64,000 bases of DNA from an uncultured Stenotrophomonas sp. (GTDB taxonomy: Bacteria > Pseudomonadota > Gammaproteobacteria > Xanthomonadales > Xanthomonadaceae): assembly GCF_945952405.1 (NCBI RefSeq), contig NZ_CAMFIA010000001.1, forward strand, positions 1 to 64,000, written 5' to 3'. Shown in pieces: positions 1-64,000 of this stretch (within the stretch, counting starts at the first letter, position 1; each line of letters starts with the position of its first letter). The notes beneath the pieces were generated by a model that was not told the origin of the DNA, searched no databases, and worked only from the letters and a program-made list of their open reading frames with translations. The translations under genes were made by a program, and so were the position numbers.

Positions 1-2
1 AC

Positions 3-2549
3 ATCACCAACAATGGCGCGCTGATCTCCAACGTGGCCGGCAACACCACGCTGGGTGGCACCATCAGCGGCAGTGGTGGCCTGACCCAGGCCGGCAGCGG
101 GTCGCTGCTGCTGACCGGCACCAATACCTATACCGGCGGTACCACCATCAATGCTGGCGGCACGTTGCAGCTCGGCAATGGCGGTGCGACCGGCTCGATC
201 ACCGGTGACATCACCAACAACGGTTCGCTGGTATCCAACGTGGCCGGCAACACCACGCTGGGCGGCACCATCAGTGGCAGTGGCGGCTTGACCCAGGCCG
301 GCAGTGGCACGCTGACGGTCACCGGCAACAACACCTATACCGGTCCGACCACCATCAATGCCGGCGGCACCCTGCAGGTCGGCAATGGTGGCGCCACCGG
401 CGCGATCGGCGGCAACGTCACCAACAACGGCAGCCTGGTGTTCAACGTCGGCGGCAACACCAGCGTGGGCGGCGCCATCAGCGGCAGCGGTGGCCTGACC
501 CAGGCCGGCAGCGGCACGCTGACGCTGACCGGCAACAACACCTATACCGGTGGAACCACCATCAACACCGGCGGCACGCTGCAGGTCGGCAATGGCGGCG
601 CGAGCGGTGCGATCACCGGCAACATCACCAACAACGGTGGCCTGGTGTTCAACGTCGGTGGCAACACCACCGTCGGTGGCACCATCAGTGGCAGCGGCGG
701 CCTGACCCAGGCCGGTACCGGCACTGTCACCCTCACCGGCAACAACACCTATACCGGTGGCACCACCATCAATGCCGGCGGCACCGTGCAGGTCGGCAAC
801 GGTGGGGCCAGCGGCTCGATCACCGGCAACATCACCAACAACGGTGGCCTGGTCATCAACACCGGCGGCACCACCACGCTGGGTGGCAGCATCAGCGGGG
901 GGGGAAGCATCGTGCAGGCCGGTCCGGGCACGTTGAACCTCGGCGGCAACAGTGGTGGCTTCAGCGGCACCGGCCAGGTCACCGGGGGTGGCCTGAACGT
1001 CACCGGCACCATCGGTGGCCAATGGACCATCGGCAGCGGTAACACGCTGTCCGGCACCGGCACCATCGGTGGTACCGGCGGCGGCGTGACGGTGTCCAGT
1101 GGTGGCGTGCTGTCGCCGGGCAATGGCCCGGGTAACGGCAGCGGTGCAGGCAACGGCACCGGCACGATCACCGTGGGTGGCAACCTGACGCTGTCGCCGG
1201 GCAGCACGCTGGGCATCGACCTTGGGGCCAGCGGCAGCGATACGGTACAGGTGGGGGGCAGCGCCAATGTCGGCGGCAGCACCGTGAAGGTGAATACCCT
1301 CTCGCCCAGCACCAGCTACCAGCAGGGCCAGCAGTACACCGTGATCAACGCGGGTGGTGGCGTGAGCGGGCAGTTCGCCGCGGCAACGTCGCCGTCGGCC
1401 TTCCTGACCATCACGCCGGTGTATACCGCCAACACCGCCAATCTGAAGATCGACGTGGCGCAGACCGCGGCATTCACCACGGTGGCCAGTACGCGCAACC
1501 AGTACAACACCGCTGCCGCACTGGACAGCCTGCCGCAGAGTGGGGCGGCGCTGGGCCTGTACAACACCGTGCTGCTGTATGACGCAGCGACCGCGCGCAG
1601 CGCATTCGACCAGCTGTCCGGCGAAGTGCATGCCGCCAGCCGTGCGGTGCTGCTGTACGACAATTACCTGGAGGAAGGCATCCGCCAGCGCCTGGGCAGC
1701 GAGCTGCCGACCGTGCGTGGCGAGCGTGCTTCGGCCTGGTTGGCCGGTAGCGGCAAGGTATTCAAGCAGGATGGCGATGGCAATGGCGATGAGATCCGCT
1801 CCAACCGCAATGCGCTGATGGCCGGCGTGGATTGGCAGCTGGGCGAGCACGTGGTGCTGGGTGCGGCCGCCGGCAACGAGCGGCTGGATACCCGCCTGTA
1901 CGACCGCAGCTCGCGGGCGCGCCTGCGTGGTACCACCTTCGGCCTGTATGCGCAGGGCCAGTGGAACAACGGCTTCGCGGTCGGTGGCAGCGTGTCGCGC
2001 GGCGACTACCGCACGCGCACCACGCGTGAAGTGCCGCTGCTGGGCCAGACCCTGTACAGCCGCCAGGATTCGGATGTGACCATCGCCCAGGTCGAGGGCA
2101 GCTGGACCTGGACCCACGGCAGGACGCAGCTGCAACCGTACGTGCAGTTCACCCGGCACTGGGTCGACAGTGATCGTGCGGTCGAGCAGGGCGGCAGCGC
2201 CGCGCTGGTGCTGGAAGGCGGCAAGGACACGCTCAATGTCAGCACCGTCGGCGTGCGTGGCCGCTGGGACGTTGGCAGTGGCGAGCGCTTCCCGGCGCAG
2301 CTGACGGTCGGCCTCGGCTGGCAGCACGCATCGGGTGATACCGATGTGGCCAGCCGCAACCGCTTCGCCGTCGGCGGCAATGCCTTCGATGTCTACAGCG
2401 CGGTGATGGCACGCAATGCACTGGTCAGCCAGGTGGGCGTGGCGGTCGGCCTCGGTCGCAACAGCCAACTGTCGATGTTCGTACAGGGCCAGCATGGCGA
2501 CGGCCGCAGCGATATCGGTGGGCAGATCAACCTGCGCGTAGGCTTCTGA
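3..2549 (+). CDS. Autotransporter (type Va), 3' part only
   Basis: The frame is already open at the window edge, so the N-terminus and signal peptide are missing. The visible passenger is Gly/Asn/Thr-rich, with tandem 69-residue units (207 bp period, about 100-830) carrying the LTGNNTYTGGTTINAGGTLQ type of motif typical of passenger-associated transport repeats. A linker follows, then a C-terminal autotransporter beta-barrel of roughly 260 residues that ends in the usual aromatic residue (RVGF). The passenger is expected on the cell surface after secretion through the barrel. The near-identical repeats could vary in copy number between strains. The ligand or activity cannot be read from this part. 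Confidence 0.93.
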   Translation: MTNNGALISNVAGNTTLGGTISGSGGLTQAGSGSLLLTGTNTYTGGTTINAGGTLQLGNGGATGSITGDITNNGSLVSNVAGNTTLGGTISGSGGLTQAGSGTLTVTGNNTYTGPTTINAGGTLQVGNGGATGAIGGNVTNNGSLVFNVGGNTSVGGAISGSGGLTQAGSGTLTLTGNNTYTGGTTINTGGTLQVGNGGASGAITGNITNNGGLVFNVGGNTTVGGTISGSGGLTQAGTGTVTLTGNNTYTGGTTINAGGTVQVGNGGASGSITGNITNNGGLVINTGGTTTLGGSISGGGSIVQAGPGTLNLGGNSGGFSGTGQVTGGGLNVTGTIGGQWTIGSGNTLSGTGTIGGTGGGVTVSSGGVLSPGNGPGNGSGAGNGTGTITVGGNLTLSPGSTLGIDLGASGSDTVQVGGSANVGGSTVKVNTLSPSTSYQQGQQYTVINAGGGVSGQFAAATSPSAFLTITPVYTANTANLKIDVAQTAAFTTVASTRNQYNTAAALDSLPQSGAALGLYNTVLLYDAATARSAFDQLSGEVHAASRAVLLYDNYLEEGIRQRLGSELPTVRGERASAWLAGSGKVFKQDGDGNGDEIRSNRNALMAGVDWQLGEHVVLGAAAGNERLDTRLYDRSSRARLRGTTFGLYAQGQWNNGFAVGGSVSRGDYRTRTTREVPLLGQTLYSRQDSDVTIAQVEGSWTWTHGRTQLQPYVQFTRHWVDSDRAVEQGGSAALVLEGGKDTLNVSTVGVRGRWDVGSGERFPAQLTVGLGWQHASGDTDVASRNRFAVGGNAFDVYSAVMARNALVSQVGVAVGLGRNSQLSMFVQGQHGDGRSDIGGQINLRVGF
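100..830 (+). repeat. 207-bp tandem coding repeats in the autotransporter passenger
   Basis: At least three and a half consecutive units of 207 bp (69 codons) share long identical stretches, such as those encoding GGTISGSGGLTQAGSGTL. The units are diverged copies within one reading frame, so this is a protein repeat array. Confidence 0.85.
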
Positions 2550-2564
2550 GGGGAGCGGACCCGC

Positions 2565-2594
2565 GGTGGATCCACGTCTTGGCGTGGATCCACC
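2565..2594. repeat. Palindromic repeat, possible bidirectional terminator
   Basis: Perfect 12-bp arms (GGTGGATCCACG and its complement) flank a 6-bp loop between the convergent autotransporter and acetyltransferase genes. The core GTGGATCCACG resembles the SMAG palindromes found elsewhere in the window. Confidence 0.6.
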
Positions 2595-2606
2595 GGCAGC
2601 GGGTGG

Positions 2607-3050
2607 TCATCCCGACCGCTCCATCTCCACGGCGTCGATCCCGGCGCCGTGGCCGTTGCTGACCACGCGTGTCACCTGGAAGCCCAGGCGTGCGTAGAAG
2701 CCCTGGGTGTGCTGGCTGGTGTTGAGCGTGATGCGGGTGATCGAGGGATCATGGTCGGCCTGTTGCAGGCGCGCCAACGCCAGTTCGCGGCCGAATCCCT
2801 GCCGATGCAGCGCGCGCTCGACCATCCCCCAGCAGAACGCCGCGCTGCCGTCGCCGCGACGCCACAGGCCGCCGCAGGCCACGATCCTGCCCTCGTGTTC
2901 AATCACCTGGAACGTGCAGGCCACCGCGTGCTCGCGCAGGAAACGCTCGAAGTCGGTACGTTCTTCACGCGCGAAGTAGTCCGGTACGTTGCCGTCGAAG
3001 ATCGACAGGCAGGCGCTGGTATCCGTGGGTTGGAAAAGGCGGATGCTCAT
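2607..3050 (-). CDS. GNAT-family N-acetyltransferase
   Basis: A protein of 147 residues with a single GNAT fold. The acetyl-CoA loop is near residues 80-92 (RALHRQGFGRELALARLQ) and the C-terminal FYARLGFQ segment is typical of the family. The start was set at the ATG at 3050, because the upstream extension in frame has no GNAT similarity and lies over a palindromic repeat. It is convergent with the autotransporter and stands alone. The substrate is unknown. Confidence 0.85.
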   Translation of the reverse strand: MSIRLFQPTDTSACLSIFDGNVPDYFAREERTDFERFLREHAVACTFQVIEHEGRIVACGGLWRRGDGSAAFCWGMVERALHRQGFGRELALARLQQADHDPSITRITLNTSQHTQGFYARLGFQVTRVVSNGHGAGIDAVEMERSG

Positions 3051-3073
3051 GCAGGCAGGATAGCCGGTCCACA

Positions 3074-3097
3074 GTAGAGCCACGCCATGCGCGGATG
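3074..3097 (+). repeat. SMAG-like palindrome (degenerate)
   Basis: Starts with GTAG and matches the 24-bp element seen at 4341, 28095 and 47219 except at a few positions. Confidence 0.55.
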
Positions 3098-3127
3098 CCT
3101 GTAACCGGATACTGTTCGCGCCTGGGC

Positions 3128-4234
3128 TTACGCGGAAATGCCGGCCAGCACCGCGTACATCACCACGAAGCTCACCAGGAACAGGTAGACGCCGCCAATG
3201 GCCAGGTAGCGCAGCACGGTCAGTGCCTTGTTGCCGCCATACACGCGCTGCTGCATCCACAGCAGGTAGATCGGAACCGCCAGCCACAGCACGGCATACA
3301 GCCATTGGCTGGCGGCGGCGAATGCAGGTGATGCCAGGGCATTGCCGATGCCGGCAACGAGGAAGGTGGCCAGCAGCACCATCATCAGCCAGCAATGGCT
3401 GTAGAGCGCCACCACCAGGTGCTCGAGATAACCCATCGGCCGCGGGATGTAGGCGATGCGCAGCACCAGTGCGAACACCGGCATCAGGAAGAACAGCGCG
3501 CCGGGCAGGGCGGTCAGGATCGCCTGCATGTACAGGTCGGCCTTGCCGCCCATGCGCTGGATGTTGGCGTTGCCATTCTGCAGGCGCCGGTTGAGCCAGG
3601 TGTTGGCGAACTGCGGCCAGCCGCTGAGCACGATGGGATTGCGTTCGGCATCCCAGGGTTTGCCGTTGACGGTGTGGTTGAAGAAGGCATCCTGCCCGGC
3701 AGTGGCGACCGCTTCGCCGTTGCCGGTGAGCTCGGCCCTGCGCTGCGCTGCCGCTGCATTCACCGCCGCCCGCGCCATGGCGAAACCGGCGTTGCCGCTG
3801 GCGGCCGAGCCGGCCTGCTGCTTATCGATCATCGCCAGTTGTTGTGTACGCGCAGCTTCGACCTGTTCCAGCGTGCTCGCATTGGCCAGTGAGTCACGGC
3901 TACCGCCCATGCTGAAATCGTCGACATGCACGAGCAGCTTGCCGATGAAGAACGTAAACAGGGTGAGGATGACGAACAGCCGTAGTGGCTGCACGTATCC
4001 CACGCGGCGGCCCTTGAGGTAGTTCAGCGCAATCCGTCCGGGAATGCAGAGATCGCGCAGCGTGCGGAAGATGCGTCCGTCCAGGTGCCAGAACGATTCG
4101 AAGACTTCCTCGATGGCGTGGCCGACGTGCTTGAGCGGGTTGTGCGCGGATTGCCCGCAGCGATGGCAGTAGTGGCCATGCAGGGCGGTGTCGCAGTTCT
4201 CGCAGGCGGCGTGCGTGCTGTCGGTCGAGCTCAT
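3128..4234 (-). CDS. DUF3667-like integral membrane protein
   Basis: 368 residues starting at the ATG at 4234. The N-terminus carries a zinc-ribbon-like CENCDTALHGHYCHRCGQ segment, followed by an amphipathic region with FWHLDGRIFRTLRDLCIPG, a pattern I associate with DUF3667 proteins. A transmembrane segment lies near residues 85-105, a soluble Ala-rich middle follows, and a cluster of about four hydrophobic segments fills the C-terminal third. The function of the family is not established. It is likely an inner membrane protein. Confidence 0.8.
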   Translation of the reverse strand: MSSTDSTHAACENCDTALHGHYCHRCGQSAHNPLKHVGHAIEEVFESFWHLDGRIFRTLRDLCIPGRIALNYLKGRRVGYVQPLRLFVILTLFTFFIGKLLVHVDDFSMGGSRDSLANASTLEQVEAARTQQLAMIDKQQAGSAASGNAGFAMARAAVNAAAAQRRAELTGNGEAVATAGQDAFFNHTVNGKPWDAERNPIVLSGWPQFANTWLNRRLQNGNANIQRMGGKADLYMQAILTALPGALFFLMPVFALVLRIAYIPRPMGYLEHLVVALYSHCWLMMVLLATFLVAGIGNALASPAFAAASQWLYAVLWLAVPIYLLWMQQRVYGGNKALTVLRYLAIGGVYLFLVSFVVMYAVLAGISA

Positions 4235-4340
4235 GGGCGATGGGCCGGGCGTCGGGTGAAGGCGCCTACGATAGCGATTTTTCAGGATTCGTTCAGCTTG
4301 GGTGGCGAAGGCGCAGAAGTGCGCAGCGCGACGCGAACGG

Positions 4341-4364
4341 CATCCACGCATGGCGTGGAACTAC
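4341..4364 (-). repeat. SMAG palindrome
   Basis: A 24-bp palindrome headed by GTAG on the minus strand. It differs at one position from the copies at 28095 and 47219. It lies between the DUF3667-like gene and the island edge. Confidence 0.65.
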
Positions 4365-4420
4365 TTGCAGAACCGTCGAACCCCGGCGGGGCTTCTCTCG
4401 CCCGATGCTCTCCGCCAGCC

Positions 4421-4450
4421 AAATAAAAAAGCCGCCCAGTGGGCGGCTTC
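4421..4450 (-). terminator. Displaced native terminator of tRNA-Ser
   Basis: On the minus strand a GCCGCCC/GGGCGGC hairpin is followed by TTTTTTATTT. It directly adjoins the left copy of the 19-bp att repeat, which is the 3' end of tRNA-Ser. The simplest reading is that this was the tRNA terminator before the island inserted between the two. Confidence 0.8.
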
Positions 4451-4458
4451 TTCATTTA

Positions 4459-4477
4459 TCTGGCGGAGAGAGGGGGA
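4459..4477. other. attL: left 19-bp direct repeat of the island
   Basis: TCTGGCGGAGAGAGGGGGA is identical to 24326-24344, the 3' end of tRNA-Ser (T-arm side of the acceptor stem plus CCA). It marks the distal edge of the tRNA-integrated element. Confidence 0.9.
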
Positions 4478-4876
4478 AACAGTACCTTGACCGTCCCGCC
4501 TAGCTCCGGAGGCGTCCACAAACCGGATTTGTGTCCTGTAGTGTGTCCCTGATTGTATCTCAACTTCTTCTCTTAAATGGGGCGCTCAACGATACGCGGC
4601 CGCACTAGAGAAAAGGGTCGAAACTTTAAAAAAGAAGCGAGCTACACCTTTTGCAGCGAGGTAGTGCACTGCGCCAAGCGTCGACTGCGACGAGACTAGT
4701 TGTGCCCGGCATTGGCGGGCGAGCAAGGCGAGCTGAGTTCAATGGCATTGAAGAAGCAAGAGTGATGGGCTGATGGTGGCTTTGCCTTGATGACTAACGA
4801 AATATCTAACGCCAAAGAAATGTCTTTGCTTTGTAGAAAATTAAAAAAATGAGGTTATGGGGTCGTCAGGAATATG
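4478..4876. other. Non-coding left end of island
   Basis: About 400 bp with no convincing gene. It holds GATTTGTGTCCTG at 4526-4538 and TGTGTCCC at 4542-4549, both repeated beside the right attachment site. The remainder is AT-rich with no recognised element. Confidence 0.6.
4526..4549. promoter_or_regulatory. Putative integrase arm-type site, left
   Basis: GATTTGTGTCCTG followed by TGTGTCCC, 49 bp inside the left att repeat. The same two motifs occur at 24251-24271, 55 bp inside the right repeat. The symmetric placement suggests arm binding sites of the integrase encoded at 22821-24245. This is inference from repetition only. Confidence 0.5.
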
Positions 4877-5266
4877 CTACCTCCTTGCCAATACCTTTTT
4901 GGCCGAAGCCTTCTTGGGCGTCGACTTTTTCGTAACCGCTTTCTTAACAGTGACTTTCTTTGCGGCTTTCTTCTTCATCGCCACTTTCTTCGCCGCTGCC
5001 TTCTTTGCGACCGCTCTATGTGACGCAATGATCCTTCTGGTTAAGGAAGAAGAAGTTCCGCTTGCAGCAATAGAAGCTGCAGGTTTCGCTTTCGATGCAG
5101 AAGACGGTGTTGGGTCAAGTGCTTCCAAAACCAAGCTTCGAATTAGGTCGCCTTTGCTAACGCGTCTCTGAAAAGCAACGTCACGCAACCTGTCGTCCAG
5201 TGAAGGAGGCAAAAATACGGTTCTTAGAACCATGTTTTCTGTGTCTTTATCGTTGGTGGAGCTCAT
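4877..5266 (-). CDS. Ribbon-helix-helix protein with histone-H1-like lysine/alanine tail
   Basis: 129 residues with a good ribosome site (GAGGAAGG) 7 nt before the ATG at 5266. Residues about 13-50 (MVLRTVFLPPSLDDRLRDVA then RRVSKGDLIRSLVLEAL) look like a ribbon-helix-helix DNA-binding fold. Residues about 80-129 are repeats of AKK/TKK/VKK, like bacterial histone-H1-type tails. A sequence-specific head joined to a non-specific DNA-binding tail suggests a nucleoid-associated or auto-regulatory protein of the island. No toxin partner is obvious next to it. Codon use is less GC-rich than in the core genome. Confidence 0.75.
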   Translation of the reverse strand: MSSTNDKDTENMVLRTVFLPPSLDDRLRDVAFQRRVSKGDLIRSLVLEALDPTPSSASKAKPAASIAASGTSSSLTRRIIASHRAVAKKAAAKKVAMKKKAAKKVTVKKAVTKKSTPKKASAKKVLARR

Positions 5267-5304
5267 AAGGCGCCTTCCTCATGCATTTGTGTTATTTGCC
5301 ATGT

Positions 5305-5316
5305 ATACATATGTAT
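5305..5316. promoter_or_regulatory. Palindromic operator candidate upstream of the RHH gene
   Basis: ATACATATGTAT is a perfect 12-bp palindrome extended by further GTAT repeats, 39 bp before the start of the ribbon-helix-helix gene. RHH proteins commonly repress their own promoter through short sites of this kind. Confidence 0.4.
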
Positions 5317-5326
5317 GTATGGATTG

Positions 5327-6604
5327 TCAATCGGCAAAATAGGGGGATAGTATTTCGGTAGACATTTCGCCTAGAGCCATGAGCGAAACGAATGCAGGGC
5401 TCTGGATCTGGGAGAGCATCGGTAAATGAATAGGCCCGAAGCCAGGTTTGTGGATGGCAAGGCTAGAGTCGATCTTTTCCTGTATCAGGGCCCTATCATT
5501 AAGGCTGACTGAGAGACTATTTGGTAGGATTTTGGTAAACCACATGTCGTCAAATCCAGTTGCATCAACGGCTGCTATGGCTGGCGCCGGATGCTTCTCT
5601 CCGTCTCTGGATGTTATGTAATTGACATTAACTTCGCTCTCGTCTTTTTCGGTTATGCTCTCGACTTGACCGGCCCGGTATGTAATATTTTTGGCGTTTG
5701 AAATGTATGTAAGTACATTTGCCCAGACGGCGCCTCGAGTTAATCGTTCAGTAAATTTTCTTCGCGCGTCGTCAGATAGTGATGCCCATAGCTGCTTGTC
5801 TGTAAAAACTCTATTTTCAAACCAGTTGTCTACCCTCGCGAAAAGTGAGGCTTGATTTCCGATTATTATGATGGGGTTTGTGACCCCTTTGCGCACAAGC
5901 CAGCCTGCTATGGCGGCTGAAGTTCCACCAGCGCCTATCAGCACTATAGCGCCACTGGAATCTTGGCTTGCGATTTTAAGGAGCTCATCAGTCCGCATCC
6001 AGACGTCGCGGCCATCAAAAACTCTCCTGTTTAATATCTTTTGAAACCTGCTGGCTTGAGGGCCGTGGCCGGTAATAACTGTTGCATCAAACTCCAATAG
6101 ATTTGGATCCCAGTTCTTCTCTTTGGTTCTTATTTTCCATTTTTTCCCCGATTTAGATAGCCTGACCACTTCCTCGATTACTACTCTTGCACCAGTTATC
6201 TCCACGCATTTGTTGATGTATTTTGCAAAGTCAAGGTGTGTAGGAGGGGTTCGACCTCGGCCGACCCAGTCTGGGTAATCGCCAGAGGCGACTTTGAAAG
6301 AGTTCCAAGAAAATAGGCTTTGCATCATCACCTCAACATCTTGGCCTGCCGTAGAGTTATAGGGAAATCCTAAGTCTCTCTCGGCGGGCGTGCAGAGTTC
6401 TTGTGAGCCATTGGTATAGCCATTTTCTCCGTTCCAACTTGCTCCAATGGATTTGCTTTCAAATATTGTTATATTTATTTTAGTTTTTTTAATCTCATTA
6501 AGGCAGAAGGCCTTGGCTGCAAGGGCTGCGGCTTTGGGTCAGCCTCCTATCACGGCGATGTTGACTGCGGCGGTTGAGGCCGATTTCCTTTTGTTGTTTT
6601 TCAT
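5327..6604 (-). pseudogene. FAD/NAD(P)-binding monooxygenase-like gene with in-frame stop
   Basis: Read from the ATG at 6604, the product would be 425 residues. Residues 14-22 read VNIAVIGG, then a TGA at 6539-6541, then PKAAALAAKAF. The stop therefore falls at the third glycine of the N-terminal FAD dinucleotide-binding motif; GGA to TGA is one substitution. The rest of the frame is open, with IFESKSIGASWNGENGY, CTPAERDLGFPY and a second Rossmann motif (IVLIGAGGTSAAIAGWLV), as in flavin-dependent N-monooxygenases of the SidA/IucD/PvdA type. A restart at 6331 or 6328 would lose the FAD motif. The gene lies 69 bp downstream of the HNH gene, probably co-transcribed. GC is clearly below the genome level. 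Confidence 0.8.
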
Positions 6605-6673
6605 CAATGAAATTTCCTTCCTTATACTTTTTGGTTTCTTTTCCCTGTGGATCAATTTGACTGCAAATTTCAA

Positions 6674-7507
6674 TCAGGTGGGTTTTTCCTTTATTTTTGC
6701 TGCGAGAGCATAGGTTGGAGTGGAGTGCTCACTCAGTAGTTTTATCCGGATCATTGAGGCGCTTGCGTCATCAGCCGTCAGGCGAACGTCTTCAATGATG
6801 TGTAAGCACTTTCGGTTAGATGGAAGCGGATTCTGCTCTGTGCAACCTATCCAGTTTCGCGCATCCCAACGCTTGCCAAGAATAATGGGCACCAGTGGGC
6901 TTTGCTCAATCGGGAAAGCACCGTGCACCGCGACCTGGTAGCCGTGAGCAATCTTGGCCAGCATCCGAACGAAAGACCTGATGTCCATCCTGTCCTGAAA
7001 CTGCATGCCTACAGAGGCATGCTCGCGAACTGTCTCCCCCTCGCCAAGTCCCATGGTCAGCGTATCCATGGCGGAAACCTCTATCCCCTCTGCAGAGGGA
7101 TCGGGCGGAAATTTAGGGTTGAGGAAGCCGGGCAGAGCAAGGACGGGGAGGTGCTTGACTTTGACGCTTTGATCCCAGGGGAGATCGTGCTCAACCAAGG
7201 AATTGTCGGCGCGTATGAAGGTCTGTTTTATCGATTCCGTGGCGGGCCGTCGATGAGATTTTCGACCCTTTATTCCCAAAGATTGGCGGCCGCGATCCAA
7301 AAATCCGCGAAGCACTCTCATTTCGAACTGGGACGTAAGCTTTGCACACGGATCGCAGCTTGAATCTGGCAGTACGAGAGTTCCACCAAGGCCTTTCGGC
7401 ACGATGTGCTCTTCGGTCAAGCGCCCTTGTGTAGCACCACAATAGATGCAGGCGCCGACTGGCTTGAAACGATGGGTAACAGGTGCCCGCAATCGAGTTG
7501 AATCCAT
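6674..7507 (-). CDS. HNH endonuclease-like protein
   Basis: 277 residues. The N-terminus has CIYC (Cys20, Cys23), the EEHIVPKGLGG core (His34) and CDPC (Cys51, Cys54), the pattern of zinc-stabilised HNH nucleases. The remaining 200 residues show no motif that I recognise. It is the first gene of a two-gene minus-strand unit with the broken flavoprotein gene downstream. HNH proteins on islands often belong to defence systems, but no methylase or other restriction partner is present here, so the role stays open. Confidence 0.8.
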   Translation of the reverse strand: MDSTRLRAPVTHRFKPVGACIYCGATQGRLTEEHIVPKGLGGTLVLPDSSCDPCAKLTSQFEMRVLRGFLDRGRQSLGIKGRKSHRRPATESIKQTFIRADNSLVEHDLPWDQSVKVKHLPVLALPGFLNPKFPPDPSAEGIEVSAMDTLTMGLGEGETVREHASVGMQFQDRMDIRSFVRMLAKIAHGYQVAVHGAFPIEQSPLVPIILGKRWDARNWIGCTEQNPLPSNRKCLHIIEDVRLTADDASASMIRIKLLSEHSTPTYALAAKIKEKPT

Positions 7508-7660
7508 TTAGCTACCAGCTCCTTCTGGGACCAGAAATGTCAGGGGCACGGTCGGCGGCGTCCTAGCCTTGCCCATAGCCCTTGAATGTATCCCATGTAG
7601 CAAGGCTAGTCAGTGTTGGGGCTGGACTACCTTCCGGCTGGGCTGATGCTGCTTCGATCC

Positions 7661-9058
7661 TTAAGGATAGAACCTCTTTTTGTCCTTCAAGCAGCGCTTG
7701 AATTGCCCCTTGGCATAGACTGGAAGCGCGACCGCAGGCCGGTATTTCTCCAAAGTCTCTATCTGCTTTCTGCGCATCACGGCAGGCTTTTTGTGGAAGT
7801 AGGCCTCGTGAAGCACCGGCACACGCTTGCTGACGGAGTGGCCGGTGATCAGAGCAATGTCTTCGTCAGGGACGTTCTGGTGGTGGAGCTCTGTGGCGAT
7901 GGTGTGGCGGAAGGCATGGAACCCGACACCTCTAGGGAAGCCAAGGTCTTTCATGTAGCGGCTGAACTGACTAAGCGCTGCCAAGCTGTAGCGAGCGTTG
8001 GTCTCACCGGTCTTACGGTTCACACCAGCGGACAGGTGTGGGAAAAGGCGAGGGTGCCCGCACTCTCTGATGTCATCCATGAAGTCCAGGAAGCCTGCGT
8101 CAAGCAGCGGCTTGGGGATAGGGATCGTTCGGATAGAGGCCTTGCCTTTTAGGCTCTGCCGACTCCTGAGCCGGGTCCGGTGCGCCAAGTCAGGATCCAC
8201 GGTCTTCTGGATGCGGATGCACCAGACATCGCTCTCTTGGACGATGTCGGCTACCTTCAGCTGAGCGACCTCGTTGATGCGTGCACCTGTGTAGAGTCCG
8301 ATCATAGGAAGCCACCATCGGTGGGGGTATTTGCTCGCCCAGGGAATGAAAGTCCTGGGGTCGAAGATGCGCCGGATGTCGTCTTCATCAAAGAGGCGCT
8401 CAGGCTTGTTGGGGTCTGTGACCAAGTCCTTCTTGATCTCGGCGAACGCAGCCATGGGGGACGCATCGATGGCCTTGGTCTTGACCAGCTGGTTGAAGAA
8501 GGAGACCAGGAAGCGTCGATGACGTTCAAGCGTTGCAGGGGCAAGCTGAGGAACATCTAGCGTCTTGCCGCAGGCAATGGCTTCCTCATAGCTGATCCCT
8601 CGGTAGGCGGGGTCAGAGAAGAGACCTGGGGGTGACCAGCGCATGAGGTCCCAGAGTCGGTAGATGTGAGGGTGGTCAATGCGCGAGACTGGAATGTCGC
8701 CGCAGGTCATCTGGAGAAGCCGCAGGGTTCGGGCTGTGGAGTCGATGGTTTCCTGGGCGAGGCAGCGGCGTTCCCGGTCTCCCAGGTAGTCCCTGATCTC
8801 TACGGACAGAAGACGGGCAGGGTGGCCTGCCGAAAGTGGTTCAAGGTAGCGCGTGCCTGCGGCATTGATGCGAGAGCGTCGGGAGCACTCCATAGCCGCG
8901 TTGAGGATTTCTTGCGCGTGGATGGCCGCTTCGCGTCCGGTGATGACCAGCTCATCAATTCGGAACCGTCCGATCTTGATGCCCTTAAGGTGCAGCGTGT
9001 CCTCGGCGTCGGCATTGAAAGGGAAGTCTTGAAGGAAGTTCTTTACTGTTTTTGGCAT
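7661..9058 (-). CDS. Tyrosine recombinase (internal, second integrase)
   Basis: 465 residues with the family's catalytic set visible: Arg in GLYTGARINEVAQL, the HAFRHT box, ITGHS, and the Tyr in LHEAYFHKK. An N-terminal core-binding region precedes these. It lies in the island interior, 3 kb from the left end and far from the tRNA-proximal integrase, so the island may be composite, with this gene from an earlier element. No matching att repeats were found around it by eye. The 555-bp region upstream lacks genes and may hold its promoter. Confidence 0.9.
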   Translation of the reverse strand: MPKTVKNFLQDFPFNADAEDTLHLKGIKIGRFRIDELVITGREAAIHAQEILNAAMECSRRSRINAAGTRYLEPLSAGHPARLLSVEIRDYLGDRERRCLAQETIDSTARTLRLLQMTCGDIPVSRIDHPHIYRLWDLMRWSPPGLFSDPAYRGISYEEAIACGKTLDVPQLAPATLERHRRFLVSFFNQLVKTKAIDASPMAAFAEIKKDLVTDPNKPERLFDEDDIRRIFDPRTFIPWASKYPHRWWLPMIGLYTGARINEVAQLKVADIVQESDVWCIRIQKTVDPDLAHRTRLRSRQSLKGKASIRTIPIPKPLLDAGFLDFMDDIRECGHPRLFPHLSAGVNRKTGETNARYSLAALSQFSRYMKDLGFPRGVGFHAFRHTIATELHHQNVPDEDIALITGHSVSKRVPVLHEAYFHKKPAVMRRKQIETLEKYRPAVALPVYAKGQFKRCLKDKKRFYP

Positions 9059-9614
9059 TGCACTGTCTCCGTAGATGGTGGGAGCAGTGCTAAGGCCTGG
9101 CTTTGATTCGTCAAACGAGATCTAGAGCGTTGCCGCGTTGCTTAGGCATTCGCCGAACCGTAGAAATTAGCGCGAAAACTTTTAGAGGAAATTAGTGGGG
9201 TTTGCGTCGCGAGGCGCTGTGGCGCAAAGGTTTGCCATGGGTGACCGCTTCTATCTTGCAGTCATTTCTGTACTGTACGATTTTGACAGTTCTGACGCCT
9301 AAGTGTGCTTTCTTACAAAATAGGCATGCTCATTTTGAGATGAGGGTATCATAAATATTCTCAGGATTATTTATGTCGCCGGGCTTGGATCCTCTTGGGT
9401 CTGCTATCCCAGCGATAAATTCAGGCCTATCCTGAGTAAGTGACACAAGCACGGGACACCAGGTAGTCCTGCTGTCTCGTCAGTATCTCGATCTTCATCA
9501 CCGCTCTGATTTTATGTCTTGCTGGTGATAGCGGAGCGGAGCGGAGCGGCGCGGGGTGACGCAAAGCTTGGAAGACCTGTCCGGTAAGGGGCCAACCATC
9601 CATTAGATTATTTG
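9059..9614. other. Gene-free interval
   Basis: No credible gene in 555 bp. A short reading frame on the minus strand (9427-9618) has no recognisable similarity or good start. Five imperfect copies of GCGGA occur in tandem at 9531-9555. Nothing else stands out. Confidence 0.5.
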
Positions 9615-10418
9615 TCACTGCCGGTCCGGAGTTGACTCGCTCCTGATATGCTTCTCCGCCTCTGGTGGGTAGGGCGCCAGGACCGTGTTTTGTGGCCCCA
9701 AAGGGCAGCTCGCCCTCATGAATTGTGGCCCCGAATTTGTCATTCGACCGATGACCACAAGCTCATCATTTACACGCCCGACACGGTCTCGCACGTCAGC
9801 AGAGCATCCGGATCCTTCATACATGTCGAAAAAGAGTGCGCTGTGACTTGCCACCCACCGCATTGATGGGTAGATGAAGGACGAGCTATTTAGAAGTGCG
9901 CTGGCGATTGCGACGATCACAAAGCCAGAGATGATTCTGGTCAGAGTGAGAACCAAATCCAGATCGCGGACCTTGGATGAGGTCGTGCCTAGCTTTCCTA
10001 GTCCCCAGACAAGACCGATGATCACCCCGAAAGTCCCCAAGACGATGACGAGGGCAGCCGCGACTGGGACAAACGAAAGCGGAACCAACAGCGCGACTGC
10101 GCTGGTGAAATAGGACGGATCTTGACCCGTAGCATCGTTGACTGTGATCTTGCTTACGCCTGTTGCAGCCGCGAGGGTCACGACACCCAATACGGTGACG
10201 GCCACTTTCATCAGGGGGTAGTTGAGCCTTTTGACGGTCCAGTAATAGCACTCCGTTAGGAAAGCAGATGCGAGCAGTGCGCATCCTGCATATATGGCGA
10301 CATCGGAAGCCAGCGATCTGGGGTCATGGAGGAAGAGCGCGATGCTCAGGAGCATACATGCGACTCCTCCGAGGTAAAGGCGCACAGTCGGGGGATGTTC
10401 AAGCCACCAGTTCGCCAT
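9615..10418 (-). CDS. Polytopic membrane protein of unknown function
   Basis: About 267 residues if started at the ATG at 10418; an alternative ATG at 10463 adds 15. At least five hydrophobic segments are visible, including YLGGVACMLLSIALFL, VAVTVLGVVTLAAATGV, VPVAAALVIVLGTFGVII and IISGFVIVAIASALL. A soluble C-terminal stretch has paired cysteines. The frame stays open further upstream, but that stretch lacks coding character and overlaps the opposite-strand gene at 10689. It is divergent from the Nmad2-like operon. Function unknown; it could be a membrane component of a neighbouring defence cassette. Confidence 0.6.
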   Translation of the reverse strand: MANWWLEHPPTVRLYLGGVACMLLSIALFLHDPRSLASDVAIYAGCALLASAFLTECYYWTVKRLNYPLMKVAVTVLGVVTLAAATGVSKITVNDATGQDPSYFTSAVALLVPLSFVPVAAALVIVLGTFGVIIGLVWGLGKLGTTSSKVRDLDLVLTLTRIISGFVIVAIASALLNSSSFIYPSMRWVASHSALFFDMYEGSGCSADVRDRVGRVNDELVVIGRMTNSGPQFMRASCPLGPQNTVLAPYPPEAEKHIRSESTPDRQ

Positions 10419-10688
10419 GCTCCTAGGAATCGAAGAGACTGAAACCAGGTGGATCGATGTCATGCATGTCTGCCCAGGGTATGGTCGAGCGCGAGAATAT
10501 AGCGGCGCTATCTCACAATTTGAGACCAGGCAATCGAATCTCTGGAGAAGGAGACTGGGGATTGCCTTCCAGATAGGTGCTGGGAGGGGCACTGGCACAG
10601 CGGCGTGGCATGCGGTACAAATCGCAAAACAGGCCGCCGCGGCGGGTCTAGTTCTGGGCTTCGTCTTCACATGGATTGGAGGTGTGGC

Positions 10689-11279
10689 GTGTCGAGTTAC
10701 ATATTCGTTTCCCCTGGTTCTGACCCGGGTATGGGTAAAGCGCTTGTGGACCCTATCTTGCAACCGGACAAGAAAGCTAAGTCGACCATGGGAACCTGTC
10801 GGCCTGACCTCCGCCGCAGGGTGAAGTTGGGCGATCAGATCTTCGTGATCAGCGGCAGCATGGGCAAGAACGTTCAGCAGTATGTGATTGGAGGGCTTGA
10901 GGTGCAGGACAAGCTTTCCAGTCAGATCGCAGCGTTCGATCAGTTCCCTGAAAATCGGCTCAGATTTGACGAGTCCGGCCAAAGGCTGGGCAACATCATT
11001 GTGACTGCAGATGGACGACATCACCCCGAAGACCATCACGACAAGTTTGAGAGGCGAATCCAGAACTATCTGGTTGGTCGGACCTCTGTCATCCTTCAGA
11101 CGCCTCGGGAGATCCAGCTTGGTAGGGAGCGATCAGTAGACATCCTCGCCAGTCTGTTTGATCGTCCAGGCTCTACGCGAATCCAGCAAGTGATCGGGCG
11201 CATGAGAAAATTGACTGAAGAGCAAGCTATTCGTCTGAGAGAAGAGCTTCAGGCCTTGAAGAGGGAAGCCAGGAAGTAA
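10689..11279 (+). CDS. Nmad2-like (nucleotide modification associated domain) protein
   Basis: 196 residues from the GTG at 10689, chosen for GGAGG six bases upstream. The N-terminus SSYIFVSPGSDPG, then STMGTCRPDLRRRVKLGDQI with FVISGSMG, resembles nucleotide-modification-associated domain 2 proteins, whose CKPDIR and GDWI-type signatures sit at the same spacing. The C-terminal 40 residues are charged and helical. The stop overlaps the next start (TAATG), so it is translationally coupled to the ImmA/IrrE-type gene. Related domains have been linked to modified bases or nucleotides; the activity here is unknown and the family call is moderate. Confidence 0.65.
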   Translation: MSSYIFVSPGSDPGMGKALVDPILQPDKKAKSTMGTCRPDLRRRVKLGDQIFVISGSMGKNVQQYVIGGLEVQDKLSSQIAAFDQFPENRLRFDESGQRLGNIIVTADGRHHPEDHHDKFERRIQNYLVGRTSVILQTPREIQLGRERSVDILASLFDRPGSTRIQQVIGRMRKLTEEQAIRLREELQALKREARK

Positions 11280-12406
11280 TGGATATTGCGCAACACATCG
11301 CAGATCGCAGTCTCACGGTCAGTGATGTGGCCCGACGGGCAAACTTGCCCGTTTCCCGTGTTAGCGAGATCGTCTCGGGTGATGAGGCATCGCTGTCGGA
11401 AATCAGAAAAATATCAAAGGCAATCCGTGTTCCGCTGAGCTCGATAGGGCGGCCGGAATCAACTGAGGACCAGAGCACTTCGAAGCTCTTGCTGAGGCAG
11501 ACCATTGATCAGCGTTCAAGGGGCATGTCTTCATCTCTGAGCATCATAGGTGACCAGCTAAACGACATACTCTCGATAGCGAGACTTCTGCCTTCCAATC
11601 TCAACTGGCTGGAGCTGTTCAGGGGACTGGCTCCCGATCTTGAAAACGCAGAGAACTTTGCTGCCATCTTCAGACGGGCGTTCGCACAGCTGGATGACCA
11701 AGTTCCTTTTCTTAGTCTTGCAACTACCTTGGAGGAGTTGGGGGTCTTTGTCTGCTATGGAAGGGACCCTAAGATCGAGGGGGTTTCAGCGATTGTCGAA
11801 GGCCACGCACTAATCCTGCTTGCTCCTCGAACCTTCAAGGCGCGGATGCTGTTCACTCTTGCTCATGAGGTGGGACACCTCGTAGCACGCCATGACTTGC
11901 TAAAGATTGACTTCGCAAGATTGGACGAAGAGGTGGGTGGAGACAGAGAGACGACTGTCTCGGCTGAGCATCGGAATGAAGAGCGCTTTGCCGATGCTTT
12001 CGCGGCGTCTTTGCTAATGCCCCGGAAAGGGTTCTTGAAGGCGCTTGAGGCGGTTCGCACTCACTACCGGGCAAAGGGGCCGCTGGGGGACGTAGAGATA
12101 CTGACCACTGCAATTTTCTTCGGGGTGAGCTTTGAGGTTGCGGCGCGCCGTTGCGAAGGCTTGGGGTTGCTGGAGCCAGGAGGCGCTAGGGCGCTGTATC
12201 AGAAGATCTCAGACGAGCATGGAAATCCTGAAAAGAGAGCGAGAGAGCTGGGGCTTCGGGAACGAGAGGAGATACAGATTTCAACTTCGCCTACGCTGCT
12301 TGAGGCTGCTGCGAAGCTCGTGGATCGTGAGGAGCTCTCTGCCGGTAAAGCCGCTGAGCTTTTGAACGTCCCCATCTCCTATCTGTTCGCCGCTAACTCG
12401 AAGTAG
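11279..12406 (+). CDS. XRE-family regulator fused to ImmA/IrrE metallopeptidase (COG2856)
   Basis: 375 residues. Residues about 5-60 form a helix-turn-helix (LTVSDVARRANLPVSRVSEIVSGD). The peptidase domain has HEVGH at residues 196-200 and a downstream EERFADAFAASLLMP, the third zinc ligand region. ImmA/IrrE proteases cleave repressors or antitoxins in response to a signal. It sits in an operon with the Nmad2-like gene upstream (1-nt overlap) and the PIN gene 4 nt downstream. XRE-COG2856 paired with a PIN-like protein is a known toxin-antitoxin-like arrangement. Confidence 0.88.
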   Translation: MDIAQHIADRSLTVSDVARRANLPVSRVSEIVSGDEASLSEIRKISKAIRVPLSSIGRPESTEDQSTSKLLLRQTIDQRSRGMSSSLSIIGDQLNDILSIARLLPSNLNWLELFRGLAPDLENAENFAAIFRRAFAQLDDQVPFLSLATTLEELGVFVCYGRDPKIEGVSAIVEGHALILLAPRTFKARMLFTLAHEVGHLVARHDLLKIDFARLDEEVGGDRETTVSAEHRNEERFADAFAASLLMPRKGFLKALEAVRTHYRAKGPLGDVEILTTAIFFGVSFEVAARRCEGLGLLEPGGARALYQKISDEHGNPEKRARELGLREREEIQISTSPTLLEAAAKLVDREELSAGKAAELLNVPISYLFAANSK

Positions 12407-12410
12407 CAGC

Positions 12411-12935
12411 ATGATAGTGCTTCTCGACGCCTCGACAGTCATCAACCTCGTGAATGGCGGGGTCTTTGATGCGGTCTTGGGTATCGAGGGTGTACAGTTC
12501 CAAGTCGGAAGCTTGGTGAGAGATGAGGCTTCATCCGCCTCCGAAGTGTTGGACTTGGAGCTTGCCAAGGGATCTTTGACCCTTGCTGACGACGGATTGG
12601 TCTCATATTCGGCATTTCTGGCCGCGAAGAATGATATGGGGCTCGGTGATGGCGAGACCGAGTGCATTCTCATTGCATCCGCTCTCCAGTGCCAGATTGC
12701 TTGTGATGACGGCCGGGCCCGGAAGGCGGCTATCAAGCGGCTCGGGCATGAGTCGCTGGTGACCGGCTCTTTGGGGTTGATGCAACGAGCCTGTAGCCAT
12801 GGACTGATCACAACTGAAGCTGCGCAGCTCGCCTATCAAGAGATGCGCAAGCTCGGTGGCTATCTTCCACAGATCGATGTGGACTTCTTCGCCAAAGAAG
12901 TGACCCTGCTAGATGGTTTCGGGGCGCAACCCTAG
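12411..12935 (+). CDS. PIN-domain nuclease-like protein
   Basis: 174 residues. The N-terminal MIVLLDASTVINL supplies the first acidic residue (Asp6). Other acidic residues expected of the fold appear at GLGDGETE (Asp80, Glu82) and ACDDGRA (Asp99, Asp100). PIN proteins are metal-dependent RNases, often toxins. It follows the XRE-ImmA/IrrE gene by 4 nt, so the protease or regulator may control it. Its 3' end overlaps the convergent zinc-ribbon gene by 27 bp. Confidence 0.8.
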   Translation: MIVLLDASTVINLVNGGVFDAVLGIEGVQFQVGSLVRDEASSASEVLDLELAKGSLTLADDGLVSYSAFLAAKNDMGLGDGETECILIASALQCQIACDDGRARKAAIKRLGHESLVTGSLGLMQRACSHGLITTEAAQLAYQEMRKLGGYLPQIDVDFFAKEVTLLDGFGAQP

Positions 12936-14006
12936 CTTGTCTTCACGAAGAATTCGATTCGTATGCTTGGAAAGGCGTGCTCTCGTCTCGACAAACGGGT
13001 TCGATATCGTCTTCTTGATCTGCAATGGATTCTGGAAGATCGCTCCGCAGAAGTGGCATTCGTGGTCAATGTGGGGCGTATATGCCCACTGTCCCTTATC
13101 GAAGTGAGGCTCTTTGCAGCGCGGACATGACAGAGCCACGACGCGTCCTTCGATGTGCGGCAGTGCTGTTTGCGCCATGTAGTAGCGTACTTGTTCGGCA
13201 TCAAGTTCGATGCCATCTATCACGACGGACTCATACGTGTCGTCTATCTTGGGCCACTCTTGGCCTTCCTCGCTCAGAGCGTGCAGATGGATTCCGGTTT
13301 CTTCAGGCGCTGTGGAGGTCCAGAGGATGGCAGGATTTGATCCCCAGATCTGTATCCCTCCTGGGTAGTCCTGTTGGCGTATCTCTATGCTTCTTGGCGC
13401 AGCTATCTGGGATCGATTGCCTGGCTCAAGGTGGCTCCTCAACTGCGAGAGAGGGTTTCCTATCGCGATTTCCGAGTCGGAGAACTGTCTTCCGCATCCA
13501 TGGCACTGATGCTTCTTGTGAGGATGGACTGCGAACCAGTCGCGGTCCAGATGAGGGAAGCCGCAGTGGCTGCATTTGACACTGATGGTTCCGAAGCCGA
13601 AGACCCCAGACACCATGTAATTGATTGCGTCGATCTCATCCACTACGAACCATTCCGAGGACAGCAAGTCTGTCGTGAATGGGATCCTCAGCCTTCGATA
13701 TGTCTTGTCGATGTCCTTGGCTGAGTCCCGGCCCAAGCGCCTGGCATGGACATGGATGCCTCTATCGGTGGGCAGGGTGGTAGTGTCGTACGACGCGGGC
13801 ACTGACCCCCAAAGTGCTATCCCTCCGACGTAGCGGTTGACCTCAAGATCAAGAGACTCAGTCTCCGAAATGGGTTCGTCATGCGCGGCCACGCATTCTT
13901 CTGCCGCCACGCCATACTTTGCGGTGGCATTTGCATGATGGGATAGGCACCAGTATCGGCTTCCCCCGTCTCGCCTCTTTCCGACGTTCACTATCTCGCA
14001 GGTCAT
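12909..14006 (-). CDS. Duplicated zinc-ribbon protein of unknown function
   Basis: 365 residues made of two related halves. Each has a GGI.(L/I)WGS(V/N)PA stretch and a GIH(V/L)HA stretch, followed by a four-cysteine ribbon: Cys145/148 with Cys168/171, and Cys294/297 with Cys317/320 (CxxCxxPH then CxxC). The N-terminus adds a CLSHHA segment. The regular spacing suggests two zinc-ribbon modules, each with a preceding beta-rich domain. It is convergent with the PIN gene and overlaps it by 27 bp. I do not recognise the family. Confidence 0.7.
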   Translation of the reverse strand: MTCEIVNVGKRRDGGSRYWCLSHHANATAKYGVAAEECVAAHDEPISETESLDLEVNRYVGGIALWGSVPASYDTTTLPTDRGIHVHARRLGRDSAKDIDKTYRRLRIPFTTDLLSSEWFVVDEIDAINYMVSGVFGFGTISVKCSHCGFPHLDRDWFAVHPHKKHQCHGCGRQFSDSEIAIGNPLSQLRSHLEPGNRSQIAAPRSIEIRQQDYPGGIQIWGSNPAILWTSTAPEETGIHLHALSEEGQEWPKIDDTYESVVIDGIELDAEQVRYYMAQTALPHIEGRVVALSCPRCKEPHFDKGQWAYTPHIDHECHFCGAIFQNPLQIKKTISNPFVETRARLSKHTNRILREDKLGLRPETI

Positions 14007-14107
14007 ACGATCACTCCTTGGGCTTCATGCCCATCGCAGGTGAAGGTCTAACGGTGCATCTGTAGCGTAGTAATCGTTGAAGCTATTTCAGAAGTAGGTT
14101 GCGGCTG

Positions 14108-14443
14108 CTATGAAGCGTCTATCAGGCTCTTAATCAGCCCAAGTGCTTGTTTCTGCTTTTTGGCATCAAGCTGAGAAAGCAGCAGGATGGCCTCAGCGAC
14201 AACATCCGATGCCGCCAGGAAGTAGGCCGCAGGAAGGTCTAGAAGCCCTGCGAGCTTCTCGATGGTCTCTAGGTCTGGCTTGTGCATCCCTCGTTCATAT
14301 CGGCTGATCCGAGGGGCCGTCGTATTTGAGTCATCTACGCCCATAAGCATTTCGCCTAGCTGAGCTTGGGTCCAGCCTTTGGCGACGCGTGCTGCGCGTA
14401 GGCGATGACCGAGGGCTGTGGGCGTGGGCTGAGGAGCGGGCAT
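14108..14443 (-). CDS. XRE-family transcriptional repressor
   Basis: 111 residues from the ATG at 14443. A helix-turn-helix occupies residues about 12-70 (LRAARVAKGWTQAQLGEML then RISRYERGMHKPDLETIEKLA), and a short helical C-terminus follows that may dimerise. The TTGCG-N5-CGCAA palindrome at 14503-14517 lies in its divergent promoter region, and a second copy precedes the gene at 22383-22679. It is probably the regulator of island mobilization or maintenance functions. Confidence 0.85.
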   Translation of the reverse strand: MPAPQPTPTALGHRLRAARVAKGWTQAQLGEMLMGVDDSNTTAPRISRYERGMHKPDLETIEKLAGLLDLPAAYFLAASDVVAEAILLLSQLDAKKQKQALGLIKSLIDAS

Positions 14444-14502
14444 CCGGCAGAAACAAACACGTTGACTCTCCAGAGTTTGACGGCATAAGCTTAGTCGGTC
14501 AT

Positions 14503-14517
14503 TTGCGTTCAACGCAA
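14503..14517. promoter_or_regulatory. TTGCG-N5-CGCAA operator, copy 1
   Basis: TTGCGTTCAACGCAA, within a 17-bp palindrome (14502-14518), between the XRE repressor and the divergent gene at 14540. The arms and spacing match 22721-22735. Likely binding site of the adjacent XRE protein. Confidence 0.65.
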
Positions 14518-14539
14518 AATTCAACCTGGAGGCTATCGT

Positions 14540-15019
14540 ATGGATATGAGGTGCTGGGCGGTGATGGGTCTCCTGGCGTTCGCCGCTTCTGCTGAGGCTG
14601 CGCCCAGCCTGTCGTGCCAACTGCAGAGCGGCCAGTTCAAGGTTGGTGGGGGAGGAAAGCCCAGGGTCTCCGCTTTCATCTGGGCCACGGGTCATGGCTC
14701 CACAACGCCTACTGGCCCCATCCGAACCAGGATCGGCCGCATCGACCCTGTAGAGGGCCGAGACTACAAACGCGCTATTAAGCTCGATGGCAAGCCCGTT
14801 CTGTTGCCTCCGGACGCACAAAGCGTCATCGGCTTCGGCAAGGTCTATGACTTCAAGGACGCCATCGCTCTGGCTTACCTCGGCGAGCGTGAGGAGGACT
14901 CGTCCGCCCGGCCTAGCCAGATTGTGATCGTCATCAACAAGGCTGGGTCAGTAATTGATAGCGATGTGCTCCCTGGCACGAGCCTCAACCCGGGCAAGCA
15001 CTGCTTGCTCATCGACTGA
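14540..15019 (+). CDS. Secreted hypothetical protein
   Basis: 159 residues with a clear signal peptide (MDMRCWAVMGLLAFAASAEA, cleavage near residue 20). The mature part has two cysteines, near its start and end (SCQLQ and KHCLLID), that could form a disulfide in the periplasm. No family recognised. It is the first of three plus-strand genes with short gaps (10 and 34 bp). The operator at 14503-14517 lies 22 bp before its start, so the XRE protein may repress this set. Confidence 0.65.
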   Translation: MDMRCWAVMGLLAFAASAEAAPSLSCQLQSGQFKVGGGGKPRVSAFIWATGHGSTTPTGPIRTRIGRIDPVEGRDYKRAIKLDGKPVLLPPDAQSVIGFGKVYDFKDAIALAYLGEREEDSSARPSQIVIVINKAGSVIDSDVLPGTSLNPGKHCLLID

Positions 15020-15029
15020 AGGAACACAC

Positions 15030-15329
15030 ATGAAGAAGCTTTGGATGGTTTCCGCCGTAGTGCTGCTGGCCGCTTGCTCGGGTGGTCCTGGTAGTGGCGA
15101 TGTTGAGAAAGCCTTGTCCGTGTATTTCAAAGAGGCCACAGGAACGACGATGACGTTTGAGCGGTTGAAGGTAGGCGAGTGCGTGCGAGGGGACATCCCG
15201 GGCTATGCATGCAGTGTGACCGGAATCGCGCGATATCAGTCGGGCACTCGCATTGAGCAACAGCAGCTTGTCGGCACTTTCGTCATCGACAAAGTTGGCG
15301 GCAACTGGACTGTCGTAGATCGTCGCTGA
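15030..15329 (+). CDS. Small lipoprotein
   Basis: 99 residues. MKKLWMVSAVVLLAACSGG is a type II signal with lipobox LAAC (Cys16). The ATG at 15030 has AAGGA upstream. The mature domain (YFKEATGTTMTFERLKVGEC, then two further cysteines) is not recognised. Second gene of the 14540-15888 unit, probably membrane-anchored in the periplasm. Confidence 0.75.
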   Translation: MKKLWMVSAVVLLAACSGGPGSGDVEKALSVYFKEATGTTMTFERLKVGECVRGDIPGYACSVTGIARYQSGTRIEQQQLVGTFVIDKVGGNWTVVDRR

Positions 15330-15363
15330 ATTGAAGCCCGCCAACCATCGCTAGGAAGCTCGT

Positions 15364-15888
15364 ATGTGGACCTTGTTCAAGGTAATCCGCTGGATCATTA
15401 CCGGTCTTGCGCTTTGGTGGTTGTGCGGTGTCGTGTTCGAAGAGGGCACTACGGCTGACGGAGCAGTCTTCGGGCTGATGCTGTTCGGGCAGCTGGTCTT
15501 CTGGCCCCTTGCGCTGCTGTGGGGTCTGCCGTGGCTGTTCCGGCGCCGAGCGCCAAAACTGAAGAAGCATAGGCCTGAAGAGTTTGAGCCCACGGTATCC
15601 CATGATCACATTGCCTTGGACCTGGGCAGGGACACTATCTGGGTTCGGGACCCCGTGAAGGGCGAGCGCTACCTGCGACGGGCTGAAGTGCTCGCCATCC
15701 GCACTGGGGAATACAACTACAAGGGAGTGGTCACCCATCGCCTGGAAGTCCAGGTTCGGGACGTTGTCCACCCGCTCTGGCTTGTCCCCTTCGTGCGTCA
15801 CTCTGACCGCTGGCTCAGGAGCACAGCGGCCAATGAAGCCGAGCGAGATGAGTGGTTCGCTAGGATGAAGGCATGGATTGAGCAGTGA
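15364..15888 (+). CDS. Membrane protein, two TM segments, cytoplasmic tail
   Basis: 174 residues. Two hydrophobic segments (about 5-25 and 34-58, including GLMLFGQLVFWPLALLWGL) precede a soluble domain with DHIALDLGRDTIWVRD and RAEVLAIRTGEYNYKG, a beta-rich, PH-like pattern. Family not recognised. Third gene of the small envelope unit, convergent with the Pycsar effector gene, with only 24 bp between the stops. Confidence 0.65.
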   Translation: MWTLFKVIRWIITGLALWWLCGVVFEEGTTADGAVFGLMLFGQLVFWPLALLWGLPWLFRRRAPKLKKHRPEEFEPTVSHDHIALDLGRDTIWVRDPVKGERYLRRAEVLAIRTGEYNYKGVVTHRLEVQVRDVVHPLWLVPFVRHSDRWLRSTAANEAERDEWFARMKAWIEQ

Positions 15889-15912
15889 GCTGCTCGACGT
15901 TCTACCAAGGGT

Positions 15913-16452
15913 TCATCCCGGTCGCTGCGGGGATGGCAGGAGAATTATCAACGCGACCCATGGCACAACGGCGAGTAGCGTTGCTATGTAGGCCTGCCGG
16001 AGAGAGTGGAATTTACAGGTGAGGATCTTCGAATTTCGCCAGCACTGATTAAAAAGATCATCTGCTAGCTCCTCAGGACTCCGACTCTTGCATGCTTGCC
16101 GAAATTCACTCTCTCGCATCTGAGCGATGCTTCGAAAGTAGAGCAATGATGCCGTGCCGCCCTCTAGATGTGGGAACGAGCCGTTCCAGAGGTGTCGGAA
16201 GCTGAACCCCAGCGCGGTAAAAAATAGAGTCGTGAAGACCGCAGCTGCGGCGGTCATCTCGCTCGGAGTAGGAAGTCTAGTGGCAACCAGCGCCAGCATG
16301 CCCAAATCGATGCCCAACACCACCGATAGCTTAGTGTCGATTCTTGAAAAAAATCCAAGAACGAGATTCAACTGTTGCCAAGCAATGCTAACGCGCTCGC
16401 CTGGGGCGTTTGGAGGGCTTGGGGGGTTGATAGAATTTTGATCGTCGGGCAT
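15913..16452 (-). CDS. PycTM-like Pycsar effector, transmembrane
   Basis: 179 residues. The architecture matches Pycsar TM effectors: an N-terminal SRIDTKLSVVLGIDLGMLAL helix, a second TM (AAAAVFTTLFFTALGFSF), a conserved soluble part (GGTASLLYFRSIAQM with EELADDLFNQCWRNSKIL), and a C-terminal TM (YIATLLAVVPWVALIILL). These effectors sense a cyclic pyrimidine nucleotide and disrupt the inner membrane during phage infection. The start at 16452 lies inside the upstream E2-like gene (65-bp overlap), so translation is probably coupled. Confidence 0.85.
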   Translation of the reverse strand: MPDDQNSINPPSPPNAPGERVSIAWQQLNLVLGFFSRIDTKLSVVLGIDLGMLALVATRLPTPSEMTAAAAVFTTLFFTALGFSFRHLWNGSFPHLEGGTASLLYFRSIAQMRESEFRQACKSRSPEELADDLFNQCWRNSKILTCKFHSLRQAYIATLLAVVPWVALIILLPSPQRPG

Positions 16453-17269
16453 ATGGTTTAGCAGTAGGTTTGGCTAACTGGTTCAGGCGGAAATGCGCAT
16501 CCCTCAGTCCACAGGAATCGAGCGTCCCGCAGCAAGGAATGCCGTGATTCGCAAGGTCTTGCATGAACTTCTCTTCCGAGACGCGCCAACTGTAGTAGCT
16601 AGATATATAGCTTTCCAAATGCTCGGCGTGATCCTGGCATCTCGAAATCTCGATCTTTCCCGACGGATCGCATGGGCAGTAGGTGTGTCCTCCCACCAAC
16701 GATCCGCCACGCTTCGTGATCCGTGCGAGGCGTCTACCATCTCCCCATAGTTCAATGCGTGGCCCTCTGAGATGCTCATCGAGGCGCACCGTAAAGCTTC
16801 CGCGCCTCGCGCGACCCAAGAAATCAGGGCCCAATTTCTCTGCTGCAGCCTCAGCGGCGGCCTGATGGACAGCTGCATCACCATGGGCTCTGTCATATTC
16901 TTGACCTGCCCATTTGCGTCGGTAGCTTGCGTTGATCTGGCGAGAAAGAAATCGCACAACAGCAGACCACCATCTGCGTGCGGCCGCTTCGTCGCGGACT
17001 TCGCTTGGGCTGTCATCTTTCCAGCCCAAGCAGAATGTTCCGCCCGGATTGATGTGGCGATCCGGGCAGCACTGAGGCAGTTGGGACGAGGCTTTTTTCT
17101 CTTGGACAAAGACGTAATTGCCATGGATGGTGAGCAATAGAGCAAAAGATCGAGTCTTCCCGCTGGGGAGAGAGATCTCAATCGTGGCATCTACTGCACC
17201 GGCTTGATTGGAGAGCGTAGCCCCGAACTCGGGGGCCACGCTCCTTAGCAATGACTCAACTTCGCTCAT
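16388..17269 (-). CDS. E2/UBC-like protein in a Pycsar-type operon
   Basis: 293 residues from the ATG at 17269. The N-terminal third looks like a prokaryotic E2 fold with the active-site box RHINPGGTFCLGW: His72 and candidate catalytic Cys80. A helical middle follows (WWSAVVRFLSRQINASYRRKW), then a C-terminal Cys-rich part (CPCDPS, SRCQDH, CCGTLDSCGL) that may bind zinc. The gene overlaps the cyclase end by 14 bp and the effector start by 65 bp. In short type II CBASS an E2-only protein acts on the cyclase; a similar role here is inference. No E1 or JAB partner is present. Confidence 0.75.
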   Translation of the reverse strand: MSEVESLLRSVAPEFGATLSNQAGAVDATIEISLPSGKTRSFALLLTIHGNYVFVQEKKASSQLPQCCPDRHINPGGTFCLGWKDDSPSEVRDEAAARRWWSAVVRFLSRQINASYRRKWAGQEYDRAHGDAAVHQAAAEAAAEKLGPDFLGRARRGSFTVRLDEHLRGPRIELWGDGRRLARITKRGGSLVGGHTYCPCDPSGKIEISRCQDHAEHLESYISSYYSWRVSEEKFMQDLANHGIPCCGTLDSCGLRDAHFRLNQLAKPTAKPYARRSKFYQPPKPSKRPRRAR

Positions 17270-18803
17270 CGTGGGCGAGCTTCGAATGTGGGCGAAGTGG
17301 TTGCGACAAGGACGGGACCACCGCAGGACGCGAAGAGGCATATGCATCTTCAAGAGCCGCCTTTGCCACCTTATCGCCAGAGGCCGAAAGTTCTTCTACA
17401 GCCGCGTCATAGTCAAGGTTGTCAGCCGTCCTGGAGTTGCCAAAGAGAGTGCGAACTGCGTCCGATCCAGCCTTGTATGCAGCAGGGCCGATCCTGCTCT
17501 CGGTTCCCTTGCATATGCGCTGCTCTGCCTCGGAGGCAATTACGGCCCGCCCCGTTGCGCATCGGACGCGCTCCCCCTTCATGCCCAGTCTGCTCAAACT
17601 AAGCGGGCCGTACTCAAAGCCAATCGCGAGACCCAACTCCCCAGTGTCTCCACCTTCAGACTTCAGATGTTCAATAGCGGACAGAAAGCTGCTGCGGAGG
17701 GCGCCGACGCATTGGACGGCGGTGCTTACAGTCGCCTCTGCATCCGTTGTATAGGCCGTCCCCTCAATCATCATTCCATGGAGGCAGTCGCCGATGAACC
17801 TTACGCGGCGTCCGCCAAAGTCGCTGTGCGTGACCGAGTCCAGTTCGGAGCGAACGACGTGTAACGTGCGGACCAAATTCTCTGGATTCTCTTCAAGGTG
17901 TTGGTCCACAAACGCAGAGAAGCCATCGATATCAGCGTATACAGAAACGCCCTCGAAGTTCTTTGAATTCCCTGGGGTGAGAGCATCAAAGTCCAGATCT
18001 GACAAAGGTGGCGTTGGCCTGCTGAACTCAATGCTGCCAATGGGGGTCTCTTCCTGCTCTTCCTTCCAAAGCTTGATGATCTTGTCTTTCGACGTTTCGA
18101 GCTTGGCTTCATCAACGCAGGTGGCTATCTGCTCGTCAGTAAGGCGGGTAGAGCGGTCCTTGTCACCGTCCAGTGCGGGGAAGCCCATGACGGATCGCGC
18201 TGAGTTTGTGAGGTAGATGCCTTCTGTGCTGGCATGTCCAGCGTACTTGGCAGCGTGATTGGCAGGACTTCCCAGGAAAAGGGGCTCGCGGCCTCCGCGC
18301 CGACCGTTGTTGACCGCCAGAGCCAAGCCGGTATCAATACCTACGCGGACACGTGCATTTGGAATGTGCTCGTCGGTATCCCCTGTTTCTGCCAGGACTT
18401 CATCAACTAGTTTTGCGATGGCGACGGCTTTGGCCACCCGTTGGCGCTCTTCATCTTCCCCGTAAGGCTTAGCGACCAAGGCATGCAGGCGCTGGTTATG
18501 GAAGTCGACGCGCTTGGCATTGCTTTCTTCAAGAATGCGATGGACTGCGCGATAGTGCTGGTTGAGGAATTTTAGGGTGCGCTTGTGGCAGGTGGTGCCC
18601 TCGTCCTTCGTACAGGCCAGGATTTCGTCAATGTTGACGATATCGATGTAGACGTGGGCCGCATGAATGCGATAAGCCCGCTTTGCTGGGATGCTTTCCA
18701 GTGAGGTATCGCGCTTGTAGTCGTAAATTTCCACATCCCGCACTTCCTCGTAGCGAGACTTGATTCGCTTCTTCGCGCGGTCTTCCTTCCAGCTGTGGCC
18801 CAT
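17256..18803 (-). CDS. Two-domain class III nucleotide cyclase (Pycsar-type)
   Basis: 515 residues from the ATG at 18803 (GAGG site 8 nt upstream). A GTG at 18923 would add 40 residues lacking family character. Domain 1 (about 40-220) has an AHVYIDIVNI strand with Asp54, but the second metal position reads FHNQRLHAL instead of a Gly-Asp turn, so it looks degenerate. Domain 2 (about 285-470) keeps both: VYADIDGFS (Asp291) and RFIGDCLHG (Asp339). An intramolecular pair with one competent site is likely. It would make a cyclic pyrimidine nucleotide that activates the PycTM-like effector two genes downstream. Confidence 0.8.
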   Translation of the reverse strand: MGHSWKEDRAKKRIKSRYEEVRDVEIYDYKRDTSLESIPAKRAYRIHAAHVYIDIVNIDEILACTKDEGTTCHKRTLKFLNQHYRAVHRILEESNAKRVDFHNQRLHALVAKPYGEDEERQRVAKAVAIAKLVDEVLAETGDTDEHIPNARVRVGIDTGLALAVNNGRRGGREPLFLGSPANHAAKYAGHASTEGIYLTNSARSVMGFPALDGDKDRSTRLTDEQIATCVDEAKLETSKDKIIKLWKEEQEETPIGSIEFSRPTPPLSDLDFDALTPGNSKNFEGVSVYADIDGFSAFVDQHLEENPENLVRTLHVVRSELDSVTHSDFGGRRVRFIGDCLHGMMIEGTAYTTDAEATVSTAVQCVGALRSSFLSAIEHLKSEGGDTGELGLAIGFEYGPLSLSRLGMKGERVRCATGRAVIASEAEQRICKGTESRIGPAAYKAGSDAVRTLFGNSRTADNLDYDAAVEELSASGDKVAKAALEDAYASSRPAVVPSLSQPLRPHSKLAHDERS

Positions 18804-18940
18804 CTCAATATCCTCTCGTCCAGTAAAGGTAAAGCCAAAGCGGGGGGCGCTTCGCTGAGGCCCAGGTGTCGCCCCATGCACTGGCGGCGGCTCGTTGAAC
18901 CTGTATATTGTGTCTTGGTTCACACTTTCAAGGGGGCGAA
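18804..18940. promoter_or_regulatory. Shared divergent promoter region of two Pycsar-type cassettes
   Basis: 137 bp separate the minus-strand cyclase start (18803) from the plus-strand effector start (18941). Both transcription units must begin here or inside each other's leader. A TATATT at 18904-18909 could be a -10 element for the plus strand, but no confident -35 was found. Confidence 0.5.
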
Positions 18941-19861
18941 GTGGCCACTGGACTTATTGATCGATTCCGCTCAGACGGAGGGCGGAGGCTGCTCGCTGCA
19001 TTATCTGAGGCTCGACTGCTTGGCGGGATCGGCGGCTTGCCAGAGTGGCTCATGGACCGGGGGGAGCTGCTAGAAGTCCAGGCGGGCGAGTCCTTTGTCG
19101 AGCAGGACGGGATGGACACCGAAGTGTTCTTTATCGTTGCTGGATCTGTTGATGTAGTGATCAACGGAAAGATCGTCAACATCCGCCATACAGGAGATCA
19201 TGTCGGCGAGATGGCTGCGATTGAGCCAGCTCAGAGGCGCGCAGCTACGCTGGTGGCACGGGAGCTAAGTGTTCTGCTGAAGGTCGCTGAAAGCGATTTC
19301 ATTGAAATGGCAGATGGTCACCCGATCATCTGGAGGCGACTGGCCGCCACACTTTCGAGGAGACTTCTGCAGAGGAATAGCCTTCTGGCCAAGCCTCGCA
19401 ACCAAGTTCGGGTGTTCGTCATGTCTTCGGTGGAGGCGCTTCCAGTCACCCGTCTATTGGTCCAACACTTTGAACATGATCCATTCTTGACTGTGGTCTG
19501 GGACCATGGCGTGTTTCGCGCGTCAAACTACACGTTAGATGAGTTGGAAAAGCAGCTCGAACTGGCTGACTTTGCAATCGCAATCGCGCACGCAGATGAT
19601 CTTGTGATTAGTCGTGGAGACGAATGGCCTGCGATGCGAGACAACGTCGTGTTCGAGTTGGGAATGTTTATTGGATTCCTGGGTAGGAAGCGCGCTTTCC
19701 TGATGGAGCCTAGGGAAGATAAGTTGAAGCTTCCGAGTGATCTTGCGGGGTTGACTACGGTTTCCTACCGTTATGTGCCTGGGGAGGATGCCAGAGCGAG
19801 GCTTGCTCCGGCTTGCAACCAAATTCGCGACATCATTCTTGCTATGGGACCGCGAGACTAA
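18941..19861 (+). CDS. PycTIR-like effector: cyclic nucleotide-binding plus TIR domain
   Basis: 306 residues from the GTG at 18941, which has AAGGGGG just upstream. Residues about 35-140 form a cNMP-binding domain (VQAGESFVEQDGMDTEVFF then IVAGSVDVVINGKIVN and HVGEMAAIEP). Residues about 155-300 form a TIR-like domain of the CAP12/PycTIR type (VRVFVMSS start, DNVVFELGMFIGFLGRKR with predicted catalytic Glu239). In Pycsar, binding of a cyclic pyrimidine nucleotide activates NAD+ cleavage. The cyclase gene follows 2 bp downstream, the standard two-gene layout. Confidence 0.88.
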   Translation: MATGLIDRFRSDGGRRLLAALSEARLLGGIGGLPEWLMDRGELLEVQAGESFVEQDGMDTEVFFIVAGSVDVVINGKIVNIRHTGDHVGEMAAIEPAQRRAATLVARELSVLLKVAESDFIEMADGHPIIWRRLAATLSRRLLQRNSLLAKPRNQVRVFVMSSVEALPVTRLLVQHFEHDPFLTVVWDHGVFRASNYTLDELEKQLELADFAIAIAHADDLVISRGDEWPAMRDNVVFELGMFIGFLGRKRAFLMEPREDKLKLPSDLAGLTTVSYRYVPGEDARARLAPACNQIRDIILAMGPRD

Positions 19862-19863
19862 TC

Positions 19864-20565
19864 ATGGCTTTGCTCGAAGACATGGAGGGTGCTGTTGCAA
19901 CGATCTTCAGCAGTGCCTGGGACAAGCGAGAGGGACGCGTGGTTCCGGATCCGGAGGATCTGCGACTCGGCAATGACGCTGTTGAATTTTCGCGGGCTAC
20001 TGTGCTGTATGCGGATCTCCACGGCTCTACAAACATGGTCGACACTGAGGAATGGTGGTTTAGTGCGGAGGTCTACAAGGCATTTCTGCATTGTGCTGCC
20101 AGCATCATCAGGGCTGAGGGTGGCGCGATCACTTCTTACGACGGTGACCGTGTGATGGGAATCTGGGTAGGGGATCCTCAAACGACACCGGCAGCGATTG
20201 CAGGTCTGAAGATCAATTACGCTGTGAACGAAATCATCAATCCTGCCCTTAAGAAGCAATACCCGGCATTGAACCGTACCATCAGGCAGAGTGTCGGCAT
20301 TGACTCAAGCGCTCTTCGTGCTGCCCGCACTGGAGTTCGAGGTGGAAATGACATTGTTTGGGTGGGGCGGGCCGCGAACTATGCGGCAAAGCTGACTGAG
20401 TTGGATCTCGAACCCAAGACCTGGATAACCGCTGACGCGTTCCTGTATTTGCTTGATGAGGCGAAGTTCGGTGGCCAATCCAAGCAGTTGATGTGGAAGG
20501 AGTTCAGCTGGGCCGAGCAGGGTGGCATTCCTATCCATGGTTCGACTTGGCAATGGAAGGTCTAG
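19864..20565 (+). CDS. PycC-like pyrimidine nucleotide cyclase
   Basis: 233 residues with one class III cyclase domain. Metal-binding aspartates are seen at VLYADLHGS (Asp51) and SYDGDRVMG (Asp95), and the late VWVGRAANYAAKL motif is also present. The size and two-gene context with a cNMP-binding/TIR effector match Pycsar cyclases that make cCMP or cUMP. Which base is used cannot be decided from this reading. It likely works as a homodimer in the cytoplasm and is co-transcribed with the effector. Confidence 0.88.
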   Translation: MALLEDMEGAVATIFSSAWDKREGRVVPDPEDLRLGNDAVEFSRATVLYADLHGSTNMVDTEEWWFSAEVYKAFLHCAASIIRAEGGAITSYDGDRVMGIWVGDPQTTPAAIAGLKINYAVNEIINPALKKQYPALNRTIRQSVGIDSSALRAARTGVRGGNDIVWVGRAANYAAKLTELDLEPKTWITADAFLYLLDEAKFGGQSKQLMWKEFSWAEQGGIPIHGSTWQWKV

Positions 20566-20622
20566 TGGCCGCCGTCTCTGTGGCGAAAAATCCATCGCTT
20601 AGCGAAATCAACAAGCAAAGCA

Positions 20623-20656
20623 AGAGCGCACTTAGGCATTGCCTTTCGGGCAATGC
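20623..20656 (-). other. oriT, RSF1010/MOBQ-like
   Basis: On the minus strand a hairpin (arms GCATTGCC and GGCAATGC, 5-nt loop) is followed after one base by TAAGTGCGCTCT. RSF1010-type origins have a hairpin directly before TAAGTGCGCCCT, so 11 of 12 bases of the nick region match. It lies 102 bp upstream of the MOBQ relaxase gene. Confidence 0.8.
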
Positions 20657-20757
20657 GTGCGCAAGAGGCTGTGCCCCTTGACCCCCTAAAAAAGCGCTTG
20701 CCAAAGCCTAAAACGTAGGCATAAAGGCAAGTGCGGGGGCCAGAACAAGGAGCATCA

Positions 20758-22329
20758 ATGGCCATTTATCACACCAGAGTAAAGACCTTCAGCCGTGCCC
20801 ATGGGCACGCATCCACCGCTGCAGCGGCCTATCGCGCAGGCCTGCTGATCCTCGATGAGCGAACGGGGCTTCGACACGACTACCGAAGGCGCGGCGGGGT
20901 CGTTGAGACCCGTTGCCTCGCTCCCGACGACGCTCCCGACTGGGCTTTCGACCCCCGACAACTCTGGCCTGCAGCCGAGGCTTCGGAGCGCCGAAAAGAT
21001 GCCACGGTCGCTAGAGAGTTCGAGGTGGCCTTGCCACACGAACTGAGCAATGAGCAGCGTTCAGACCTGGCAGCCGAAATATCGCGCTGTCTGGTCCAGC
21101 GTTACAGGTTCGCTGTCCAATCCAGCATCCATGAGCCGCAGACCGCTGACGGGCTCAACTATCACGTGCACATCTTGGCTACGACTCGACGGGTGGACTC
21201 AGAGGGCCTGAAGGACAAGACGAGGGAATTAGACGGCGGACCTTCGGGTCGAGGTGAAGTGGAATGGATTCGCCAGATGGTAGGGGAAGCCATCAATGCC
21301 CATCTTGCTGCTGCAGGTGTCTCGGCCCGTGTCGATCACCGCAGCTTGAAAGAGCAGGCGGCCGAGGCCGAAGAGCAAGGGGATGAGCTTACAGCGGCGG
21401 AGCTTTCACGCACCCCAGGGCTTCATTTGGGCAAAGACGCGACGGCGCTGCATCGCCGAGGCGCCGATACAGTCCTCAAGCAGGGCAATGACAGAATTGC
21501 TCAGGCTAACAGCGCTGCTTGGGATCGCGCCGTGGCCGAGATGGCAGGAGAGGGCAGGCTGATGGAGCCCGCATCCGATCAAGCCATGCCGGTCGGCCCG
21601 CGTGAAGTTGCTTCGCATCCCGCTATCCAACTAATGCTGTCTCCTGGGGGAGCGACTCCTTTGGTTAACGGGGCCAAGGAAGTCATTCCGGTTGGGGCGG
21701 TGGCCGATGACGGGACGCGGCAGCCGCAGGCCACCGCATCCAAGCAGGCGTTGAAGGCTGTGTTAGAAATTTGGGCCGAGGCGTGGATTGAGGCACTGCG
21801 AGATAGACTCAAATTCACGCGCAGGTTGCTGCGCAACAGTGCTGCTCTGATATCGGCTCATGGAACATTGCCCAGGCTCCGTGGCGACTTGGAAGAGTTG
21901 CTCGTAAGACTGAAGAAGTTGAAGCGGGACGCTCTACGCTTCAAGCGTAGGCTGAAAGCTGAAGACCGTGCTCAGCATGGGCTAGCACAGGCTGAGTTTG
22001 CTCTGGAGAACTTCGAGAGCCAGAACCCAAGGCCGGGCCTCTTGAATCGGTCGGATTGGTCGCGGCGTCGGGCGCGCCGGGTTAGGGCTGTTGAGCTGGG
22101 GCGCCAGGACTATCAACGCGCTCACAAAGCCACCGGACCCAAGGCCCAGGAAGACTACAACCATCGAACAGGCGAGTCGTTGTCGCAGCTGGAGAACTGG
22201 AGTGAAGTGCTGCTGCGTAGATATCCGGTCTTGGGGGACGCGCCCACTGACGCTCCTGCAGCGTCCGCTCCGGCTGATGCCCTGCTGGCAATGAAGCAGA
22301 GCAAGGAGCCTGGAGCCAGGTTGCACTGA
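20758..22329 (+). CDS. MobA/MobL-family relaxase (MOBQ)
   Basis: 523 residues starting at the ATG at 20758 with AAGGAG upstream. The N-terminus MAIYHTRVKTFSRAHGHAST, then AAAAYRAG, is the MobA/MobL signature. The metal-binding histidines lie in NYHVHILATTRR, and the relaxase domain spans about the first 220 residues. The C-terminus is helical and basic and may aid DNA binding. The protein nicks the adjacent oriT and pilots DNA through a helper's type IV secretion system. No helicase or primase domain is apparent. Confidence 0.92.
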   Translation: MAIYHTRVKTFSRAHGHASTAAAAYRAGLLILDERTGLRHDYRRRGGVVETRCLAPDDAPDWAFDPRQLWPAAEASERRKDATVAREFEVALPHELSNEQRSDLAAEISRCLVQRYRFAVQSSIHEPQTADGLNYHVHILATTRRVDSEGLKDKTRELDGGPSGRGEVEWIRQMVGEAINAHLAAAGVSARVDHRSLKEQAAEAEEQGDELTAAELSRTPGLHLGKDATALHRRGADTVLKQGNDRIAQANSAAWDRAVAEMAGEGRLMEPASDQAMPVGPREVASHPAIQLMLSPGGATPLVNGAKEVIPVGAVADDGTRQPQATASKQALKAVLEIWAEAWIEALRDRLKFTRRLLRNSAALISAHGTLPRLRGDLEELLVRLKKLKRDALRFKRRLKAEDRAQHGLAQAEFALENFESQNPRPGLLNRSDWSRRRARRVRAVELGRQDYQRAHKATGPKAQEDYNHRTGESLSQLENWSEVLLRRYPVLGDAPTDAPAASAPADALLAMKQSKEPGARLH

Positions 22330-22340
22330 CCGACAAGAAG

Positions 22341-22362
22341 GCCCCGGCGAACCGGGGCTTTA
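22341..22362 (+). terminator. Terminator after the relaxase gene
   Basis: GCCCCGG/CCGGGGC hairpin with a CGAA loop followed by TTTA, 12 bp after the relaxase stop. It may serve both the relaxase and the convergent small gene. Confidence 0.65.
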
Positions 22363-22382
22363 GCCCACCTCGTTTCGAAAAC

Positions 22383-22679
22383 TCAGTGGTAGGTAGGTCC
22401 GCGAGTGGGCTTGGACACTGCGCCACGGCGCTCTGAAATCATGTCGCTGAGCTGTACCTGGTCGCGGTCTACCACGGCTTCTCTGACCCTAACAGCAGGT
22501 TTCAGTGTGTGGTCGTCAGCAGGAGGCTTGGGGTGCATGCATCGGTTGATCAGCTCGTCGGCGATTTCGAGGGCATGGATGATGTCCTCTATCCGCTCCT
22601 GCGTGTCTCGTGTCCGGTCTTGGGCAATCAAAGGGCATAGCACTCGACTAGCGATAGCTAGCTTTCTTTCTAAGGGCAT
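22383..22679 (-). CDS. Small mobilization-region protein, unknown
   Basis: 98 residues with AGGAG seven bases before the ATG at 22679. A helical N-terminus (RKLAIASRVLCPLIAQ then TQERIEDIIHALEIADELI) is followed by a polar, probably disordered tail. No family recognised. It is convergent with the relaxase and divergent from a TTGCG-N5-CGCAA operator 42 bp upstream, which suggests control by the XRE repressor. An accessory mobilization or excision role is a guess. Confidence 0.6.
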   Translation of the reverse strand: MPLERKLAIASRVLCPLIAQDRTRDTQERIEDIIHALEIADELINRCMHPKPPADDHTLKPAVRVREAVVDRDQVQLSDMISERRGAVSKPTRGPTYH

Positions 22680-22720
22680 ATGAAGCTCCTAAAGTGGGGG
22701 AGCTTTCATAAAACCACCAT

Positions 22721-22735
22721 TTGCGTTGATCGCAA
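22721..22735. promoter_or_regulatory. TTGCG-N5-CGCAA operator, copy 2
   Basis: TTGCGTTGATCGCAA has the same arms and spacing as the site at 14503-14517. It lies 42 bp upstream of the start of the small gene at 22383-22679. Confidence 0.6.
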
Positions 22736-22820
22736 TAGTTGTGGCGTTTGTCAGTGCGAATGTTGGCCCGTTAGAGATACTCCTAGACGTTCCATGTAAT
22801 TTTCCTGGCGCGGAGATCTG

Positions 22821-24245
22821 CTATCCCAGCAACTCCTTCAGTGCAGCGAGCTCAAGATTGAAGCTCAAGGATGAGAGCCCTGCTGTTTTGAATTCAGGAG
22901 TGATCAGCCCATTGAGCTTTTCTGCCGGGGTGAATTCGCGGCTATAGACGGGATGGTGCTCATCATCAAGCTCGTGACCGACGATCTGGGCGCGCATTTC
23001 TGAGGCGACACCGAAGCCCTGCATCTGCTGGATGACCGTCTTACGCAGGGAATGGAAACCGCGCTTGGCCTTGGGCCAGGTCTTCCCGTGTTCGGCGAGG
23101 TGACGGGTAAAGGCCTTGGAGATCCAGTTCCCCGCGCCATTGACGGCATTGGCCTTCGCTTGAGGGAAGAGACGGCTTGAGGTGGGCAGGCTGGCAACAT
23201 AGTCGCCGAAGCCCAGGGCCATCAGGTCAGCGTGGATCGGGACAGTCCGGATACTGGCCTCGCTCTTGAGGCGCTGGTGCTCGCCGTCGTCATTAATATG
23301 GATGTAGGCCACGCCTCCTTCCGTTTGCACATCGCTCACCAGCAGCTGCCCGACTTCAGAGGCACGGGCACCGGTATAAAGGCCCAACAAGGCTGCCCAG
23401 CGCGCGGCAGGTGACAAGGTGGCAAAGGCCGATGGAGCAAAGAGCAGGCTGATCTGCTTCACGTCGAAGGCCTTGAAGCCCAGCTTGCGCCGCTTACGCT
23501 TGGCGCTATTGCCGTATGAGACATGGCTTCGGGCCGGATTGCTGTCTGTGTAGTAGCCAGCGGCAATCAACCAGTCGAAGAAGCCGCCCAGGTAGGACTG
23601 TTTGTTCACCCGGGTCGGGGTTGAGATGCCAGCGTCGGCGAGCGACTGATAGAAGTTCGACAGGTCGATCCGGTTGATGCTCGGCAAGGGATAGTCAGGG
23701 CCGGTGGTGCGCACGAACCCGTCAATCGCCGACTTCTTGATGCTGTAGGTCTTGGGGATGGTGTCTGGGGCGATGGCCTTGAGCCAAAGATCACGCGCTT
23801 CCATCAGCGACAGGATCTTGCTGGGCTGCGGCTTGGAGGGGGCTGCTGGGGCTGCGGCTACCGGGCCGAAGAACGCAGGGTTGACCCGTCCGATGCTCTC
23901 GATGGCGCGAGTCAGCGCCTCGGTGTCTTCGCCTGGCTCCGCTTGGATACGCAGGGAGCCGTTGGCGTCTCGCTCTAGGGTGTAGTCCTGGAGCCGTTGT
24001 CCCCGAAGCTCCTGGAGCCATTGCTCTGCCGTCTTCTCGCCCATGCCGTTCTTCCTGATGGCGCTGAAAACTTCAGCATAGCGGGCGGCCAGGACTAGGG
24101 CGCAAGCCTGGGCGCTACGCATTTCGCGCGTTCGAAGGCTTCGCTTGAGAATTCGGCAGCCCGGAAGGGGCTGGAGATCGACGGGCACGCGCTGACGGAA
24201 CGAAAAGCCCGCTGGCGTCTTGATCAAGTGATGGGGAACTCTCAT
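22821..24245 (-). CDS. Tyrosine-type site-specific integrase of the island
   Basis: 474 residues from the ATG at 24245. The N-terminus (HHLIKTPAGFSFRQRVPVDL) is typical of the DUF6538-bearing integrase group. Catalytic residues: Arg in LGLYTGARASEVGQL, HSLRKT, VGHE, and Tyr in HHPVYSREF. It is adjacent to the tRNA-Ser 3' end, the usual place for the integrase of a tRNA-targeting island. The repeated TGTGTCC motifs lie just upstream of its start, so binding there could also regulate its own expression. Confidence 0.93.
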   Translation of the reverse strand: MRVPHHLIKTPAGFSFRQRVPVDLQPLPGCRILKRSLRTREMRSAQACALVLAARYAEVFSAIRKNGMGEKTAEQWLQELRGQRLQDYTLERDANGSLRIQAEPGEDTEALTRAIESIGRVNPAFFGPVAAAPAAPSKPQPSKILSLMEARDLWLKAIAPDTIPKTYSIKKSAIDGFVRTTGPDYPLPSINRIDLSNFYQSLADAGISTPTRVNKQSYLGGFFDWLIAAGYYTDSNPARSHVSYGNSAKRKRRKLGFKAFDVKQISLLFAPSAFATLSPAARWAALLGLYTGARASEVGQLLVSDVQTEGGVAYIHINDDGEHQRLKSEASIRTVPIHADLMALGFGDYVASLPTSSRLFPQAKANAVNGAGNWISKAFTRHLAEHGKTWPKAKRGFHSLRKTVIQQMQGFGVASEMRAQIVGHELDDEHHPVYSREFTPAEKLNGLITPEFKTAGLSSLSFNLELAALKELLG

Positions 24246-24250
24246 CGGGA

Positions 24251-24271
24251 TGTGTCCCGATTTGTGTCCTG
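24251..24271. promoter_or_regulatory. Putative integrase arm-type site, right
   Basis: TGTGTCCC followed by GATTTGTGTCCTG, the same motifs as at 4526-4549, placed between the integrase start and the right att repeat. Confidence 0.5.
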
Positions 24272-24296
24272 CCCCTTGGTAGGCCCAGAAAAGCAA

Positions 24297-24318
24297 AACC
24301 CCTGATTTCTCAGGGGTT
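24297..24318 (-). terminator. Island-borne terminator serving tRNA-Ser
   Basis: AACCCCTGA/TCAGGGGTT hairpin followed on the minus strand by TTGCTTTT. It lies directly past the tRNA 3' end and replaces the native terminator now at 4421-4450. Confidence 0.75.
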
Positions 24319-24325
24319 TGCAGAG

Positions 24326-24344
24326 TCTGGCGGAGAGAGGGGGA
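24326..24344. other. attR: right 19-bp repeat within tRNA-Ser
   Basis: Identical to 4459-4477. It covers the 3' acceptor strand, the CCA and part of the T stem of tRNA-Ser, so the tRNA stays intact after integration. Confidence 0.9.
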
Positions 24345-24420
24345 TTCGAACCCCCGAAGCGCGGTTTAGACGCTTACACACTTTCCAGGCGTGCTCCTTC
24401 AACCACTCGGACACCTCTCC
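24328..24420 (-). tRNA. tRNA-Ser(GGA)
   Basis: 93 nt including CCA. The acceptor stem GGAGAGG pairs with CCTCTCC, the anticodon loop reads CTGGAAA (anticodon GGA), there is a long variable arm, and the T loop is GGTTCGAATCC. The 3' end is the island's integration target. Confidence 0.95.
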
Positions 24421-24581
24421 GGATCCCTGCCATCGGCAAACGCCTCAGCAGGGGCGCAGATTCTAGCGGGCGGCGCGGCCGGACACAAGCACCCCGATCA
24501 GGGCCCCCTCAATCGGTGTTGAAGGCGAGGGGGCTGGACAGGCATGGCACAATGGAACATCCGATGGAAAACGGTGGCCTG

Positions 24582-26612
24582 ATGTCCTATCTCGTCCTTG
24601 CCCGCAAGTGGCGTCCGAAGCGTTTTGCCGAGCTGGTGGGCCAGGAACACGTGGTCCGTGCGCTCAGCAATGCGCTGGACAGCGGCCGGGTCCACCACGC
24701 GTTCCTGTTCACCGGCACCCGCGGCGTGGGCAAGACCACCATCGCGCGCATCTTCGCCAAGTCGCTGAACTGCGAGCAGGGCACCAGTGCCGACCCGTGC
24801 GGCCAGTGTGCGGCCTGCCTGGACATCGACGCCGGCCGCTACATCGACCTGCTGGAAATCGACGCCGCGTCCAACACCGGTGTGGACGATGTGCGCGAGG
24901 TGATCGAGAACGCGCAGTACATGCCCTCGCGCGGCAAGTACAAGGTCTACCTGATCGACGAAGTGCACATGCTGTCCAAGGCCGCGTTCAATGCGCTGCT
25001 GAAGACGCTGGAAGAGCCACCGGAGCACGTCAAGTTCCTGCTGGCCACCACCGATCCGCAGAAGCTGCCGGTCACCGTGCTCAGCCGCTGCCTGCAGTTC
25101 AACCTCAAGCGCCTGGACGAGGATCAGATCCAGGGGCAGATGACCCGCATCCTGGCGGCCGAAGAGATCGAGGCCGACGGCAGCGCCATCGTGCAGCTGG
25201 CCAAGGCCGCCGATGGCAGCCTGCGTGACGGCCTGTCGCTGCTGGACCAGGCGATCGCCTATGCCGGCGGCGCGCTGCGCGAGGACGTGGTGCGCACCAT
25301 GCTGGGCACCGTCGACCGCACCCAGGTGGCGGCGATGCTGGATGCGCTGGCCGAGGGCGATGGCCAGCGCCTGCTGCAGGTGGTGGCCGCGCTGGCCGAA
25401 TTCTCGCCGGACTGGAGCGGCGTGCTGGAAGCGCTCGCCGAAGGCCTGCATCGCATCCAGGTGCAGCAGCTGGTGCCGGGCGCCGCTGTCGCGGAAGGCC
25501 TGGACAGCGCCGCATTCGCCGAGCGCCTGCGTCCGGAAGTGGTGCAGCTCTGGTACCAGATGGCCTTGAACGGCCGCCGTGACCTGCCGTTGGCGCCCAG
25601 CCCGCGCGCGGGCTTTGAAATGGCCGTGCTGCGCATGCTGGCGTTCCGTCCGGCGGCAGCAGTACCGCCGGTGCCGAAGGCGGTTGACGGCACCCTGGGC
25701 GGAGCCCCGGGCGCTGGCGCGGCGGGTGGTGGTGCCGGCGCCGGTACCCAGCAGGCCGCCCAGGCCGCCGCTTCGGCGAGCCCGGCGGTGACCGCTGAGG
25801 CCGCTGCTCCGGTGCAGGCTGCCCCTCGTGAGCCCGAACCCGAACCTGAGCCGGCCCCGCAGCCCGAACCGGATCCTGCGCCGGAACCCGAGCCGGCTCC
25901 GGTGCAGGAGCCCGGCTCGCCACTGCCGGTGAAGGCCGACGTGGAGGCGCCGACGCCGGCGGCTGAAGCAGAGGCGGGTGACGACCTGCCGCCGTGGGCC
26001 ACGGGCGAAGCCGAGGCCCGTGATGAGGCACTGGCGGCCGAAATGGCCGGCCCGGACGCTGCAATGGTGGTGCCCTGGCATGAGCCGCCGGCCGTGCCGG
26101 CTGAAGCCCCGCCTGCCGAGCCCGAGCGCCCGTTCCGTGCCGAGGGTATCGCCATCGCCCCGGCCACACCGGCGCCGGTGCGGGAGGCGGTTGCGCTGGA
26201 AAGCGTCAGCGAGCTGGCCAGCGCCGAGGACTGGCTGGATCTGGTCGCCGGCAGCGGCTTGAGCGGCCCATCGCGGCAGCTGGCGGCCAACGCCGCCTTC
26301 ATCAGTTGCCAGCACGGGACCTTGAAACTGGGCCTTTCGCCCGGATTTGAATACCTGTGCTCGGAGCGCGCGCTGGCCGCCCTGGGCGAAATGCTGGAGA
26401 AGGCCCTGGGCCAGGCGTTGAAGATCGTGGTCGAGACCGTGGAAACCGAACACGTTCCGGCCGAGACCCTGCACCAGCGCGCCGACCGCCAGCGTGGCGA
26501 GCGGCAGCAGGTGGCTGAGGCCGTTTTCATGGACGATCCGGAAGTGCAGGTGCTGATCCAGCAGCACGGCGCCCGGGTTGTTTCCGATTCCATCCGTTCT
26601 TTTGACGAGTAA
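24582..26612 (+). CDS. dnaX: DNA polymerase III subunits gamma/tau
   Basis: 676 residues starting MSYLVLARKWRPKRF at 24582. The clamp-loader ATPase has Walker A GTRGVGKT, a zinc module (CEQGTSADPCGQCAACLDI), Walker B VYLIDEVHML and the sensor region TTDPQKLPVTVLSRC. A long Pro/Glu/Ala-rich linker (about residues 385-530) precedes the C-terminal tau domain. It loads the beta clamp and organises the replisome. No slippery A-run for a frameshifted gamma product was noticed. ybaB and recR follow, a common conserved order. Confidence 0.97.
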   Translation: MSYLVLARKWRPKRFAELVGQEHVVRALSNALDSGRVHHAFLFTGTRGVGKTTIARIFAKSLNCEQGTSADPCGQCAACLDIDAGRYIDLLEIDAASNTGVDDVREVIENAQYMPSRGKYKVYLIDEVHMLSKAAFNALLKTLEEPPEHVKFLLATTDPQKLPVTVLSRCLQFNLKRLDEDQIQGQMTRILAAEEIEADGSAIVQLAKAADGSLRDGLSLLDQAIAYAGGALREDVVRTMLGTVDRTQVAAMLDALAEGDGQRLLQVVAALAEFSPDWSGVLEALAEGLHRIQVQQLVPGAAVAEGLDSAAFAERLRPEVVQLWYQMALNGRRDLPLAPSPRAGFEMAVLRMLAFRPAAAVPPVPKAVDGTLGGAPGAGAAGGGAGAGTQQAAQAAASASPAVTAEAAAPVQAAPREPEPEPEPAPQPEPDPAPEPEPAPVQEPGSPLPVKADVEAPTPAAEAEAGDDLPPWATGEAEARDEALAAEMAGPDAAMVVPWHEPPAVPAEAPPAEPERPFRAEGIAIAPATPAPVREAVALESVSELASAEDWLDLVAGSGLSGPSRQLAANAAFISCQHGTLKLGLSPGFEYLCSERALAALGEMLEKALGQALKIVVETVETEHVPAETLHQRADRQRGERQQVAEAVFMDDPEVQVLIQQHGARVVSDSIRSFDE

Positions 26613-26618
26613 GACACT

Positions 26619-26939
26619 ATGCGCGGCAACATCGCCCAACTGATGCAGCAGGCCCAGAAGATGCAGGAAAACCTGCAGAAGGCCCAGGAAGAAATCGCCA
26701 AGATCGAAGTGACCGGCAGCGCCGGTGGCGGCATGGTCAGCGTGACCCTGACCGGCGCCAAGGAGTGCCGCAAGGTGCGCATCGACCCGTCGCTGGCCAG
26801 CGACCCGGAGATGCTGGAAGACCTGATCGCCGCCGCCTTCAACGACGCATCGAACAAGATCGATGCCGAGTCGAAGTCGAAGATGGGTTCGGCCACCGCC
26901 GGCATGCAGCTGCCGCCGGGCATGAAGCTGCCGTTCTGA
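26619..26939 (+). CDS. ybaB: YbaB/EbfC nucleoid-associated protein
   Basis: 106 residues. [19 protein letters not shown] and the later [14 protein letters not shown] and ALNDASNKI-type segments are typical of the YbaB/EbfC family, which forms a dimeric, tweezer-like DNA-binding protein. It lies 6 bp after dnaX and before recR, the usual arrangement. Confidence 0.95.
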
Positions 26940-26947
26940 TGGTCAGC

Positions 26948-27037
26948 GTGGCGCCGGTGCGAACCGGTGCCACCGATCCTGTCACCGTCGAGCCTGCTCG
27001 ATGGCCTGCACCGCCCGTCGAGCGTGCTCGACGCTAC
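26948..27037. repeat. Cluster of palindromic repeats between ybaB and recR
   Basis: A hairpin with arms GTGGCGCCGGT and ACCGGTGCCAC (about 26948-26973) is followed by two CGAGC-N-GCTCG palindromes, the second ending in a minus-strand GTAG head (27016-27037). SMAG-like. Confidence 0.5.
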
Positions 27038-27050
27038 CAAGCCTGCCGCC

Positions 27051-27650
27051 GTGTCCGCACCCCTGCTTGAACAATTGATCGATGCGCTCAGGGTGCTGCC
27101 TGGCGTGGGCCAGAAGACGGCGCAACGCATGGCGTACCACCTGCTCGAGCGCGAGCGGGAAGGTGGCCAGCGCCTGGCCGAGACGCTGGCACTGGCGGTG
27201 GAGCGCATCGGCCATTGCGCGCAGTGCCGCGATTTCAGCGAAACCGAGCTGTGCCCGACCTGTGCCAACAGCAGCCGCGAACGCAGCCAGCTGTGCGTGG
27301 TTGAATCGCCGGCCGACCGCCTGGCCATCGAAAACGCCACCGGCTTCCGGGGTGTCTACTTCGTGCTGCAGGGCCGGCTGTCGCCGCTCGATGGCATCGG
27401 CCCACGCGAACTGGGGCTGGAACAGCTCGAGCAGCGCCTGGCCGAAGGCGAGGTGCAGGAACTGATCATCGCCACCAGCGCTACCGTCGAAGGTGAGGCC
27501 ACCGCGCACTACCTGGCGCAGCTGGCACGCGCACGCAGCGTGCAGCCGAGCCGCCTGGCACAGGGGCTGCCGCTGGGCGGTGAGCTGGAATATGTTGATC
27601 GGGGCACGTTGTCGCACGCGTTCGGCACGCGCAGCGAATTCCGCGATTGA
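27051..27650 (+). CDS. recR: Recombination protein RecR
   Basis: 199 residues from the GTG at 27051, giving the usual start [20 protein letters not shown]; the open frame upstream crosses a repeat cluster. A helix-hairpin-helix is followed by the four-cysteine zinc finger [16 protein letters not shown] and the Toprim domain ([14 protein letters not shown], then [18 protein letters not shown]). It acts with RecF and RecO to load RecA at gaps. Confidence 0.96.
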
Positions 27651-27713
27651 CGTCATGATCCGGCGCGGCGGGGCCGGCCTACAATGCGGGGGACATCCCC
27701 ACGGAGGCCGACC

Positions 27714-28073
27714 ATGAGCAGCGAAACCCTTTTCAGCAAGATCATCCGTCGCGAGATCCCGGCCACCATCGTCTACGAGGATGAGGACGTGCTGGGCTTC
27801 AAGGACATCGCACCGCAGGCGCCGGTGCATGTGCTGTTCATTCCGAAGAACGAGATCATTCCGACCCTGGATGACCTGCAGCCGTCGCAGGCCCAGCTGA
27901 TCGGCAAGCTGGCGCTGGCCGCTGCCGACTATGCGCGTCGCGAGGGCTTCGCGCAGGACGGCTACCGCATCGTGATGAACTGCCGCGAGCATGCCGGGCA
28001 GACCGTGTTCCATATCCACATGCACCTGCTGGCCGGCGCGCAGCTGGGGCATTTCGGCGCGCCGGGGCGCTGA
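27714..28073 (+). CDS. HIT-family (histidine triad) protein
   Basis: 119 residues with the histidine triad HIHMHLL near the C-terminus and the N-terminal FSKIIRREIPATIVYED. It is the HinT type of nucleoside phosphoramidate hydrolase. The start at 27714 follows GGAGGCCGACC. A terminator hairpin and a SMAG repeat follow. Confidence 0.95.
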   Translation: MSSETLFSKIIRREIPATIVYEDEDVLGFKDIAPQAPVHVLFIPKNEIIPTLDDLQPSQAQLIGKLALAAADYARREGFAQDGYRIVMNCREHAGQTVFHIHMHLLAGAQLGHFGAPGR

Positions 28074-28094
28074 GCGCCGGGCATCCGCGCCTGG

Positions 28095-28118
28095 CATCCA
28101 CGCATGGCGTGGATCTAC
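28095..28118 (-). repeat. SMAG palindrome
   Basis: 24-bp element headed by GTAG on the minus strand, identical to the copy at 47219-47242. Confidence 0.75.
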
Positions 28119-28124
28119 TGCATG

Positions 28125-28153
28125 GAAAAGGCCGCCCGTGGGGCGGCCTTTTC
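28125..28153. terminator. Bidirectional terminator
   Basis: AAAAGGCCGCCC/GGGCGGCCTTTT hairpin with U-tracts on both strands, between the convergent HIT and slp genes. Confidence 0.85.
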
Positions 28154-28175
28154 GTTTCAGGCTATACGCTGGCGA

Positions 28176-28703
28176 TCACCACCAGCCCCAGCGACCGTAG
28201 CCACCCCAGTACGGGCCGTACGGGCTCGGGCCCCACGGACCATAGGGGTAGGGCACCACATCGACCTGGCGCTGTTCCGGCCACAGGTAGATCACATCGG
28301 CCGACAGCTTCGGCAGGCGGTAGTCGTACTCGCCGATGCGGGTATTCTGGTAGCCCTCGATCTTGCCGATGAAGGTCACGTCACGGCCGGCCTCGAACAC
28401 GGCCGGATCATAGAAGCCGGCACGGCAGGCGATGAAGCGGCCGTCGCTGGCGTCGGACGAGCTGGTGTTCGGGCGGCCACTGGCATTGAGCGGGCGCGAG
28501 ATCATCTGGAAGCAGGTCTCGCCCTGGCCGGGCTTGGTTTCGATGATGCGACCACCCCAACGGACCGGCGTACCGACCTGCTGGGTGGCGACCGAGTCGC
28601 GCGGGGAAACCAGGCTGAACTGTCCCTGCAGCGGCTTGGGGGCCGTGGCGCAGGCCGACAGGGCCAGCGTGGCCACAGCGGTGAGGAGGAACTTGGTGTT
28701 CAT
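28176..28703 (-). CDS. Slp-family outer membrane lipoprotein
   Basis: 175 residues. MNTKFLLTAVATLALSACAT carries a lipobox (Cys18). The domain (GQFSLVSPRDSV, VRWGGRIIETKPGQGETCF, then the Asp/Tyr-rich DYRLPKLSADVIYLW) is that of Slp lipoproteins. A Tyr/Gly/Pro/Trp-rich tail follows. It overlaps the tgpA stop by 4 bp and ends the moxR-DUF58-tgpA operon. Confidence 0.88.
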   Translation of the reverse strand: MNTKFLLTAVATLALSACATAPKPLQGQFSLVSPRDSVATQQVGTPVRWGGRIIETKPGQGETCFQMISRPLNASGRPNTSSSDASDGRFIACRAGFYDPAVFEAGRDVTFIGKIEGYQNTRIGEYDYRLPKLSADVIYLWPEQRQVDVVPYPYGPWGPSPYGPYWGGYGRWGWW

Positions 28704-30649
28704 GGGGAGGCTCCGGAAGTCGGGCGATGCCTGCGCAGGTCCCGCAATAATGAAGCGAGGTCGGTGCAAGTTCCAGCGTAACGCGCGTCGGCGAAACGCT
28801 GGCTGAGTGCCAGCAGGGCGGGGTCCGGACGCTGGGCGTGTACCCGCTGTGCCCAGTCCAGCGCGGTTTCATGGGGATGCCGCTGCAGCCCGCGGCGGGC
28901 ATAGCGCCGGCCCAGCGCGCGCCAGGCACGCAGCAGCGGATCCCGCTCGCGTTCGCCACGGGCCAGCAGCCAGGCCATCCAGGCCAGGGCGAGCAGGGTG
29001 GCGACCACGAAGCCGGCGACCAGTTGCGCGGGCCCGAGCTCGTCCAGCCCGAACGGCTTGAGCAGCTGCTGCTGGCGGCGCGCATCGAAGGACAGCACCA
29101 GCTCGTTCCAGCCGCGGCGCATCCAGTCGCCCATCTGCGCCAGCTGCAACCAGCGTTGCTGCAGCAGGCCGTCGCCGCCGGCCTGCAGGCGGTCGTCCAG
29201 GGTGTCGAGAATGCGTTCGGGGGCGACGGCGGCGGTGGGATCGACGCGCACCCAGCCGCGTTGCGGCAACCACACCTCGGCCCAGGCATGCGCGTCCATC
29301 CGGCGCACGACCCAGTAGTCGCCAAGGCGGTTGCGGCTGCCGCCAGCGAAGCCGGTCACCACGCGTGCCGGGATGCCGGCATTGCGCATCAGCACGACGA
29401 AGGCGGAGCTGAAGTGTTCGCAGAAGCCGGCCTTGGATTCGAACAGGAACTCGTCGACCGGGTCGCGTCCGGCTGCCGGCGCATCCAGCGTGTAGGAGAA
29501 GTCGGTGGTGATCCATTGCAGGGCGCGGCGCACGATCGCCTGGTCATCGCCGCCGGCCTCCTGCCGCCATTGCTGCGCCAGGGTCGCCGTGCGCGGATTG
29601 AAACCGCCGGGCAGTTGCAGCGTCGCCTGCCGCAGGTAGGGCGACAGCGTGCTGTCGAAGCGCTGCGGCGGTGCGGAATGCAGTCGCCAGCGGCTCAACG
29701 AGGCCAGCGACTGTTCGCTGCTCAGGCTCATGTCCGCATCCAGCGAACTGCCCGCAGGCGCGCGGCTGGGCAGGTCCAGCGCCACCAGTTGGCGGCGGTC
29801 GGTAGGCTCGTAGTCGATCTGGTAGTCCCAGCCCTGCGCACCGGCCTCGATCACTGCCGGCGGCCGCCGTTCGCTGGCACGGTCGCGGCTCCAGCGCCGG
29901 CCATCGAAGGCGGTCAGCACCGGTCCACGCCAGTAGCGCTGTGCCGGCTCGGGTACCGCACCGAAGAACTGCACGCGCAGCGCCGGGGTGTCGTCGGCCA
30001 TCAGGTCCAGCCACTGGCCGGGTTCCATGGTGTCGGACAGCCCGGGCGTGCGGACCGCGCGTTCGGGAATACCCCACAGCGGTGTGGCCAGGCGCGGGAA
30101 CAGCCAGAAGCAGGCCAGTGCCAACGGCAGGCCGATTGCCAGCAGGCGGCCGACACCGCGCAGCTGCCCGCGCAGCGGCAGGCGGCCGGCATGTCCTTCA
30201 TCCTCGGCCAGGCGTTGCAGCGCGAGCAGCGCGCTGATCCCCGCCAGCGCCGCCAGCGCCGTGGTCAGCGGTCCCTGGTCGAGCAGGAACGCCGCAAAAG
30301 GCGAAAACAGCGCGAAGCCGAGCAGGCTGCGCGCATCGCGCAGGCTGCGCAGTTCGCTGGACTTGATGGCCAGCATCGCGGCCAGCAGGGCGCAGCCGGT
30401 ATCGCGGCCGGGTCGCACCATGCCCATCTGCCAGGCGATGGCGGCCAGCATGCCGAGTACCAGCAGCAGGCGCACCGGCATCGGCAGCACCTTCCGCCAT
30501 GACAAGGCTGCGGTCACGATCGCCGCGATCGCGATCACCCCGGCCAGCAGCGGCGGCAACTGCAGCAGCAGGGGCAACAGGGCCAGCGTCGCGCTGGCCA
30601 GGGTCCAGCTGCGCGCGTTGCGGTCGAGCAGGGAGGGGGTCTCAGCCAT
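28700..30649 (-). CDS. tgpA: TgpA-type transglutaminase-like membrane protein (DUF3488)
   Basis: 649 residues. Several N-terminal TM helices (to about residue 185) are followed by a periplasmic transglutaminase domain with the Cys-His-Asp set: KAGFCEHFSSAFV, MDAHAWAEVW and RVDPTAA. A further TM segment lies near residue 560 (ATLLALAWMAWLLA) before a cytoplasmic tail. Homologs are essential in Pseudomonas and thought to act at the cell envelope. Start at 30649; 8-bp overlap with the DUF58 gene. Confidence 0.93.
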   Translation of the reverse strand: MAETPSLLDRNARSWTLASATLALLPLLLQLPPLLAGVIAIAAIVTAALSWRKVLPMPVRLLLVLGMLAAIAWQMGMVRPGRDTGCALLAAMLAIKSSELRSLRDARSLLGFALFSPFAAFLLDQGPLTTALAALAGISALLALQRLAEDEGHAGRLPLRGQLRGVGRLLAIGLPLALACFWLFPRLATPLWGIPERAVRTPGLSDTMEPGQWLDLMADDTPALRVQFFGAVPEPAQRYWRGPVLTAFDGRRWSRDRASERRPPAVIEAGAQGWDYQIDYEPTDRRQLVALDLPSRAPAGSSLDADMSLSSEQSLASLSRWRLHSAPPQRFDSTLSPYLRQATLQLPGGFNPRTATLAQQWRQEAGGDDQAIVRRALQWITTDFSYTLDAPAAGRDPVDEFLFESKAGFCEHFSSAFVVLMRNAGIPARVVTGFAGGSRNRLGDYWVVRRMDAHAWAEVWLPQRGWVRVDPTAAVAPERILDTLDDRLQAGGDGLLQQRWLQLAQMGDWMRRGWNELVLSFDARRQQQLLKPFGLDELGPAQLVAGFVVATLLALAWMAWLLARGERERDPLLRAWRALGRRYARRGLQRHPHETALDWAQRVHAQRPDPALLALSQRFADARYAGTCTDLASLLRDLRRHRPTSGASP

Positions 30650-31592
30650 GAGGCATCAAGGCCAGTGCGCGCAGGCACAGATGGTGGTGGCTGGCGCCCT
30701 GGCCGGGACCGAACGCGGGATGCGCTGGCAGCAGCAGGGTGTAGCGGCGACCTTCCTGCTCGGCCATGTCGACCCAGCGCGCCAGCCGCGCGATGCGTGC
30801 TTCGTGGCCCAGCGGTGCCAGCGTGCGCCAGTCCAGTACGACCTCGATGCCGATCGGCTTTTCATACTCGCGCACCAGCAGGCTGTTGCGGCGCGCCGAG
30901 TGCTTCCATGAAATGCTGCGTGGCGCATCACCGGCGCGGTAAGGCCGCAGCTGGTGCAGCTCCTCGCCACTGGCATGGGCGCGGGTGTGCAGCGGATCAC
31001 TGCCGCTTTCCGGCAGTGCAGGGGCCCGTGCTTCGGCCAGCGGATAGACCAGCAGGGGCTGTTCCGGCCACACCCACGACCACGCTCGGACCAGGCCCAG
31101 CGGCTGCGTGGTGGACAGGCGGATGCGCGGCAGCTCCAGCCAGCCGCGGCGCGTGCTGGGCACTTCCAGTTCCACTTCGCCGCGGCCGTGCGTGGGCAGC
31201 GACACCCAGGCGTCGCTGTCGCCCAGCTGCAGGTGCAGACCATGCCGCGCGCGCGGATCGCGCAATGACAGGTCCACGCGCAGGCGCAGCGGCTGCCCGG
31301 CCGGCACCGGCTCGGCGGAAATCGCGTCGATCTGCACGCCGGACAACTGCAGGTGCGCGGCGATCGCGCTGGCGATCGCTGCGGCCGCCAGCAGCAGCGC
31401 CAGCAGCAGCGCCGGATTGTTGTTGTAGTTCAATGCGCCCAGCAGCATCGCCGCCAGCAAGGTGGCAACGAACAGGCCGAAGCGGGTGGGCAGTACGTAG
31501 ATGCGGTGGCGGTCCAGCCGCTGCGGCAGCGTTTCCGGCGCACGCGGGCGTGCCAGCCACTGCAGTCGTGCCCACGGCGTGGCCACCCTCAA
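30642..31592 (-). CDS. DUF58 domain protein
   Basis: 316 residues. Two TM segments (about 35-80) are followed by a DUF58 domain with the signature LHQLRPYRAGDAPRSISWKH and a REYEKPIGIEVVLD stretch, a vWA-like end. It overlaps both moxR (4 bp) and tgpA (8 bp) and is nearly always found with them. Exact function unknown. Confidence 0.92.
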   Translation of the reverse strand: MRVATPWARLQWLARPRAPETLPQRLDRHRIYVLPTRFGLFVATLLAAMLLGALNYNNNPALLLALLLAAAAIASAIAAHLQLSGVQIDAISAEPVPAGQPLRLRVDLSLRDPRARHGLHLQLGDSDAWVSLPTHGRGEVELEVPSTRRGWLELPRIRLSTTQPLGLVRAWSWVWPEQPLLVYPLAEARAPALPESGSDPLHTRAHASGEELHQLRPYRAGDAPRSISWKHSARRNSLLVREYEKPIGIEVVLDWRTLAPLGHEARIARLARWVDMAEQEGRRYTLLLPAHPAFGPGQGASHHHLCLRALALMPHG

Positions 31593-32542
31593 TCCACCGC
31601 GACGGTCTGCAGGATGGCGCGCGCCAGCGCCGGTCCCGAGCTGGACTCCGCCTCGGCCACCAGGCGGTGACCCGCCACGGCCACGAACAGGGTCTGCACA
31701 TCCTCCGGTACCACATGGCCGCGGCCCAGCAGCAGCGCATGGGCCCTGGCCGCGCGCAGCAGCGCCAGGCCGGCGCGCGGCGACAGGCCCACGCGCACGC
31801 CCGCGTGCTGGCGGCTGCGGGTCAGCAGCGCCTGCACGTAATCGATGAGTGCGTCGCTGGCGTGCACCTGGCCGACCGCTTCACGCAGCGCACGCACCTG
31901 GGTGTCGTCCAGCCGGGGCACGGCGCGTGCGATCAGGTCACGGCGATCGCTGCCGCGCAGCAGCTCGCGCTCGGCCTGCGCGCTCGGGTAACCCATCGCC
32001 AGGCGCAGCAGGAAACGGTCCAGCTGTGAATCCGGCAGCGGGAACGTACCCGACAGGTCCACCGGGTTCTGGGTGGCGATCACGAAGAAGGGATCGGGCA
32101 GCGGATGGGTCTGTCCATCCAGGGTCACCTGCTGTTCGGCCATGGCTTCCAGCAGTGCGCTCTGCGTCCGCGGTGGCGCACGGTTGATCTCGTCGGCCAG
32201 CAGCACGTGGGTGAACACCGGGCCTGGATGGAACTGGAACTGGTGGCTGCCGGCTTCGTACACCGAGACGCCGAGCACATCGGCGGGCAGCAGGTCGGAG
32301 GTGAACTGCACGCGCTGGAAGCTGAGGCCGAGGCTGCTGGCCAGCGCATGCGCCAGCGTGGTCTTGCCGAGCCCGGGCAGATCCTCGATCAGCAGATGGC
32401 CGCCGGAAAGCAGGGCGACGAAGGCCAGCCTGACTTCCGGCACCTTGCCCAGCACCAGTGCGTTGACCTGATCCTGTGCCTCCCGCAGGGCCTGACGCAG
32501 TTGATCGGTTAGCATGCTGGGATTGGGGGACGAAGCTGGCAT
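31589..32542 (-). CDS. MoxR-family AAA+ ATPase
   Basis: 317 residues from the ATG at 32542. Walker A is EDLPGLGKTT, Walker B is LLADEINRAPPRTQSALLEAM, and the sensor is FVIATQNPVDLSGTFPLP. MoxR ATPases act as chaperone-like factors for the DUF58/vWA and transglutaminase partners encoded downstream in the same operon. Confidence 0.95.
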   Translation of the reverse strand: MPASSPNPSMLTDQLRQALREAQDQVNALVLGKVPEVRLAFVALLSGGHLLIEDLPGLGKTTLAHALASSLGLSFQRVQFTSDLLPADVLGVSVYEAGSHQFQFHPGPVFTHVLLADEINRAPPRTQSALLEAMAEQQVTLDGQTHPLPDPFFVIATQNPVDLSGTFPLPDSQLDRFLLRLAMGYPSAQAERELLRGSDRRDLIARAVPRLDDTQVRALREAVGQVHASDALIDYVQALLTRSRQHAGVRVGLSPRAGLALLRAARAHALLLGRGHVVPEDVQTLFVAVAGHRLVAEAESSSGPALARAILQTVAVD

Positions 32543-32584
32543 GATCGTCTCAGATCTGGAATCCACTCGATTATCCATAGAGCA

Positions 32585-34426
32585 ATGCAAGGCGAACAGC
32601 GCGCACGAACGATATTTCTCTGGTTATGGACGCTGGTCACAGCGGCCAAGCTGGTGGTGGCCGCGCGCCTGCCGCTGTTCGTCGACGAGGCGTTCTATTG
32701 GCAGGAAGGCCAGCACCTGGCCGCGGCCTATTCCGATCTGCCCGGGCTGACCGCATGGCTGGCGCGGCTGGGCGTGGAGATCGGTGGCCATCACGTGCTG
32801 GCGTTGCGCCTGCCGTTCCTGGCCATCGGCGCGCTGCTGCCGCTGCTGGTGGTGCGCACCGCCACGCGCTGGTTCGGCAACGTGGCCGGTTGGCAGGCGG
32901 GCAGCCTGACGTTGCTGATGCCGTTGTCGGCGACGCTGGGCCTGCTGGCGGTACCGGATGTGCCGATGGCGCTGGCAGCGGTGATCTGCCTGCATGCCGG
33001 TGCGCGGCTGCTGCACAACGTCGATGCATCATCGGCGATGAAGCTGGCGCTGGGCCTGGCGATCGGTGCGCTCAGCCATTACCGCTTCATCGGTGTCATC
33101 GGCGTCGGATTCATCGCGCTGCTGGCGCTGCCCCGCGGGCGGCGCATGCTGGCCGATCCGCGTGTATGGGTCGCGCTGGCGGTGGGCGTACTGGCATGGC
33201 TGCCGCTGCTGGCATGGAATGCGGACAACCATGATGCCGGCCTGAAGTTCCAGGTGGTCGAGCGCCACCCCTGGACGTTCGAGTGGGCGGGGCTGTGGTT
33301 CCTGGTGATCCAGCCGATGCTGGTCACTCCGATCCTGTGCATGGCGATGTGGAAAGTGGCGCTGGCCGGTACCCGCAGCGGCGGCGGTACGCGCGTGCAG
33401 TGGCGCTACTTCGGCCTGGTCGGCGGCGTATCCACGCTGGGCATCTTCCTGCTGGGCTTCTTCACCGACGTCGAGCGGATCAGCTTCCATTGGCCGCTGC
33501 CGGGCTATCTGGCCCTGCTGGTGGCGGTGCCGGTGGTGCTCAACGGCTGGCCGCGCTGGCTGCGCCGGACCGGCTGGTGGCTGGCGGGCGCTGGCATGGT
33601 GCTCGCCTTCGGCTACTACCTGATGGCGTCCACGCCTTCGCTGCGCGAGCAGCTGGCGGGCAGCAAGTACTACCCGCGCAATTTCGCCGGCTGGCAGCCG
33701 TTGGCGGTGGCCGTGCGCGAGGAGCTGCAGCAGATGCCCAAGGGCACGCGGGTGCTGGCCGGCAACTTCAAGGTCGGCGCGGAGCTGGGCTTCCAGCTCG
33801 GCAACGGCGACATTGAAGTGTTGCCACACCCGCTCAACGACAAGCATGGACGTACCGCGCAGCTGGCACAGTGGAACCTGCTGCACGAGGGCGCGCGCAC
33901 CACGCCGATGCTGCTGGTGCTCTCGCCCAGTGATCAGCGCTACCGCGACCTGCTGACGCGCTATCACGCCATCTGCGAACAGGTGGGGCCGTTGCCGGCA
34001 CCGCGGGTGGTCAGCAGTGACCACGGATTCCAGCGCTTCCTGCTGTTCCGGCTGCCGGCACAGCGTGCGCCCGGGCCGTGCGTAACCCCGGCGATGGCCT
34101 GGCTGGATGCACCTTCCAATGGCGAGACGGTGTCCGGCACGCTCGCCATCAAGGGCTGGGCCTTCAAGGATGGGGTAGGGCTCTCGCGTGTCGAGGTGCT
34201 GGTCGACGGCCGCTCGATCGGCGATGCCGGCTATGGCCGCGCGTTCGACGTGCGCCAGGCGTGGCCGGACAGTACCGACCCGCAGCATCCGGCGGTGGGT
34301 TTCGATGCATCGCTGGATACGACCACGCTGGCGCCGGGGCGCCATTGGCTGGGCCTACGCCTGCACGGCCGCGATGGCAGCGTGGAAGAGTGGCAGGAGC
34401 AGCCGTTCGAGGTGGGCACGCGCTGA
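32585..34426 (+). CDS. GT39-family membrane glycosyltransferase
   Basis: 613 residues. The conserved acidic motif FVDEAFYWQEGQ near residue 33 and about ten TM helices fit ArnT/PMT-type (GT39) transferases that use lipid-linked sugars. A soluble domain follows from about residue 370, and an Ig-like C-terminal module (about 515-613, WLDAPSNGETVSGTLAIKGW) is unusual for the family. It is divergent from moxR by 42 bp. The acceptor is unknown. Confidence 0.85.
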   Translation: MQGEQRARTIFLWLWTLVTAAKLVVAARLPLFVDEAFYWQEGQHLAAAYSDLPGLTAWLARLGVEIGGHHVLALRLPFLAIGALLPLLVVRTATRWFGNVAGWQAGSLTLLMPLSATLGLLAVPDVPMALAAVICLHAGARLLHNVDASSAMKLALGLAIGALSHYRFIGVIGVGFIALLALPRGRRMLADPRVWVALAVGVLAWLPLLAWNADNHDAGLKFQVVERHPWTFEWAGLWFLVIQPMLVTPILCMAMWKVALAGTRSGGGTRVQWRYFGLVGGVSTLGIFLLGFFTDVERISFHWPLPGYLALLVAVPVVLNGWPRWLRRTGWWLAGAGMVLAFGYYLMASTPSLREQLAGSKYYPRNFAGWQPLAVAVREELQQMPKGTRVLAGNFKVGAELGFQLGNGDIEVLPHPLNDKHGRTAQLAQWNLLHEGARTTPMLLVLSPSDQRYRDLLTRYHAICEQVGPLPAPRVVSSDHGFQRFLLFRLPAQRAPGPCVTPAMAWLDAPSNGETVSGTLAIKGWAFKDGVGLSRVEVLVDGRSIGDAGYGRAFDVRQAWPDSTDPQHPAVGFDASLDTTTLAPGRHWLGLRLHGRDGSVEEWQEQPFEVGTR

Positions 34427-34441
34427 GGCGCGTGTCGCCAC

Positions 34442-34508
34442 GTAGCGCCGAACCGATGCTCGGCTTGAAGCGCGACGGAATGGCAGCCGAGCATCGGCTC
34501 GGCGCTAC
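34442..34508. repeat. Face-to-face pair of SMAG-like palindromes
   Basis: GTAGCGCCGAACCGATGCTC begins at 34442, and an inverted copy ends with CGGCGCTAC at 34508. The two elements form a larger hairpin between the convergent GT39 and maf genes. Confidence 0.7.
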
Positions 34509-34546
34509 GGAAAACCAGCCGGGCAGGGGCCCTGCTCCACGGGGGC

Positions 34547-35116
34547 TCACGGCACCGCGTAGCCGGCTTGGCGCAGCAGTCCGCACAGTGCGATCAGGGG
34601 CAGGCCGACCAGGGCGGTCGGGTCGCGGTTGTCGATCGCTTCGAACAGGCTGATGCCCAGGCCCTCGCATTTGAAGCTGCCGGCGCAGTCCAGGGGCTGC
34701 TCGGCAGCCACGTAACGGACGATCTCGCGCTGTTCCAGGGCGCGGAAGCGGACCTCGGTCAGGTCAACGACCGTCCGTGATTCTCCATCACGGCTGAGAC
34801 AGACGGCGGTGTGGAAGCGCACCGTCTGCCCGGCCATCGCCGCCAGCTGTGCACAGGCGGCCTCGACCGTCCCCGGCTTGCCCAGCGCTTGGCCGTTCAG
34901 GTCCGCCACCTGGTCCGAACCGATCACCCAGGCCCCCGGATGACGCGCCGCCACCTCGGCCGCCTTGGCCACGGCCAGGCGCGTGGCCAGGGCCAGTGGC
35001 GCCTCGCCGTTCAACGGGGTTTCATCGACGTCCGGGCGTGCGCAGTCGAACGGCAGGCCCAGCCGTTGCAGCAGTTCGCGGCGGTAGCGGGAGGTGGAGG
35101 CCAGGACCAGTGGCAT
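34547..35116 (-). CDS. maf: Maf-family nucleotide pyrophosphatase (YceF type)
   Basis: 189 residues. MPLVLASTSRYRRELLQRLG is the Maf signature; PDVDETPL and VIGSDQVADLNGQALGKPGT carry the catalytic region. The class acts as a house-cleaning pyrophosphatase, probably on m7GTP for the YceF branch, which is usually next to yceD-rpmF as here. It is divergent from yceD (113 bp). Confidence 0.92.
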   Translation of the reverse strand: MPLVLASTSRYRRELLQRLGLPFDCARPDVDETPLNGEAPLALATRLAVAKAAEVAARHPGAWVIGSDQVADLNGQALGKPGTVEAACAQLAAMAGQTVRFHTAVCLSRDGESRTVVDLTEVRFRALEQREIVRYVAAEQPLDCAGSFKCEGLGISLFEAIDNRDPTALVGLPLIALCGLLRQAGYAVP

Positions 35117-35229
35117 GCGACAATACCGGGGCAGGGCGAGGCAGTCTGGCCCGTCCACGGCGCCAGCGGCAAGTCCTGTATGGCGGGCATTTGACAGCCG
35201 CCGCCTCGATCCTTAGTATTCAGCGGCTT

Positions 35230-35739
35230 ATGTCCGCGAACGTGCCCGAAACGCTGGATGCCTGGCGGATGGTTGTAGCGCGAAGGCGCTTCGACGGTCA
35301 GGTCTCCCTGGCTGAATTGACCCGCCTGCAGGGGTTGGTCGCAGATACCGACGGCGAGTGTGTCTACTCGCTTGAATTCGGTCGCGACGACGTCTTGCGG
35401 GTATCCTATGTTGAACTGAACATCGACACCGCGTTGCCGCTGATCTGTCAGCGCAGCATGCAGCGATTCCTGTTGCCGGTGAAGGTGACCCAGAGGCTTG
35501 GCCTGATCCGCGACGAGGACGAGGAATCGTCCTTGCCGGAGGAATACGAGGCGTTGCTGGTGCCGGAAGACGGCCAGCTGCGTCCGCTGGACCTGGTCGA
35601 GGACGAATTGGTGCTGGCGGTACCGGTGGTACCGCTGTCGCCCGACGGCGAAGCAGTCGACAAGGACTGGGCGCCGAGCGAAGAAGAAACAAAGCAGGCC
35701 AACCCGTTTGCGGCGTTGGCGGCATTGAAGAAACAATAG
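35230..35739 (+). CDS. yceD: YceD (DUF177) family protein
   Basis: 169 residues with the conserved [11 protein letters not shown] motif (usual form C.R.....) and an acidic stretch [16 protein letters not shown]. YceD proteins precede rpmF in most bacteria and are thought to affect 23S rRNA accumulation. rpmF follows after 107 bp. Confidence 0.92.
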
Positions 35740-35846
35740 CAGCCGGTTGTCGTCGGCGGCTGCGGCGAAAGCGAAAAGTGTGCTGGGCGCTGGCGTCCTG
35801 TGCGACGAAACGACGAAGCAAAACGAACCGAGTTTGGAGCAATCCC

Positions 35847-36041
35847 ATGGCTGTCCAGAAATCCCGTGTTACCCCGTCCCGCCGCGGCCAGCGCCGTTCG
35901 CATGACGCCCTGAGCGCCAAGCAGCTGTCGACCGACCCGACCACCGGCGAAGTGCATCTGCGTCACCACATCACTGCCGATGGTTTCTACCGCGGCAAGA
36001 AGGTCATCCAGACCAAGACCTCGGCTGTCGAAGAAGATTGA
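35847..36041 (+). CDS. rpmF: 50S ribosomal protein L32
   Basis: 64 residues: [20 protein letters not shown], then [14 protein letters not shown]. The zinc-binding cysteines of some L32 forms are absent, as in other gammaproteobacteria. A terminator hairpin follows. Confidence 0.97.
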
Positions 36042-36050
36042 TGTGCCGGG

Positions 36051-36078
36051 AAGGCCGCTGCCTCCGGGCAGCGGCCTT
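36051..36078 (+). terminator. Hairpin after rpmF
   Basis: Perfect 12-bp arms AAGGCCGCTGCC/GGCAGCGGCCTT with a TCCG loop and a weak T-rich tail. It may partly separate yceD-rpmF from fabH. Confidence 0.6.
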
Positions 36079-36132
36079 TGCCTTCTTTCCCGGGCGTGCC
36101 GGTGATCGGCGGCCCGCGCAACAGGAAACATG

Positions 36133-37110
36133 ATGAGCAAGCGGATCTACTCGAGGATCGCGGGCACCGGTAGCTATTTGCCGGAAAAAGTCCTGACCAA
36201 CGCCGACCTGGAAAAAATGGTCGAAACCTCGGATGAGTGGATCCAGTCGCGCACCGGAATTCGTGAACGGCACATCGCGGCCGAAGGCGAAACCACCAGC
36301 GACCTTGGCTACAACGCCGCGCTGCGTGCGCTTGAAGCCGCAGGCATCGACGCCTCGCAGCTCGACATGATCGTGGTCGGTACGACCACCCCTGACCTTA
36401 TTTTCCCGTCTACCGCGTGCCTGATCCAGGCCAAGCTCGGTGTTGCGGGGTGCCCCGCCTTCGACGTCAACGCGGCCTGTTCGGGCTTCGTGTTCGCGCT
36501 GGGCGTGGCTGACAAGTTCATCCGTTCCGGCGACTGCAAGCACGTGCTGGTGATCGGCACCGAAACGCTGACCCGCATGGTCGACTGGAACGACCGCACC
36601 ACCTGCGTGCTGTTCGGCGATGGCGCCGGCGCCGTCGTGCTCAAGGCCGACGAAGAGACCGGCATCCTCAGTACCCACCTGCATGCCGACGGCAGCAAGA
36701 AGGAACTGCTGTGGAACCCGGTCGGCGTTTCGGCCGGCTTCAAGGACGGCGCCAATGGGGGCGGCACCATCAACATGAAGGGCAACGACGTGTTCAAGTA
36801 CGCCGTCAAGGCGCTGGACTCGGTCGTGGACGAGACCCTGGCCGCCAACGGCCTGGACAAGTCCGACCTGGATTGGCTGATCCCGCACCAGGCCAACCTG
36901 CGCATCATCGAAGCCACCGCCAAGCGCCTGGACATGTCGATGGACCAGGTCGTGGTCACCGTCGACAAGCATGGCAATACCTCGTCCGGCTCGGTGCCGC
37001 TGGCGCTGGATGCCGCCGTGCGATCGGGCCGCGTCGAGCGCGGCCAGTTGTTGCTGTTGGAAGCGTTCGGCGGCGGCTTCACCTGGGGTTCGGCCCTGTT
37101 GCGCTATTGA
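36133..37110 (+). CDS. fabH: Beta-ketoacyl-ACP synthase III
   Basis: 325 residues from the second of two adjacent ATGs; 36133 has better spacing from AGGA. Catalytic Cys116 lies in NAACSGF, with His in [10 protein letters not shown] and Asn in HGNTSSGS. It starts fatty-acid synthesis by condensing acetyl-CoA with malonyl-ACP. It is first in the fab cluster. The usual preceding plsX is missing here. Confidence 0.97.
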
Positions 37111-37144
37111 TAGTGCAAGTTACGACAATGTGAAGTCTTGTCGT

Positions 37145-37175
37145 TACGGCCCCTCTGGGGCCGTAGCGCGTTTTA
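37145..37175 (+). terminator. Hairpin after fabH
   Basis: TACGGCCCC/GGGGCCGTA with a TCT loop and a GCGCGTTTT tail, 35 bp after the fabH stop. Confidence 0.6.
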
Positions 37176-37188
37176 AGGAGGACCTGTC

Positions 37189-37971
37189 ATGGTTGAGCCC
37201 ATCGTCATCGAAGGGCAACGCGCCTGGCTGAAGCAGTACGGCAAGGGAAGCCGAGCAGTGGCCCTGGGCCTGCTCAATTTTGTTGCCCGCCGTTTTCATC
37301 TTGATGCCCTGCGCCCGCCGCCGCACCGCGGCGGTGATGCTGCACGCGAAACCGAAGCCCGTCGCCTGGGAGAACTGCAGGCGCAGGGCGTGAACGTGCC
37401 CGACGTGCTGGGCACCGGCCATGCCGCGCTGGTGATCGGCGACAACGGCAGTTCGTTCAATACCTGCCTGCGCCAGGCTGACGATGCCGGCCGCGATCGG
37501 CTGGTGATGGCGGCGATGCAGGCCATCGCCGCAGCGCATGCGCGCGGGGCGTATTTCGGCCAGCCGTTGCCGCGCAACCTCACCTGGGATGGCCAGAAGG
37601 TCGGTTTCATCGACTTCGAGGAAGATCCGCTGGAGGTGATGGATCTGTCCGAAGCGCAGGCCCGTGACTGGCTGATGTTCGGTTACGGCGTCGCCAAGTA
37701 CTACGCGGACCGTCCCGAGCACCTGCAGGCGATGATGGCTGACGCAATGGGCGACGTTCAGGCGCCGGTGCGCGAGCACGTGCATGCGGTCAGTGGCCGC
37801 CTGCGCAGTCTCGCCCGGGTGTGCATGAAGCTGGGCCGCTCGGCGCGTGCGCTGGCCCATTCGATCTTCATCACCCACGGCGCCAGCACCATCGGCGTGC
37901 TGATGCTGGTGGGCCTGTGCGTGGATTTCCTGGCCGACGGCCAGCTGGACGTGCTGGAGCTGTTCTGCTGA
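37189..37971 (+). CDS. Kinase-like protein (lipopolysaccharide kinase/Bud32-like)
   Basis: 260 residues. The N-terminus VIEGQRAWLKQYGKGSRA supplies a Lys position, ARETEARRLGELQAQGVNVP a helix-C Glu, AYFGQPLPRNLTWDG a catalytic-loop equivalent and VGFIDFEEDP a DFG equivalent. The HGD of typical kinases is replaced, so activity is uncertain. The C-terminus has a hydrophobic segment. It lies between fabH and fabD with its own good ribosome site (AAGGAGG). No function is known to me in this position. Confidence 0.7.
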   Translation: MVEPIVIEGQRAWLKQYGKGSRAVALGLLNFVARRFHLDALRPPPHRGGDAARETEARRLGELQAQGVNVPDVLGTGHAALVIGDNGSSFNTCLRQADDAGRDRLVMAAMQAIAAAHARGAYFGQPLPRNLTWDGQKVGFIDFEEDPLEVMDLSEAQARDWLMFGYGVAKYYADRPEHLQAMMADAMGDVQAPVREHVHAVSGRLRSLARVCMKLGRSARALAHSIFITHGASTIGVLMLVGLCVDFLADGQLDVLELFC

Positions 37972-37980
37972 TGGCTGACA

Positions 37981-38021
37981 GGGGTCAGATCCCTTTTCCT
38001 GCGGAAAGGGGATCCGGCCCC
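37981..38021. repeat. REP-like palindrome (GGGGTCAGATCCC type)
   Basis: Arms of 19 bp with three mismatches around a 3-nt loop, headed by GGGGTCAGATCCC. It lies between the kinase-like gene and fabD and could act as a transcript hairpin. Confidence 0.65.
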
Positions 38022-38131
38022 GTTGCGCTTGCCTGGCCGCCCTCCATACGCCTGCATACGCGCACGTACAGACGACACAGCGGATTCGCCCTTATCATGG
38101 CCCGCTTCGATTGCAACAAGCGGATGACCGC

Positions 38132-39076
38132 GTGACCGTATCCACCCTCGCTTTTGTCTTCCCCGGCCAGGGCTCGCAGTCTGTGGGCATGGTGGCCGAG
38201 CTGGCCGAACTGCACCCGCAGGTGCGTGAAGCCTTCACCGAAGCATCCGATGGTGCCGGCGTCGACCTGTGGGCGCTGTCCCAGGGCGGCCCGGAGGAAA
38301 TGCTCAACCGTACCGAATACACCCAGCCGGCGCTGCTGGCCGCAAGCATCGGCGTGTGGCGCGCCTGGAACGCCGTGGGCGGTCCGCGCCCGTCGGTGCT
38401 GGCAGGCCACAGCCTGGGCGAGTACACCGCGCTGGTCGCGGCCGGCGCGCTGAGCCTGCATGACGGTGCGCACCTGGTGCGCCTGCGCGGCCAGCTGATG
38501 CAGGAAGCCGCGCCGGCCGGTGTCGGTGCCATGGCTGCCGTGCTCGGTGCCGAAGACGCGCTGGTGCTGGAGGTCTGCGCCGAAGCCGCAGGCAGCCAGG
38601 TGGTGGTGCCGGCCAACTTCAATTCGCCGGGCCAGATCGTGATCGGCGGCGATGCCGACGCGGTTGACCGTGCACTGGCGCTGCTCGCTGAAAAGGGCGT
38701 GCGCAAGGCGGTCAAGCTGGCGGTCAGCGTGCCCTCGCATACCCCGCTGATGCGCGAAGCCGCCAACCGCCTGGCCGAAGTGATGGCCGGTCTGTCCTGG
38801 CAGGCACCGCAGCTGCCGGTGGTGCAGAACGTCGATGCGAAGGTGCATGACGGCATTGACGCGATCCGCACTGCACTGGTGCAGCAGCTGTACCAGCCGG
38901 TGCAGTGGACCGGCTGCGTGCAGGCATTGGCCGGCCGTGGCGTCACCCGGATCGCCGAATGCGGCCCGGGCAAGGTGCTGACCGGCCTGGTCAAGCGCAT
39001 CGACAAGGCCATTGATGGCCGTTCGCTGGCCACTCCGGGCGACTTCGAAGCCGCCCGCGAGGCATGGTCGGCCTGA
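38132..39076 (+). CDS. fabD: Malonyl-CoA:ACP transacylase
   Basis: 314 residues from the GTG at 38132, giving the usual LAFVFPGQGSQS start. The nucleophile is Ser94 in GHSLGEY, with VPSHTPLM carrying the catalytic His. It loads malonyl groups onto AcpP. Second enzyme of the fab cluster. Confidence 0.96.
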   Translation: MTVSTLAFVFPGQGSQSVGMVAELAELHPQVREAFTEASDGAGVDLWALSQGGPEEMLNRTEYTQPALLAASIGVWRAWNAVGGPRPSVLAGHSLGEYTALVAAGALSLHDGAHLVRLRGQLMQEAAPAGVGAMAAVLGAEDALVLEVCAEAAGSQVVVPANFNSPGQIVIGGDADAVDRALALLAEKGVRKAVKLAVSVPSHTPLMREAANRLAEVMAGLSWQAPQLPVVQNVDAKVHDGIDAIRTALVQQLYQPVQWTGCVQALAGRGVTRIAECGPGKVLTGLVKRIDKAIDGRSLATPGDFEAAREAWSA

Positions 39077-39158
39077 CCTCCCCTGTTCCTGCCGACCGTG
39101 CCGGTGGCCGCTGCAAGCGGCACGGGTGCGGCGGCCGTCCCCGCCTGAGGAAAACATC

Positions 39159-39902
39159 ATGAGCAAGCCCCTGCAGGGTGAAATCGCACTGGTCACCGGC
39201 GCCAGCCGTGGCATTGGTGCCGCCATCGCCGATCTGCTGGCCGCCCAGGGCGCCACCGTCATCGGCACCGCGACCACCGAATCCGGTGCCGCTGCGATCG
39301 GCGAGCGCCTGGCCGCCCACGGTGGCCACGGCCGCGCGCTGAACGTCACCGACGCCGCCGCGCTGGACAGCGTGCTGGATGGCATCGCCAAGGAATTCGG
39401 CCCGATCTCGATCCTGGTCAACAACGCCGGCATCACCCGCGACAACCTGCTGATGCGCATGAAGGACGAGGACTGGGCGTCGATCATCGACACCAACCTG
39501 ACCAGCGTGTTCCGCACCAGCAAGGCGGTCATGCGCGGCATGATGAAGGCGCGCAAGGGCCGCATCATCAACATCGCGTCGGTGGTGGGCGTGACCGGCA
39601 ATGCCGGCCAGGCCAACTACGCTGCGGCGAAGGCCGGCATCATCGGCTTCAGCAAGTCGCTGGCCAAGGAAATCGGTTCGCGCGGTGTCACCGTCAATGT
39701 GGTCGCTCCCGGCTTCATCGACACCGACATGACCAAGGCATTGCCGGAAGAAGCGCGTACCGCGCTGATCAACGACATCGCCCTCGAACGCCTGGGTTCG
39801 CCGGAAGACATCGCCCATGCGGTGGCCTTCCTGGCTGGCCCGGCTGCCGGTTACATCACCGGTGAAACCCTCCATGTGAACGGCGGCATGTACATGCCGT
39901 AA
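39159..39902 (+). CDS. fabG: 3-oxoacyl-ACP reductase
   Basis: 247 residues of the SDR fold: TGASRGIG cofactor loop, NNAG, and the Ser-Tyr-Lys set in IINIASVVG and NYAAAKAG. The NADPH-dependent reduction of beta-ketoacyl-ACP fits its place between fabD and acpP. Confidence 0.97.
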   Translation: MSKPLQGEIALVTGASRGIGAAIADLLAAQGATVIGTATTESGAAAIGERLAAHGGHGRALNVTDAAALDSVLDGIAKEFGPISILVNNAGITRDNLLMRMKDEDWASIIDTNLTSVFRTSKAVMRGMMKARKGRIINIASVVGVTGNAGQANYAAAKAGIIGFSKSLAKEIGSRGVTVNVVAPGFIDTDMTKALPEEARTALINDIALERLGSPEDIAHAVAFLAGPAAGYITGETLHVNGGMYMP

Positions 39903-40054
39903 GCAAGGGGCGCAGGGATTGCGCCGCAAGTGGTTGATCTGCTGGGGTTTTTGCTGCAATGCAAGGCCGCGCCGGTTTCCACTACACTATCCCACGGCCA
40001 TCGCCTTTGATGGCGACCACTTTTGAACCACAACTCCATCTGGAGCGAGATCCC

Positions 40055-40294
40055 ATGAGCACCATCGAAGAACGCGTCAAGAAAATCGTCGTCGAACAGC
40101 TTGGCGTCAAGGAAGAAGAAGTCACCAACAGCGCATCGTTCGTCGATGACCTGGGCGCTGACTCGCTGGACACCGTCGAGCTGGTGATGGCCCTGGAAGA
40201 AGAATTCGAGTGCGAGATCCCGGACGAAGAAGCCGAGAAGATCAGCACCGTGCAGGCCGCCATCGACTACGTCAAGGCCCACGTCAAGGCCTGA
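40055..40294 (+). CDS. acpP: Acyl carrier protein
   Basis: 79 residues, strongly acidic, with the phosphopantetheine site Ser37 in [14 protein letters not shown] separate promoter is likely in the 150-bp gap after fabG. Confidence 0.98.
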
Positions 40295-40347
40295 TGTCAG
40301 ACGGCAGTGCGCGTGCGGGTTGATCCTCGCCGCGCACCGCACCCCAT

Positions 40348-40367
40348 GGGGCCGCTGTTGCGGCCCC
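40348..40367 (+). terminator. Hairpin between acpP and fabF
   Basis: GGGGCCGC/GCGGCCCC with a TGTT loop and a GT-rich tail. Perhaps a partial terminator that lets acpP be expressed above fabF. Confidence 0.5.
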
Positions 40368-40436
40368 GTGTGTTTGGGCATCAATCGAAGCAACCCGAGT
40401 TACCCGTAGAAATCATCCGGGTCAGGAGAAACAGCA

Positions 40437-41699
40437 ATGAAGCGTCGCGTCGTCGTAACCGGCCTGGGTATCGTCTCGCCGTTGGGCAATGATCTGGCCA
40501 GCAGCTGGGAAGGCATCACCCACGGTCGTTCAGGCATCGGTCCGCTGACCAACGTTGCTGATGCCTACCTGGATCGGTTCACCACCAAGATTGCAGGTGA
40601 GGTCAAGGGATTCGACATCACCGCCGACAACGAACTGTTCGGCAGGTTCCGGGTCAGTGGCAAGGATGCCAAGAAGATGGACCCGTTCATCCATTACGGC
40701 CTCGGTGCCTCGTTCATGGCCCTGCATGACTCGGGCCTGGAAATCACCGAAGCCAATGCCGATCGCATGGGCGCCATCGTCGGCGCCGGCATCGGCGGCC
40801 TGCTCGGCATCGAAGAGCAGACCATCGAGTTCCATGAGGGCAAGAAGATCTCGCCCTTCTACGTGCCCAAGACCATCATCAACATGCTGCCGGGCCAGCT
40901 GAGCATCATCACCGGCCTGAAGGGCCCGTCGTTCTCGGCGGTGTCGGCGTGCGCGACCTCGAACCATTCGATCGGTACCGCGATGCGCATGATCCAGTAC
41001 GGCGATGCCGACGTGATGGTGGTCGGTGGTGCCGAGCGTGGTTCTTCGCCGACCGCCGTGGGCGGCTTCTGCGCGATGAAGGCCATGAGCACCCGCAACG
41101 ATGCCCCGGAACAGGCCTCGCGTCCGTGGGACAAGGACCGTGACGGCTTCGTGCTGGGCGATGGCGCCGGCATCCTGATCCTGGAAGAGTACGAGCACGC
41201 CAAGGCCCGTGGCGCGAAGATCTACTGCGAGCTGGCCGGCTTCGGTGCCAGCTCCGACGCTTACCACATGACCGCGCCGAGCGAGAACGGCGAAGGCGCC
41301 GCCCGCTGCATGGTCATGGCCATGAAGGACGCCGGGGTGACCCCGGAGCAGGTGGGCTACCTCAACGCACACGGCACCTCCACGCCGCTGGGCGACCTGG
41401 GCGAGACCATGGCGATGAAGACCGCCTTCGGCGACCACGCCTACAAGATGATGGTCAGCTCCACCAAGTCGATGACCGGCCACCTGCTGGGTGCCGCCGG
41501 CGGCGTGGAAGCGATCTTCTCGGTGATGGCGCTGCAGGACAACGTCATTCCGCCGACCATCAACCTGCAGCAGCCGGGCGAAGGCTGTGACCTGGACTAC
41601 GTGCCCAATGAAGCACGCCAGGCCAAGGTCGACGTGGTGATGTCCAATGGCTTCGGCTTCGGCGGCACCAACGGTACGCTGATCTTCAAGCGCATCTGA
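40437..41699 (+). CDS. fabF: Beta-ketoacyl-ACP synthase II
   Basis: 420 residues. [19 protein letters not shown] starts the thiolase fold. The Cys-His-His set is in [23 protein letters not shown] and [13 protein letters not shown]. It elongates acyl-ACP chains. AGGAG lies 8 nt before the ATG. Confidence 0.97.
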
Positions 41700-41725
41700 C
41701 GGATATCCCGATCCACGTCGTGCAC

Positions 41726-41754
41726 CACGGAGCCGCCGCAAGGCGGCTTCCGTG
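41726..41754 (+). terminator. Hairpin between fabF and pabB
   Basis: CACGGAGCCGCC/GGCGGCTTCCGTG stem with a GCAA loop. The tail is weak, so termination may be partial. Confidence 0.45.
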
Positions 41755-41779
41755 CATCTGAATTCCCCTGCAGGCCGCC

Positions 41780-43144
41780 ATGACCCACGCACCGCTGATC
41801 CACCCGTTGCCGCACCCGATCGATCTGCTGGCGCTGCAGCAGCACGACCCGGCCCGTTTCCCGCTGCTGATGGAGTCCACCGCATCGGGCACCGCGCAGG
41901 GCCGCTGGAGCCTGCTGCTGGCCGCGCAGGGTGACTGCCTGCGGCTGGAGGCCGACGGCCGCGTGCGCGACCAGCACGGCAACCTGCACGCCGGCAGTTT
42001 CCTGCAGGTGCTGGATCGCGCCTGGCAGCAGCAACGGCTGCCGCATGACGGCAGCCACAGCCTGCCGTTCCGTGGTGGCTGGGCGTTGATGCTGGACTAC
42101 GAAGTGGCCAGCCAGATCGAACCGGTGCTGCCGCCGCGCGCGCGCGACGATGCCGGCCCGAGCGCGCTGGCGCTGCGCTGTCCGGCGGCGGTGCTGCACG
42201 ACCACCAGAACGGCGCCAGCTTCGTGATTGCCGAAGCCGGAGAACAGGCACTGCTGGACGCCTTGGTTGGCCTGGCGTCGAGCGTGCTGCCCGAAGCTGG
42301 CCTGGCCTGGCAGCCGCCGCAGTCGGTGGCCGAGGACGCGCCGCAACGCTTCACCGACGGCGTGCGCCGGGTGATCGACTACCTGCGTGCCGGTGACGTG
42401 TTCCAGGTGAACCTGTCGCGGCGCTGGAGCGCCCTGTTTGCCGCGCCGGTCAGCCCGCAGGCGCTGTATGCGCAGCTGCGCCGTGCCAACCCGGCACCGT
42501 TCGCCGGCCTGTTCAGTGCGCACGGGCGCCACGTGGTCAGCTCTTCGCCGGAACGGCTGGTTTCGGTGCATGCCGGCCATGCGCAGACCCGGCCGATTGC
42601 CGGCACGCGGCCGCGCTTCGAGGGGGACGATGATGCCGCGCGCATCCAGGAGCTGGTCGGTCATCCGAAGGAGCGTGCCGAGCACGTGATGCTGATCGAC
42701 CTGGAGCGCAATGACCTGGGCCGGATCTGCGTGCCGGGCAGCGTGGTGGTCGATGAGCTGATGACCGTGGAGAGCTATGCGCACGTCCACCACATCGTCA
42801 GCAACGTCAGCGGCCAGCTGCGTCCGGAGGTCACTCCCGGCGAGGTGATCGCCGCGACCTTCCCGGGCGGCACCATCACCGGTTGCCCGAAAGTGCGCTG
42901 CATGCAGATCATCAGCGAGCTGGAGCAGGTGCCGCGTGGTGCCTACACCGGTGCGTTCGGCTGGCTGAACCGCGACGGCGACCTGGACCTGAACATCCTG
43001 ATCCGCACCGCCGAAGTGGATGGCCACGAAGTCAGCTTCCGCACCGGCGCCGGCATCGTGGTCGATTCGGACCCGGACAAGGAACTGGACGAGACCCGCG
43101 CCAAGGCCCGCGGCCTGCTGCGCGCGCTGGGCCAGCAGGGGTGA
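41780..43144 (+). CDS. pabB: Aminodeoxychorismate synthase component I
   Basis: 454 residues of the chorismate-binding family. The motif is PIAGTRPR rather than the PIKGT of E. coli PabB; Ala is the residue seen in anthranilate synthases. Other conserved stretches are RAGDVFQVNLSRR, LIDLERNDLGRIC, FPGGTITGCPK and FRTGAGIVVDSDP. The position between fabF and mltG, where pabC or pabB is normally found, favours folate synthesis. A TrpE-like activity cannot be excluded by sequence alone. Confidence 0.88.
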   Translation: MTHAPLIHPLPHPIDLLALQQHDPARFPLLMESTASGTAQGRWSLLLAAQGDCLRLEADGRVRDQHGNLHAGSFLQVLDRAWQQQRLPHDGSHSLPFRGGWALMLDYEVASQIEPVLPPRARDDAGPSALALRCPAAVLHDHQNGASFVIAEAGEQALLDALVGLASSVLPEAGLAWQPPQSVAEDAPQRFTDGVRRVIDYLRAGDVFQVNLSRRWSALFAAPVSPQALYAQLRRANPAPFAGLFSAHGRHVVSSSPERLVSVHAGHAQTRPIAGTRPRFEGDDDAARIQELVGHPKERAEHVMLIDLERNDLGRICVPGSVVVDELMTVESYAHVHHIVSNVSGQLRPEVTPGEVIAATFPGGTITGCPKVRCMQIISELEQVPRGAYTGAFGWLNRDGDLDLNILIRTAEVDGHEVSFRTGAGIVVDSDPDKELDETRAKARGLLRALGQQG

Positions 43145-43166
43145 TCGACCGGCGGGGCAGGAAGGT

Positions 43167-43331
43167 TGGTGGGTGCCGACCGTTGGTCCGCAAGGGAGAT
43201 GGTGGGTGCCGACCGTTGGTCGGCACGGGGGATGGTAGGTGCCGACGGTTGGTCGGCACGGGGGATGGTGGGTGCCGACCGTTGGTCGGCACGGGGGATG
43301 GTAGGTGCCGACCGTTGGTCGGCACGGATAG
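43167..43331. repeat. Five tandem 33-bp palindromic repeats
   Basis: Units start at 43167, 43200, 43233, 43266 and 43299. Each contains GGTGCCGACCGTTGGTCGGC or a close variant with hairpin potential, and units alternate between GTGG and GTAG before it. SMAG-like elements in tandem, with no spacers between units. Confidence 0.85.
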
Positions 43332-43401
43332 CCCTTCCAGTCATGACCCCACACCAGCGGCACGGTATCCTGCACGACGGAATCGAGTTCAGAGGTAGTC
43401 C

Positions 43402-44463
43402 ATGGCGGGAGCCAAGCGCGGGTGTCTGTTCGTGGTCACGCTGGTGGTGGTGCTGGCCGCCATCGTGGCCGGTGCGGGCGCGTGGTTCTTCTACAAGCAG
43501 GGCCAGTTCGCCGACGCCCGGATCACCCCGTCCGCCGAAAGCGTGGTCATCGCCAGCGGCGATGGCATGAACAGCGTGCTGCGCAAGCTGCGCGAGGCCG
43601 GCGTGGATGAAGGCCAGGATGCGCAGTGGCAGCTGCTGGCGCGCCAGCTGGATGCCGCTGGCAAGCTGAAGGTGGGCGAGTACGCACTCGGCAACGACCT
43701 GACCCCACGTGAGCTGTTGCTGCGCATGCGCGCCGGCAAGGTGCTGCAGCACCGGGTCACCCTGGTGGAAGGCTGGAACATCCGCCAGCTGCGTGCCGCA
43801 CTCAAGCGTGCCGAGCCGCTGCTGCACACCACCGACAACCTCGATGATGCCGCGCTGATGCAGCGCCTCGGTTTTGGCGGCCAGCATCCGGAAGGCCGCT
43901 TCCTGCCGGAGACCTACGTCTACCAGCGCGGTGACAGTGACCTGGACGTGCTCAAGCGTGCCCACGCCGCGATGGAGAAGGCACTGGACGAAGCCTGGGA
44001 AAGCCGCGCGCCGGACCTGCCGATCAACACGCCGTACGAACTGCTGACGATGGCCTCGATCATCGAGAAGGAAACCGCGCTGGCGAGCGAGCGCCCGCAG
44101 ATTGCCGGGGTGTTCATGCGCCGCCTGAAGATCGGCATGCGCCTGCAGACCGATCCGACCGTGATCTACGGCCTCGGTGCCGCGTATGACGGCAACATCC
44201 GCCGCCGTGACCTGACCACCGATACGCCCTACAACACCTATACCCGTGCGGGCCTGACCCCGACCCCGATTGCCATGCCCAGCCGCGATGCGCTGATGGC
44301 CGCCGCGCAGCCGCTGTCCGGCGACGCGCTGTACTTCGTCGCCGTCGGCGATGGCAGTGGCGCGCACGTGTTCTCGCCCAGCCTGGACCAGCACAACGCC
44401 GCAGTTGCCCGTTACCTGCAGCAGCTGCGCCAGCAACGTACCCAGGAGACCCCGGCGCAATGA
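43402..44463 (+). CDS. mltG: Endolytic murein transglycosylase MltG (YceG)
   Basis: 353 residues. One N-terminal TM (FVVTLVVVLAAIVAGAGAWF), a LysM-like region (IASGDGMNSVLRKL) and the catalytic domain with SIIEKET (catalytic Glu) and TDPTVIYGLG. It terminates nascent glycan strands in the periplasm. It overlaps tmk by 4 bp. Confidence 0.95.
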   Translation: MAGAKRGCLFVVTLVVVLAAIVAGAGAWFFYKQGQFADARITPSAESVVIASGDGMNSVLRKLREAGVDEGQDAQWQLLARQLDAAGKLKVGEYALGNDLTPRELLLRMRAGKVLQHRVTLVEGWNIRQLRAALKRAEPLLHTTDNLDDAALMQRLGFGGQHPEGRFLPETYVYQRGDSDLDVLKRAHAAMEKALDEAWESRAPDLPINTPYELLTMASIIEKETALASERPQIAGVFMRRLKIGMRLQTDPTVIYGLGAAYDGNIRRRDLTTDTPYNTYTRAGLTPTPIAMPSRDALMAAAQPLSGDALYFVAVGDGSGAHVFSPSLDQHNAAVARYLQQLRQQRTQETPAQ

Positions 44464-45125
44464 GTCCCGCGCTGCTTCGCCATCCCCGTTTCGTCAGCCT
44501 GGAAGGTGGCGAAGGCGCTGGCAAGACCACCGCCATCAATGCCATCCGTGACTGCCTGCGCAGCCATGGCCACGAGGTGGTGCTGACCCGTGAGCCGGGT
44601 GGCACGCCGCTGGCCGAGCGCATCCGCGGCCTGGTGCTGAAGCCCGATGCCGAGATCGCGGCCGAACCGCTCAGCGCGGAAGCCGAACTGCTGCTGGTGT
44701 TTGCCGCACGCGCACAGCACGTGCGGGAGGTGATCCGGCCGGCACTGCAGCGTGGCGCCTACGTGCTGAGCGATCGCTTCACCGATTCCAGCTACGCCTA
44801 CCAGGGCGGTGGCCGTGGCCTCGATCCGCAGTGGATCGCCGACCTGGAGCGTCGCGCGGTCGGGCTGCTGCCGGGCCTGACCCTGCTGCTGGACGTGGAC
44901 GTGGAGGTTGGACGCGCGCGTGCCAACGGCCGTGATCTGTGGCCGGACCGCATCGAAAGCGAGCAGGACGATTTCTTCCAGCGTGTACGTGCGGTGTTCC
45001 GCGAGCGTGCACGACAGGATCCGCAGCGCTTCGCGCTGATCGACGCCGGCCAGGTGCAGGCGCGCGTGGCGGCCGATGTGGTTGCCCGGGTCGAGCGCTG
45101 GCTGCAGGACGGGGAGGGCGCATGA
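44460..45125 (+). CDS. tmk: Thymidylate kinase
   Basis: 221 residues. P-loop LEGGEGAGKTT, the DR(F) motif in LSDRFTDSSYAYQGGGRG, and a late lid region. It phosphorylates dTMP. ATGA-type overlaps with both mltG and holB show a tightly coupled operon. Confidence 0.97.
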   Translation: MSPALLRHPRFVSLEGGEGAGKTTAINAIRDCLRSHGHEVVLTREPGGTPLAERIRGLVLKPDAEIAAEPLSAEAELLLVFAARAQHVREVIRPALQRGAYVLSDRFTDSSYAYQGGGRGLDPQWIADLERRAVGLLPGLTLLLDVDVEVGRARANGRDLWPDRIESEQDDFFQRVRAVFRERARQDPQRFALIDAGQVQARVAADVVARVERWLQDGEGA

Positions 45126-46078
45126 GCACGTTCTCGCCGTGGCAGCAGCGCGCATTCGAACAGACCGTGGCCGCGCTCGATGCCGGCCGCCTCGGCCATG
45201 GCCTGCTGATCTGCGGGCCGGCCGGGCTGGGCAAGCGCGAAGTCGCGCTGGCGCTGGCCGACCACGTGCTGGCGCAGGGCGACGCCGCGCATGCCACGCG
45301 CACGCGCCAGCTGATTGCCGCCGGGACCCATCCGGACCTGCAGCTGGTCAGCTTCATCCCGAACAAGAGCGGCGACAAGCTGCGCACCGAGATCGTCATC
45401 GAGCAGGTGCGTGAGATCACCGACAAGCTGGCACTGACCCCGCAGTACGGCGTGGCGCAGGTGGTGATCGTCGACCCCGCCGATGCGATCAACCGCTCGG
45501 CCGCGAACGCATTGCTGAAGACCCTGGAAGAACCGCAGCCGGGCCGCTACCTGTGGCTGATCAGCAGCGACCCGGCGCGCCTGCCGCAGACCATCCGCAG
45601 CCGCTGCCAGCGGTTGGAATTCAAGCTGCCGCCACGCGAGGAAGCTTTGGCCTGGCTGCAGCGGCAAGGCCACAGCGAAGCGTCGGCGATCGAGGCGCTG
45701 GAGGCCGCACGCGGCCATCCCGGCCAGGCCGACAACTGGCTGCGCGAAGACGGCCTTGGCCTGCGCCGCGACGTCGGCCGCGAGCTGGAGCAGCTGGCCG
45801 CGGGCAAGACCGGCGCGGTGGAGCTGGCGCAGAAATGGTGCGCTGACGACAACGCCGCGCTGCGCCTGCGCTTCGCTGCCGACCTGGCGCTGGCCCAGGC
45901 CAGCACCGATGCCTTGACCATGCCGGAGCGATTGCACAAGCTTGCAGCCTGGTTCGATGCGGCCAACCGCACCCGCGACCTGCTACGCACCACGGTGCGT
46001 GCAGACCTTGCGGTGGTCGAGTTGCTGCTGGCCTGGAACAAGGTGAACGAGCGGCCTGCCGCAAGGGGAAATCGATGA
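45122..46078 (+). CDS. holB: DNA polymerase III subunit delta'
   Basis: 318 residues from the ATG at 45122. Clamp-loader fold with ICGPAGLGKREVALALA, VVIVDPADAINRSAANALLK, TLEEPQPGRYLWLIS and TIRSRCQRLEF. The zinc-binding cysteine cluster present in E. coli delta' is absent; the stretch before QLIAAGTHPDLQ has no cysteines. It works with dnaX products in clamp loading. Confidence 0.94.
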   Translation: MSTFSPWQQRAFEQTVAALDAGRLGHGLLICGPAGLGKREVALALADHVLAQGDAAHATRTRQLIAAGTHPDLQLVSFIPNKSGDKLRTEIVIEQVREITDKLALTPQYGVAQVVIVDPADAINRSAANALLKTLEEPQPGRYLWLISSDPARLPQTIRSRCQRLEFKLPPREEALAWLQRQGHSEASAIEALEAARGHPGQADNWLREDGLGLRRDVGRELEQLAAGKTGAVELAQKWCADDNAALRLRFAADLALAQASTDALTMPERLHKLAAWFDAANRTRDLLRTTVRADLAVVELLLAWNKVNERPAARGNR

Positions 46079-46428
46079 GTGCCAGCAACGCCCGCCAGGG
46101 CATCCTGTCCCTGGCCGTGAAGGACAAGGCCGCGCTGTACAGCGCGTACATGCCGTTCGTGAAGAATGGCGGCATCTTCGTGCCCACGCCCAAGCGCTAC
46201 TTCCTCGGCGACGAGGTGTTCCTGTTGCTGACCCTGCCCGATTCCAGCGAACGCCTGCCGGTGGCCGGCAAGGTGATCTGGGTGACCCCGGCCGGTGCCC
46301 AGGGCAACCGTACCGCGGGCATCGGCGTGCAGCTGGCCGACGGTGCCGAAGGCGAGGGCGTGCGCCACAAGATCGAGACGCTGCTGGCCGGCCTGACCAG
46401 TTCCGACAAGCCGACCCACACGATGTGA
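46075..46428 (+). CDS. pilZ: PilZ domain protein, type IV pilus type
   Basis: 117 residues. GILSLAVKDKAALYSAYMPF, KNGGIFVPTPKRYFLGDEVF and a later GIGVQLAD match the PilZ of type IV pilus biogenesis, which lacks the RxxxR c-di-GMP site. It follows holB with a 4-bp overlap, as in Pseudomonas and Xanthomonas. Confidence 0.95.
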   Translation: MSASNARQGILSLAVKDKAALYSAYMPFVKNGGIFVPTPKRYFLGDEVFLLLTLPDSSERLPVAGKVIWVTPAGAQGNRTAGIGVQLADGAEGEGVRHKIETLLAGLTSSDKPTHTM

Positions 46429-46447
46429 GGTTGCGCGGGGCCTTTCT

Positions 46448-46470
46448 GTACAGCCGAGCCATGCTCGGCT
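46448..46470. repeat. SMAG-like palindrome
   Basis: GTACAGCCGAGCCATGCTCGGCT: GCCGAG/CTCGGC arms around a short loop, after pilZ. Its GTAC head departs from GTAG at one base. Confidence 0.5.
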
Positions 46471-46512
46471 TGAGGCCTGGGAAACAGCCGTGAACACGAA
46501 TGTGAAAAACTG

Positions 46513-46540
46513 TTGACGGCCTCTGAAAAGCCCCTATAAT
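46513..46540 (+). promoter_or_regulatory. Sigma-70 promoter of tRNA-Val
   Basis: TTGACG at 46513-46518 and TATAAT at 46535-46540, 16-bp spacer, 21 bp before the mature tRNA. Confidence 0.85.
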
Positions 46541-46560
46541 GAGCGGCTCAGCAACACACC

Positions 46561-46635
46561 GGGCGGTTAGCTCAGCGGTAGAGCATTGCCTTCACACGGC
46601 AAGGGTCACAGGTTCGATCCCTGTACCGCCCACCA
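46561..46635 (+). tRNA. tRNA-Val(CAC)
   Basis: 75 nt with encoded CCA. Acceptor GGGCGGT/ACCGCCC, anticodon stem TTGCC/GGCAA with loop TTCACAC (anticodon CAC), T loop GGTTCGATCC. Confidence 0.96.
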
Positions 46636-46652
46636 TGTTGCAGAACGAAAGA

Positions 46653-46677
46653 AGCCTCCAGCAATGGGGGCTTTTTT
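46653..46677 (+). terminator. Terminator of tRNA-Val
   Basis: AGCCTCCA/TGGGGGCT hairpin followed by TTTTTT. Confidence 0.85.
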
Positions 46678-46826
46678 GTTGCCCGCGCTCGCACGCAGGC
46701 GAGCGCATGACGCCACGGCAACGCATCATCGATCGACGTAGAGGGTTCCATCCCTGCGCTGTCCCGCCGCCGCGGGCAGGCGTAGTCTCAGCCCGTTGCC
46801 GTGCCCATCCGCCTTGGAGTGCCACC

Positions 46827-47207
46827 ATGCCGCTGGCCCGTATCGATCTTCGCAAAGGTAAATCCGCCGACTACCGCCAGCGTATCGGCGAAGCCATCTA
46901 CCAGGCCATGCGTGCGGTCGGCGTGCCGGAAAACGATCGCTTCCAGATCTTCCAGGAACACGATGCCGACACGCTGGTCTACGACCCGGGCTACCTGGGC
47001 GTGGACCGCAGCGACGACTTCATCTGCATCCAGATCACCTGGAATGAAGGGCGCACGCTGGAGCAGAAGAAGGCGCTGTACGCCGGCATCGCCGATGGGT
47101 TGCACGCGGCAGTGGGTATCCGCCGCGAGGATGTGTTCATCAACCTGGTGGAAGTGAAGCGGGAAAACTGGTCGTTCGGTAATGGTATGGCCCAGTACGT
47201 GAGTTGA
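46827..47207 (+). CDS. Tautomerase-superfamily protein
   Basis: 126 residues beginning MPLARIDL, so Pro1 is available after Met removal, as in 4-oxalocrotonate tautomerase and MIF relatives. A double-length protein with RIGEAIYQAMRAVGVPENDRF and the C-terminal DVFINLVEVKRENWSFGNG, which is typical of a tautomerase_2-like family. Substrate unknown. Confidence 0.85.
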   Translation: MPLARIDLRKGKSADYRQRIGEAIYQAMRAVGVPENDRFQIFQEHDADTLVYDPGYLGVDRSDDFICIQITWNEGRTLEQKKALYAGIADGLHAAVGIRREDVFINLVEVKRENWSFGNGMAQYVS

Positions 47208-47218
47208 TGCGCGAAAAA

Positions 47219-47242
47219 CATCCACGCATGGCGTGGATCTAC
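47219..47242 (-). repeat. SMAG palindrome
   Basis: Identical to the 24-bp element at 28095-28118. It follows the tautomerase gene by 11 bp. Confidence 0.75.
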
Positions 47243-47331
47243 AGAGGAGCGCATAGGCCTGCGTCACCGTGTCGCAGGGGGTAAACCCTGAACGGGGTCC
47301 AAGGTTGGCCATGGCCCCGTAGAATGGCCGG

Positions 47332-47778
47332 GTGCGTCGTTCTGTCCTCCACCGCCGGTTCCAGGCCCTGGCATGGCTCGCCATGCTGCTGGTGCTGCTT
47401 GCCCCGCTGGTGAGCCGCTGGCTGGCGCATGGCCACGCCGCTGCGGCTGCGCCGGTGGCAGCCATGGACCACGCGACGCATGCAGAACACGCGCAGCACG
47501 CGATGGAAGGGCACCACGACCATCACGCGATGGCAATGCCGCACGGCGAATCGACACCGAAGCCCGCTGCCGATCCCCACGCCAATCATGAGATGGGCGT
47601 GGACTGCGACTACTGCCTGATCGCCGCGCGGCTGATCACCCTGCTGGTGGCCGCATTGCTGCTGTTGGCGCCGATGGCACCGGTGTGCCGCGCGCTGCGC
47701 GGTGCGGTGCGGGCGTTGCCGCAACGGATCAGCGGCACATTGGGAGCGCGTGGGCCGCCGGCCATGATGGCCGCCTGA
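47332..47778 (+). CDS. DUF2946 family protein, His/Met-rich
   Basis: 148 residues from a GTG. An N-terminal hydrophobic segment (FQALAWLAMLLVLLAPLV) is followed by a His/Met-rich stretch (HAEHAQHAMEGHHDHHAMAM), a CDYC pair and a second hydrophobic segment. DUF2946 proteins cluster with TonB receptors and are suspected to handle copper. The downstream receptor and PepSY genes fit a metal-uptake unit. Confidence 0.8.
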   Translation: MRRSVLHRRFQALAWLAMLLVLLAPLVSRWLAHGHAAAAAPVAAMDHATHAEHAQHAMEGHHDHHAMAMPHGESTPKPAADPHANHEMGVDCDYCLIAARLITLLVAALLLLAPMAPVCRALRGAVRALPQRISGTLGARGPPAMMAA

Positions 47779-47907
47779 GCCGCACGCGCGTTGCATTGAA
47801 CGTTTTTCCATGAGGTTGCCGGCCACGGCCGGTGCCCGCACGCGCGTGTTTGTCCCTTTCTGATTGCTGCCCTGCACTTGCGGGGTGGCCTTGCATGCCG
47901 TGAAAAC

Positions 47908-50046
47908 ATGAAAACGAACCCCAACTCCGCGCGCCTGCGCCGGGCGACGCTGCCTGTCCTGTGCGCGTTGCTCCTGCATGCCGCGCCCCTGCTTGCCGCC
48001 GATCTGGCATCGCCGACCACGCTGGATACCGTGCGTGTGGTCGATACCCGCAGTGGCGAACTGTCGTCCACCGCCAGCGCCGGCTCTGCATTGGGCCTGA
48101 GCGTGCTGCAGACACCGGCCAGCCTGACGGTGATTTCGCGCGAACAACTCGAGCAGCGCGGCGACAGCAACCTCAACGATGCGATCAGCCGGGCCGGTGC
48201 GATCAGTGCGATGCCGCACCCGGGCAACGGCCTGAGTGCGCTGTCCAGCCGTGGCTTCACCGATGGTGCATCGGTGATGCGGCTGTATGACGGGCTGCGC
48301 CAGTATGGCGGGGTCGGCATCACCTTCCCGTTCGATACCTGGTCGATTGAACGCATCGAAGTGCTGCGGGGGCCGGCCTCGGTGATTCATGGCGATGGCG
48401 CGATTGGCGGGGTGATCAACATCGTGCCGAAGAAACCCTCGCGCGGAGCCATTGAAAACGAGATCAGCGTGACCGTCGGCAGCGAGGACACCGCACGCCT
48501 GGGCTTCGGCAGCGGCGGTGCGCTGACCCCGGAGCTGGCCTACCGGCTCGACATGAGCGGCAACTACAGCGGTGGCTGGGTCGATCGGGGGCGCAACAGT
48601 GACGCGACGTTCTCCGGTGCATTGCTGTGGCAGCCGCGTACGGACCTGCAGCTGACCCTCACCCATGCGCAGGGCGACCAGCAGCCGATGCGTTACTTCG
48701 GTACGCCGCTGGTCGAGGGCCGCCAGCTGGAGGCGCTGCGCCACCGCAACTACAACGTGGAAGACAGCCAGATCCGCTACCGCGATCGCTGGACCCAGCT
48801 GGATGCGCTGTGGACGCCCAATGCGGATGTGGAATGGCGCACGCGCCTCTATCAGATCGACAGCCAGCGCGACTGGCGCAATGCCGAGGCCTATGTCTAC
48901 AACCGGGCCACCGGCTTGATCGATCGCTCGGGCAACACCCAGATCACCCACAACCAGGACCAGACCGGGCTGACCTCGACGCTGCGGGTGCAGGGCACCG
49001 CGGGTGGCCTGCAGAACAGTTTCGCCGTCGGCCTGGATGCCAACCGCGCCCACTTCAAGCACACCAACAATACCTATGCCGGCAGTTCGGGCGCGGTCGA
49101 TCCATTCAACCCGCTGCCTGGCCAGTTCAGCAGCGATGCGCCGAACCTGCCGCGCTACCGCAACCGTGCCGAGCAGTACGCGCTGTTTATGGAAGACCGG
49201 TTGGCATTGAGCGAGCGCTGGTCGCTGCTGGGGGGGCTGCGCCATGACCGTGCACGCATCGAGCGCACCGATCTGATCAGTGGCCAGAGCGCGTTCTCGA
49301 AGACCTACCGCAGCACCGGCTGGCGCGCAGGCACGGTGTTCGCACTGCAGCCGACGCTGAGCCTCTATGCGCAGTACTCGCAGGCGGCGGACCCGGTCAG
49401 CGGCCTGCTGATGATCAGCCCGGCCAACGGCGCATTCGACCTGGCCAAGGGACGCCAGATCGAGGTGGGGCTGAAACAGGCCTTCGATGGCGGCGAGTGG
49501 ACGCTGGCCGCCTATCGCATCCGCAAGACCGGCCTGCTCAGCCGCGACCCGCTGCTACCGGATCGCCGGGTGCAGGTGGGCGCGCAGACCTCGCGCGGCG
49601 TCGAAGCCTCGTTGAACTGGAACTTCGCACCGCAGTGGACGCTCGATGCCAACGCCACGGTGCTGAAGGCCGAGTTCGAGGACTTCCTGGAAACCACCGG
49701 TTCGCCGGCGATGCTGGTCTCGCGTGATGGCAACGTGCCGCCCAACGTGGCCGAACGCCTGGCCAATGTGTGGCTGAGCTGGCAGTTCCTGCCGGACTGG
49801 AGCGCAGCGGGTGGCGTTCGCTATGTCGGCAAGCGCTACGCAGACAATGCCAACACGCTGGAGTTGCCCGGTTACAGCACCACCGACCTGGCGCTGAGCT
49901 GGCAGGCGGCGCCGCGCACGCGCCTGTCCGCGCGGTTGTTCAATGTGTTCGACAAGGCGTACTACGCCACCGCCTACTACACCAGTACGCAGTGGTTGCT
50001 GGGGGCCGACCGGCGTGTCGAATTCACCGTCGACCATCGCTTCTGA
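47908..50046 (+). CDS. TonB-dependent siderophore-type receptor
   Basis: 712 residues. Signal peptide to about residue 30, plug domain (TPASLTVISREQLEQRGDSN; RIEVLRGPASVIHGDGAIGG) and a 22-strand type barrel ending VEFTVDHRF. The region upstream of the plug is too short for a signalling domain. Between a DUF2946 gene and a PepSY gene, it probably imports a ferric siderophore or a copper complex. No Fur box was identified with confidence. Confidence 0.93.
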   Translation: MKTNPNSARLRRATLPVLCALLLHAAPLLAADLASPTTLDTVRVVDTRSGELSSTASAGSALGLSVLQTPASLTVISREQLEQRGDSNLNDAISRAGAISAMPHPGNGLSALSSRGFTDGASVMRLYDGLRQYGGVGITFPFDTWSIERIEVLRGPASVIHGDGAIGGVINIVPKKPSRGAIENEISVTVGSEDTARLGFGSGGALTPELAYRLDMSGNYSGGWVDRGRNSDATFSGALLWQPRTDLQLTLTHAQGDQQPMRYFGTPLVEGRQLEALRHRNYNVEDSQIRYRDRWTQLDALWTPNADVEWRTRLYQIDSQRDWRNAEAYVYNRATGLIDRSGNTQITHNQDQTGLTSTLRVQGTAGGLQNSFAVGLDANRAHFKHTNNTYAGSSGAVDPFNPLPGQFSSDAPNLPRYRNRAEQYALFMEDRLALSERWSLLGGLRHDRARIERTDLISGQSAFSKTYRSTGWRAGTVFALQPTLSLYAQYSQAADPVSGLLMISPANGAFDLAKGRQIEVGLKQAFDGGEWTLAAYRIRKTGLLSRDPLLPDRRVQVGAQTSRGVEASLNWNFAPQWTLDANATVLKAEFEDFLETTGSPAMLVSRDGNVPPNVAERLANVWLSWQFLPDWSAAGGVRYVGKRYADNANTLELPGYSTTDLALSWQAAPRTRLSARLFNVFDKAYYATAYYTSTQWLLGADRRVEFTVDHRF

Positions 50047-50057
50047 GGGCGGCCGCC

Positions 50058-51563
50058 ATGTCGCTGCGATCCACCGCCAAGCGCTGGACCTACCTGGTGC
50101 ACCGCTGGCTGGGCATCGGCGGATGCCTGTTGATGCTGCTGTGGTTCGTCAGCGGCATGGTGATGCTGTTCATCGGCTATCCGAAGCTGACACCGGGTGA
50201 GCGCCTGGCGGCGTTGCCGCTGTTGGGCGATGCGCGCGGTGTGCTGGGGCTGTCGGCGCTGCCGCCGGCGCTGCAGGCAGCGCCGGAGAACGTAGCGCTG
50301 ACCACGCTGCGCGGCGAGCCGACGTACGTCGTGCGCAGCGGCGGCAATGTCGGCGCCTGGTCGGCAACCACGGGCCACGCGTTGCTGCCGGTCTCGGCGC
50401 AGCGGGCCGAAGCATCGGCCGCGCAGTTTGCCGCGGGTCCGGCCTTCATCGGCGCGGTGCGCGTGGAGGAGGATCGATGGACGCATTCGCGCGCGCTGGA
50501 CGCACACCGGCCGCTGTATCGGGTCGGGGTCGGCGGTGCGCAACCCGGCGATGTGTACGTGTCCTCGCGCACCGGCGAAGTGGTGCTGGATGCGCCGCGT
50601 GTGCAGCAGCGCTGGAACTATGTAGGCGCCTGGCTGCACTGGTTGTATTTCCTGCGCATGCAGTCGGTGGATCCGGTGTGGACGTGGGGGGTGATCGTGC
50701 TGTCGGCGCTGTGCACGGTGGCGGCGGTCAGCGGCATCGTGGTCGGGCTCTGGCGCTGGCGATTCCGGGGCCACTACCGCTCGGGCGCGAAGACGCCGTA
50801 CGCCGAGCCCTGGATGCGCTGGCACCACCTGGTCGGATTGATGGCGGCGGCGTTCGTGTTCACCTGGATCTTCAGCGGCTTGATGTCGATGAATCCGCTG
50901 GGCATCTTCACCGGCACGCGCGAGGCAATGGATGCCGGGCGCTATCGCGGCGGCACGGTGAGCGTGAACGGGGCGCTGGCCGAGCCTGCGGTCTTGCTGG
51001 CCAGCGTGGATGACGCACGCTTCCGCGCGGTCGAGATCCAGTGGCGGCGCATTGGCGGCGAGCTGTTTGCGGTACTGCTGGACGGGCAGGGCGATACCCG
51101 CATCGTGTCCGCGCACGCAGGAGCGCTGCAGGTGACGCACCTGCTGCCTGCGCCGTGGCTGCAGCAGAAGCTGCGGGCGATGTCCGATGCGCCGATGCGG
51201 ATGTTTGCGATCCAGCATGCAGCGGATGCGTACTTCTACCCACGTGCGCCGGAAGCCATGAATGGCGCGGCGGTGCGGCGCTTCCCGGTGGCGGTGGCGG
51301 ATTTCGGCGATGCCGAGGCCACGCGCGTCTATGTCGATCTGGCCACCGGTGACCCGTTGCTGACGATGGGGCATCGCGAGCGTGCAGGTCGCTGGCTGTT
51401 CTACTTCCTGCACAGCTGGGACCTGCCGGCGATGCTGCGGCAGGGCGCGGTGCGGCTCAGTGTGTTGCTGCTGCTGAGCCTGGCCGGTACCGCGCTGTGT
51501 GCGACGGCCACGGTGATCGGCTACCGCCGTCTGCGCATGACGCTGCGGCGTCAGCGGCGCTGA
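50058..51563 (+). CDS. PepSY-associated TM helix protein
   Basis: 501 residues. An N-terminal TM after RWTYLVHRWLGIGGCLLMLL, further TM segments (WGVIVLSALCTVAAVSGIVV; LVGLMAAAFVFTWIFSGLM; C-terminal LLLLSLAGTALCATATVIGY) and periplasmic PepSY-like parts. Family members sit beside TonB siderophore receptors and may act as inner-membrane reductases. It follows the receptor by 11 bp. Confidence 0.9.
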   Translation: MSLRSTAKRWTYLVHRWLGIGGCLLMLLWFVSGMVMLFIGYPKLTPGERLAALPLLGDARGVLGLSALPPALQAAPENVALTTLRGEPTYVVRSGGNVGAWSATTGHALLPVSAQRAEASAAQFAAGPAFIGAVRVEEDRWTHSRALDAHRPLYRVGVGGAQPGDVYVSSRTGEVVLDAPRVQQRWNYVGAWLHWLYFLRMQSVDPVWTWGVIVLSALCTVAAVSGIVVGLWRWRFRGHYRSGAKTPYAEPWMRWHHLVGLMAAAFVFTWIFSGLMSMNPLGIFTGTREAMDAGRYRGGTVSVNGALAEPAVLLASVDDARFRAVEIQWRRIGGELFAVLLDGQGDTRIVSAHAGALQVTHLLPAPWLQQKLRAMSDAPMRMFAIQHAADAYFYPRAPEAMNGAAVRRFPVAVADFGDAEATRVYVDLATGDPLLTMGHRERAGRWLFYFLHSWDLPAMLRQGAVRLSVLLLLSLAGTALCATATVIGYRRLRMTLRRQRR

Positions 51564-51572
51564 TGCAGCCGG

Positions 51573-52706
51573 TCAGACCCGCAGCCAGCGGGTCGACACC
51601 GCCACCATCAACAGCGCCAGGGCGACGCCGACGAAGGCTGCGATCAGGCCGAAATGGTTGGCGGCAAAGCCGATCAGTGCCGGGCCGGCCAGGATGCCGG
51701 CAAAACCCAGCGTGGAGACGGCGGTGATCGCCAATGCACCGGGCATGCGGGTCTGGTGGCCGGCCAGCGAGAACAAGGCCGGTGCGATGTTGGCGCAGCC
51801 GAGGCCGACCAGCACATACCCTGCCAGCGATGCCTGCCACGGCGTGACCAGGGTCAGCAGCAGCACGCCCGCGGCGGCGAGCAACGCGCCGAACACGATC
51901 GCGCGCTGGCGGCCCACGCGCGCCACCAGCGCATCACCGAACAGGCGCGCGACGGTCATGGTCAGGGTGAAGGTCACATAGCCGATGCCGGCGAGGCTGG
52001 CATCGACGTGGCGCACATCGCTGAGGAAGACCGCGCTCCAGTCCAGCATCGCGCCCTCGCCAAGAAAAGCGACGAAGGCCAGGATGCCGATGAACAGCAC
52101 GATGCCATGCGGCATGGCCAGCATCGGCGTGTCATGCGGCATGCGCTCGCTGTGCCAGTAGGACGCCGACAACACCAGCACCAGCAGCATCGCGCCGGCG
52201 CCGATCAGCACCGATGCCAGCGGTGGCAGCTGCGCCGAGAGCAGCACGGTCATCGTCGCCGCGCCCAGGAAGCCGCCGATGCTGAAGAAGGCATGGAAGC
52301 CGGACATCATCACCCGTCGCGCTTTGCGCTCGACGATCACCGCCTGCACGTTCATCGTGCAGTCCATCGCACCGACGGCCGCACCGAACACGAACAGCAC
52401 CAGCCCCAGCAGCCACGCCGAACCGGCCAGGGCCAGGCCGGGCACGCTCAGGCAGATCAGCAGGCTGCTGGCCACCATCACCCGGCGGCAGCCCAGGCGC
52501 GCGGCGAGCACGCCGGACAACGGCATCGCCAGCAGCGAACCTGCACCGAGGCAGAGCAGGACCAGCCCCAGCGTGGCATCGTTGATCCCGGTGCGTGCCT
52601 TGGCGAACGGGACCAGCGTGGCCCACAGCGCGGTGGCGAACCCGGGAATGAAGAATGCAGCGCGGGTCGCGTGCTGTTCGGCACGCGCGCGGTTGGGAAG
52701 TGACAT
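51573..52706 (-). CDS. MFS transporter of the Smqnr locus (SmtcrA-like)
   Basis: 377 residues with about 12 TM helices, resembling the YbjJ type of MFS. It starts at the ATG at 52706. It lies 11 bp downstream of the DeoR-type regulator gene on the same strand. In S. maltophilia the SmqnrR regulator is reported to repress both Smqnr and the MFS gene SmtcrA; position and family suggest that this is the latter. The substrate is not visible from sequence. Confidence 0.82.
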   Translation of the reverse strand: MSLPNRARAEQHATRAAFFIPGFATALWATLVPFAKARTGINDATLGLVLLCLGAGSLLAMPLSGVLAARLGCRRVMVASSLLICLSVPGLALAGSAWLLGLVLFVFGAAVGAMDCTMNVQAVIVERKARRVMMSGFHAFFSIGGFLGAATMTVLLSAQLPPLASVLIGAGAMLLVLVLSASYWHSERMPHDTPMLAMPHGIVLFIGILAFVAFLGEGAMLDWSAVFLSDVRHVDASLAGIGYVTFTLTMTVARLFGDALVARVGRQRAIVFGALLAAAGVLLLTLVTPWQASLAGYVLVGLGCANIAPALFSLAGHQTRMPGALAITAVSTLGFAGILAGPALIGFAANHFGLIAAFVGVALALLMVAVSTRWLRV

Positions 52707-52717
52707 GAGCGGTACGG

Positions 52718-53494
52718 TCAGGGGGGAGTGGGGTGCACCGCGATACCGGCGGCACGGAAACGTGCGGCCAGTGCGGGCGGCGCCGAAGTGGTCAGCACCA
52801 GATCGTCGATCTCGTCCAGGCTGGCGATCTGCCAGGTGCCGCGGGCACCGAGTTTTTCGGTAGTGGCGGCGACGATGACGCGGCTGCTGCAGGCCACCAT
52901 CGCGCGCTTCAGCGTGGCTTCTTCCGCATCCATCGCCCATACCCCGGTATCGCCGTCCACTGCGCACGGACCCGGCAGGTATACGTCGGCCCGCAAGCGC
53001 TGTACCTGGGCCAGCGCTTCGGCACCCACCGCACCGCCACCGCTGGCCAGGCGGCCGCCGATCAGCTGCACGCAGGTGCCTTCATGCACGCTGGCGGCGG
53101 TGGCGATCTGTGGCGCGTTGGTGATCACGGTCAGCCCGAGCGCCGCCGGCAGCTGCTGGGCGATGGCGAGGTTGGTCGAGCCCGCGTCGAGCAGCACCAC
53201 CTGGCCCGGCAGCAGCAATGCGCAGGCACGGGCCGCCAGTTCGGCCTTGTCGCCGCGATCGCGGGTCAATCGTTCGCGCAACGGGCGTTCCTTCGGCGGC
53301 GGCAGTACGGCGCCTCCGTAGACCCGCTGGCACAGGCCCTGCGCGGCCAGCTCGCGCAGGTCGCGGCGGATCGAATCTTCGGAAACCGCATAGCGGCGCG
53401 CCAGTTCGGCGGCGACCACGCGGCCCTGCCGCCGCAGTTCCTCGAGGATCTGCACGGTGCGCTGGGCGGGGAGGGGGCTGGGATCGGAGCTCAT
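52718..53494 (-). CDS. DeoR-family repressor (SmqnrR-like)
   Basis: 258 residues. N-terminal winged helix (RTVQILEELRRQGRVVAAEL then SEDSIRRDLRELAAQG) and a DeoR sensor domain with LLDAGSTNLAIAQQL and VITNAPQIA. It is divergent from the Qnr-like gene and upstream of the MFS gene, the arrangement reported for SmqnrR. Phased GTGCA repeats in the divergent region are its likely operator. Confidence 0.88.
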   Translation of the reverse strand: MSSDPSPLPAQRTVQILEELRRQGRVVAAELARRYAVSEDSIRRDLRELAAQGLCQRVYGGAVLPPPKERPLRERLTRDRGDKAELAARACALLLPGQVVLLDAGSTNLAIAQQLPAALGLTVITNAPQIATAASVHEGTCVQLIGGRLASGGGAVGAEALAQVQRLRADVYLPGPCAVDGDTGVWAMDAEEATLKRAMVACSSRVIVAATTEKLGARGTWQIASLDEIDDLVLTTSAPPALAARFRAAGIAVHPTPP

Positions 53495-53502
53495 GCAGGA
53501 AG

Positions 53503-53538
53503 TGTGCACGTTCGTGCATTAGCGTGCAACAACGTGCG
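53503..53538. promoter_or_regulatory. Four CGTGCA-type repeats at exact 10-bp spacing
   Basis: TGTGCA at 53503, CGTGCA at 53513, CGTGCA at 53523 and CGTGCG at 53533, between the DeoR-type regulator and the Qnr-like gene. A related CATGCA overlaps the regulator's start (53492). One helical turn per repeat fits cooperative binding of a DeoR protein. Confidence 0.7.
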
Positions 53539-53572
53539 AATGGCGTTCCGGCATCATGGCAGGGCACCTGGC

Positions 53573-54232
53573 ATGGAATCCCTGATGTCCCCCAACGTTC
53601 ACCGCAAGCTGCGCATCGGCGCGGACCAGTACACCGGCCAGAAAGTGGTCGACCAGCAGTTCCTCGAATGTGATTTTTCCGGCGCGGACCTGACCGCGAC
53701 CGAGTTCATCAACTGCAGCTTCTACGATGCCGACAGCCGTAGCGGCTGCCGCTTCAACGGCGCCACGCTGAAGGAGGCCAGTTTCCGCGGCTGCGACATC
53801 AGCATGTGCCACTTCAGTTTCATCAAGGCGCTGGGGCTGGAGATCAGCGAGTGCCGCGCGCAGGGCGCGGATTTCAGCAACGCCAGCTTCATGAACCAGA
53901 TCACCACGCGCAGCTGGTTCTGCAGCGCCTTCATCAAGAAGTCGAACCTGCGCTATGCCAATTTCTCGCGGGTGACGCTGGAGAAGTGCGAGTTGTGGGA
54001 GAACCGCTGGGACGGCGCCAATGTGAGCGGTGCCAGCTTCGCCGGTTCGGACCTGTCCGGTGGCCAGTTCGAGGGCATCGACTGGAACAGCGCCAACTTC
54101 ACCGAGTGCGACCTGACCAACTCGGAGCTGGGTGAGCTGGACCTGCGCAGCACCAACCTGCGCGGCGCCACGCTGGACGTGCAGCAGGTGGCGCTGTTGA
54201 TGCAGCGCATCGGCATCACCGTGGTGCCTTAG
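53573..54232 (+). CDS. Smqnr: Pentapeptide-repeat quinolone-resistance protein, Smqnr type
   Basis: 219 residues from the ATG at 53573; the ATG at 53585 is also possible. Almost the whole length is pentapeptide repeats (A/C-D/N-L/F-X-X), such as CDFSGADLTATEFINCSF and GANVSGASFAGSDLSGGQF, forming a right-handed quadrilateral helix. Qnr proteins mimic DNA and protect gyrase and topoisomerase IV. The length, the divergent DeoR regulator and the nearby MFS gene match the chromosomal Smqnr locus of S. maltophilia. Confidence 0.9.
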   Translation: MESLMSPNVHRKLRIGADQYTGQKVVDQQFLECDFSGADLTATEFINCSFYDADSRSGCRFNGATLKEASFRGCDISMCHFSFIKALGLEISECRAQGADFSNASFMNQITTRSWFCSAFIKKSNLRYANFSRVTLEKCELWENRWDGANVSGASFAGSDLSGGQFEGIDWNSANFTECDLTNSELGELDLRSTNLRGATLDVQQVALLMQRIGITVVP

Positions 54233-54235
54233 GCA

Positions 54236-54907
54236 TCACCCGGCGTACGCCACCCAGCCCTTGAAGCTGAAGCCCGCATAGAACAGCTCCACGTCGTTGA
54301 AGCCGGCCTCCTGCAGCAGCGCCACTTCCTGTTCGGGTGCCAGCAGCGGCAGGCGCTCGGCAATGGCCTCGATCGCGCGCTGTGTATCCGCACGGGCGAC
54401 ACCGGAGGCCTCGGCGAAGGCCGCATAGCGCTGTAGCCAGCGCCGTTTCCCGGCCGGGTCCTGCGGCACGCTGTGGTGGGCCACCACCAGCGGCGCGCCG
54501 GGGACCATGCGCCGGTGCAGCTCGCGCAGCGTATGCAGGCGCTGGGTGGCATCGAGGAAGTGCAGGGTCAGCAGGCAGCTGGCGCCTTCGAAGCGCAGGT
54601 CGGGGGCATCGTCGATGTAGCCTTCCAGCAATTCGACGCGTGCGTTCAACGGGCCCAGTGTCTGCTCGGCCAGGGCCAGCATCGGCGCGGCCGGGTCTAC
54701 GCCCAGCAGCTGCCAGCCCAGCTGCGCCTCGGCGAAGGCTTTCAGCTCCAGCCCACCACCGGCACCGAGTACCAGCACGCGGCCCTGCGCGGGAACGCGT
54801 TCGGCCAGCAGCAGGCGGCTCATCTGCTGCAACGCGAGGAAACCGGGCACCTGGCGCAGCGGTGCTTCGGCATAGCGGGCCACGGCCTGCGGATCGGAGA
54901 AGGACAT
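54236..54907 (-). CDS. Class I SAM-dependent methyltransferase
   Basis: 223 residues. The SAM-binding motif I is VLVLGAGGGLELKAFAEAQL, with LLGVDPAAPMLALAEQ after it and a TLHFLDATQRLHTLRELHRR region. It is convergent with the Qnr-like gene, only 3 bp apart. The substrate is unknown; a small molecule is likely given the fold. Confidence 0.85.
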   Translation of the reverse strand: MSFSDPQAVARYAEAPLRQVPGFLALQQMSRLLLAERVPAQGRVLVLGAGGGLELKAFAEAQLGWQLLGVDPAAPMLALAEQTLGPLNARVELLEGYIDDAPDLRFEGASCLLTLHFLDATQRLHTLRELHRRMVPGAPLVVAHHSVPQDPAGKRRWLQRYAAFAEASGVARADTQRAIEAIAERLPLLAPEQEVALLQEAGFNDVELFYAGFSFKGWVAYAG

Positions 54908-55025
54908 CGGGTGGGTTCCTGCAGCAACGACCAATATCCACTGTACCGTGCCCGGCAAGAGGCGATTGCAGCGGACTACGCACTTGCCTGACGCTACCGT
55001 CTGTCTGAACCGCCGGAGCCTGCAA

Positions 55026-55499
55026 ATGAAGTATCGCCCCCTCCCTGTACCCGCGGCGGCGAGCGTTGAACGCGCGCTGTTCCTGCTCGGCCGCGACAAC
55101 GTGGACGAGGACCAGGCCGCGCGGGATCTGGCCGAACAGGGCATCGGCGATGAGCTGGCGCGTCGGCTGCTGCTCTGGCTGCCGGAGGCGTTCGCCATGA
55201 CGCTGGTTGCGCATAGCGAGCTGGGTGTCGTGCTGCCATGTTCGTTCACTGCACGCGACGGCAATGGCCATCTGCATGCGCTGCCGCTGGAGTGCGAGCC
55301 GGTCTTCGCCGAAGGCCTGCGCCGCGCGCGGCTGATGTACCAGCAGGGGCCACGCGCGGCGTTCAAGGCGATCTGCGAGCGTAGTTCGTCGCTCAACGCC
55401 ATCGACAATGCGCTGAAGGCTGGCGCCGATCTGCAGGGGGCGACACTGTCAGGCCCCGAGCTTCTGGATATTCCCGCCGAGACTTACCTGCAGGCGTGA
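55026..55499 (+). CDS. Hypothetical protein
   Basis: 157 residues, soluble, with no signal peptide. The N-terminal helical part contains SVERALFLLGRDNVDEDQAA and LARRLLLWLPEAFAMTL. I do not recognise the family. It is divergent from the methyltransferase and convergent with the MocR-type gene. Confidence 0.6.
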   Translation: MKYRPLPVPAAASVERALFLLGRDNVDEDQAARDLAEQGIGDELARRLLLWLPEAFAMTLVAHSELGVVLPCSFTARDGNGHLHALPLECEPVFAEGLRRARLMYQQGPRAAFKAICERSSSLNAIDNALKAGADLQGATLSGPELLDIPAETYLQA

Positions 55500-55555
55500 G
55501 TCGCGGTGTCCCGGCGTGCTGACGTTGATCACTCCGGGTGACCCCGTCCCTCCGC

Positions 55556-56944
55556 TCAGCGGCGCTGCTGCAGCGCTTTTCCCAGCACCTGCCAGATCCT
55601 GGGGTCCTGGCATTGCGAGACGTTGAAGCGCACATAGTCGGCCGCGCGCTGCGACTGGCTGAAGGCATTGCCCGGGGCCAGCACCAGGCCCTCACGCAGG
55701 CACTGCCGCGCCAGCGTGGCAGCGTCGCGGGCGTCGGGCAGCTGGCACCACAGGAACAGGCCGGCGTGTGGCTGCAGCCACGGCGTGATGCCCAGTGCGT
55801 GCAGCCTGCGCAGGGTAAGCCGGCGCGCATCGGCCAGGCGCGAACGCACCGATTGCATGTGCCGGCGGTAGCCACTGTCAGTCAGCGCGATGTGCATCAA
55901 CTGGGCCGCCAGGTGGCCACATCCGAAGCTGGTCGCCAGCTTCAGGTCGGTCAGCGCCTCGACCCAGTCGCGACGCGCGGCAATGTAGCCGCAGCGCGAG
56001 GCGGCCGACAGTGTCTTGGAGAAGCTGCCGACGTGGATCACCCGCGACAGCCCATCCAGTGCGGCCAGCCGGGGCGCGGGATGCAGTTCGAAATCGGCGA
56101 AGATGTCGTCCTCGATGATGATCAGTTCGCTGCGCTCGGCCAGCCCCAGCAAGCGGTGCGCGGTGCTGGCCGACAGCACTGCCCCGGTCGGGTTGTGCAG
56201 CCCGGAGTTGGTGATGTACAGCCGCGGCGAATGCGCCTGCAGTGCCTGCGCGAAGGCCTCGAGGTCCGGGCCGTTGTGCGTGTACGGCACGCCCACCGCC
56301 TGCACCTGATGGGCTTTCAGCAGGGCGTGATAGTTGAAGTAGCTCGGATCATCGACCAGGACGCAGTCACCGGGCTTGAGCAGGAAACGGCAGATCAGGT
56401 CGACCGCATGCGTGCCCGATTCGGTCAGCAGGATCTGTTCCATCGGTGCCTCGATGCCCAGCGCAGCGGCGCGTCGCTGCAGCAGCTGGCGCAGCGGTGG
56501 CAGGCCGAGCGGGCCGGCATAGTCGGCCAGATGGGGGGCGTCGGCCCGCGCCAGGCGGCGCAGGCCACGGCGCATGCCGTCCTGGTACAGCCAGTCGCTG
56601 GGCATCCAGCCGCAGCCCGGCTTGAGGTGGCCGGCGGGCGTTTCCAGCGACTGCCGTGACACCCACAGCGGGTCCACCGCACGGTCAAGCCGCGGTTCGC
56701 GTTCGGCCAGCGCGAGCGGCGCGGCCGGCCCGCTCACATAGAAGCCCGAGCCTGGCCGCGCGCTGATTACGCCTTCGGCGGCCAGGCGCTCGTAGGCTTC
56801 GACCACGGTGGAGACCGACACCCCCATTGCGGCCGCCTGCGCACGCACCGATGGCAGGCGCGAGCCGGGACCATCCACCCGTGCGCTGATGCGGGTGCGG
56901 ACGGCCTGGATGACCGATTCGATGCGGGTAGGCGGGGCTGGCAT
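55556..56944 (-). CDS. MocR-type regulator (GntR helix-turn-helix plus aminotransferase fold)
   Basis: 462 residues. N-terminal winged helix (SRLPSVRAQAAAMGVSVSTV) followed by a fold-type I PLP domain. The PLP lysine lies in GSFSKTLSAASRCGYIA, with DDPSYFNYHALL and NSGLHNPTG upstream. MocR proteins sense PLP or an amino compound. It is divergent from an EamA exporter gene, and a perfect inverted repeat lies between them. Confidence 0.92.
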   Translation of the reverse strand: MPAPPTRIESVIQAVRTRISARVDGPGSRLPSVRAQAAAMGVSVSTVVEAYERLAAEGVISARPGSGFYVSGPAAPLALAEREPRLDRAVDPLWVSRQSLETPAGHLKPGCGWMPSDWLYQDGMRRGLRRLARADAPHLADYAGPLGLPPLRQLLQRRAAALGIEAPMEQILLTESGTHAVDLICRFLLKPGDCVLVDDPSYFNYHALLKAHQVQAVGVPYTHNGPDLEAFAQALQAHSPRLYITNSGLHNPTGAVLSASTAHRLLGLAERSELIIIEDDIFADFELHPAPRLAALDGLSRVIHVGSFSKTLSAASRCGYIAARRDWVEALTDLKLATSFGCGHLAAQLMHIALTDSGYRRHMQSVRSRLADARRLTLRRLHALGITPWLQPHAGLFLWCQLPDARDAATLARQCLREGLVLAPGNAFSQSQRAADYVRFNVSQCQDPRIWQVLGKALQQRR

Positions 56945-56967
56945 GAGGGCTGTAGTGGAAGTGTGGG

Positions 56968-56993
56968 CAGTACAGTTACTTGAAACTGTACTG
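56968..56993. promoter_or_regulatory. Inverted repeat operator between MocR and EamA genes
   Basis: Perfect 10-bp arms CAGTACAGTT and AACTGTACTG around a 6-bp spacer, 24 bp upstream of the MocR-type start. Likely site of autoregulation and control of the exporter. Confidence 0.7.
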
Positions 56994-57074
56994 GATTGTG
57001 ACTGGGAGGGCGTGACTGCGGGTGCTTCCATGCAGGTTCCGCCGGGAGTCGCCCGGCATTGCAGGAGTACAGGC

Positions 57075-57938
57075 GTGGAACGCTCGGCGAGTGGTTGGAT
57101 CAATGGCCTCATCGGTGTGGTGATTTTCGCCGGCTCGCTGCCGGCCACGCGCCTGGCGGTCCTGCAGCTGGATGCCGGGTTCGTCACAGCTGCACGCGCC
57201 ACCATTGCCGCCGTGCTCGGCCTGGGCCTGTTGCTGTTGCTGCGCCAACCCTGGCCCCGGCGTGGCGACCTGCCCGGGCTGGTGGTGGTCAGCCTCGGGG
57301 TGGTGGTCGGCTTTCCGCTGCTGACCGCGCTGGCCCTGCGTCATGCGTCGTCGGCGCACACCATCGTGTTCGTTGGGCTGTTGCCGTTGAGCACCGCGGT
57401 GTTCGGCGTGCTGCGCGGCGGCGAACGGCCGCGCCCTGCGTTCTGGGCCTTTTCGCTGCTGGGCAGTGCCTGCGTGGTTGGCTATGCGGTCCGCAACGGC
57501 ATCGAAGCGTCGCTGCAGGCGGATCTGCTGATGCTGGCGGCGATCGTGGTGTGCGGCCTGGGCTATGCCGAAGGGGGCCGGCTTGCCCGGCACCTTGGTG
57601 GCTGGCAGGTGATCAGCTGGGCGCTGTTGCTGGCGTTGCCGGTGATGCTGCCATTGACGGTGTTGATGCGTCCGGCCTCGTTCGCCGCAGTGGCCGCGTC
57701 GGCGTGGTGGGCACTGGGGTACGTGGCGGTGTTCAGCATGCTGGTCGGCTTCCTGTTCTGGTACCGCGGCCTGGCCCAGGGCGGGATTGCCGCAGTTGGG
57801 CAACTGCAGCTGCTGCAACCGTTCTTCGGCCTGGCACTGGCCGCGCTGCTGCTGCACGAACCGGTCAGCCTCAGCATGGTGCTGGTGACCGTGGCCGCAG
57901 TGATCTGCGTCGCCGGCGCACGCCGCTTCAGCCGCTGA
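57075..57938 (+). CDS. EamA-family (DMT) transporter
   Basis: 287 residues from the GTG at 57075, which has AGGAG 7 nt upstream. Ten TM helices in two EamA halves, e.g. NGLIGVVIFAGSLPATRLAV and a late QLQLLQPFFGLALAALLLHEP motif. Probably exports an amino acid or related metabolite sensed by the divergent MocR-type regulator. Confidence 0.9.
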   Translation: MERSASGWINGLIGVVIFAGSLPATRLAVLQLDAGFVTAARATIAAVLGLGLLLLLRQPWPRRGDLPGLVVVSLGVVVGFPLLTALALRHASSAHTIVFVGLLPLSTAVFGVLRGGERPRPAFWAFSLLGSACVVGYAVRNGIEASLQADLLMLAAIVVCGLGYAEGGRLARHLGGWQVISWALLLALPVMLPLTVLMRPASFAAVAASAWWALGYVAVFSMLVGFLFWYRGLAQGGIAAVGQLQLLQPFFGLALAALLLHEPVSLSMVLVTVAAVICVAGARRFSR

Positions 57939-57942
57939 CCAC

Positions 57943-58022
57943 AAAAATGGGGACGGAGGGGATTAAGTCGCAATCGCCCCTGATGTGCCTGAAACGACTT
58001 AATCCCCTCCGTCCCCTTTTTT
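57943..58022. repeat. Long inverted repeat, 28-bp arms
   Basis: Arms 57943-57970 and 57995-58022 match except at one position, around a 24-bp loop. Each arm contains GGGGACGGAGGGGATTAAGT or its complement. The right arm ends in TTTTTT, so it can act as a terminator. It looks like a dispersed repeat rather than a gene-specific terminator. Confidence 0.8.
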
Positions 58023-58101
58023 GCGGTGATAGCGTGGAGGTATCGTGGCGTGCGGCCAACGGTATTTGCCGAGGCGGGGGGGCCTGGCCGAAGCTGCTGC
58101 G

Positions 58102-58983
58102 ATGAAGCCGAACTCGCGTGTTTCCTTCGAAGGCCAGGTGGGCCTGGTGACCGGTGCCGCCGGTGGACTTGGGCTTGCCTACAGCCGGCTGCTGGCCCAG
58201 CGCGGCGCGCATGTGGTGATGCATGACGTGGGCGCCGGCGCCGATGGGCGTGGCTGCGACCCGCAGCGCGTGCTGCGCAGCGTGCAGGCGCTGCAGGCGC
58301 AGGGCCTGCTGGTGCAGGCGGCCAGCGATGCGATCGACCATCGCGCCGGCTGCCACGCGCTGGTGCAGGATCTGCTGCAACAGCATGGCCGCATCGATTT
58401 CCTGATCCACAACGCCGGCTGGGTGCAGTACCAGGCGTTGGAAGCGGTCGAGGACGCTGCGCTGGAGCAGATGCTGTGCCTGGCAGCCAAGACACCGTTG
58501 TGGCTGGCGCAGGCAGCGTGGCCGGCGATGCGTGCGGCAGGCGGCGGTCGCATCGTGATCACCACGTCTGATCGCGCGCTGTATCCGCAGTACGCACAGC
58601 GCGGGCTGGCCGCCTATGCGATGGGCAAACAGGCCGCGCTCGGCCTGGTCAATGTGCTGGCATTGGAAGGCGCTGAGCACGGCATCGTGGTCAATGCGGT
58701 TTCGCCGGTGGCCAAGACGCGCATGTGGGGCGTCCACGGCGAGCCCGACGAACTGCACCCGGACGCGGTCGCGCAGGGGGTGGCCTATCTGGCATCGACG
58801 CGCTGCATGGACGGAGGATGGGCGCTGCGTGCGAGCAATGGCCAGTTCCATGCACTGCGCCTGCAGGACGCCGAGCATGTCGCGTATCCGCGTGACCTGC
58901 GCGCGGTCTGTGCCGACAGCATCGAGTCGGTGGCCCTGCAGTGGCCGGCCATCGCCCGCGCCAGCGTGGACGTGCGCAGCTGA
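58102..58983 (+). CDS. Short-chain dehydrogenase/reductase
   Basis: 293 residues. Cofactor loop VTGAAGGLGLAYSRLL, IHNAGWVQYQ, catalytic Ser in ITTSD and the YxxxK pair in AAYAMGKQA. The insert and long C-terminal part (HGEPDELHPDAVAQGVAYLA) recall the MFE-2/hydroxyacyl-CoA dehydrogenase group. A LysR gene follows on the same strand. Substrate unknown. Confidence 0.87.
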   Translation: MKPNSRVSFEGQVGLVTGAAGGLGLAYSRLLAQRGAHVVMHDVGAGADGRGCDPQRVLRSVQALQAQGLLVQAASDAIDHRAGCHALVQDLLQQHGRIDFLIHNAGWVQYQALEAVEDAALEQMLCLAAKTPLWLAQAAWPAMRAAGGGRIVITTSDRALYPQYAQRGLAAYAMGKQAALGLVNVLALEGAEHGIVVNAVSPVAKTRMWGVHGEPDELHPDAVAQGVAYLASTRCMDGGWALRASNGQFHALRLQDAEHVAYPRDLRAVCADSIESVALQWPAIARASVDVRS

Positions 58984-59021
58984 GGGCGTACCCTAGGCAG
59001 GTTTCCACTGCCTGCCCCCCG

Positions 59022-59900
59022 ATGATCGACCTGCGCCTGCTTCGCCAGTTCGTGGCCGTGGCCGAAGAACTGCATTTCCACCGCGCTGCGGCCCGCCTGC
59101 ACATGTCGCAGCCACCGCTGACGGCGGCGATCCGCAGGCTGGAAGACGAACTGGGGAGCGAGTTGATCGTGCGCGGCAATCGCACCCTGGGCCTGACCGT
59201 GGCCGGGCAGACGCTGCTGGTCGAGGCGCGGGCGACGCTGCAGCAGGCCGAACAGGCGCTGCAGCGCACCCGCGAAGCCGCGGCAGGGCACAGCGGCAGC
59301 CTGCGCGTAGGCTATGTGGGCAGTGCGCTGTACGGGCGACTGCCGGGACTGATCCGTCGTTTCCGCCAGCATTACCCGCAGGTGCAACTGCATCTGCAGG
59401 AAGCGACCTCGTACCAGCAGCAACTGTGGCTGCGCGAGCAGCGCATCGATGTCGGCGTGCTGATTCCACCGATTCCCGCTGCCGAACTGGTGCTGCACGA
59501 CTTCGACCACGACCGCCTGGCCATTGCACTGCCGCGCGCACATGCATTGGCTGCGGTGCCGGTTGCCACGGTGGCGATGCTGGCCGATGAGCCGTTCGTC
59601 TCGTGGCCGGCAGGCGAGGGCATTGGCTTCCATGCACAGGTGCTGGGCCTGTGCACCGCGGCAGGCTTCACCCCGCGCGTGATGCACGAAGCACAGGGCA
59701 TGCATGCGGTGCTGTCACTGGTGGCGGTGGAGGCCGGGGTGGCGATCGTGCCGGCCAGCATGGCCAGTTTCCGTTCGCAGGAAATCGCCTACCACGTGCT
59801 GGAGGATGAGGCCGCGTGCTTTGCCCTGCAGTTCTGCATGCGCCCGGACGCACCGTCGCCGGTGCTGCGGAACTTCCTGGATGTTGCCGCCGCGGGCTGA
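59022..59900 (+). CDS. LysR-family regulator
   Basis: 292 residues. N-terminal HTH (LRLLRQFVAVAEELHFHRAA then MSQPPLTAAIRRLEDELG) and an effector domain with LRVGYVGSALYGRLP. It resembles the CatR/BenM type in its N-terminus. It lies 38 bp after the SDR gene on the same strand and may control it. Confidence 0.92.
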   Translation: MIDLRLLRQFVAVAEELHFHRAAARLHMSQPPLTAAIRRLEDELGSELIVRGNRTLGLTVAGQTLLVEARATLQQAEQALQRTREAAAGHSGSLRVGYVGSALYGRLPGLIRRFRQHYPQVQLHLQEATSYQQQLWLREQRIDVGVLIPPIPAAELVLHDFDHDRLAIALPRAHALAAVPVATVAMLADEPFVSWPAGEGIGFHAQVLGLCTAAGFTPRVMHEAQGMHAVLSLVAVEAGVAIVPASMASFRSQEIAYHVLEDEAACFALQFCMRPDAPSPVLRNFLDVAAAG

Positions 59901-59913
59901 ACCTGTTGATCAA

Positions 59914-60813
59914 CTAGGCCTGATCGTGGCGGAACAGATGTGCAACGGCATAGTCGATGAACACCCGCAGGCGTGCGCTGGGATGGCGCCCACCGGGCCA
60001 TAGCAACGAGAACTGCCCCTGGTGCGTGGGCAGCGCAGGCAGTACCTGTTGCAGGCGGCCATCGGCCAGCGCACCGGCGGCGAGGAAGTCAGGCATCCAG
60101 GCCAGGCCCATGCAACCGATCGCGGCGGCCAGCACGGCTTCCATGTTGTTGCAGGTCATCGCCGTGGGAAGGCGCGCCCCGGCATCGCCTTCAATGCCCG
60201 GCAGCTGCCATGGATGCAGCTTTCCGGTGGTGGGGTAACGGAAGCGCAGTGCGGTATGCATGCGCAGGTCGCTCACATCGGCGGGCGTGCCGTAGGCCTG
60301 CAGATAGCCCGGCGCCGCACAGAGGATGAAACGAAAGCCGCCCAGCCGTCGCGCGGTCAGGCTGGAATCGGCCAGTTCGCCGCTGCGTATCACCGCATCC
60401 AGCCCTTCGCTGACCACATCGACGATGCGGTCGTTGAAGTCCAGTTCCAGCTGCACCTGCGGGTAGCGCTGCTGGAAGCCGGGCAGCACCGGCAACAGGA
60501 AGCGGTAGCCGATGGTGGGCAGGCCGATGCGCAGCAGTCCACTGGGGGCGTGCTGCCGCTGCGCCAGATCCGCCTGTGCTTCGGAGAGTTCATCCAGCGC
60601 ACGCCTGCAGCGCTGCAGCAGCAGTTCACCTTCGTCGGTGAGGTGCACGCGTCGGGTGGTGCGCTGGAACAGGCGCGTGCCGAGGTCGTGTTCGAGGCGG
60701 GCGATGCGCTTGCCGACGGCCGAGGCAGACAGGCCGAGTACGCGGGCGGCACCGACAATGCTGCCTGCCTCGGCGGTGCGGACAAAGGCGAGCAGGGCGG
60801 AGATGGAGTCCAT
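59914..60813 (-). CDS. LysR-family regulator
   Basis: 299 residues from the ATG at 60813. HTH (ISALLAFVRTAEAGSIVGAA then LGLSASAVGKRIARLE) and an effector domain ending near AVAHLF. It is divergent from the MFS gene at 60920 by about 106 bp and probably regulates it. A T-N11-A type site is expected between them but was not pinned down. Confidence 0.92.
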   Translation of the reverse strand: MDSISALLAFVRTAEAGSIVGAARVLGLSASAVGKRIARLEHDLGTRLFQRTTRRVHLTDEGELLLQRCRRALDELSEAQADLAQRQHAPSGLLRIGLPTIGYRFLLPVLPGFQQRYPQVQLELDFNDRIVDVVSEGLDAVIRSGELADSSLTARRLGGFRFILCAAPGYLQAYGTPADVSDLRMHTALRFRYPTTGKLHPWQLPGIEGDAGARLPTAMTCNNMEAVLAAAIGCMGLAWMPDFLAAGALADGRLQQVLPALPTHQGQFSLLWPGGRHPSARLRVFIDYAVAHLFRHDQA

Positions 60814-60919
60814 GCCGGCATGATTGCGGAGCATATGGATGTAATCAACGTCCATTGAGCCTGTTTTTCAGAAATTGCGGCCTGTCCATCATCAATGCCC
60901 CCGATGGAAGGAGGCCCGC

Positions 60920-62440
60920 ATGGCCCCGGTTTCACTGTCCCCTGTGTCTGTCCACCCGCAGCAGCGCTGGGCGTTGCTCGCGGTCTGCCTGGCTGCTCTG
61001 GCGCTGCCGTTGTCCTTTTCGGCTGGCGCGGTCGCGGTGCCGGCGCTGGCCCGTTCCGCGGCAGCTTCGCCCACCGCGCTGGCCTGGGTGACCAATGCCT
61101 TCATGCTCACCTTCGGCAGCCTGTTGCTGGCTGCCGGCGGCCTGGCCGATCGCTATGGCCGGCGGCGGCTGTTCCTGCTGGGGACGGCCGGCTTCGCGCT
61201 TGCCACCGGCCTGGTATGCATCGCGCCCACCTTGCCGTGGCTGGACCTGGCGCGGGGCCTGCAGGGCGTTGCCGCGGCCGCCGCACTGGCCTCCGGCAGC
61301 GCCGCGCTGGCGCACGCCTGGCAGGGGCCGGCGCGGGCCCGGGTGTTTGCCCTGCTCGGGACCACGTTCGGCGCGGGGTTGGCGTTGGGGCCCTTGCTCG
61401 CAGGGCTGCTGCTGCAGGTGCTGGGATGGCGCAGCGTGTTCGCCGCCGGCGGTGTGCTGACGTTGGTGGCCTTTGGCCTGGGCGTGCGCGTGTTGCCTGA
61501 AAGTCATGGCGAGCGCCGACGCCTGGATATCGGAGGCATGCTCAGTTTCAGCCTGACGCTCGCGGCGTTGACCCTGGCCTTGCTGTGGCTGGGGGAGTTC
61601 GGCCTGCATGCCGTGCGCGTGCAACTGGCGCTACTGGCGACGCTGCTGTTGGGCGGGGTGTTCGTCTGCATCGAACGGCGGCACCCCTCATCGTTGCTGG
61701 ACCTCTCACTGTTCTCGCAAACGGCGTTCCTCGGCGTCCAGTTGCTGCCGGTGGCGACCTGCTTCGGCTACGTGGTGCTGCTGGTTGTACTGCCTCTGCA
61801 GCTGCTGGGCGTGCATGGACAGAGCCCGACCCAGGTGGGGCTGCAGATGCTGGCGCTGTCCGCACCAATGCTGGTGCTGCCCTTGCTGGCCGCGCGCTGG
61901 GCGGAGCGGATCGGCGCCGCGCGACTGTGCACATTCGGCCTGCTGGTTTGTGCATGCGGCCTGTATCTGTTGTCGCGCCATGCGGCCCATCCGTCGCCGC
62001 TGCAGTGGCTGCCGTGGTTGATGCTGATCGGCGCAGGCACGGCGTTGCCGTGGGGACTGATGGATGGGCTGTCAGTGAGCGTGGTGCCGGTGAAACGTGC
62101 GGGCATGGCCGCGGGCATCTTCGGCACGGTACGGGTAGCCGGAGAGGGCATCGCACTGGCTGCAGTGACCGCACTGCTTGCGCTGTTGATCGGCCACCAG
62201 CTGCAGGGTGCGCCATCCGCGTCGCTGGCCAGGGCCGGCGCCTACCTGGCAACGGGGGCGCAGGCACAGGCGCAGGCCCTGCTACCGACGATGGGCAGTG
62301 CACAGGTGCGGTTGGCCAGCGGAGAGGCGCTGGCGACACTGTTGCGTGTACTGGCGTTGCTGACCGCAGGCAGCGCGGTGGTGTTGCATCTGCTGCTGAC
62401 GCGGGCCAGTGGTAATCCAGCGGCGGAGCAGGCCGCCTAG
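60920..62440 (+). CDS. MFS drug/H+ antiporter, DHA2 (14-TM) type
   Basis: 506 residues. The start at 60920 has AAGGAGG 7 nt upstream. Motif A-like LADRYGRRRLFLLG and motif C-like GTTFGAGLALGPLLAGLLL are visible, along with about 14 hydrophobic segments. It likely exports drugs or solvents. The divergent LysR gene is its probable regulator. Confidence 0.9.
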   Translation: MAPVSLSPVSVHPQQRWALLAVCLAALALPLSFSAGAVAVPALARSAAASPTALAWVTNAFMLTFGSLLLAAGGLADRYGRRRLFLLGTAGFALATGLVCIAPTLPWLDLARGLQGVAAAAALASGSAALAHAWQGPARARVFALLGTTFGAGLALGPLLAGLLLQVLGWRSVFAAGGVLTLVAFGLGVRVLPESHGERRRLDIGGMLSFSLTLAALTLALLWLGEFGLHAVRVQLALLATLLLGGVFVCIERRHPSSLLDLSLFSQTAFLGVQLLPVATCFGYVVLLVVLPLQLLGVHGQSPTQVGLQMLALSAPMLVLPLLAARWAERIGAARLCTFGLLVCACGLYLLSRHAAHPSPLQWLPWLMLIGAGTALPWGLMDGLSVSVVPVKRAGMAAGIFGTVRVAGEGIALAAVTALLALLIGHQLQGAPSASLARAGAYLATGAQAQAQALLPTMGSAQVRLASGEALATLLRVLALLTAGSAVVLHLLLTRASGNPAAEQAA

Positions 62441-62600
62441 GCGGCTCCGTCGTCGCGCTACCGCGGCAAACGCGGGTCGACGGCCAAGGCAGCTTCTGCA
62501 GCGGCGTGCCCACCGTCATCCCGCTGTCGTTTTCCTCTCACGCCGCCTATGCCGATCCGGGCCTAGTGTTGATCGTCCCCGTCCCCCACGGAGACCTGCC

Positions 62601-62774
62601 ATGTGGCTGCTCGACCATCTCTGGCCTGGCCGTAGACCGCTCCCTCCCCCGGTCGCGGCCGAACCGCAGGCAGCACCTCGACGGCCCTGGCTGAAACGGC
62701 CGGCTCGGGCCGGGCGCAGTGGCATGGCGCCCTGGCAGAAGGTCGCCGCACCGCTGCGGCGCACGCGCCACTAG
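62601..62774 (+). CDS. Small basic hypothetical protein
   Basis: 57 residues, rich in Pro, Arg and Ala (MWLLDHLWPGRRPLPPPVAA). GGAGA lies 7 nt before the ATG. No family recognised. Its end overlaps the stop of the convergent GFA gene by 4 bp. It could be a chance frame in GC-rich DNA. Confidence 0.35.
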   Translation: MWLLDHLWPGRRPLPPPVAAEPQAAPRRPWLKRPARAGRSGMAPWQKVAAPLRRTRH

Positions 62775-63175
62775 GCGCTGCGGTCGGCCGGATGGTTGAC
62801 CCCGTCGTTGACCGGAATCACGCCTAGCGCGAACGGGTCGATGCCCTCCAGGCAGGCGACGTTGTAACCGTACTGGTCGGGGTTGGAGCGGCGCCGGTGA
62901 TGGGTGTAGATACCGCACACGCCGCAGAAGTAATGCTCGGCCACATGGGTGTTGAACTGGTACAGCTGCAGGTGGCTCTGCCCGCGCACCACCTGCAGGC
63001 CGTCGCGGCTAACGCTGGCCGCGATGGCGCCACGGCGGCGGCACATCGAGCAGTCGCAGCGGCGCGGGTCGACGATGCCGTCCGGCAGGTCCAGCAGCAG
63101 TTCGACGGTACCGCAGTGGCAGCTGGCGCGATGCCGGGGTTGGACCGGAACGCCGGCCACGGAAGTGATGCCCAT
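62771..63175 (-). CDS. GFA (CENP-V/glutathione-dependent formaldehyde-activating) family protein
   Basis: 134 residues. Zinc-binding cysteines in ASCHCGTVEL, CDCSMCRRRGA and CGVCGIYTHH follow the GFA pattern. Most members have no proven formaldehyde activity, so the substrate is open. Start at the ATG at 63175. Confidence 0.9.
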   Translation of the reverse strand: MGITSVAGVPVQPRHRASCHCGTVELLLDLPDGIVDPRRCDCSMCRRRGAIAASVSRDGLQVVRGQSHLQLYQFNTHVAEHYFCGVCGIYTHHRRRSNPDQYGYNVACLEGIDPFALGVIPVNDGVNHPADRSA

Positions 63176-63308
63176 CGTTGCTCCTGTGAGTGGGGTGAAC
63201 CTGGCCAGCGCGGCCATCGTAGAGGGTGCGTCGACGCGCCTGAACGGGCCGTAGATGCCACGGTGATCCGGCTTGTGGCTAACTATGCGGCTTCAAGACC
63301 GCGACAGG

Positions 63309-64000
63309 ATGCCAGTGAAAGCCGCAGGACGTTGGATGACAGGAAGTGCCCTGGCGCTGGCAGCGCTCTGGGTGACCGGGCTGCTGGCCTACCAGTTGCC
63401 GGGACCGGGCTGGCTGGCCACGGGCGTGGCGGTGCTGTGGTTGCTGGCGGCGCTGTGGGCAGCGTGGCGGATCGCGCGCGGCCGCGGCAGCCGGCGCCTG
63501 GGCATGGCATTCGGTGCCTCGCTGGCACTGGCCGGCCTGTGGTGGCTGTTGCTGACGCCGCGCCAGGATCGCGTGTGGGCCGACGACGTGGCGCAGCGCC
63601 TGCACGTGGTGTCCTTCGATGGACGGCATGTGGTGTTCGATAACGTGCGCGACTTCCGCTGGCGTACCGAGACGGACTATGACGCGCGCTGGGTGCGCCG
63701 CACGTATGACCTGGACCAGCTGCGCTCGGCCGATCTGGTGCTGTCGTACTGGATGGGACCGGCGATCGCGCACACGCTGATCTCGTTCGGCTTCGAGGAT
63801 GGCCGCCACGTGGTGTTCTCGCTGGAGATCCGCAAGGAGCGTGGCGAGTCGTTCTCTGCACTGGGCGGCTTCTTCCGCAAGTTCGAGATGACCCTGGTGG
63901 CTTCGGAGGAGACCGACATCATCCGCACCCGCACCAATGCGCGTGGCGAGGACGTCTACCTGTACCGCCTGTACGGGATGGACCGCGCGCAGCTGAAGGC
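63309..64000 (+). CDS. DUF4105 (Lnb N-terminal periplasmic) protein, 3' end cut by window
   Basis: At least 230 residues, still open at the window end. The start at 63309 keeps a basic N-terminus before two or three TM segments (ALALAALWVTGLLAYQL; VAVLWLLAALWAAW; MAFGASLALAGLWWLLLT). The soluble part (VVFDNVRDFRWRTETDYDARW; ISFGFEDGRHVVFSLEIRKE; ETDIIRTRTN) is typical of DUF4105. An upstream ATG (63285) and a downstream one (63336, better ribosome site) are alternatives. Confidence 0.85.
   Translation, partial: MPVKAAGRWMTGSALALAALWVTGLLAYQLPGPGWLATGVAVLWLLAALWAAWRIARGRGSRRLGMAFGASLALAGLWWLLLTPRQDRVWADDVAQRLHVVSFDGRHVVFDNVRDFRWRTETDYDARWVRRTYDLDQLRSADLVLSYWMGPAIAHTLISFGFEDGRHVVFSLEIRKERGESFSALGGFFRKFEMTLVASEETDIIRTRTNARGEDVYLYRLYGMDRAQLK

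Follow-up and report, generated by a model that had tools for sequence, protein, structure and literature searches.

In the portion of PMC11224242 that was available, Pycsar is described as a cyclase and a receptor only, the cyclases of clades A–D are reported to make cUMP and only those of clade E cCMP, and an Anabaena PycTM is a cUMP receptor. In the accessible part of PMC12489823, cUMP is the sole product of PaPycC, and the E. coli PycTM answers to cCMP. The described systems with which we compared our locus were the clade A enzyme PaPycC (PDB 6YII) and the clade B enzyme BcPycC (PDB 7R65), each with PycTIR, and two forms of CBASS, namely type II with Cap2/Cap3 and type II-short, in which a CD-NTase is accompanied by an E2 only. 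Serratia CdnG-E2 (PDB 8yjy/8hsb), which we take to be a type II-short system, represented the latter.

The locus lies in a window of 64,000 nucleotides from an uncultured Stenotrophomonas sp. Its two-domain cyclase matched PaPycC over the full length (595 bits against PDB 6yii) and its PycTIR belongs to the same family as the partner of PaPycC, but a PycTM and a second, clade B cyclase are present besides. The right arm corresponds to a two-gene clade B unit, but one that is divergently joined to a clade A-E2-PycTM arm. Like type II-short CBASS, the locus has an E2 without an E1; however, its cyclase is a class III pyrimidine cyclase, its E2 carries a cysteine-rich second domain, and no nucleotidyltransferase match was found among the five proteins using Pfam and PADLOC. 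Relatives of the clade A cyclase have E1-E2 and JAB proteins resembling Cap2/Cap3 as neighbours and share the GFA-type cyclase ends of type II CBASS, whereas the window itself has the E2 only, with no E1-E2 fusion or JAB found between positions 5001 and 35000.

Gene content of the locus and its carrier element

Five open reading frames, all intact, occupy positions 15913–20565, and their strong matches to Pycsar-type profiles bore out the initial annotation, which had described the same five genes, including a two-gene unit on the plus strand, as two Pycsar-type arms. On the minus strand, the clade A PycC (17256–18803, ATG at 18803, 515 aa) matched the PADLOC PycC profile at 1e-220 and PF00211 at 2.3e-12. 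It is predicted to form one composite active site, with Asp291 and Asp339 from domain 2 and Asn182 and Lys186 from domain 1, and all four residues were invariant in 15/15 aligned sequences. Its frame overlaps by 14 bp with that of the E2 (16388–17269, ATG at 17269, minus strand, 293 aa), which has a C-terminal cysteine-rich domain and matched PF20298 (E2-ntca, 1.1e-21), PF20272 (E2-Crich, 1.2e-18) and the PADLOC E2 profile (3.8e-75). The E2 in turn overlaps by 65 bp with a PycTM-like membrane effector (15913–16452, minus strand, 179 aa; PF18967, 6.5e-13; PADLOC PDLC00685, 7.6e-72, and PycTM, 9.7e-29).

On the plus strand, PycTIR (18941–19861, 306 aa), an effector with cNMP-binding and TIR NADase domains, begins with a GTG at 18941 preceded by AAGGGGGCGAA, 137 bp from the ATG of the clade A cyclase. 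It matched PF10137 (CAP12/Pycsar TIR, 1.6e-29), PF00027 (3.5e-11), the PADLOC PycTIR profile (2.4e-115) and the PycTIR structure PDB 8jsj (169 bits), and in alignment it keeps the TIR Glu. After a gap of 2 bp follows the single-domain clade B PycC (19864–20565, plus strand, 233 aa), which gave no Pfam match at E ≤ 1 and was recognised by PADLOC (9.6e-101) and by its similarity to BcPycC (PDB 7r65, 223 bits). It retains the metal-binding Asps and the Tyr/Asp/Arg base-selection positions (Tyr50, Asp52, Asp94, Asp96 and Arg97 of BcPycC). The locus thus combines PycC-type class III cyclases, whose catalytic and base-selection residues are intact by sequence, with adjacent effectors of both the PycTM and the PycTIR kind; the cyclases belong to different subfamilies and the effectors to different classes, TIR NADase and membrane, as had been proposed.

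The five genes sit on a mobile DNA element that encodes a MobA/MobL relaxase (20758–22329, plus strand; PF03389, 1.5e-44) and a tyrosine recombinase serving as integrase (22821–24296, minus strand; PF00589, 5e-8; PF20172, 8.3e-14). A 19-bp sequence at 4459–4477, the probable left attachment repeat, recurs exactly at 24326–24344, where the probable right repeat lies at the 3′ end of a tRNA-Ser (24328–24420). We also considered that the locus might be prophage cargo, and this was not supported: the phage collection contained nothing that matched clade A, and a scan of IMG/VR with two peptide patterns returned one cut contig. Megablast of the locus against plasmids gave no match.

Clade A and clade B cyclases recur together

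Among 395 Xanthomonadaceae genomes, clade A was present in 8 and clade B in 13, and both were found in 7, where 0.26 would be expected (hypergeometric 5e-11); in these genomes the two cyclases always lay within 5 kb of each other. Likewise, 8 of the 72,556 plasmid records carried both, compared with 0.017 expected, and in the clade A tree the pairs fell into at least four separated groups. The pairing is not due to chance. A PF00211 profile search of the window's own genome missed the clade A cyclase even though it scores 47 bits against that profile, and counts from genome profile searches may therefore be low.

The initial annotation had called for a survey of the same divergent pair elsewhere and had suggested joint regulation from a shared promoter region. 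The genes do co-occur in other genomes and the profile matches are strong, so that neither outcome named by the annotation as refuting its reading occurred, but the head-to-head order proved not to be a conserved feature, since co-directional versions of the same genes were found in five loci (L020, L022, L031, L035 and L036). Aligned head-to-head loci share a 29-bp block, TTGAAAGTGTGAAYN7CAATATAC in minus-strand reading, at 18903–18931; it was present in eight Xanthomonadaceae loci representing four distinct sequences, while L039 and L041, likewise divergent, are not among the loci listed with it. By eye, the block resembles −35 and −10 elements for the clade A arm and offers a −10-like TATATT for the PycTIR arm, and, with up to 3 mismatches allowed, its own genome contains it a single time. 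When 15300–21000 was scanned for consensus promoters, the block was not called; the scan gave one site, against 2.2 expected by shuffling, and this site lay at 19302 within the PycTIR gene. The block is consistent with joint regulation and no proof of it. We rejected the idea that a promoter shared by two cassettes is what has been conserved, given that the order varies and that the block was seen only in Xanthomonadaceae head-to-head loci. Because gene order varies while content recurs, we prefer to regard the five genes as one composite Pycsar locus, a view that we hold as part of the overall explanation discussed below.

Less likely, in our view, is that two independent Pycsar systems, PycTIR with clade B and clade A with E2 and PycTM, each with its own trigger, lie side by side in a defence island. 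For each arm there are loci that have it without the other (TIR-clade B in L062, clade A-E2-TM in L037, and clade A-E2-TIR in L026, L028 and L029), and L001/L002 and L022 have a damaged clade B gene while their remaining genes stand. Against this, chance falls far short of explaining the pairing, which turns up in several groups and in different gene orders, the genes of L020 and L035 all run in one direction with short gaps, and five two-cyclase loci (L022, L031, L035, L036 and L041) contain PycTIR-type effectors only, as far as our scan recognises effectors.

Conjugation modules directly after the clade A cyclase

The initial annotation had listed the E2 without giving it a role. We found a conjugation module directly after the clade A PycC wherever the flank was visible, in 28/28 distinct loci (E2 in 22, E1-E2 with JAB in 5, E1-E2 in 1). 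In the plasmid-borne Stutzerimonas/P. aeruginosa loci (L027), too, an E2 directly follows pycC. A first set of 28 distinct loci had given 22, 4 and 1, respectively, the flank of the remaining locus being cut by a contig end, and the E1-E2 with JAB of S. baderi was added later. The count leaves out X. euvesicatoria loci with cyclases cut by contig ends (L003, L024 and L025), L042 (cyclase cut by the plasmid origin; met again with L070) and L043 (a 236-aa fragment). Clade A was present in 28 plasmid records, of which we fetched 21; we omitted H4–H7 (identity and bits as H3), H15 (as H14), H25 (as H24) and H23 (two pieces, with an IS3 transposase annotated beneath the match).

E1-E2/JAB modules were present in L021, L022, L030 and L031 and annotated in L070, while models built from four relatives matched no E1-E2 or JAB in the window between 5001 and 35000 and no E1 or JAB near the E2-only loci. 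In the same scan, the six solitary clade B loci had E2, E1 or JAB in 0/6. The predicted catalytic cysteine of the E2, Cys80 (codon 17030–17032, minus strand, in HIN..GTFCL), was invariant in 29/29 aligned E2s, and the E2 fold resembles those of Cap2 and CdnG-E2; by sequence, neither single-sequence nor profile searches of the PDB returned an E2 among matches at E ≤ 1.

Cyclase tails vary with the neighbouring module

The C-terminus of PycC was found to vary with the type of module beside it. Among cyclases linked to an E2, 17/22 carried an R[AP][HY] tail (1.4 expected by shuffling) and 0/22 a GF[AS] end, while a GF[AS] end was present in 4/4 cyclases linked to E1-E2 with JAB, or 5/5 GFA/GFS with S. 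baderi, which was checked later and ends in GFA. In the window, the RPH codons lie at 17286–17294 (minus strand), 10–12 residues from the C-terminus. Clade A PycC proteins numbered 1512 at E ≤ 1e-30 among 8000 scored candidates; R[AP][HY] was found in 106 of the 120 best relatives listed, and the best 120 of 1402 relatives of the L030 PycC all ended in GFA/GFS. The GFA/GFS ends resemble those of unrelated CBASS cyclases: of four CBASS CD-NTases beside related E1-E2 and JAB genes, two end in TTPKGFA and KKPDGFA and two in GFGG plus 1–2 residues, and a type II CBASS cyclase of B. cereus that is conjugated to PspA has the end KPGGFA according to the accessible part of PMC11153139. A conserved, module-specific cyclase tail, as tail conjugation would predict, is present.

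From these patterns, the E2 probably acts on the tail of the clade A PycC, and we infer that clade A Pycsar may be under the control of ubiquitin-like chemistry on the cyclase tail. With confidence slightly better than even, we propose that exchangeable C-terminal tags make clade A PycCs targets of ubiquitin-like conjugation, R[AP][HY] being read by a dedicated E2-Crich enzyme and KPxGFA by E1-E2 and JAB modules of Cap2/Cap3 type, which would act on CBASS CD-NTases as well. In that case, two cyclase folds without relationship to each other would have tag and module in common, and the window would hold an E2-controlled cyclase together with a clade B cyclase that lacks this control and adds to the same pool of cUMP. 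We think it unlikely that the E2 instead works as an adaptor, or that its target is some other protein of host or phage, with the RPH tail as a docking or localisation motif. That reading fits the lack of E1 and JAB near E2-only loci in our scan, as well as the variable residues that follow RPH and its occasional duplication, as a docking motif might show, but it sits poorly with the invariant Cys80 and with the CBASS-like GFA/GFS tail that accompanies a full E1-E2 and JAB set in place of the E2.

Discussion

What the sequence supports is the identity of the genes, the intact active sites, the recurrent A+B pairing, the module beside clade A and the module-specific tails. As the overall explanation we favour, with reasonable though far from complete confidence, a composite Pycsar locus on a mobile element with E2-tail control and a common cUMP signal. 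On phage infection, the clade A cyclase would become active; the neighbouring E2 would determine how ready this cyclase is, or where it is located, by bonding covalently to its RPH-bearing C-terminal tail, comparable to the conjugation of the CD-NTase that has been proposed in E2-only CBASS. As a second sensor and synthase, the clade B cyclase would lack E2-type control; both cyclases would make cUMP, and this would turn on the PycTIR NADase and, probably, also the membrane effector PycTM, so that the infected cell stops growing.

A single common signal is likelier than two, since cUMP is the published product of clade A and clade B enzymes, and the two-cyclase loci with PycTIR-type effectors only argue in the same direction. 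The initial annotation had entertained two signals as well as one. It is highly improbable that the cyclases make different signals (e.g., cUMP and cCMP), one per effector, so that phages cannot cancel both: cyclase clades and effector classes do differ and the E. coli PycTM answers to cCMP, but the available parts of the two papers cited above assign cUMP to clades A–D, to PaPycC and to the Anabaena receptor, and the clade B base-selection residues were kept in 22/22 sequences.

Near-full-length PADLOC models for these E2 and E1-E2 families suggest that the E2-Pycsar association was already catalogued by 2023. We found no statement of an E2 or tail rule for Pycsar in the accessible parts of the literature searched, which included PMC11224242, PMC9117128, PMC12657218, PMC10952713, PMC13373217, PMC12948488, PMC11680222, PMC11153139, PMC10097602, PMC12489823 and PMC10286901, the founding Pycsar paper (Tal et al., 2021) and Hobbs and Kranzusch (2024) lying outside it.

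Our findings suggest that ubiquitin-like control is built into a large branch of Pycsar, a system usually presented as a cyclase and an effector, as it is in CBASS, and that the cyclase tail serves as a portable tag that has passed between signal enzymes unrelated to each other. This offers a rule for testing, in which the last residues of a cyclase predict its regulator, and it draws attention to natural loci with two cyclases and two effectors, where two sensors could be linked through one signal.

Composition of the five-gene locus

The five-gene segment at 15913–20565 of the window is a composite Pycsar locus built from known families, with a putative regulatory part, the E2. All five open reading frames are intact. 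On the minus strand, a two-domain (clade A) cyclase (18803–17256) that aligns with PaPycC (6YII) from end to end is followed by an E2-like protein (17269–16388; 14-bp overlap) and a small membrane protein (16452–15913), which overlaps the E2 gene by 65 bp. On the plus strand, a cNMP-binding/TIR protein that starts with GTG (18941–19861) matches PycTIR 8jsj, and a single-domain (clade B) cyclase (19864–20565), beginning 2 bp after it, matches BcPycC (7R65). PMC11224242 assigns the 6YII structure to clade A and the 7R65 structure to clade B. Judging from profile matches, there is little doubt about the family assignment of the five proteins, and the initial annotation, which had called for this comparison, was right about the five genes. 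Its reading of them as two divergent cassettes sharing a promoter region was half right: both arms belong to Pycsar families, but the head-to-head order, found in the window and in comparison loci L001, L002, L007, L016, L018, L019, L039 and L041, is replaced by a one-direction arrangement in L020, L022, L031, L035 and L036.

We predict one composite active site in the clade A PycC, because Asp291 and Asp339, which we take to bind metal, lie in domain 2 and Asn182 and Lys186, presumably the other half-site as in class III cyclases generally, lie in domain 1; all four were invariant in 15/15 aligned relatives. For clade B, aligning BcPycC with the window cyclase placed its pair of metal Asps and its base-selection positions Tyr50/Asp94/Arg97, all of which were kept in 22/22 proteins. 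L035 has Ala and L042 has Ser at the Asn position, and the Lys position after it is altered in L041 and in the truncated proteins of L001/L002. The TIR glutamate is present in the window PycTIR, and the stretch containing it is missing from six related cNMP-binding effectors (L023, L038, L041, L044, L045 and L067). In four Rhodobacterales plasmids (L038, L041, L044 and L045), such an effector and a WYL-domain regulator lie divergent from clade A PycC-E2.

In an alignment of eight head-to-head loci from Xanthomonadaceae, which represent four distinct sequences, the block TTGAAAGTGTGAAYN7CAATATAC between the arms was conserved amid divergent sequence; with up to 3 mismatches allowed, it occurred once in the genome of the window. 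By eye, it can be read as a -35/-10 pair with an 18-bp spacer that serves the clade A arm, and its opposite strand as a -10 of the PycTIR arm; a consensus promoter scan did not call the block.

A 19-bp repeat (4459–4477 and 24326–24344) at the 3′ end of tRNA-Ser, the adjoining integrase (22821–24296) and a MobA/MobL relaxase identify 4459–24344 as an integrative element of ~19.9 kb that is probably mobilisable. The element also has a second integrase-like ORF (7661–9058), noted by eye. At window positions 11279–12935, likewise on the element, an HTH/ImmA-IrrE protein precedes a 174-aa ORF that has no Pfam match, an arrangement like a toxin-antitoxin or regulator pair. The host genus is probably Stenotrophomonas, as judged from L016, a same-genus locus whose tail is identical to that of P0034, a protein attributed to Stenotrophomonas.

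Co-occurrence of the two cyclases

The initial annotation had also proposed a survey of other genomes, and clade A and clade B genes were indeed found together elsewhere. Of 395 genomes from the family, 8 carried clade A, 13 carried clade B and 7 carried both (0.26 expected), 0.9–4.2 kb apart in all seven; the hypergeometric value (5e-11) is overstated, as genomes are not independent. Among 72,556 plasmid records, the counts were 28, 44 and 8 (0.017 expected), although two of these eight appear to be duplicates. After clade A loci were collapsed at 90% identity, clade B was present in 11 of the 28, with S. baderi (L042/L070) as one more. Counting against a tight bond, clade B was absent from 16 of the 28 distinct loci with visible flank, and some genes are damaged (L001/L002 have a clade B cyclase truncated at its C-terminus, and L022 has a split one; L007 has a split PycTIR). 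On the clade A tree, several deep forks of which are weak, loci with both clades fell in the Xanthomonadaceae group, the E1-E2+JAB group (L022, L031), the Sphingomonadales group (L035, L036, L039) and L041.

PycC tails and conjugation modules

The C-terminus type of clade A PycC tracks the neighbouring module in the sequences compared. R[AP][HY] lay within the last 30 residues of 17/22 E2-linked PycCs (1.4 expected from shuffling), twice in eight tails, and a looser pattern, set post hoc, covered 22/22; a GF[AS] end occurred in 0/22, versus 4/4 E1-E2+JAB-linked PycCs, none with the motif. The tail in L034 is of neither type; there, a fusion of cNMP-binding domain and cyclase (5884–6987) lies directly upstream of the clade A PycC and a JAB-less E1-E2 protein. 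The best 120 of 1512 relatives of the window cyclase had the motif in 106 and a GF[AS] end in none, and the best 120 of 1402 relatives of the L030 cyclase ended in GFA (110, 15 of them KPGGFA) or GFS (10), in lists of protein sequences whose ranking by likeness to one query favours like tails. On later checking, the S. baderi cyclase, beside E1-E2+JAB, ended in TPTKPAGFA.

CBASS CD-NTases showed the same kind of end beside the same kind of ligase: four next to related E1-E2+JAB, fetched from among the 236 plasmid records that had a match to the L030 E1-E2, end in TTPKGFA, KKPDGFA, KPQGFGGAE and KPAGFGGK. Those of L072 and L074 extend 1–2 residues beyond GFGG, perhaps as a precursor trimmed by the JAB peptidase. 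The conjugated cyclase of B. cereus type II CBASS is reported to end in KPGGFA, and the last residue of type II cyclases to be typically Ala or Gly (PMC11153139). Another study saw C-terminal Gly/Ala conservation only with Cap2+Cap3 and found that a Gly-to-Ser change stopped conjugation (PMC10097602), a result that the Ser ends of some PycCs do not fit well. We regard the end type shared by PycC and CD-NTase as good indirect evidence for action of the module on the PycC tail; by extension from E1-E2+JAB, the window E2 would act on the RPH tail of its PycC.

E2 association with Pycsar seems to be catalogued already in PADLOC; no paper found by our literature search, which did not extend to the founding Pycsar paper, described the composite architecture or the rule for the tails. 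An E2 gene directly 3′ of the annotated pycC was seen in a Stutzerimonas plasmid (L027, 8542–9315), where the PLSDB gene table, itself incomplete, has no entry for it, and likewise in P. aeruginosa NZ_CP115286 and NZ_CP115292; the PaPycsar type, taken as two genes, may therefore really be three. In Bradyrhizobium plasmids L040 and L043 (PycC a fragment in L043), a DUF2235 protein, possibly a further effector class, lies within two genes after clade A PycC and E2.

Signals and effectors

Five two-cyclase loci (L022, L031, L035, L036 and L041) had only PycTIR-type effectors in a scan that recognises the PycTM and PycTIR kinds, so in these loci a single kind of effector appears to be served by both cyclases; a 196-aa ORF precedes PycTIR in L031. 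For the window, the initial annotation had weighed two signals against one signal with two effectors. PMC11224242 reports cUMP for clades A–D, cCMP for clade E and Anabaena PycTM as a cUMP receptor, and PMC12489823 reports cUMP as the only PaPycC product and cCMP binding by E. coli PycTM. With cUMP as the reported product of clades A–D and Anabaena PycTM as its receptor, two signals are the less likely alternative, and one cUMP pool serving two effectors is the more likely arrangement at the window locus.
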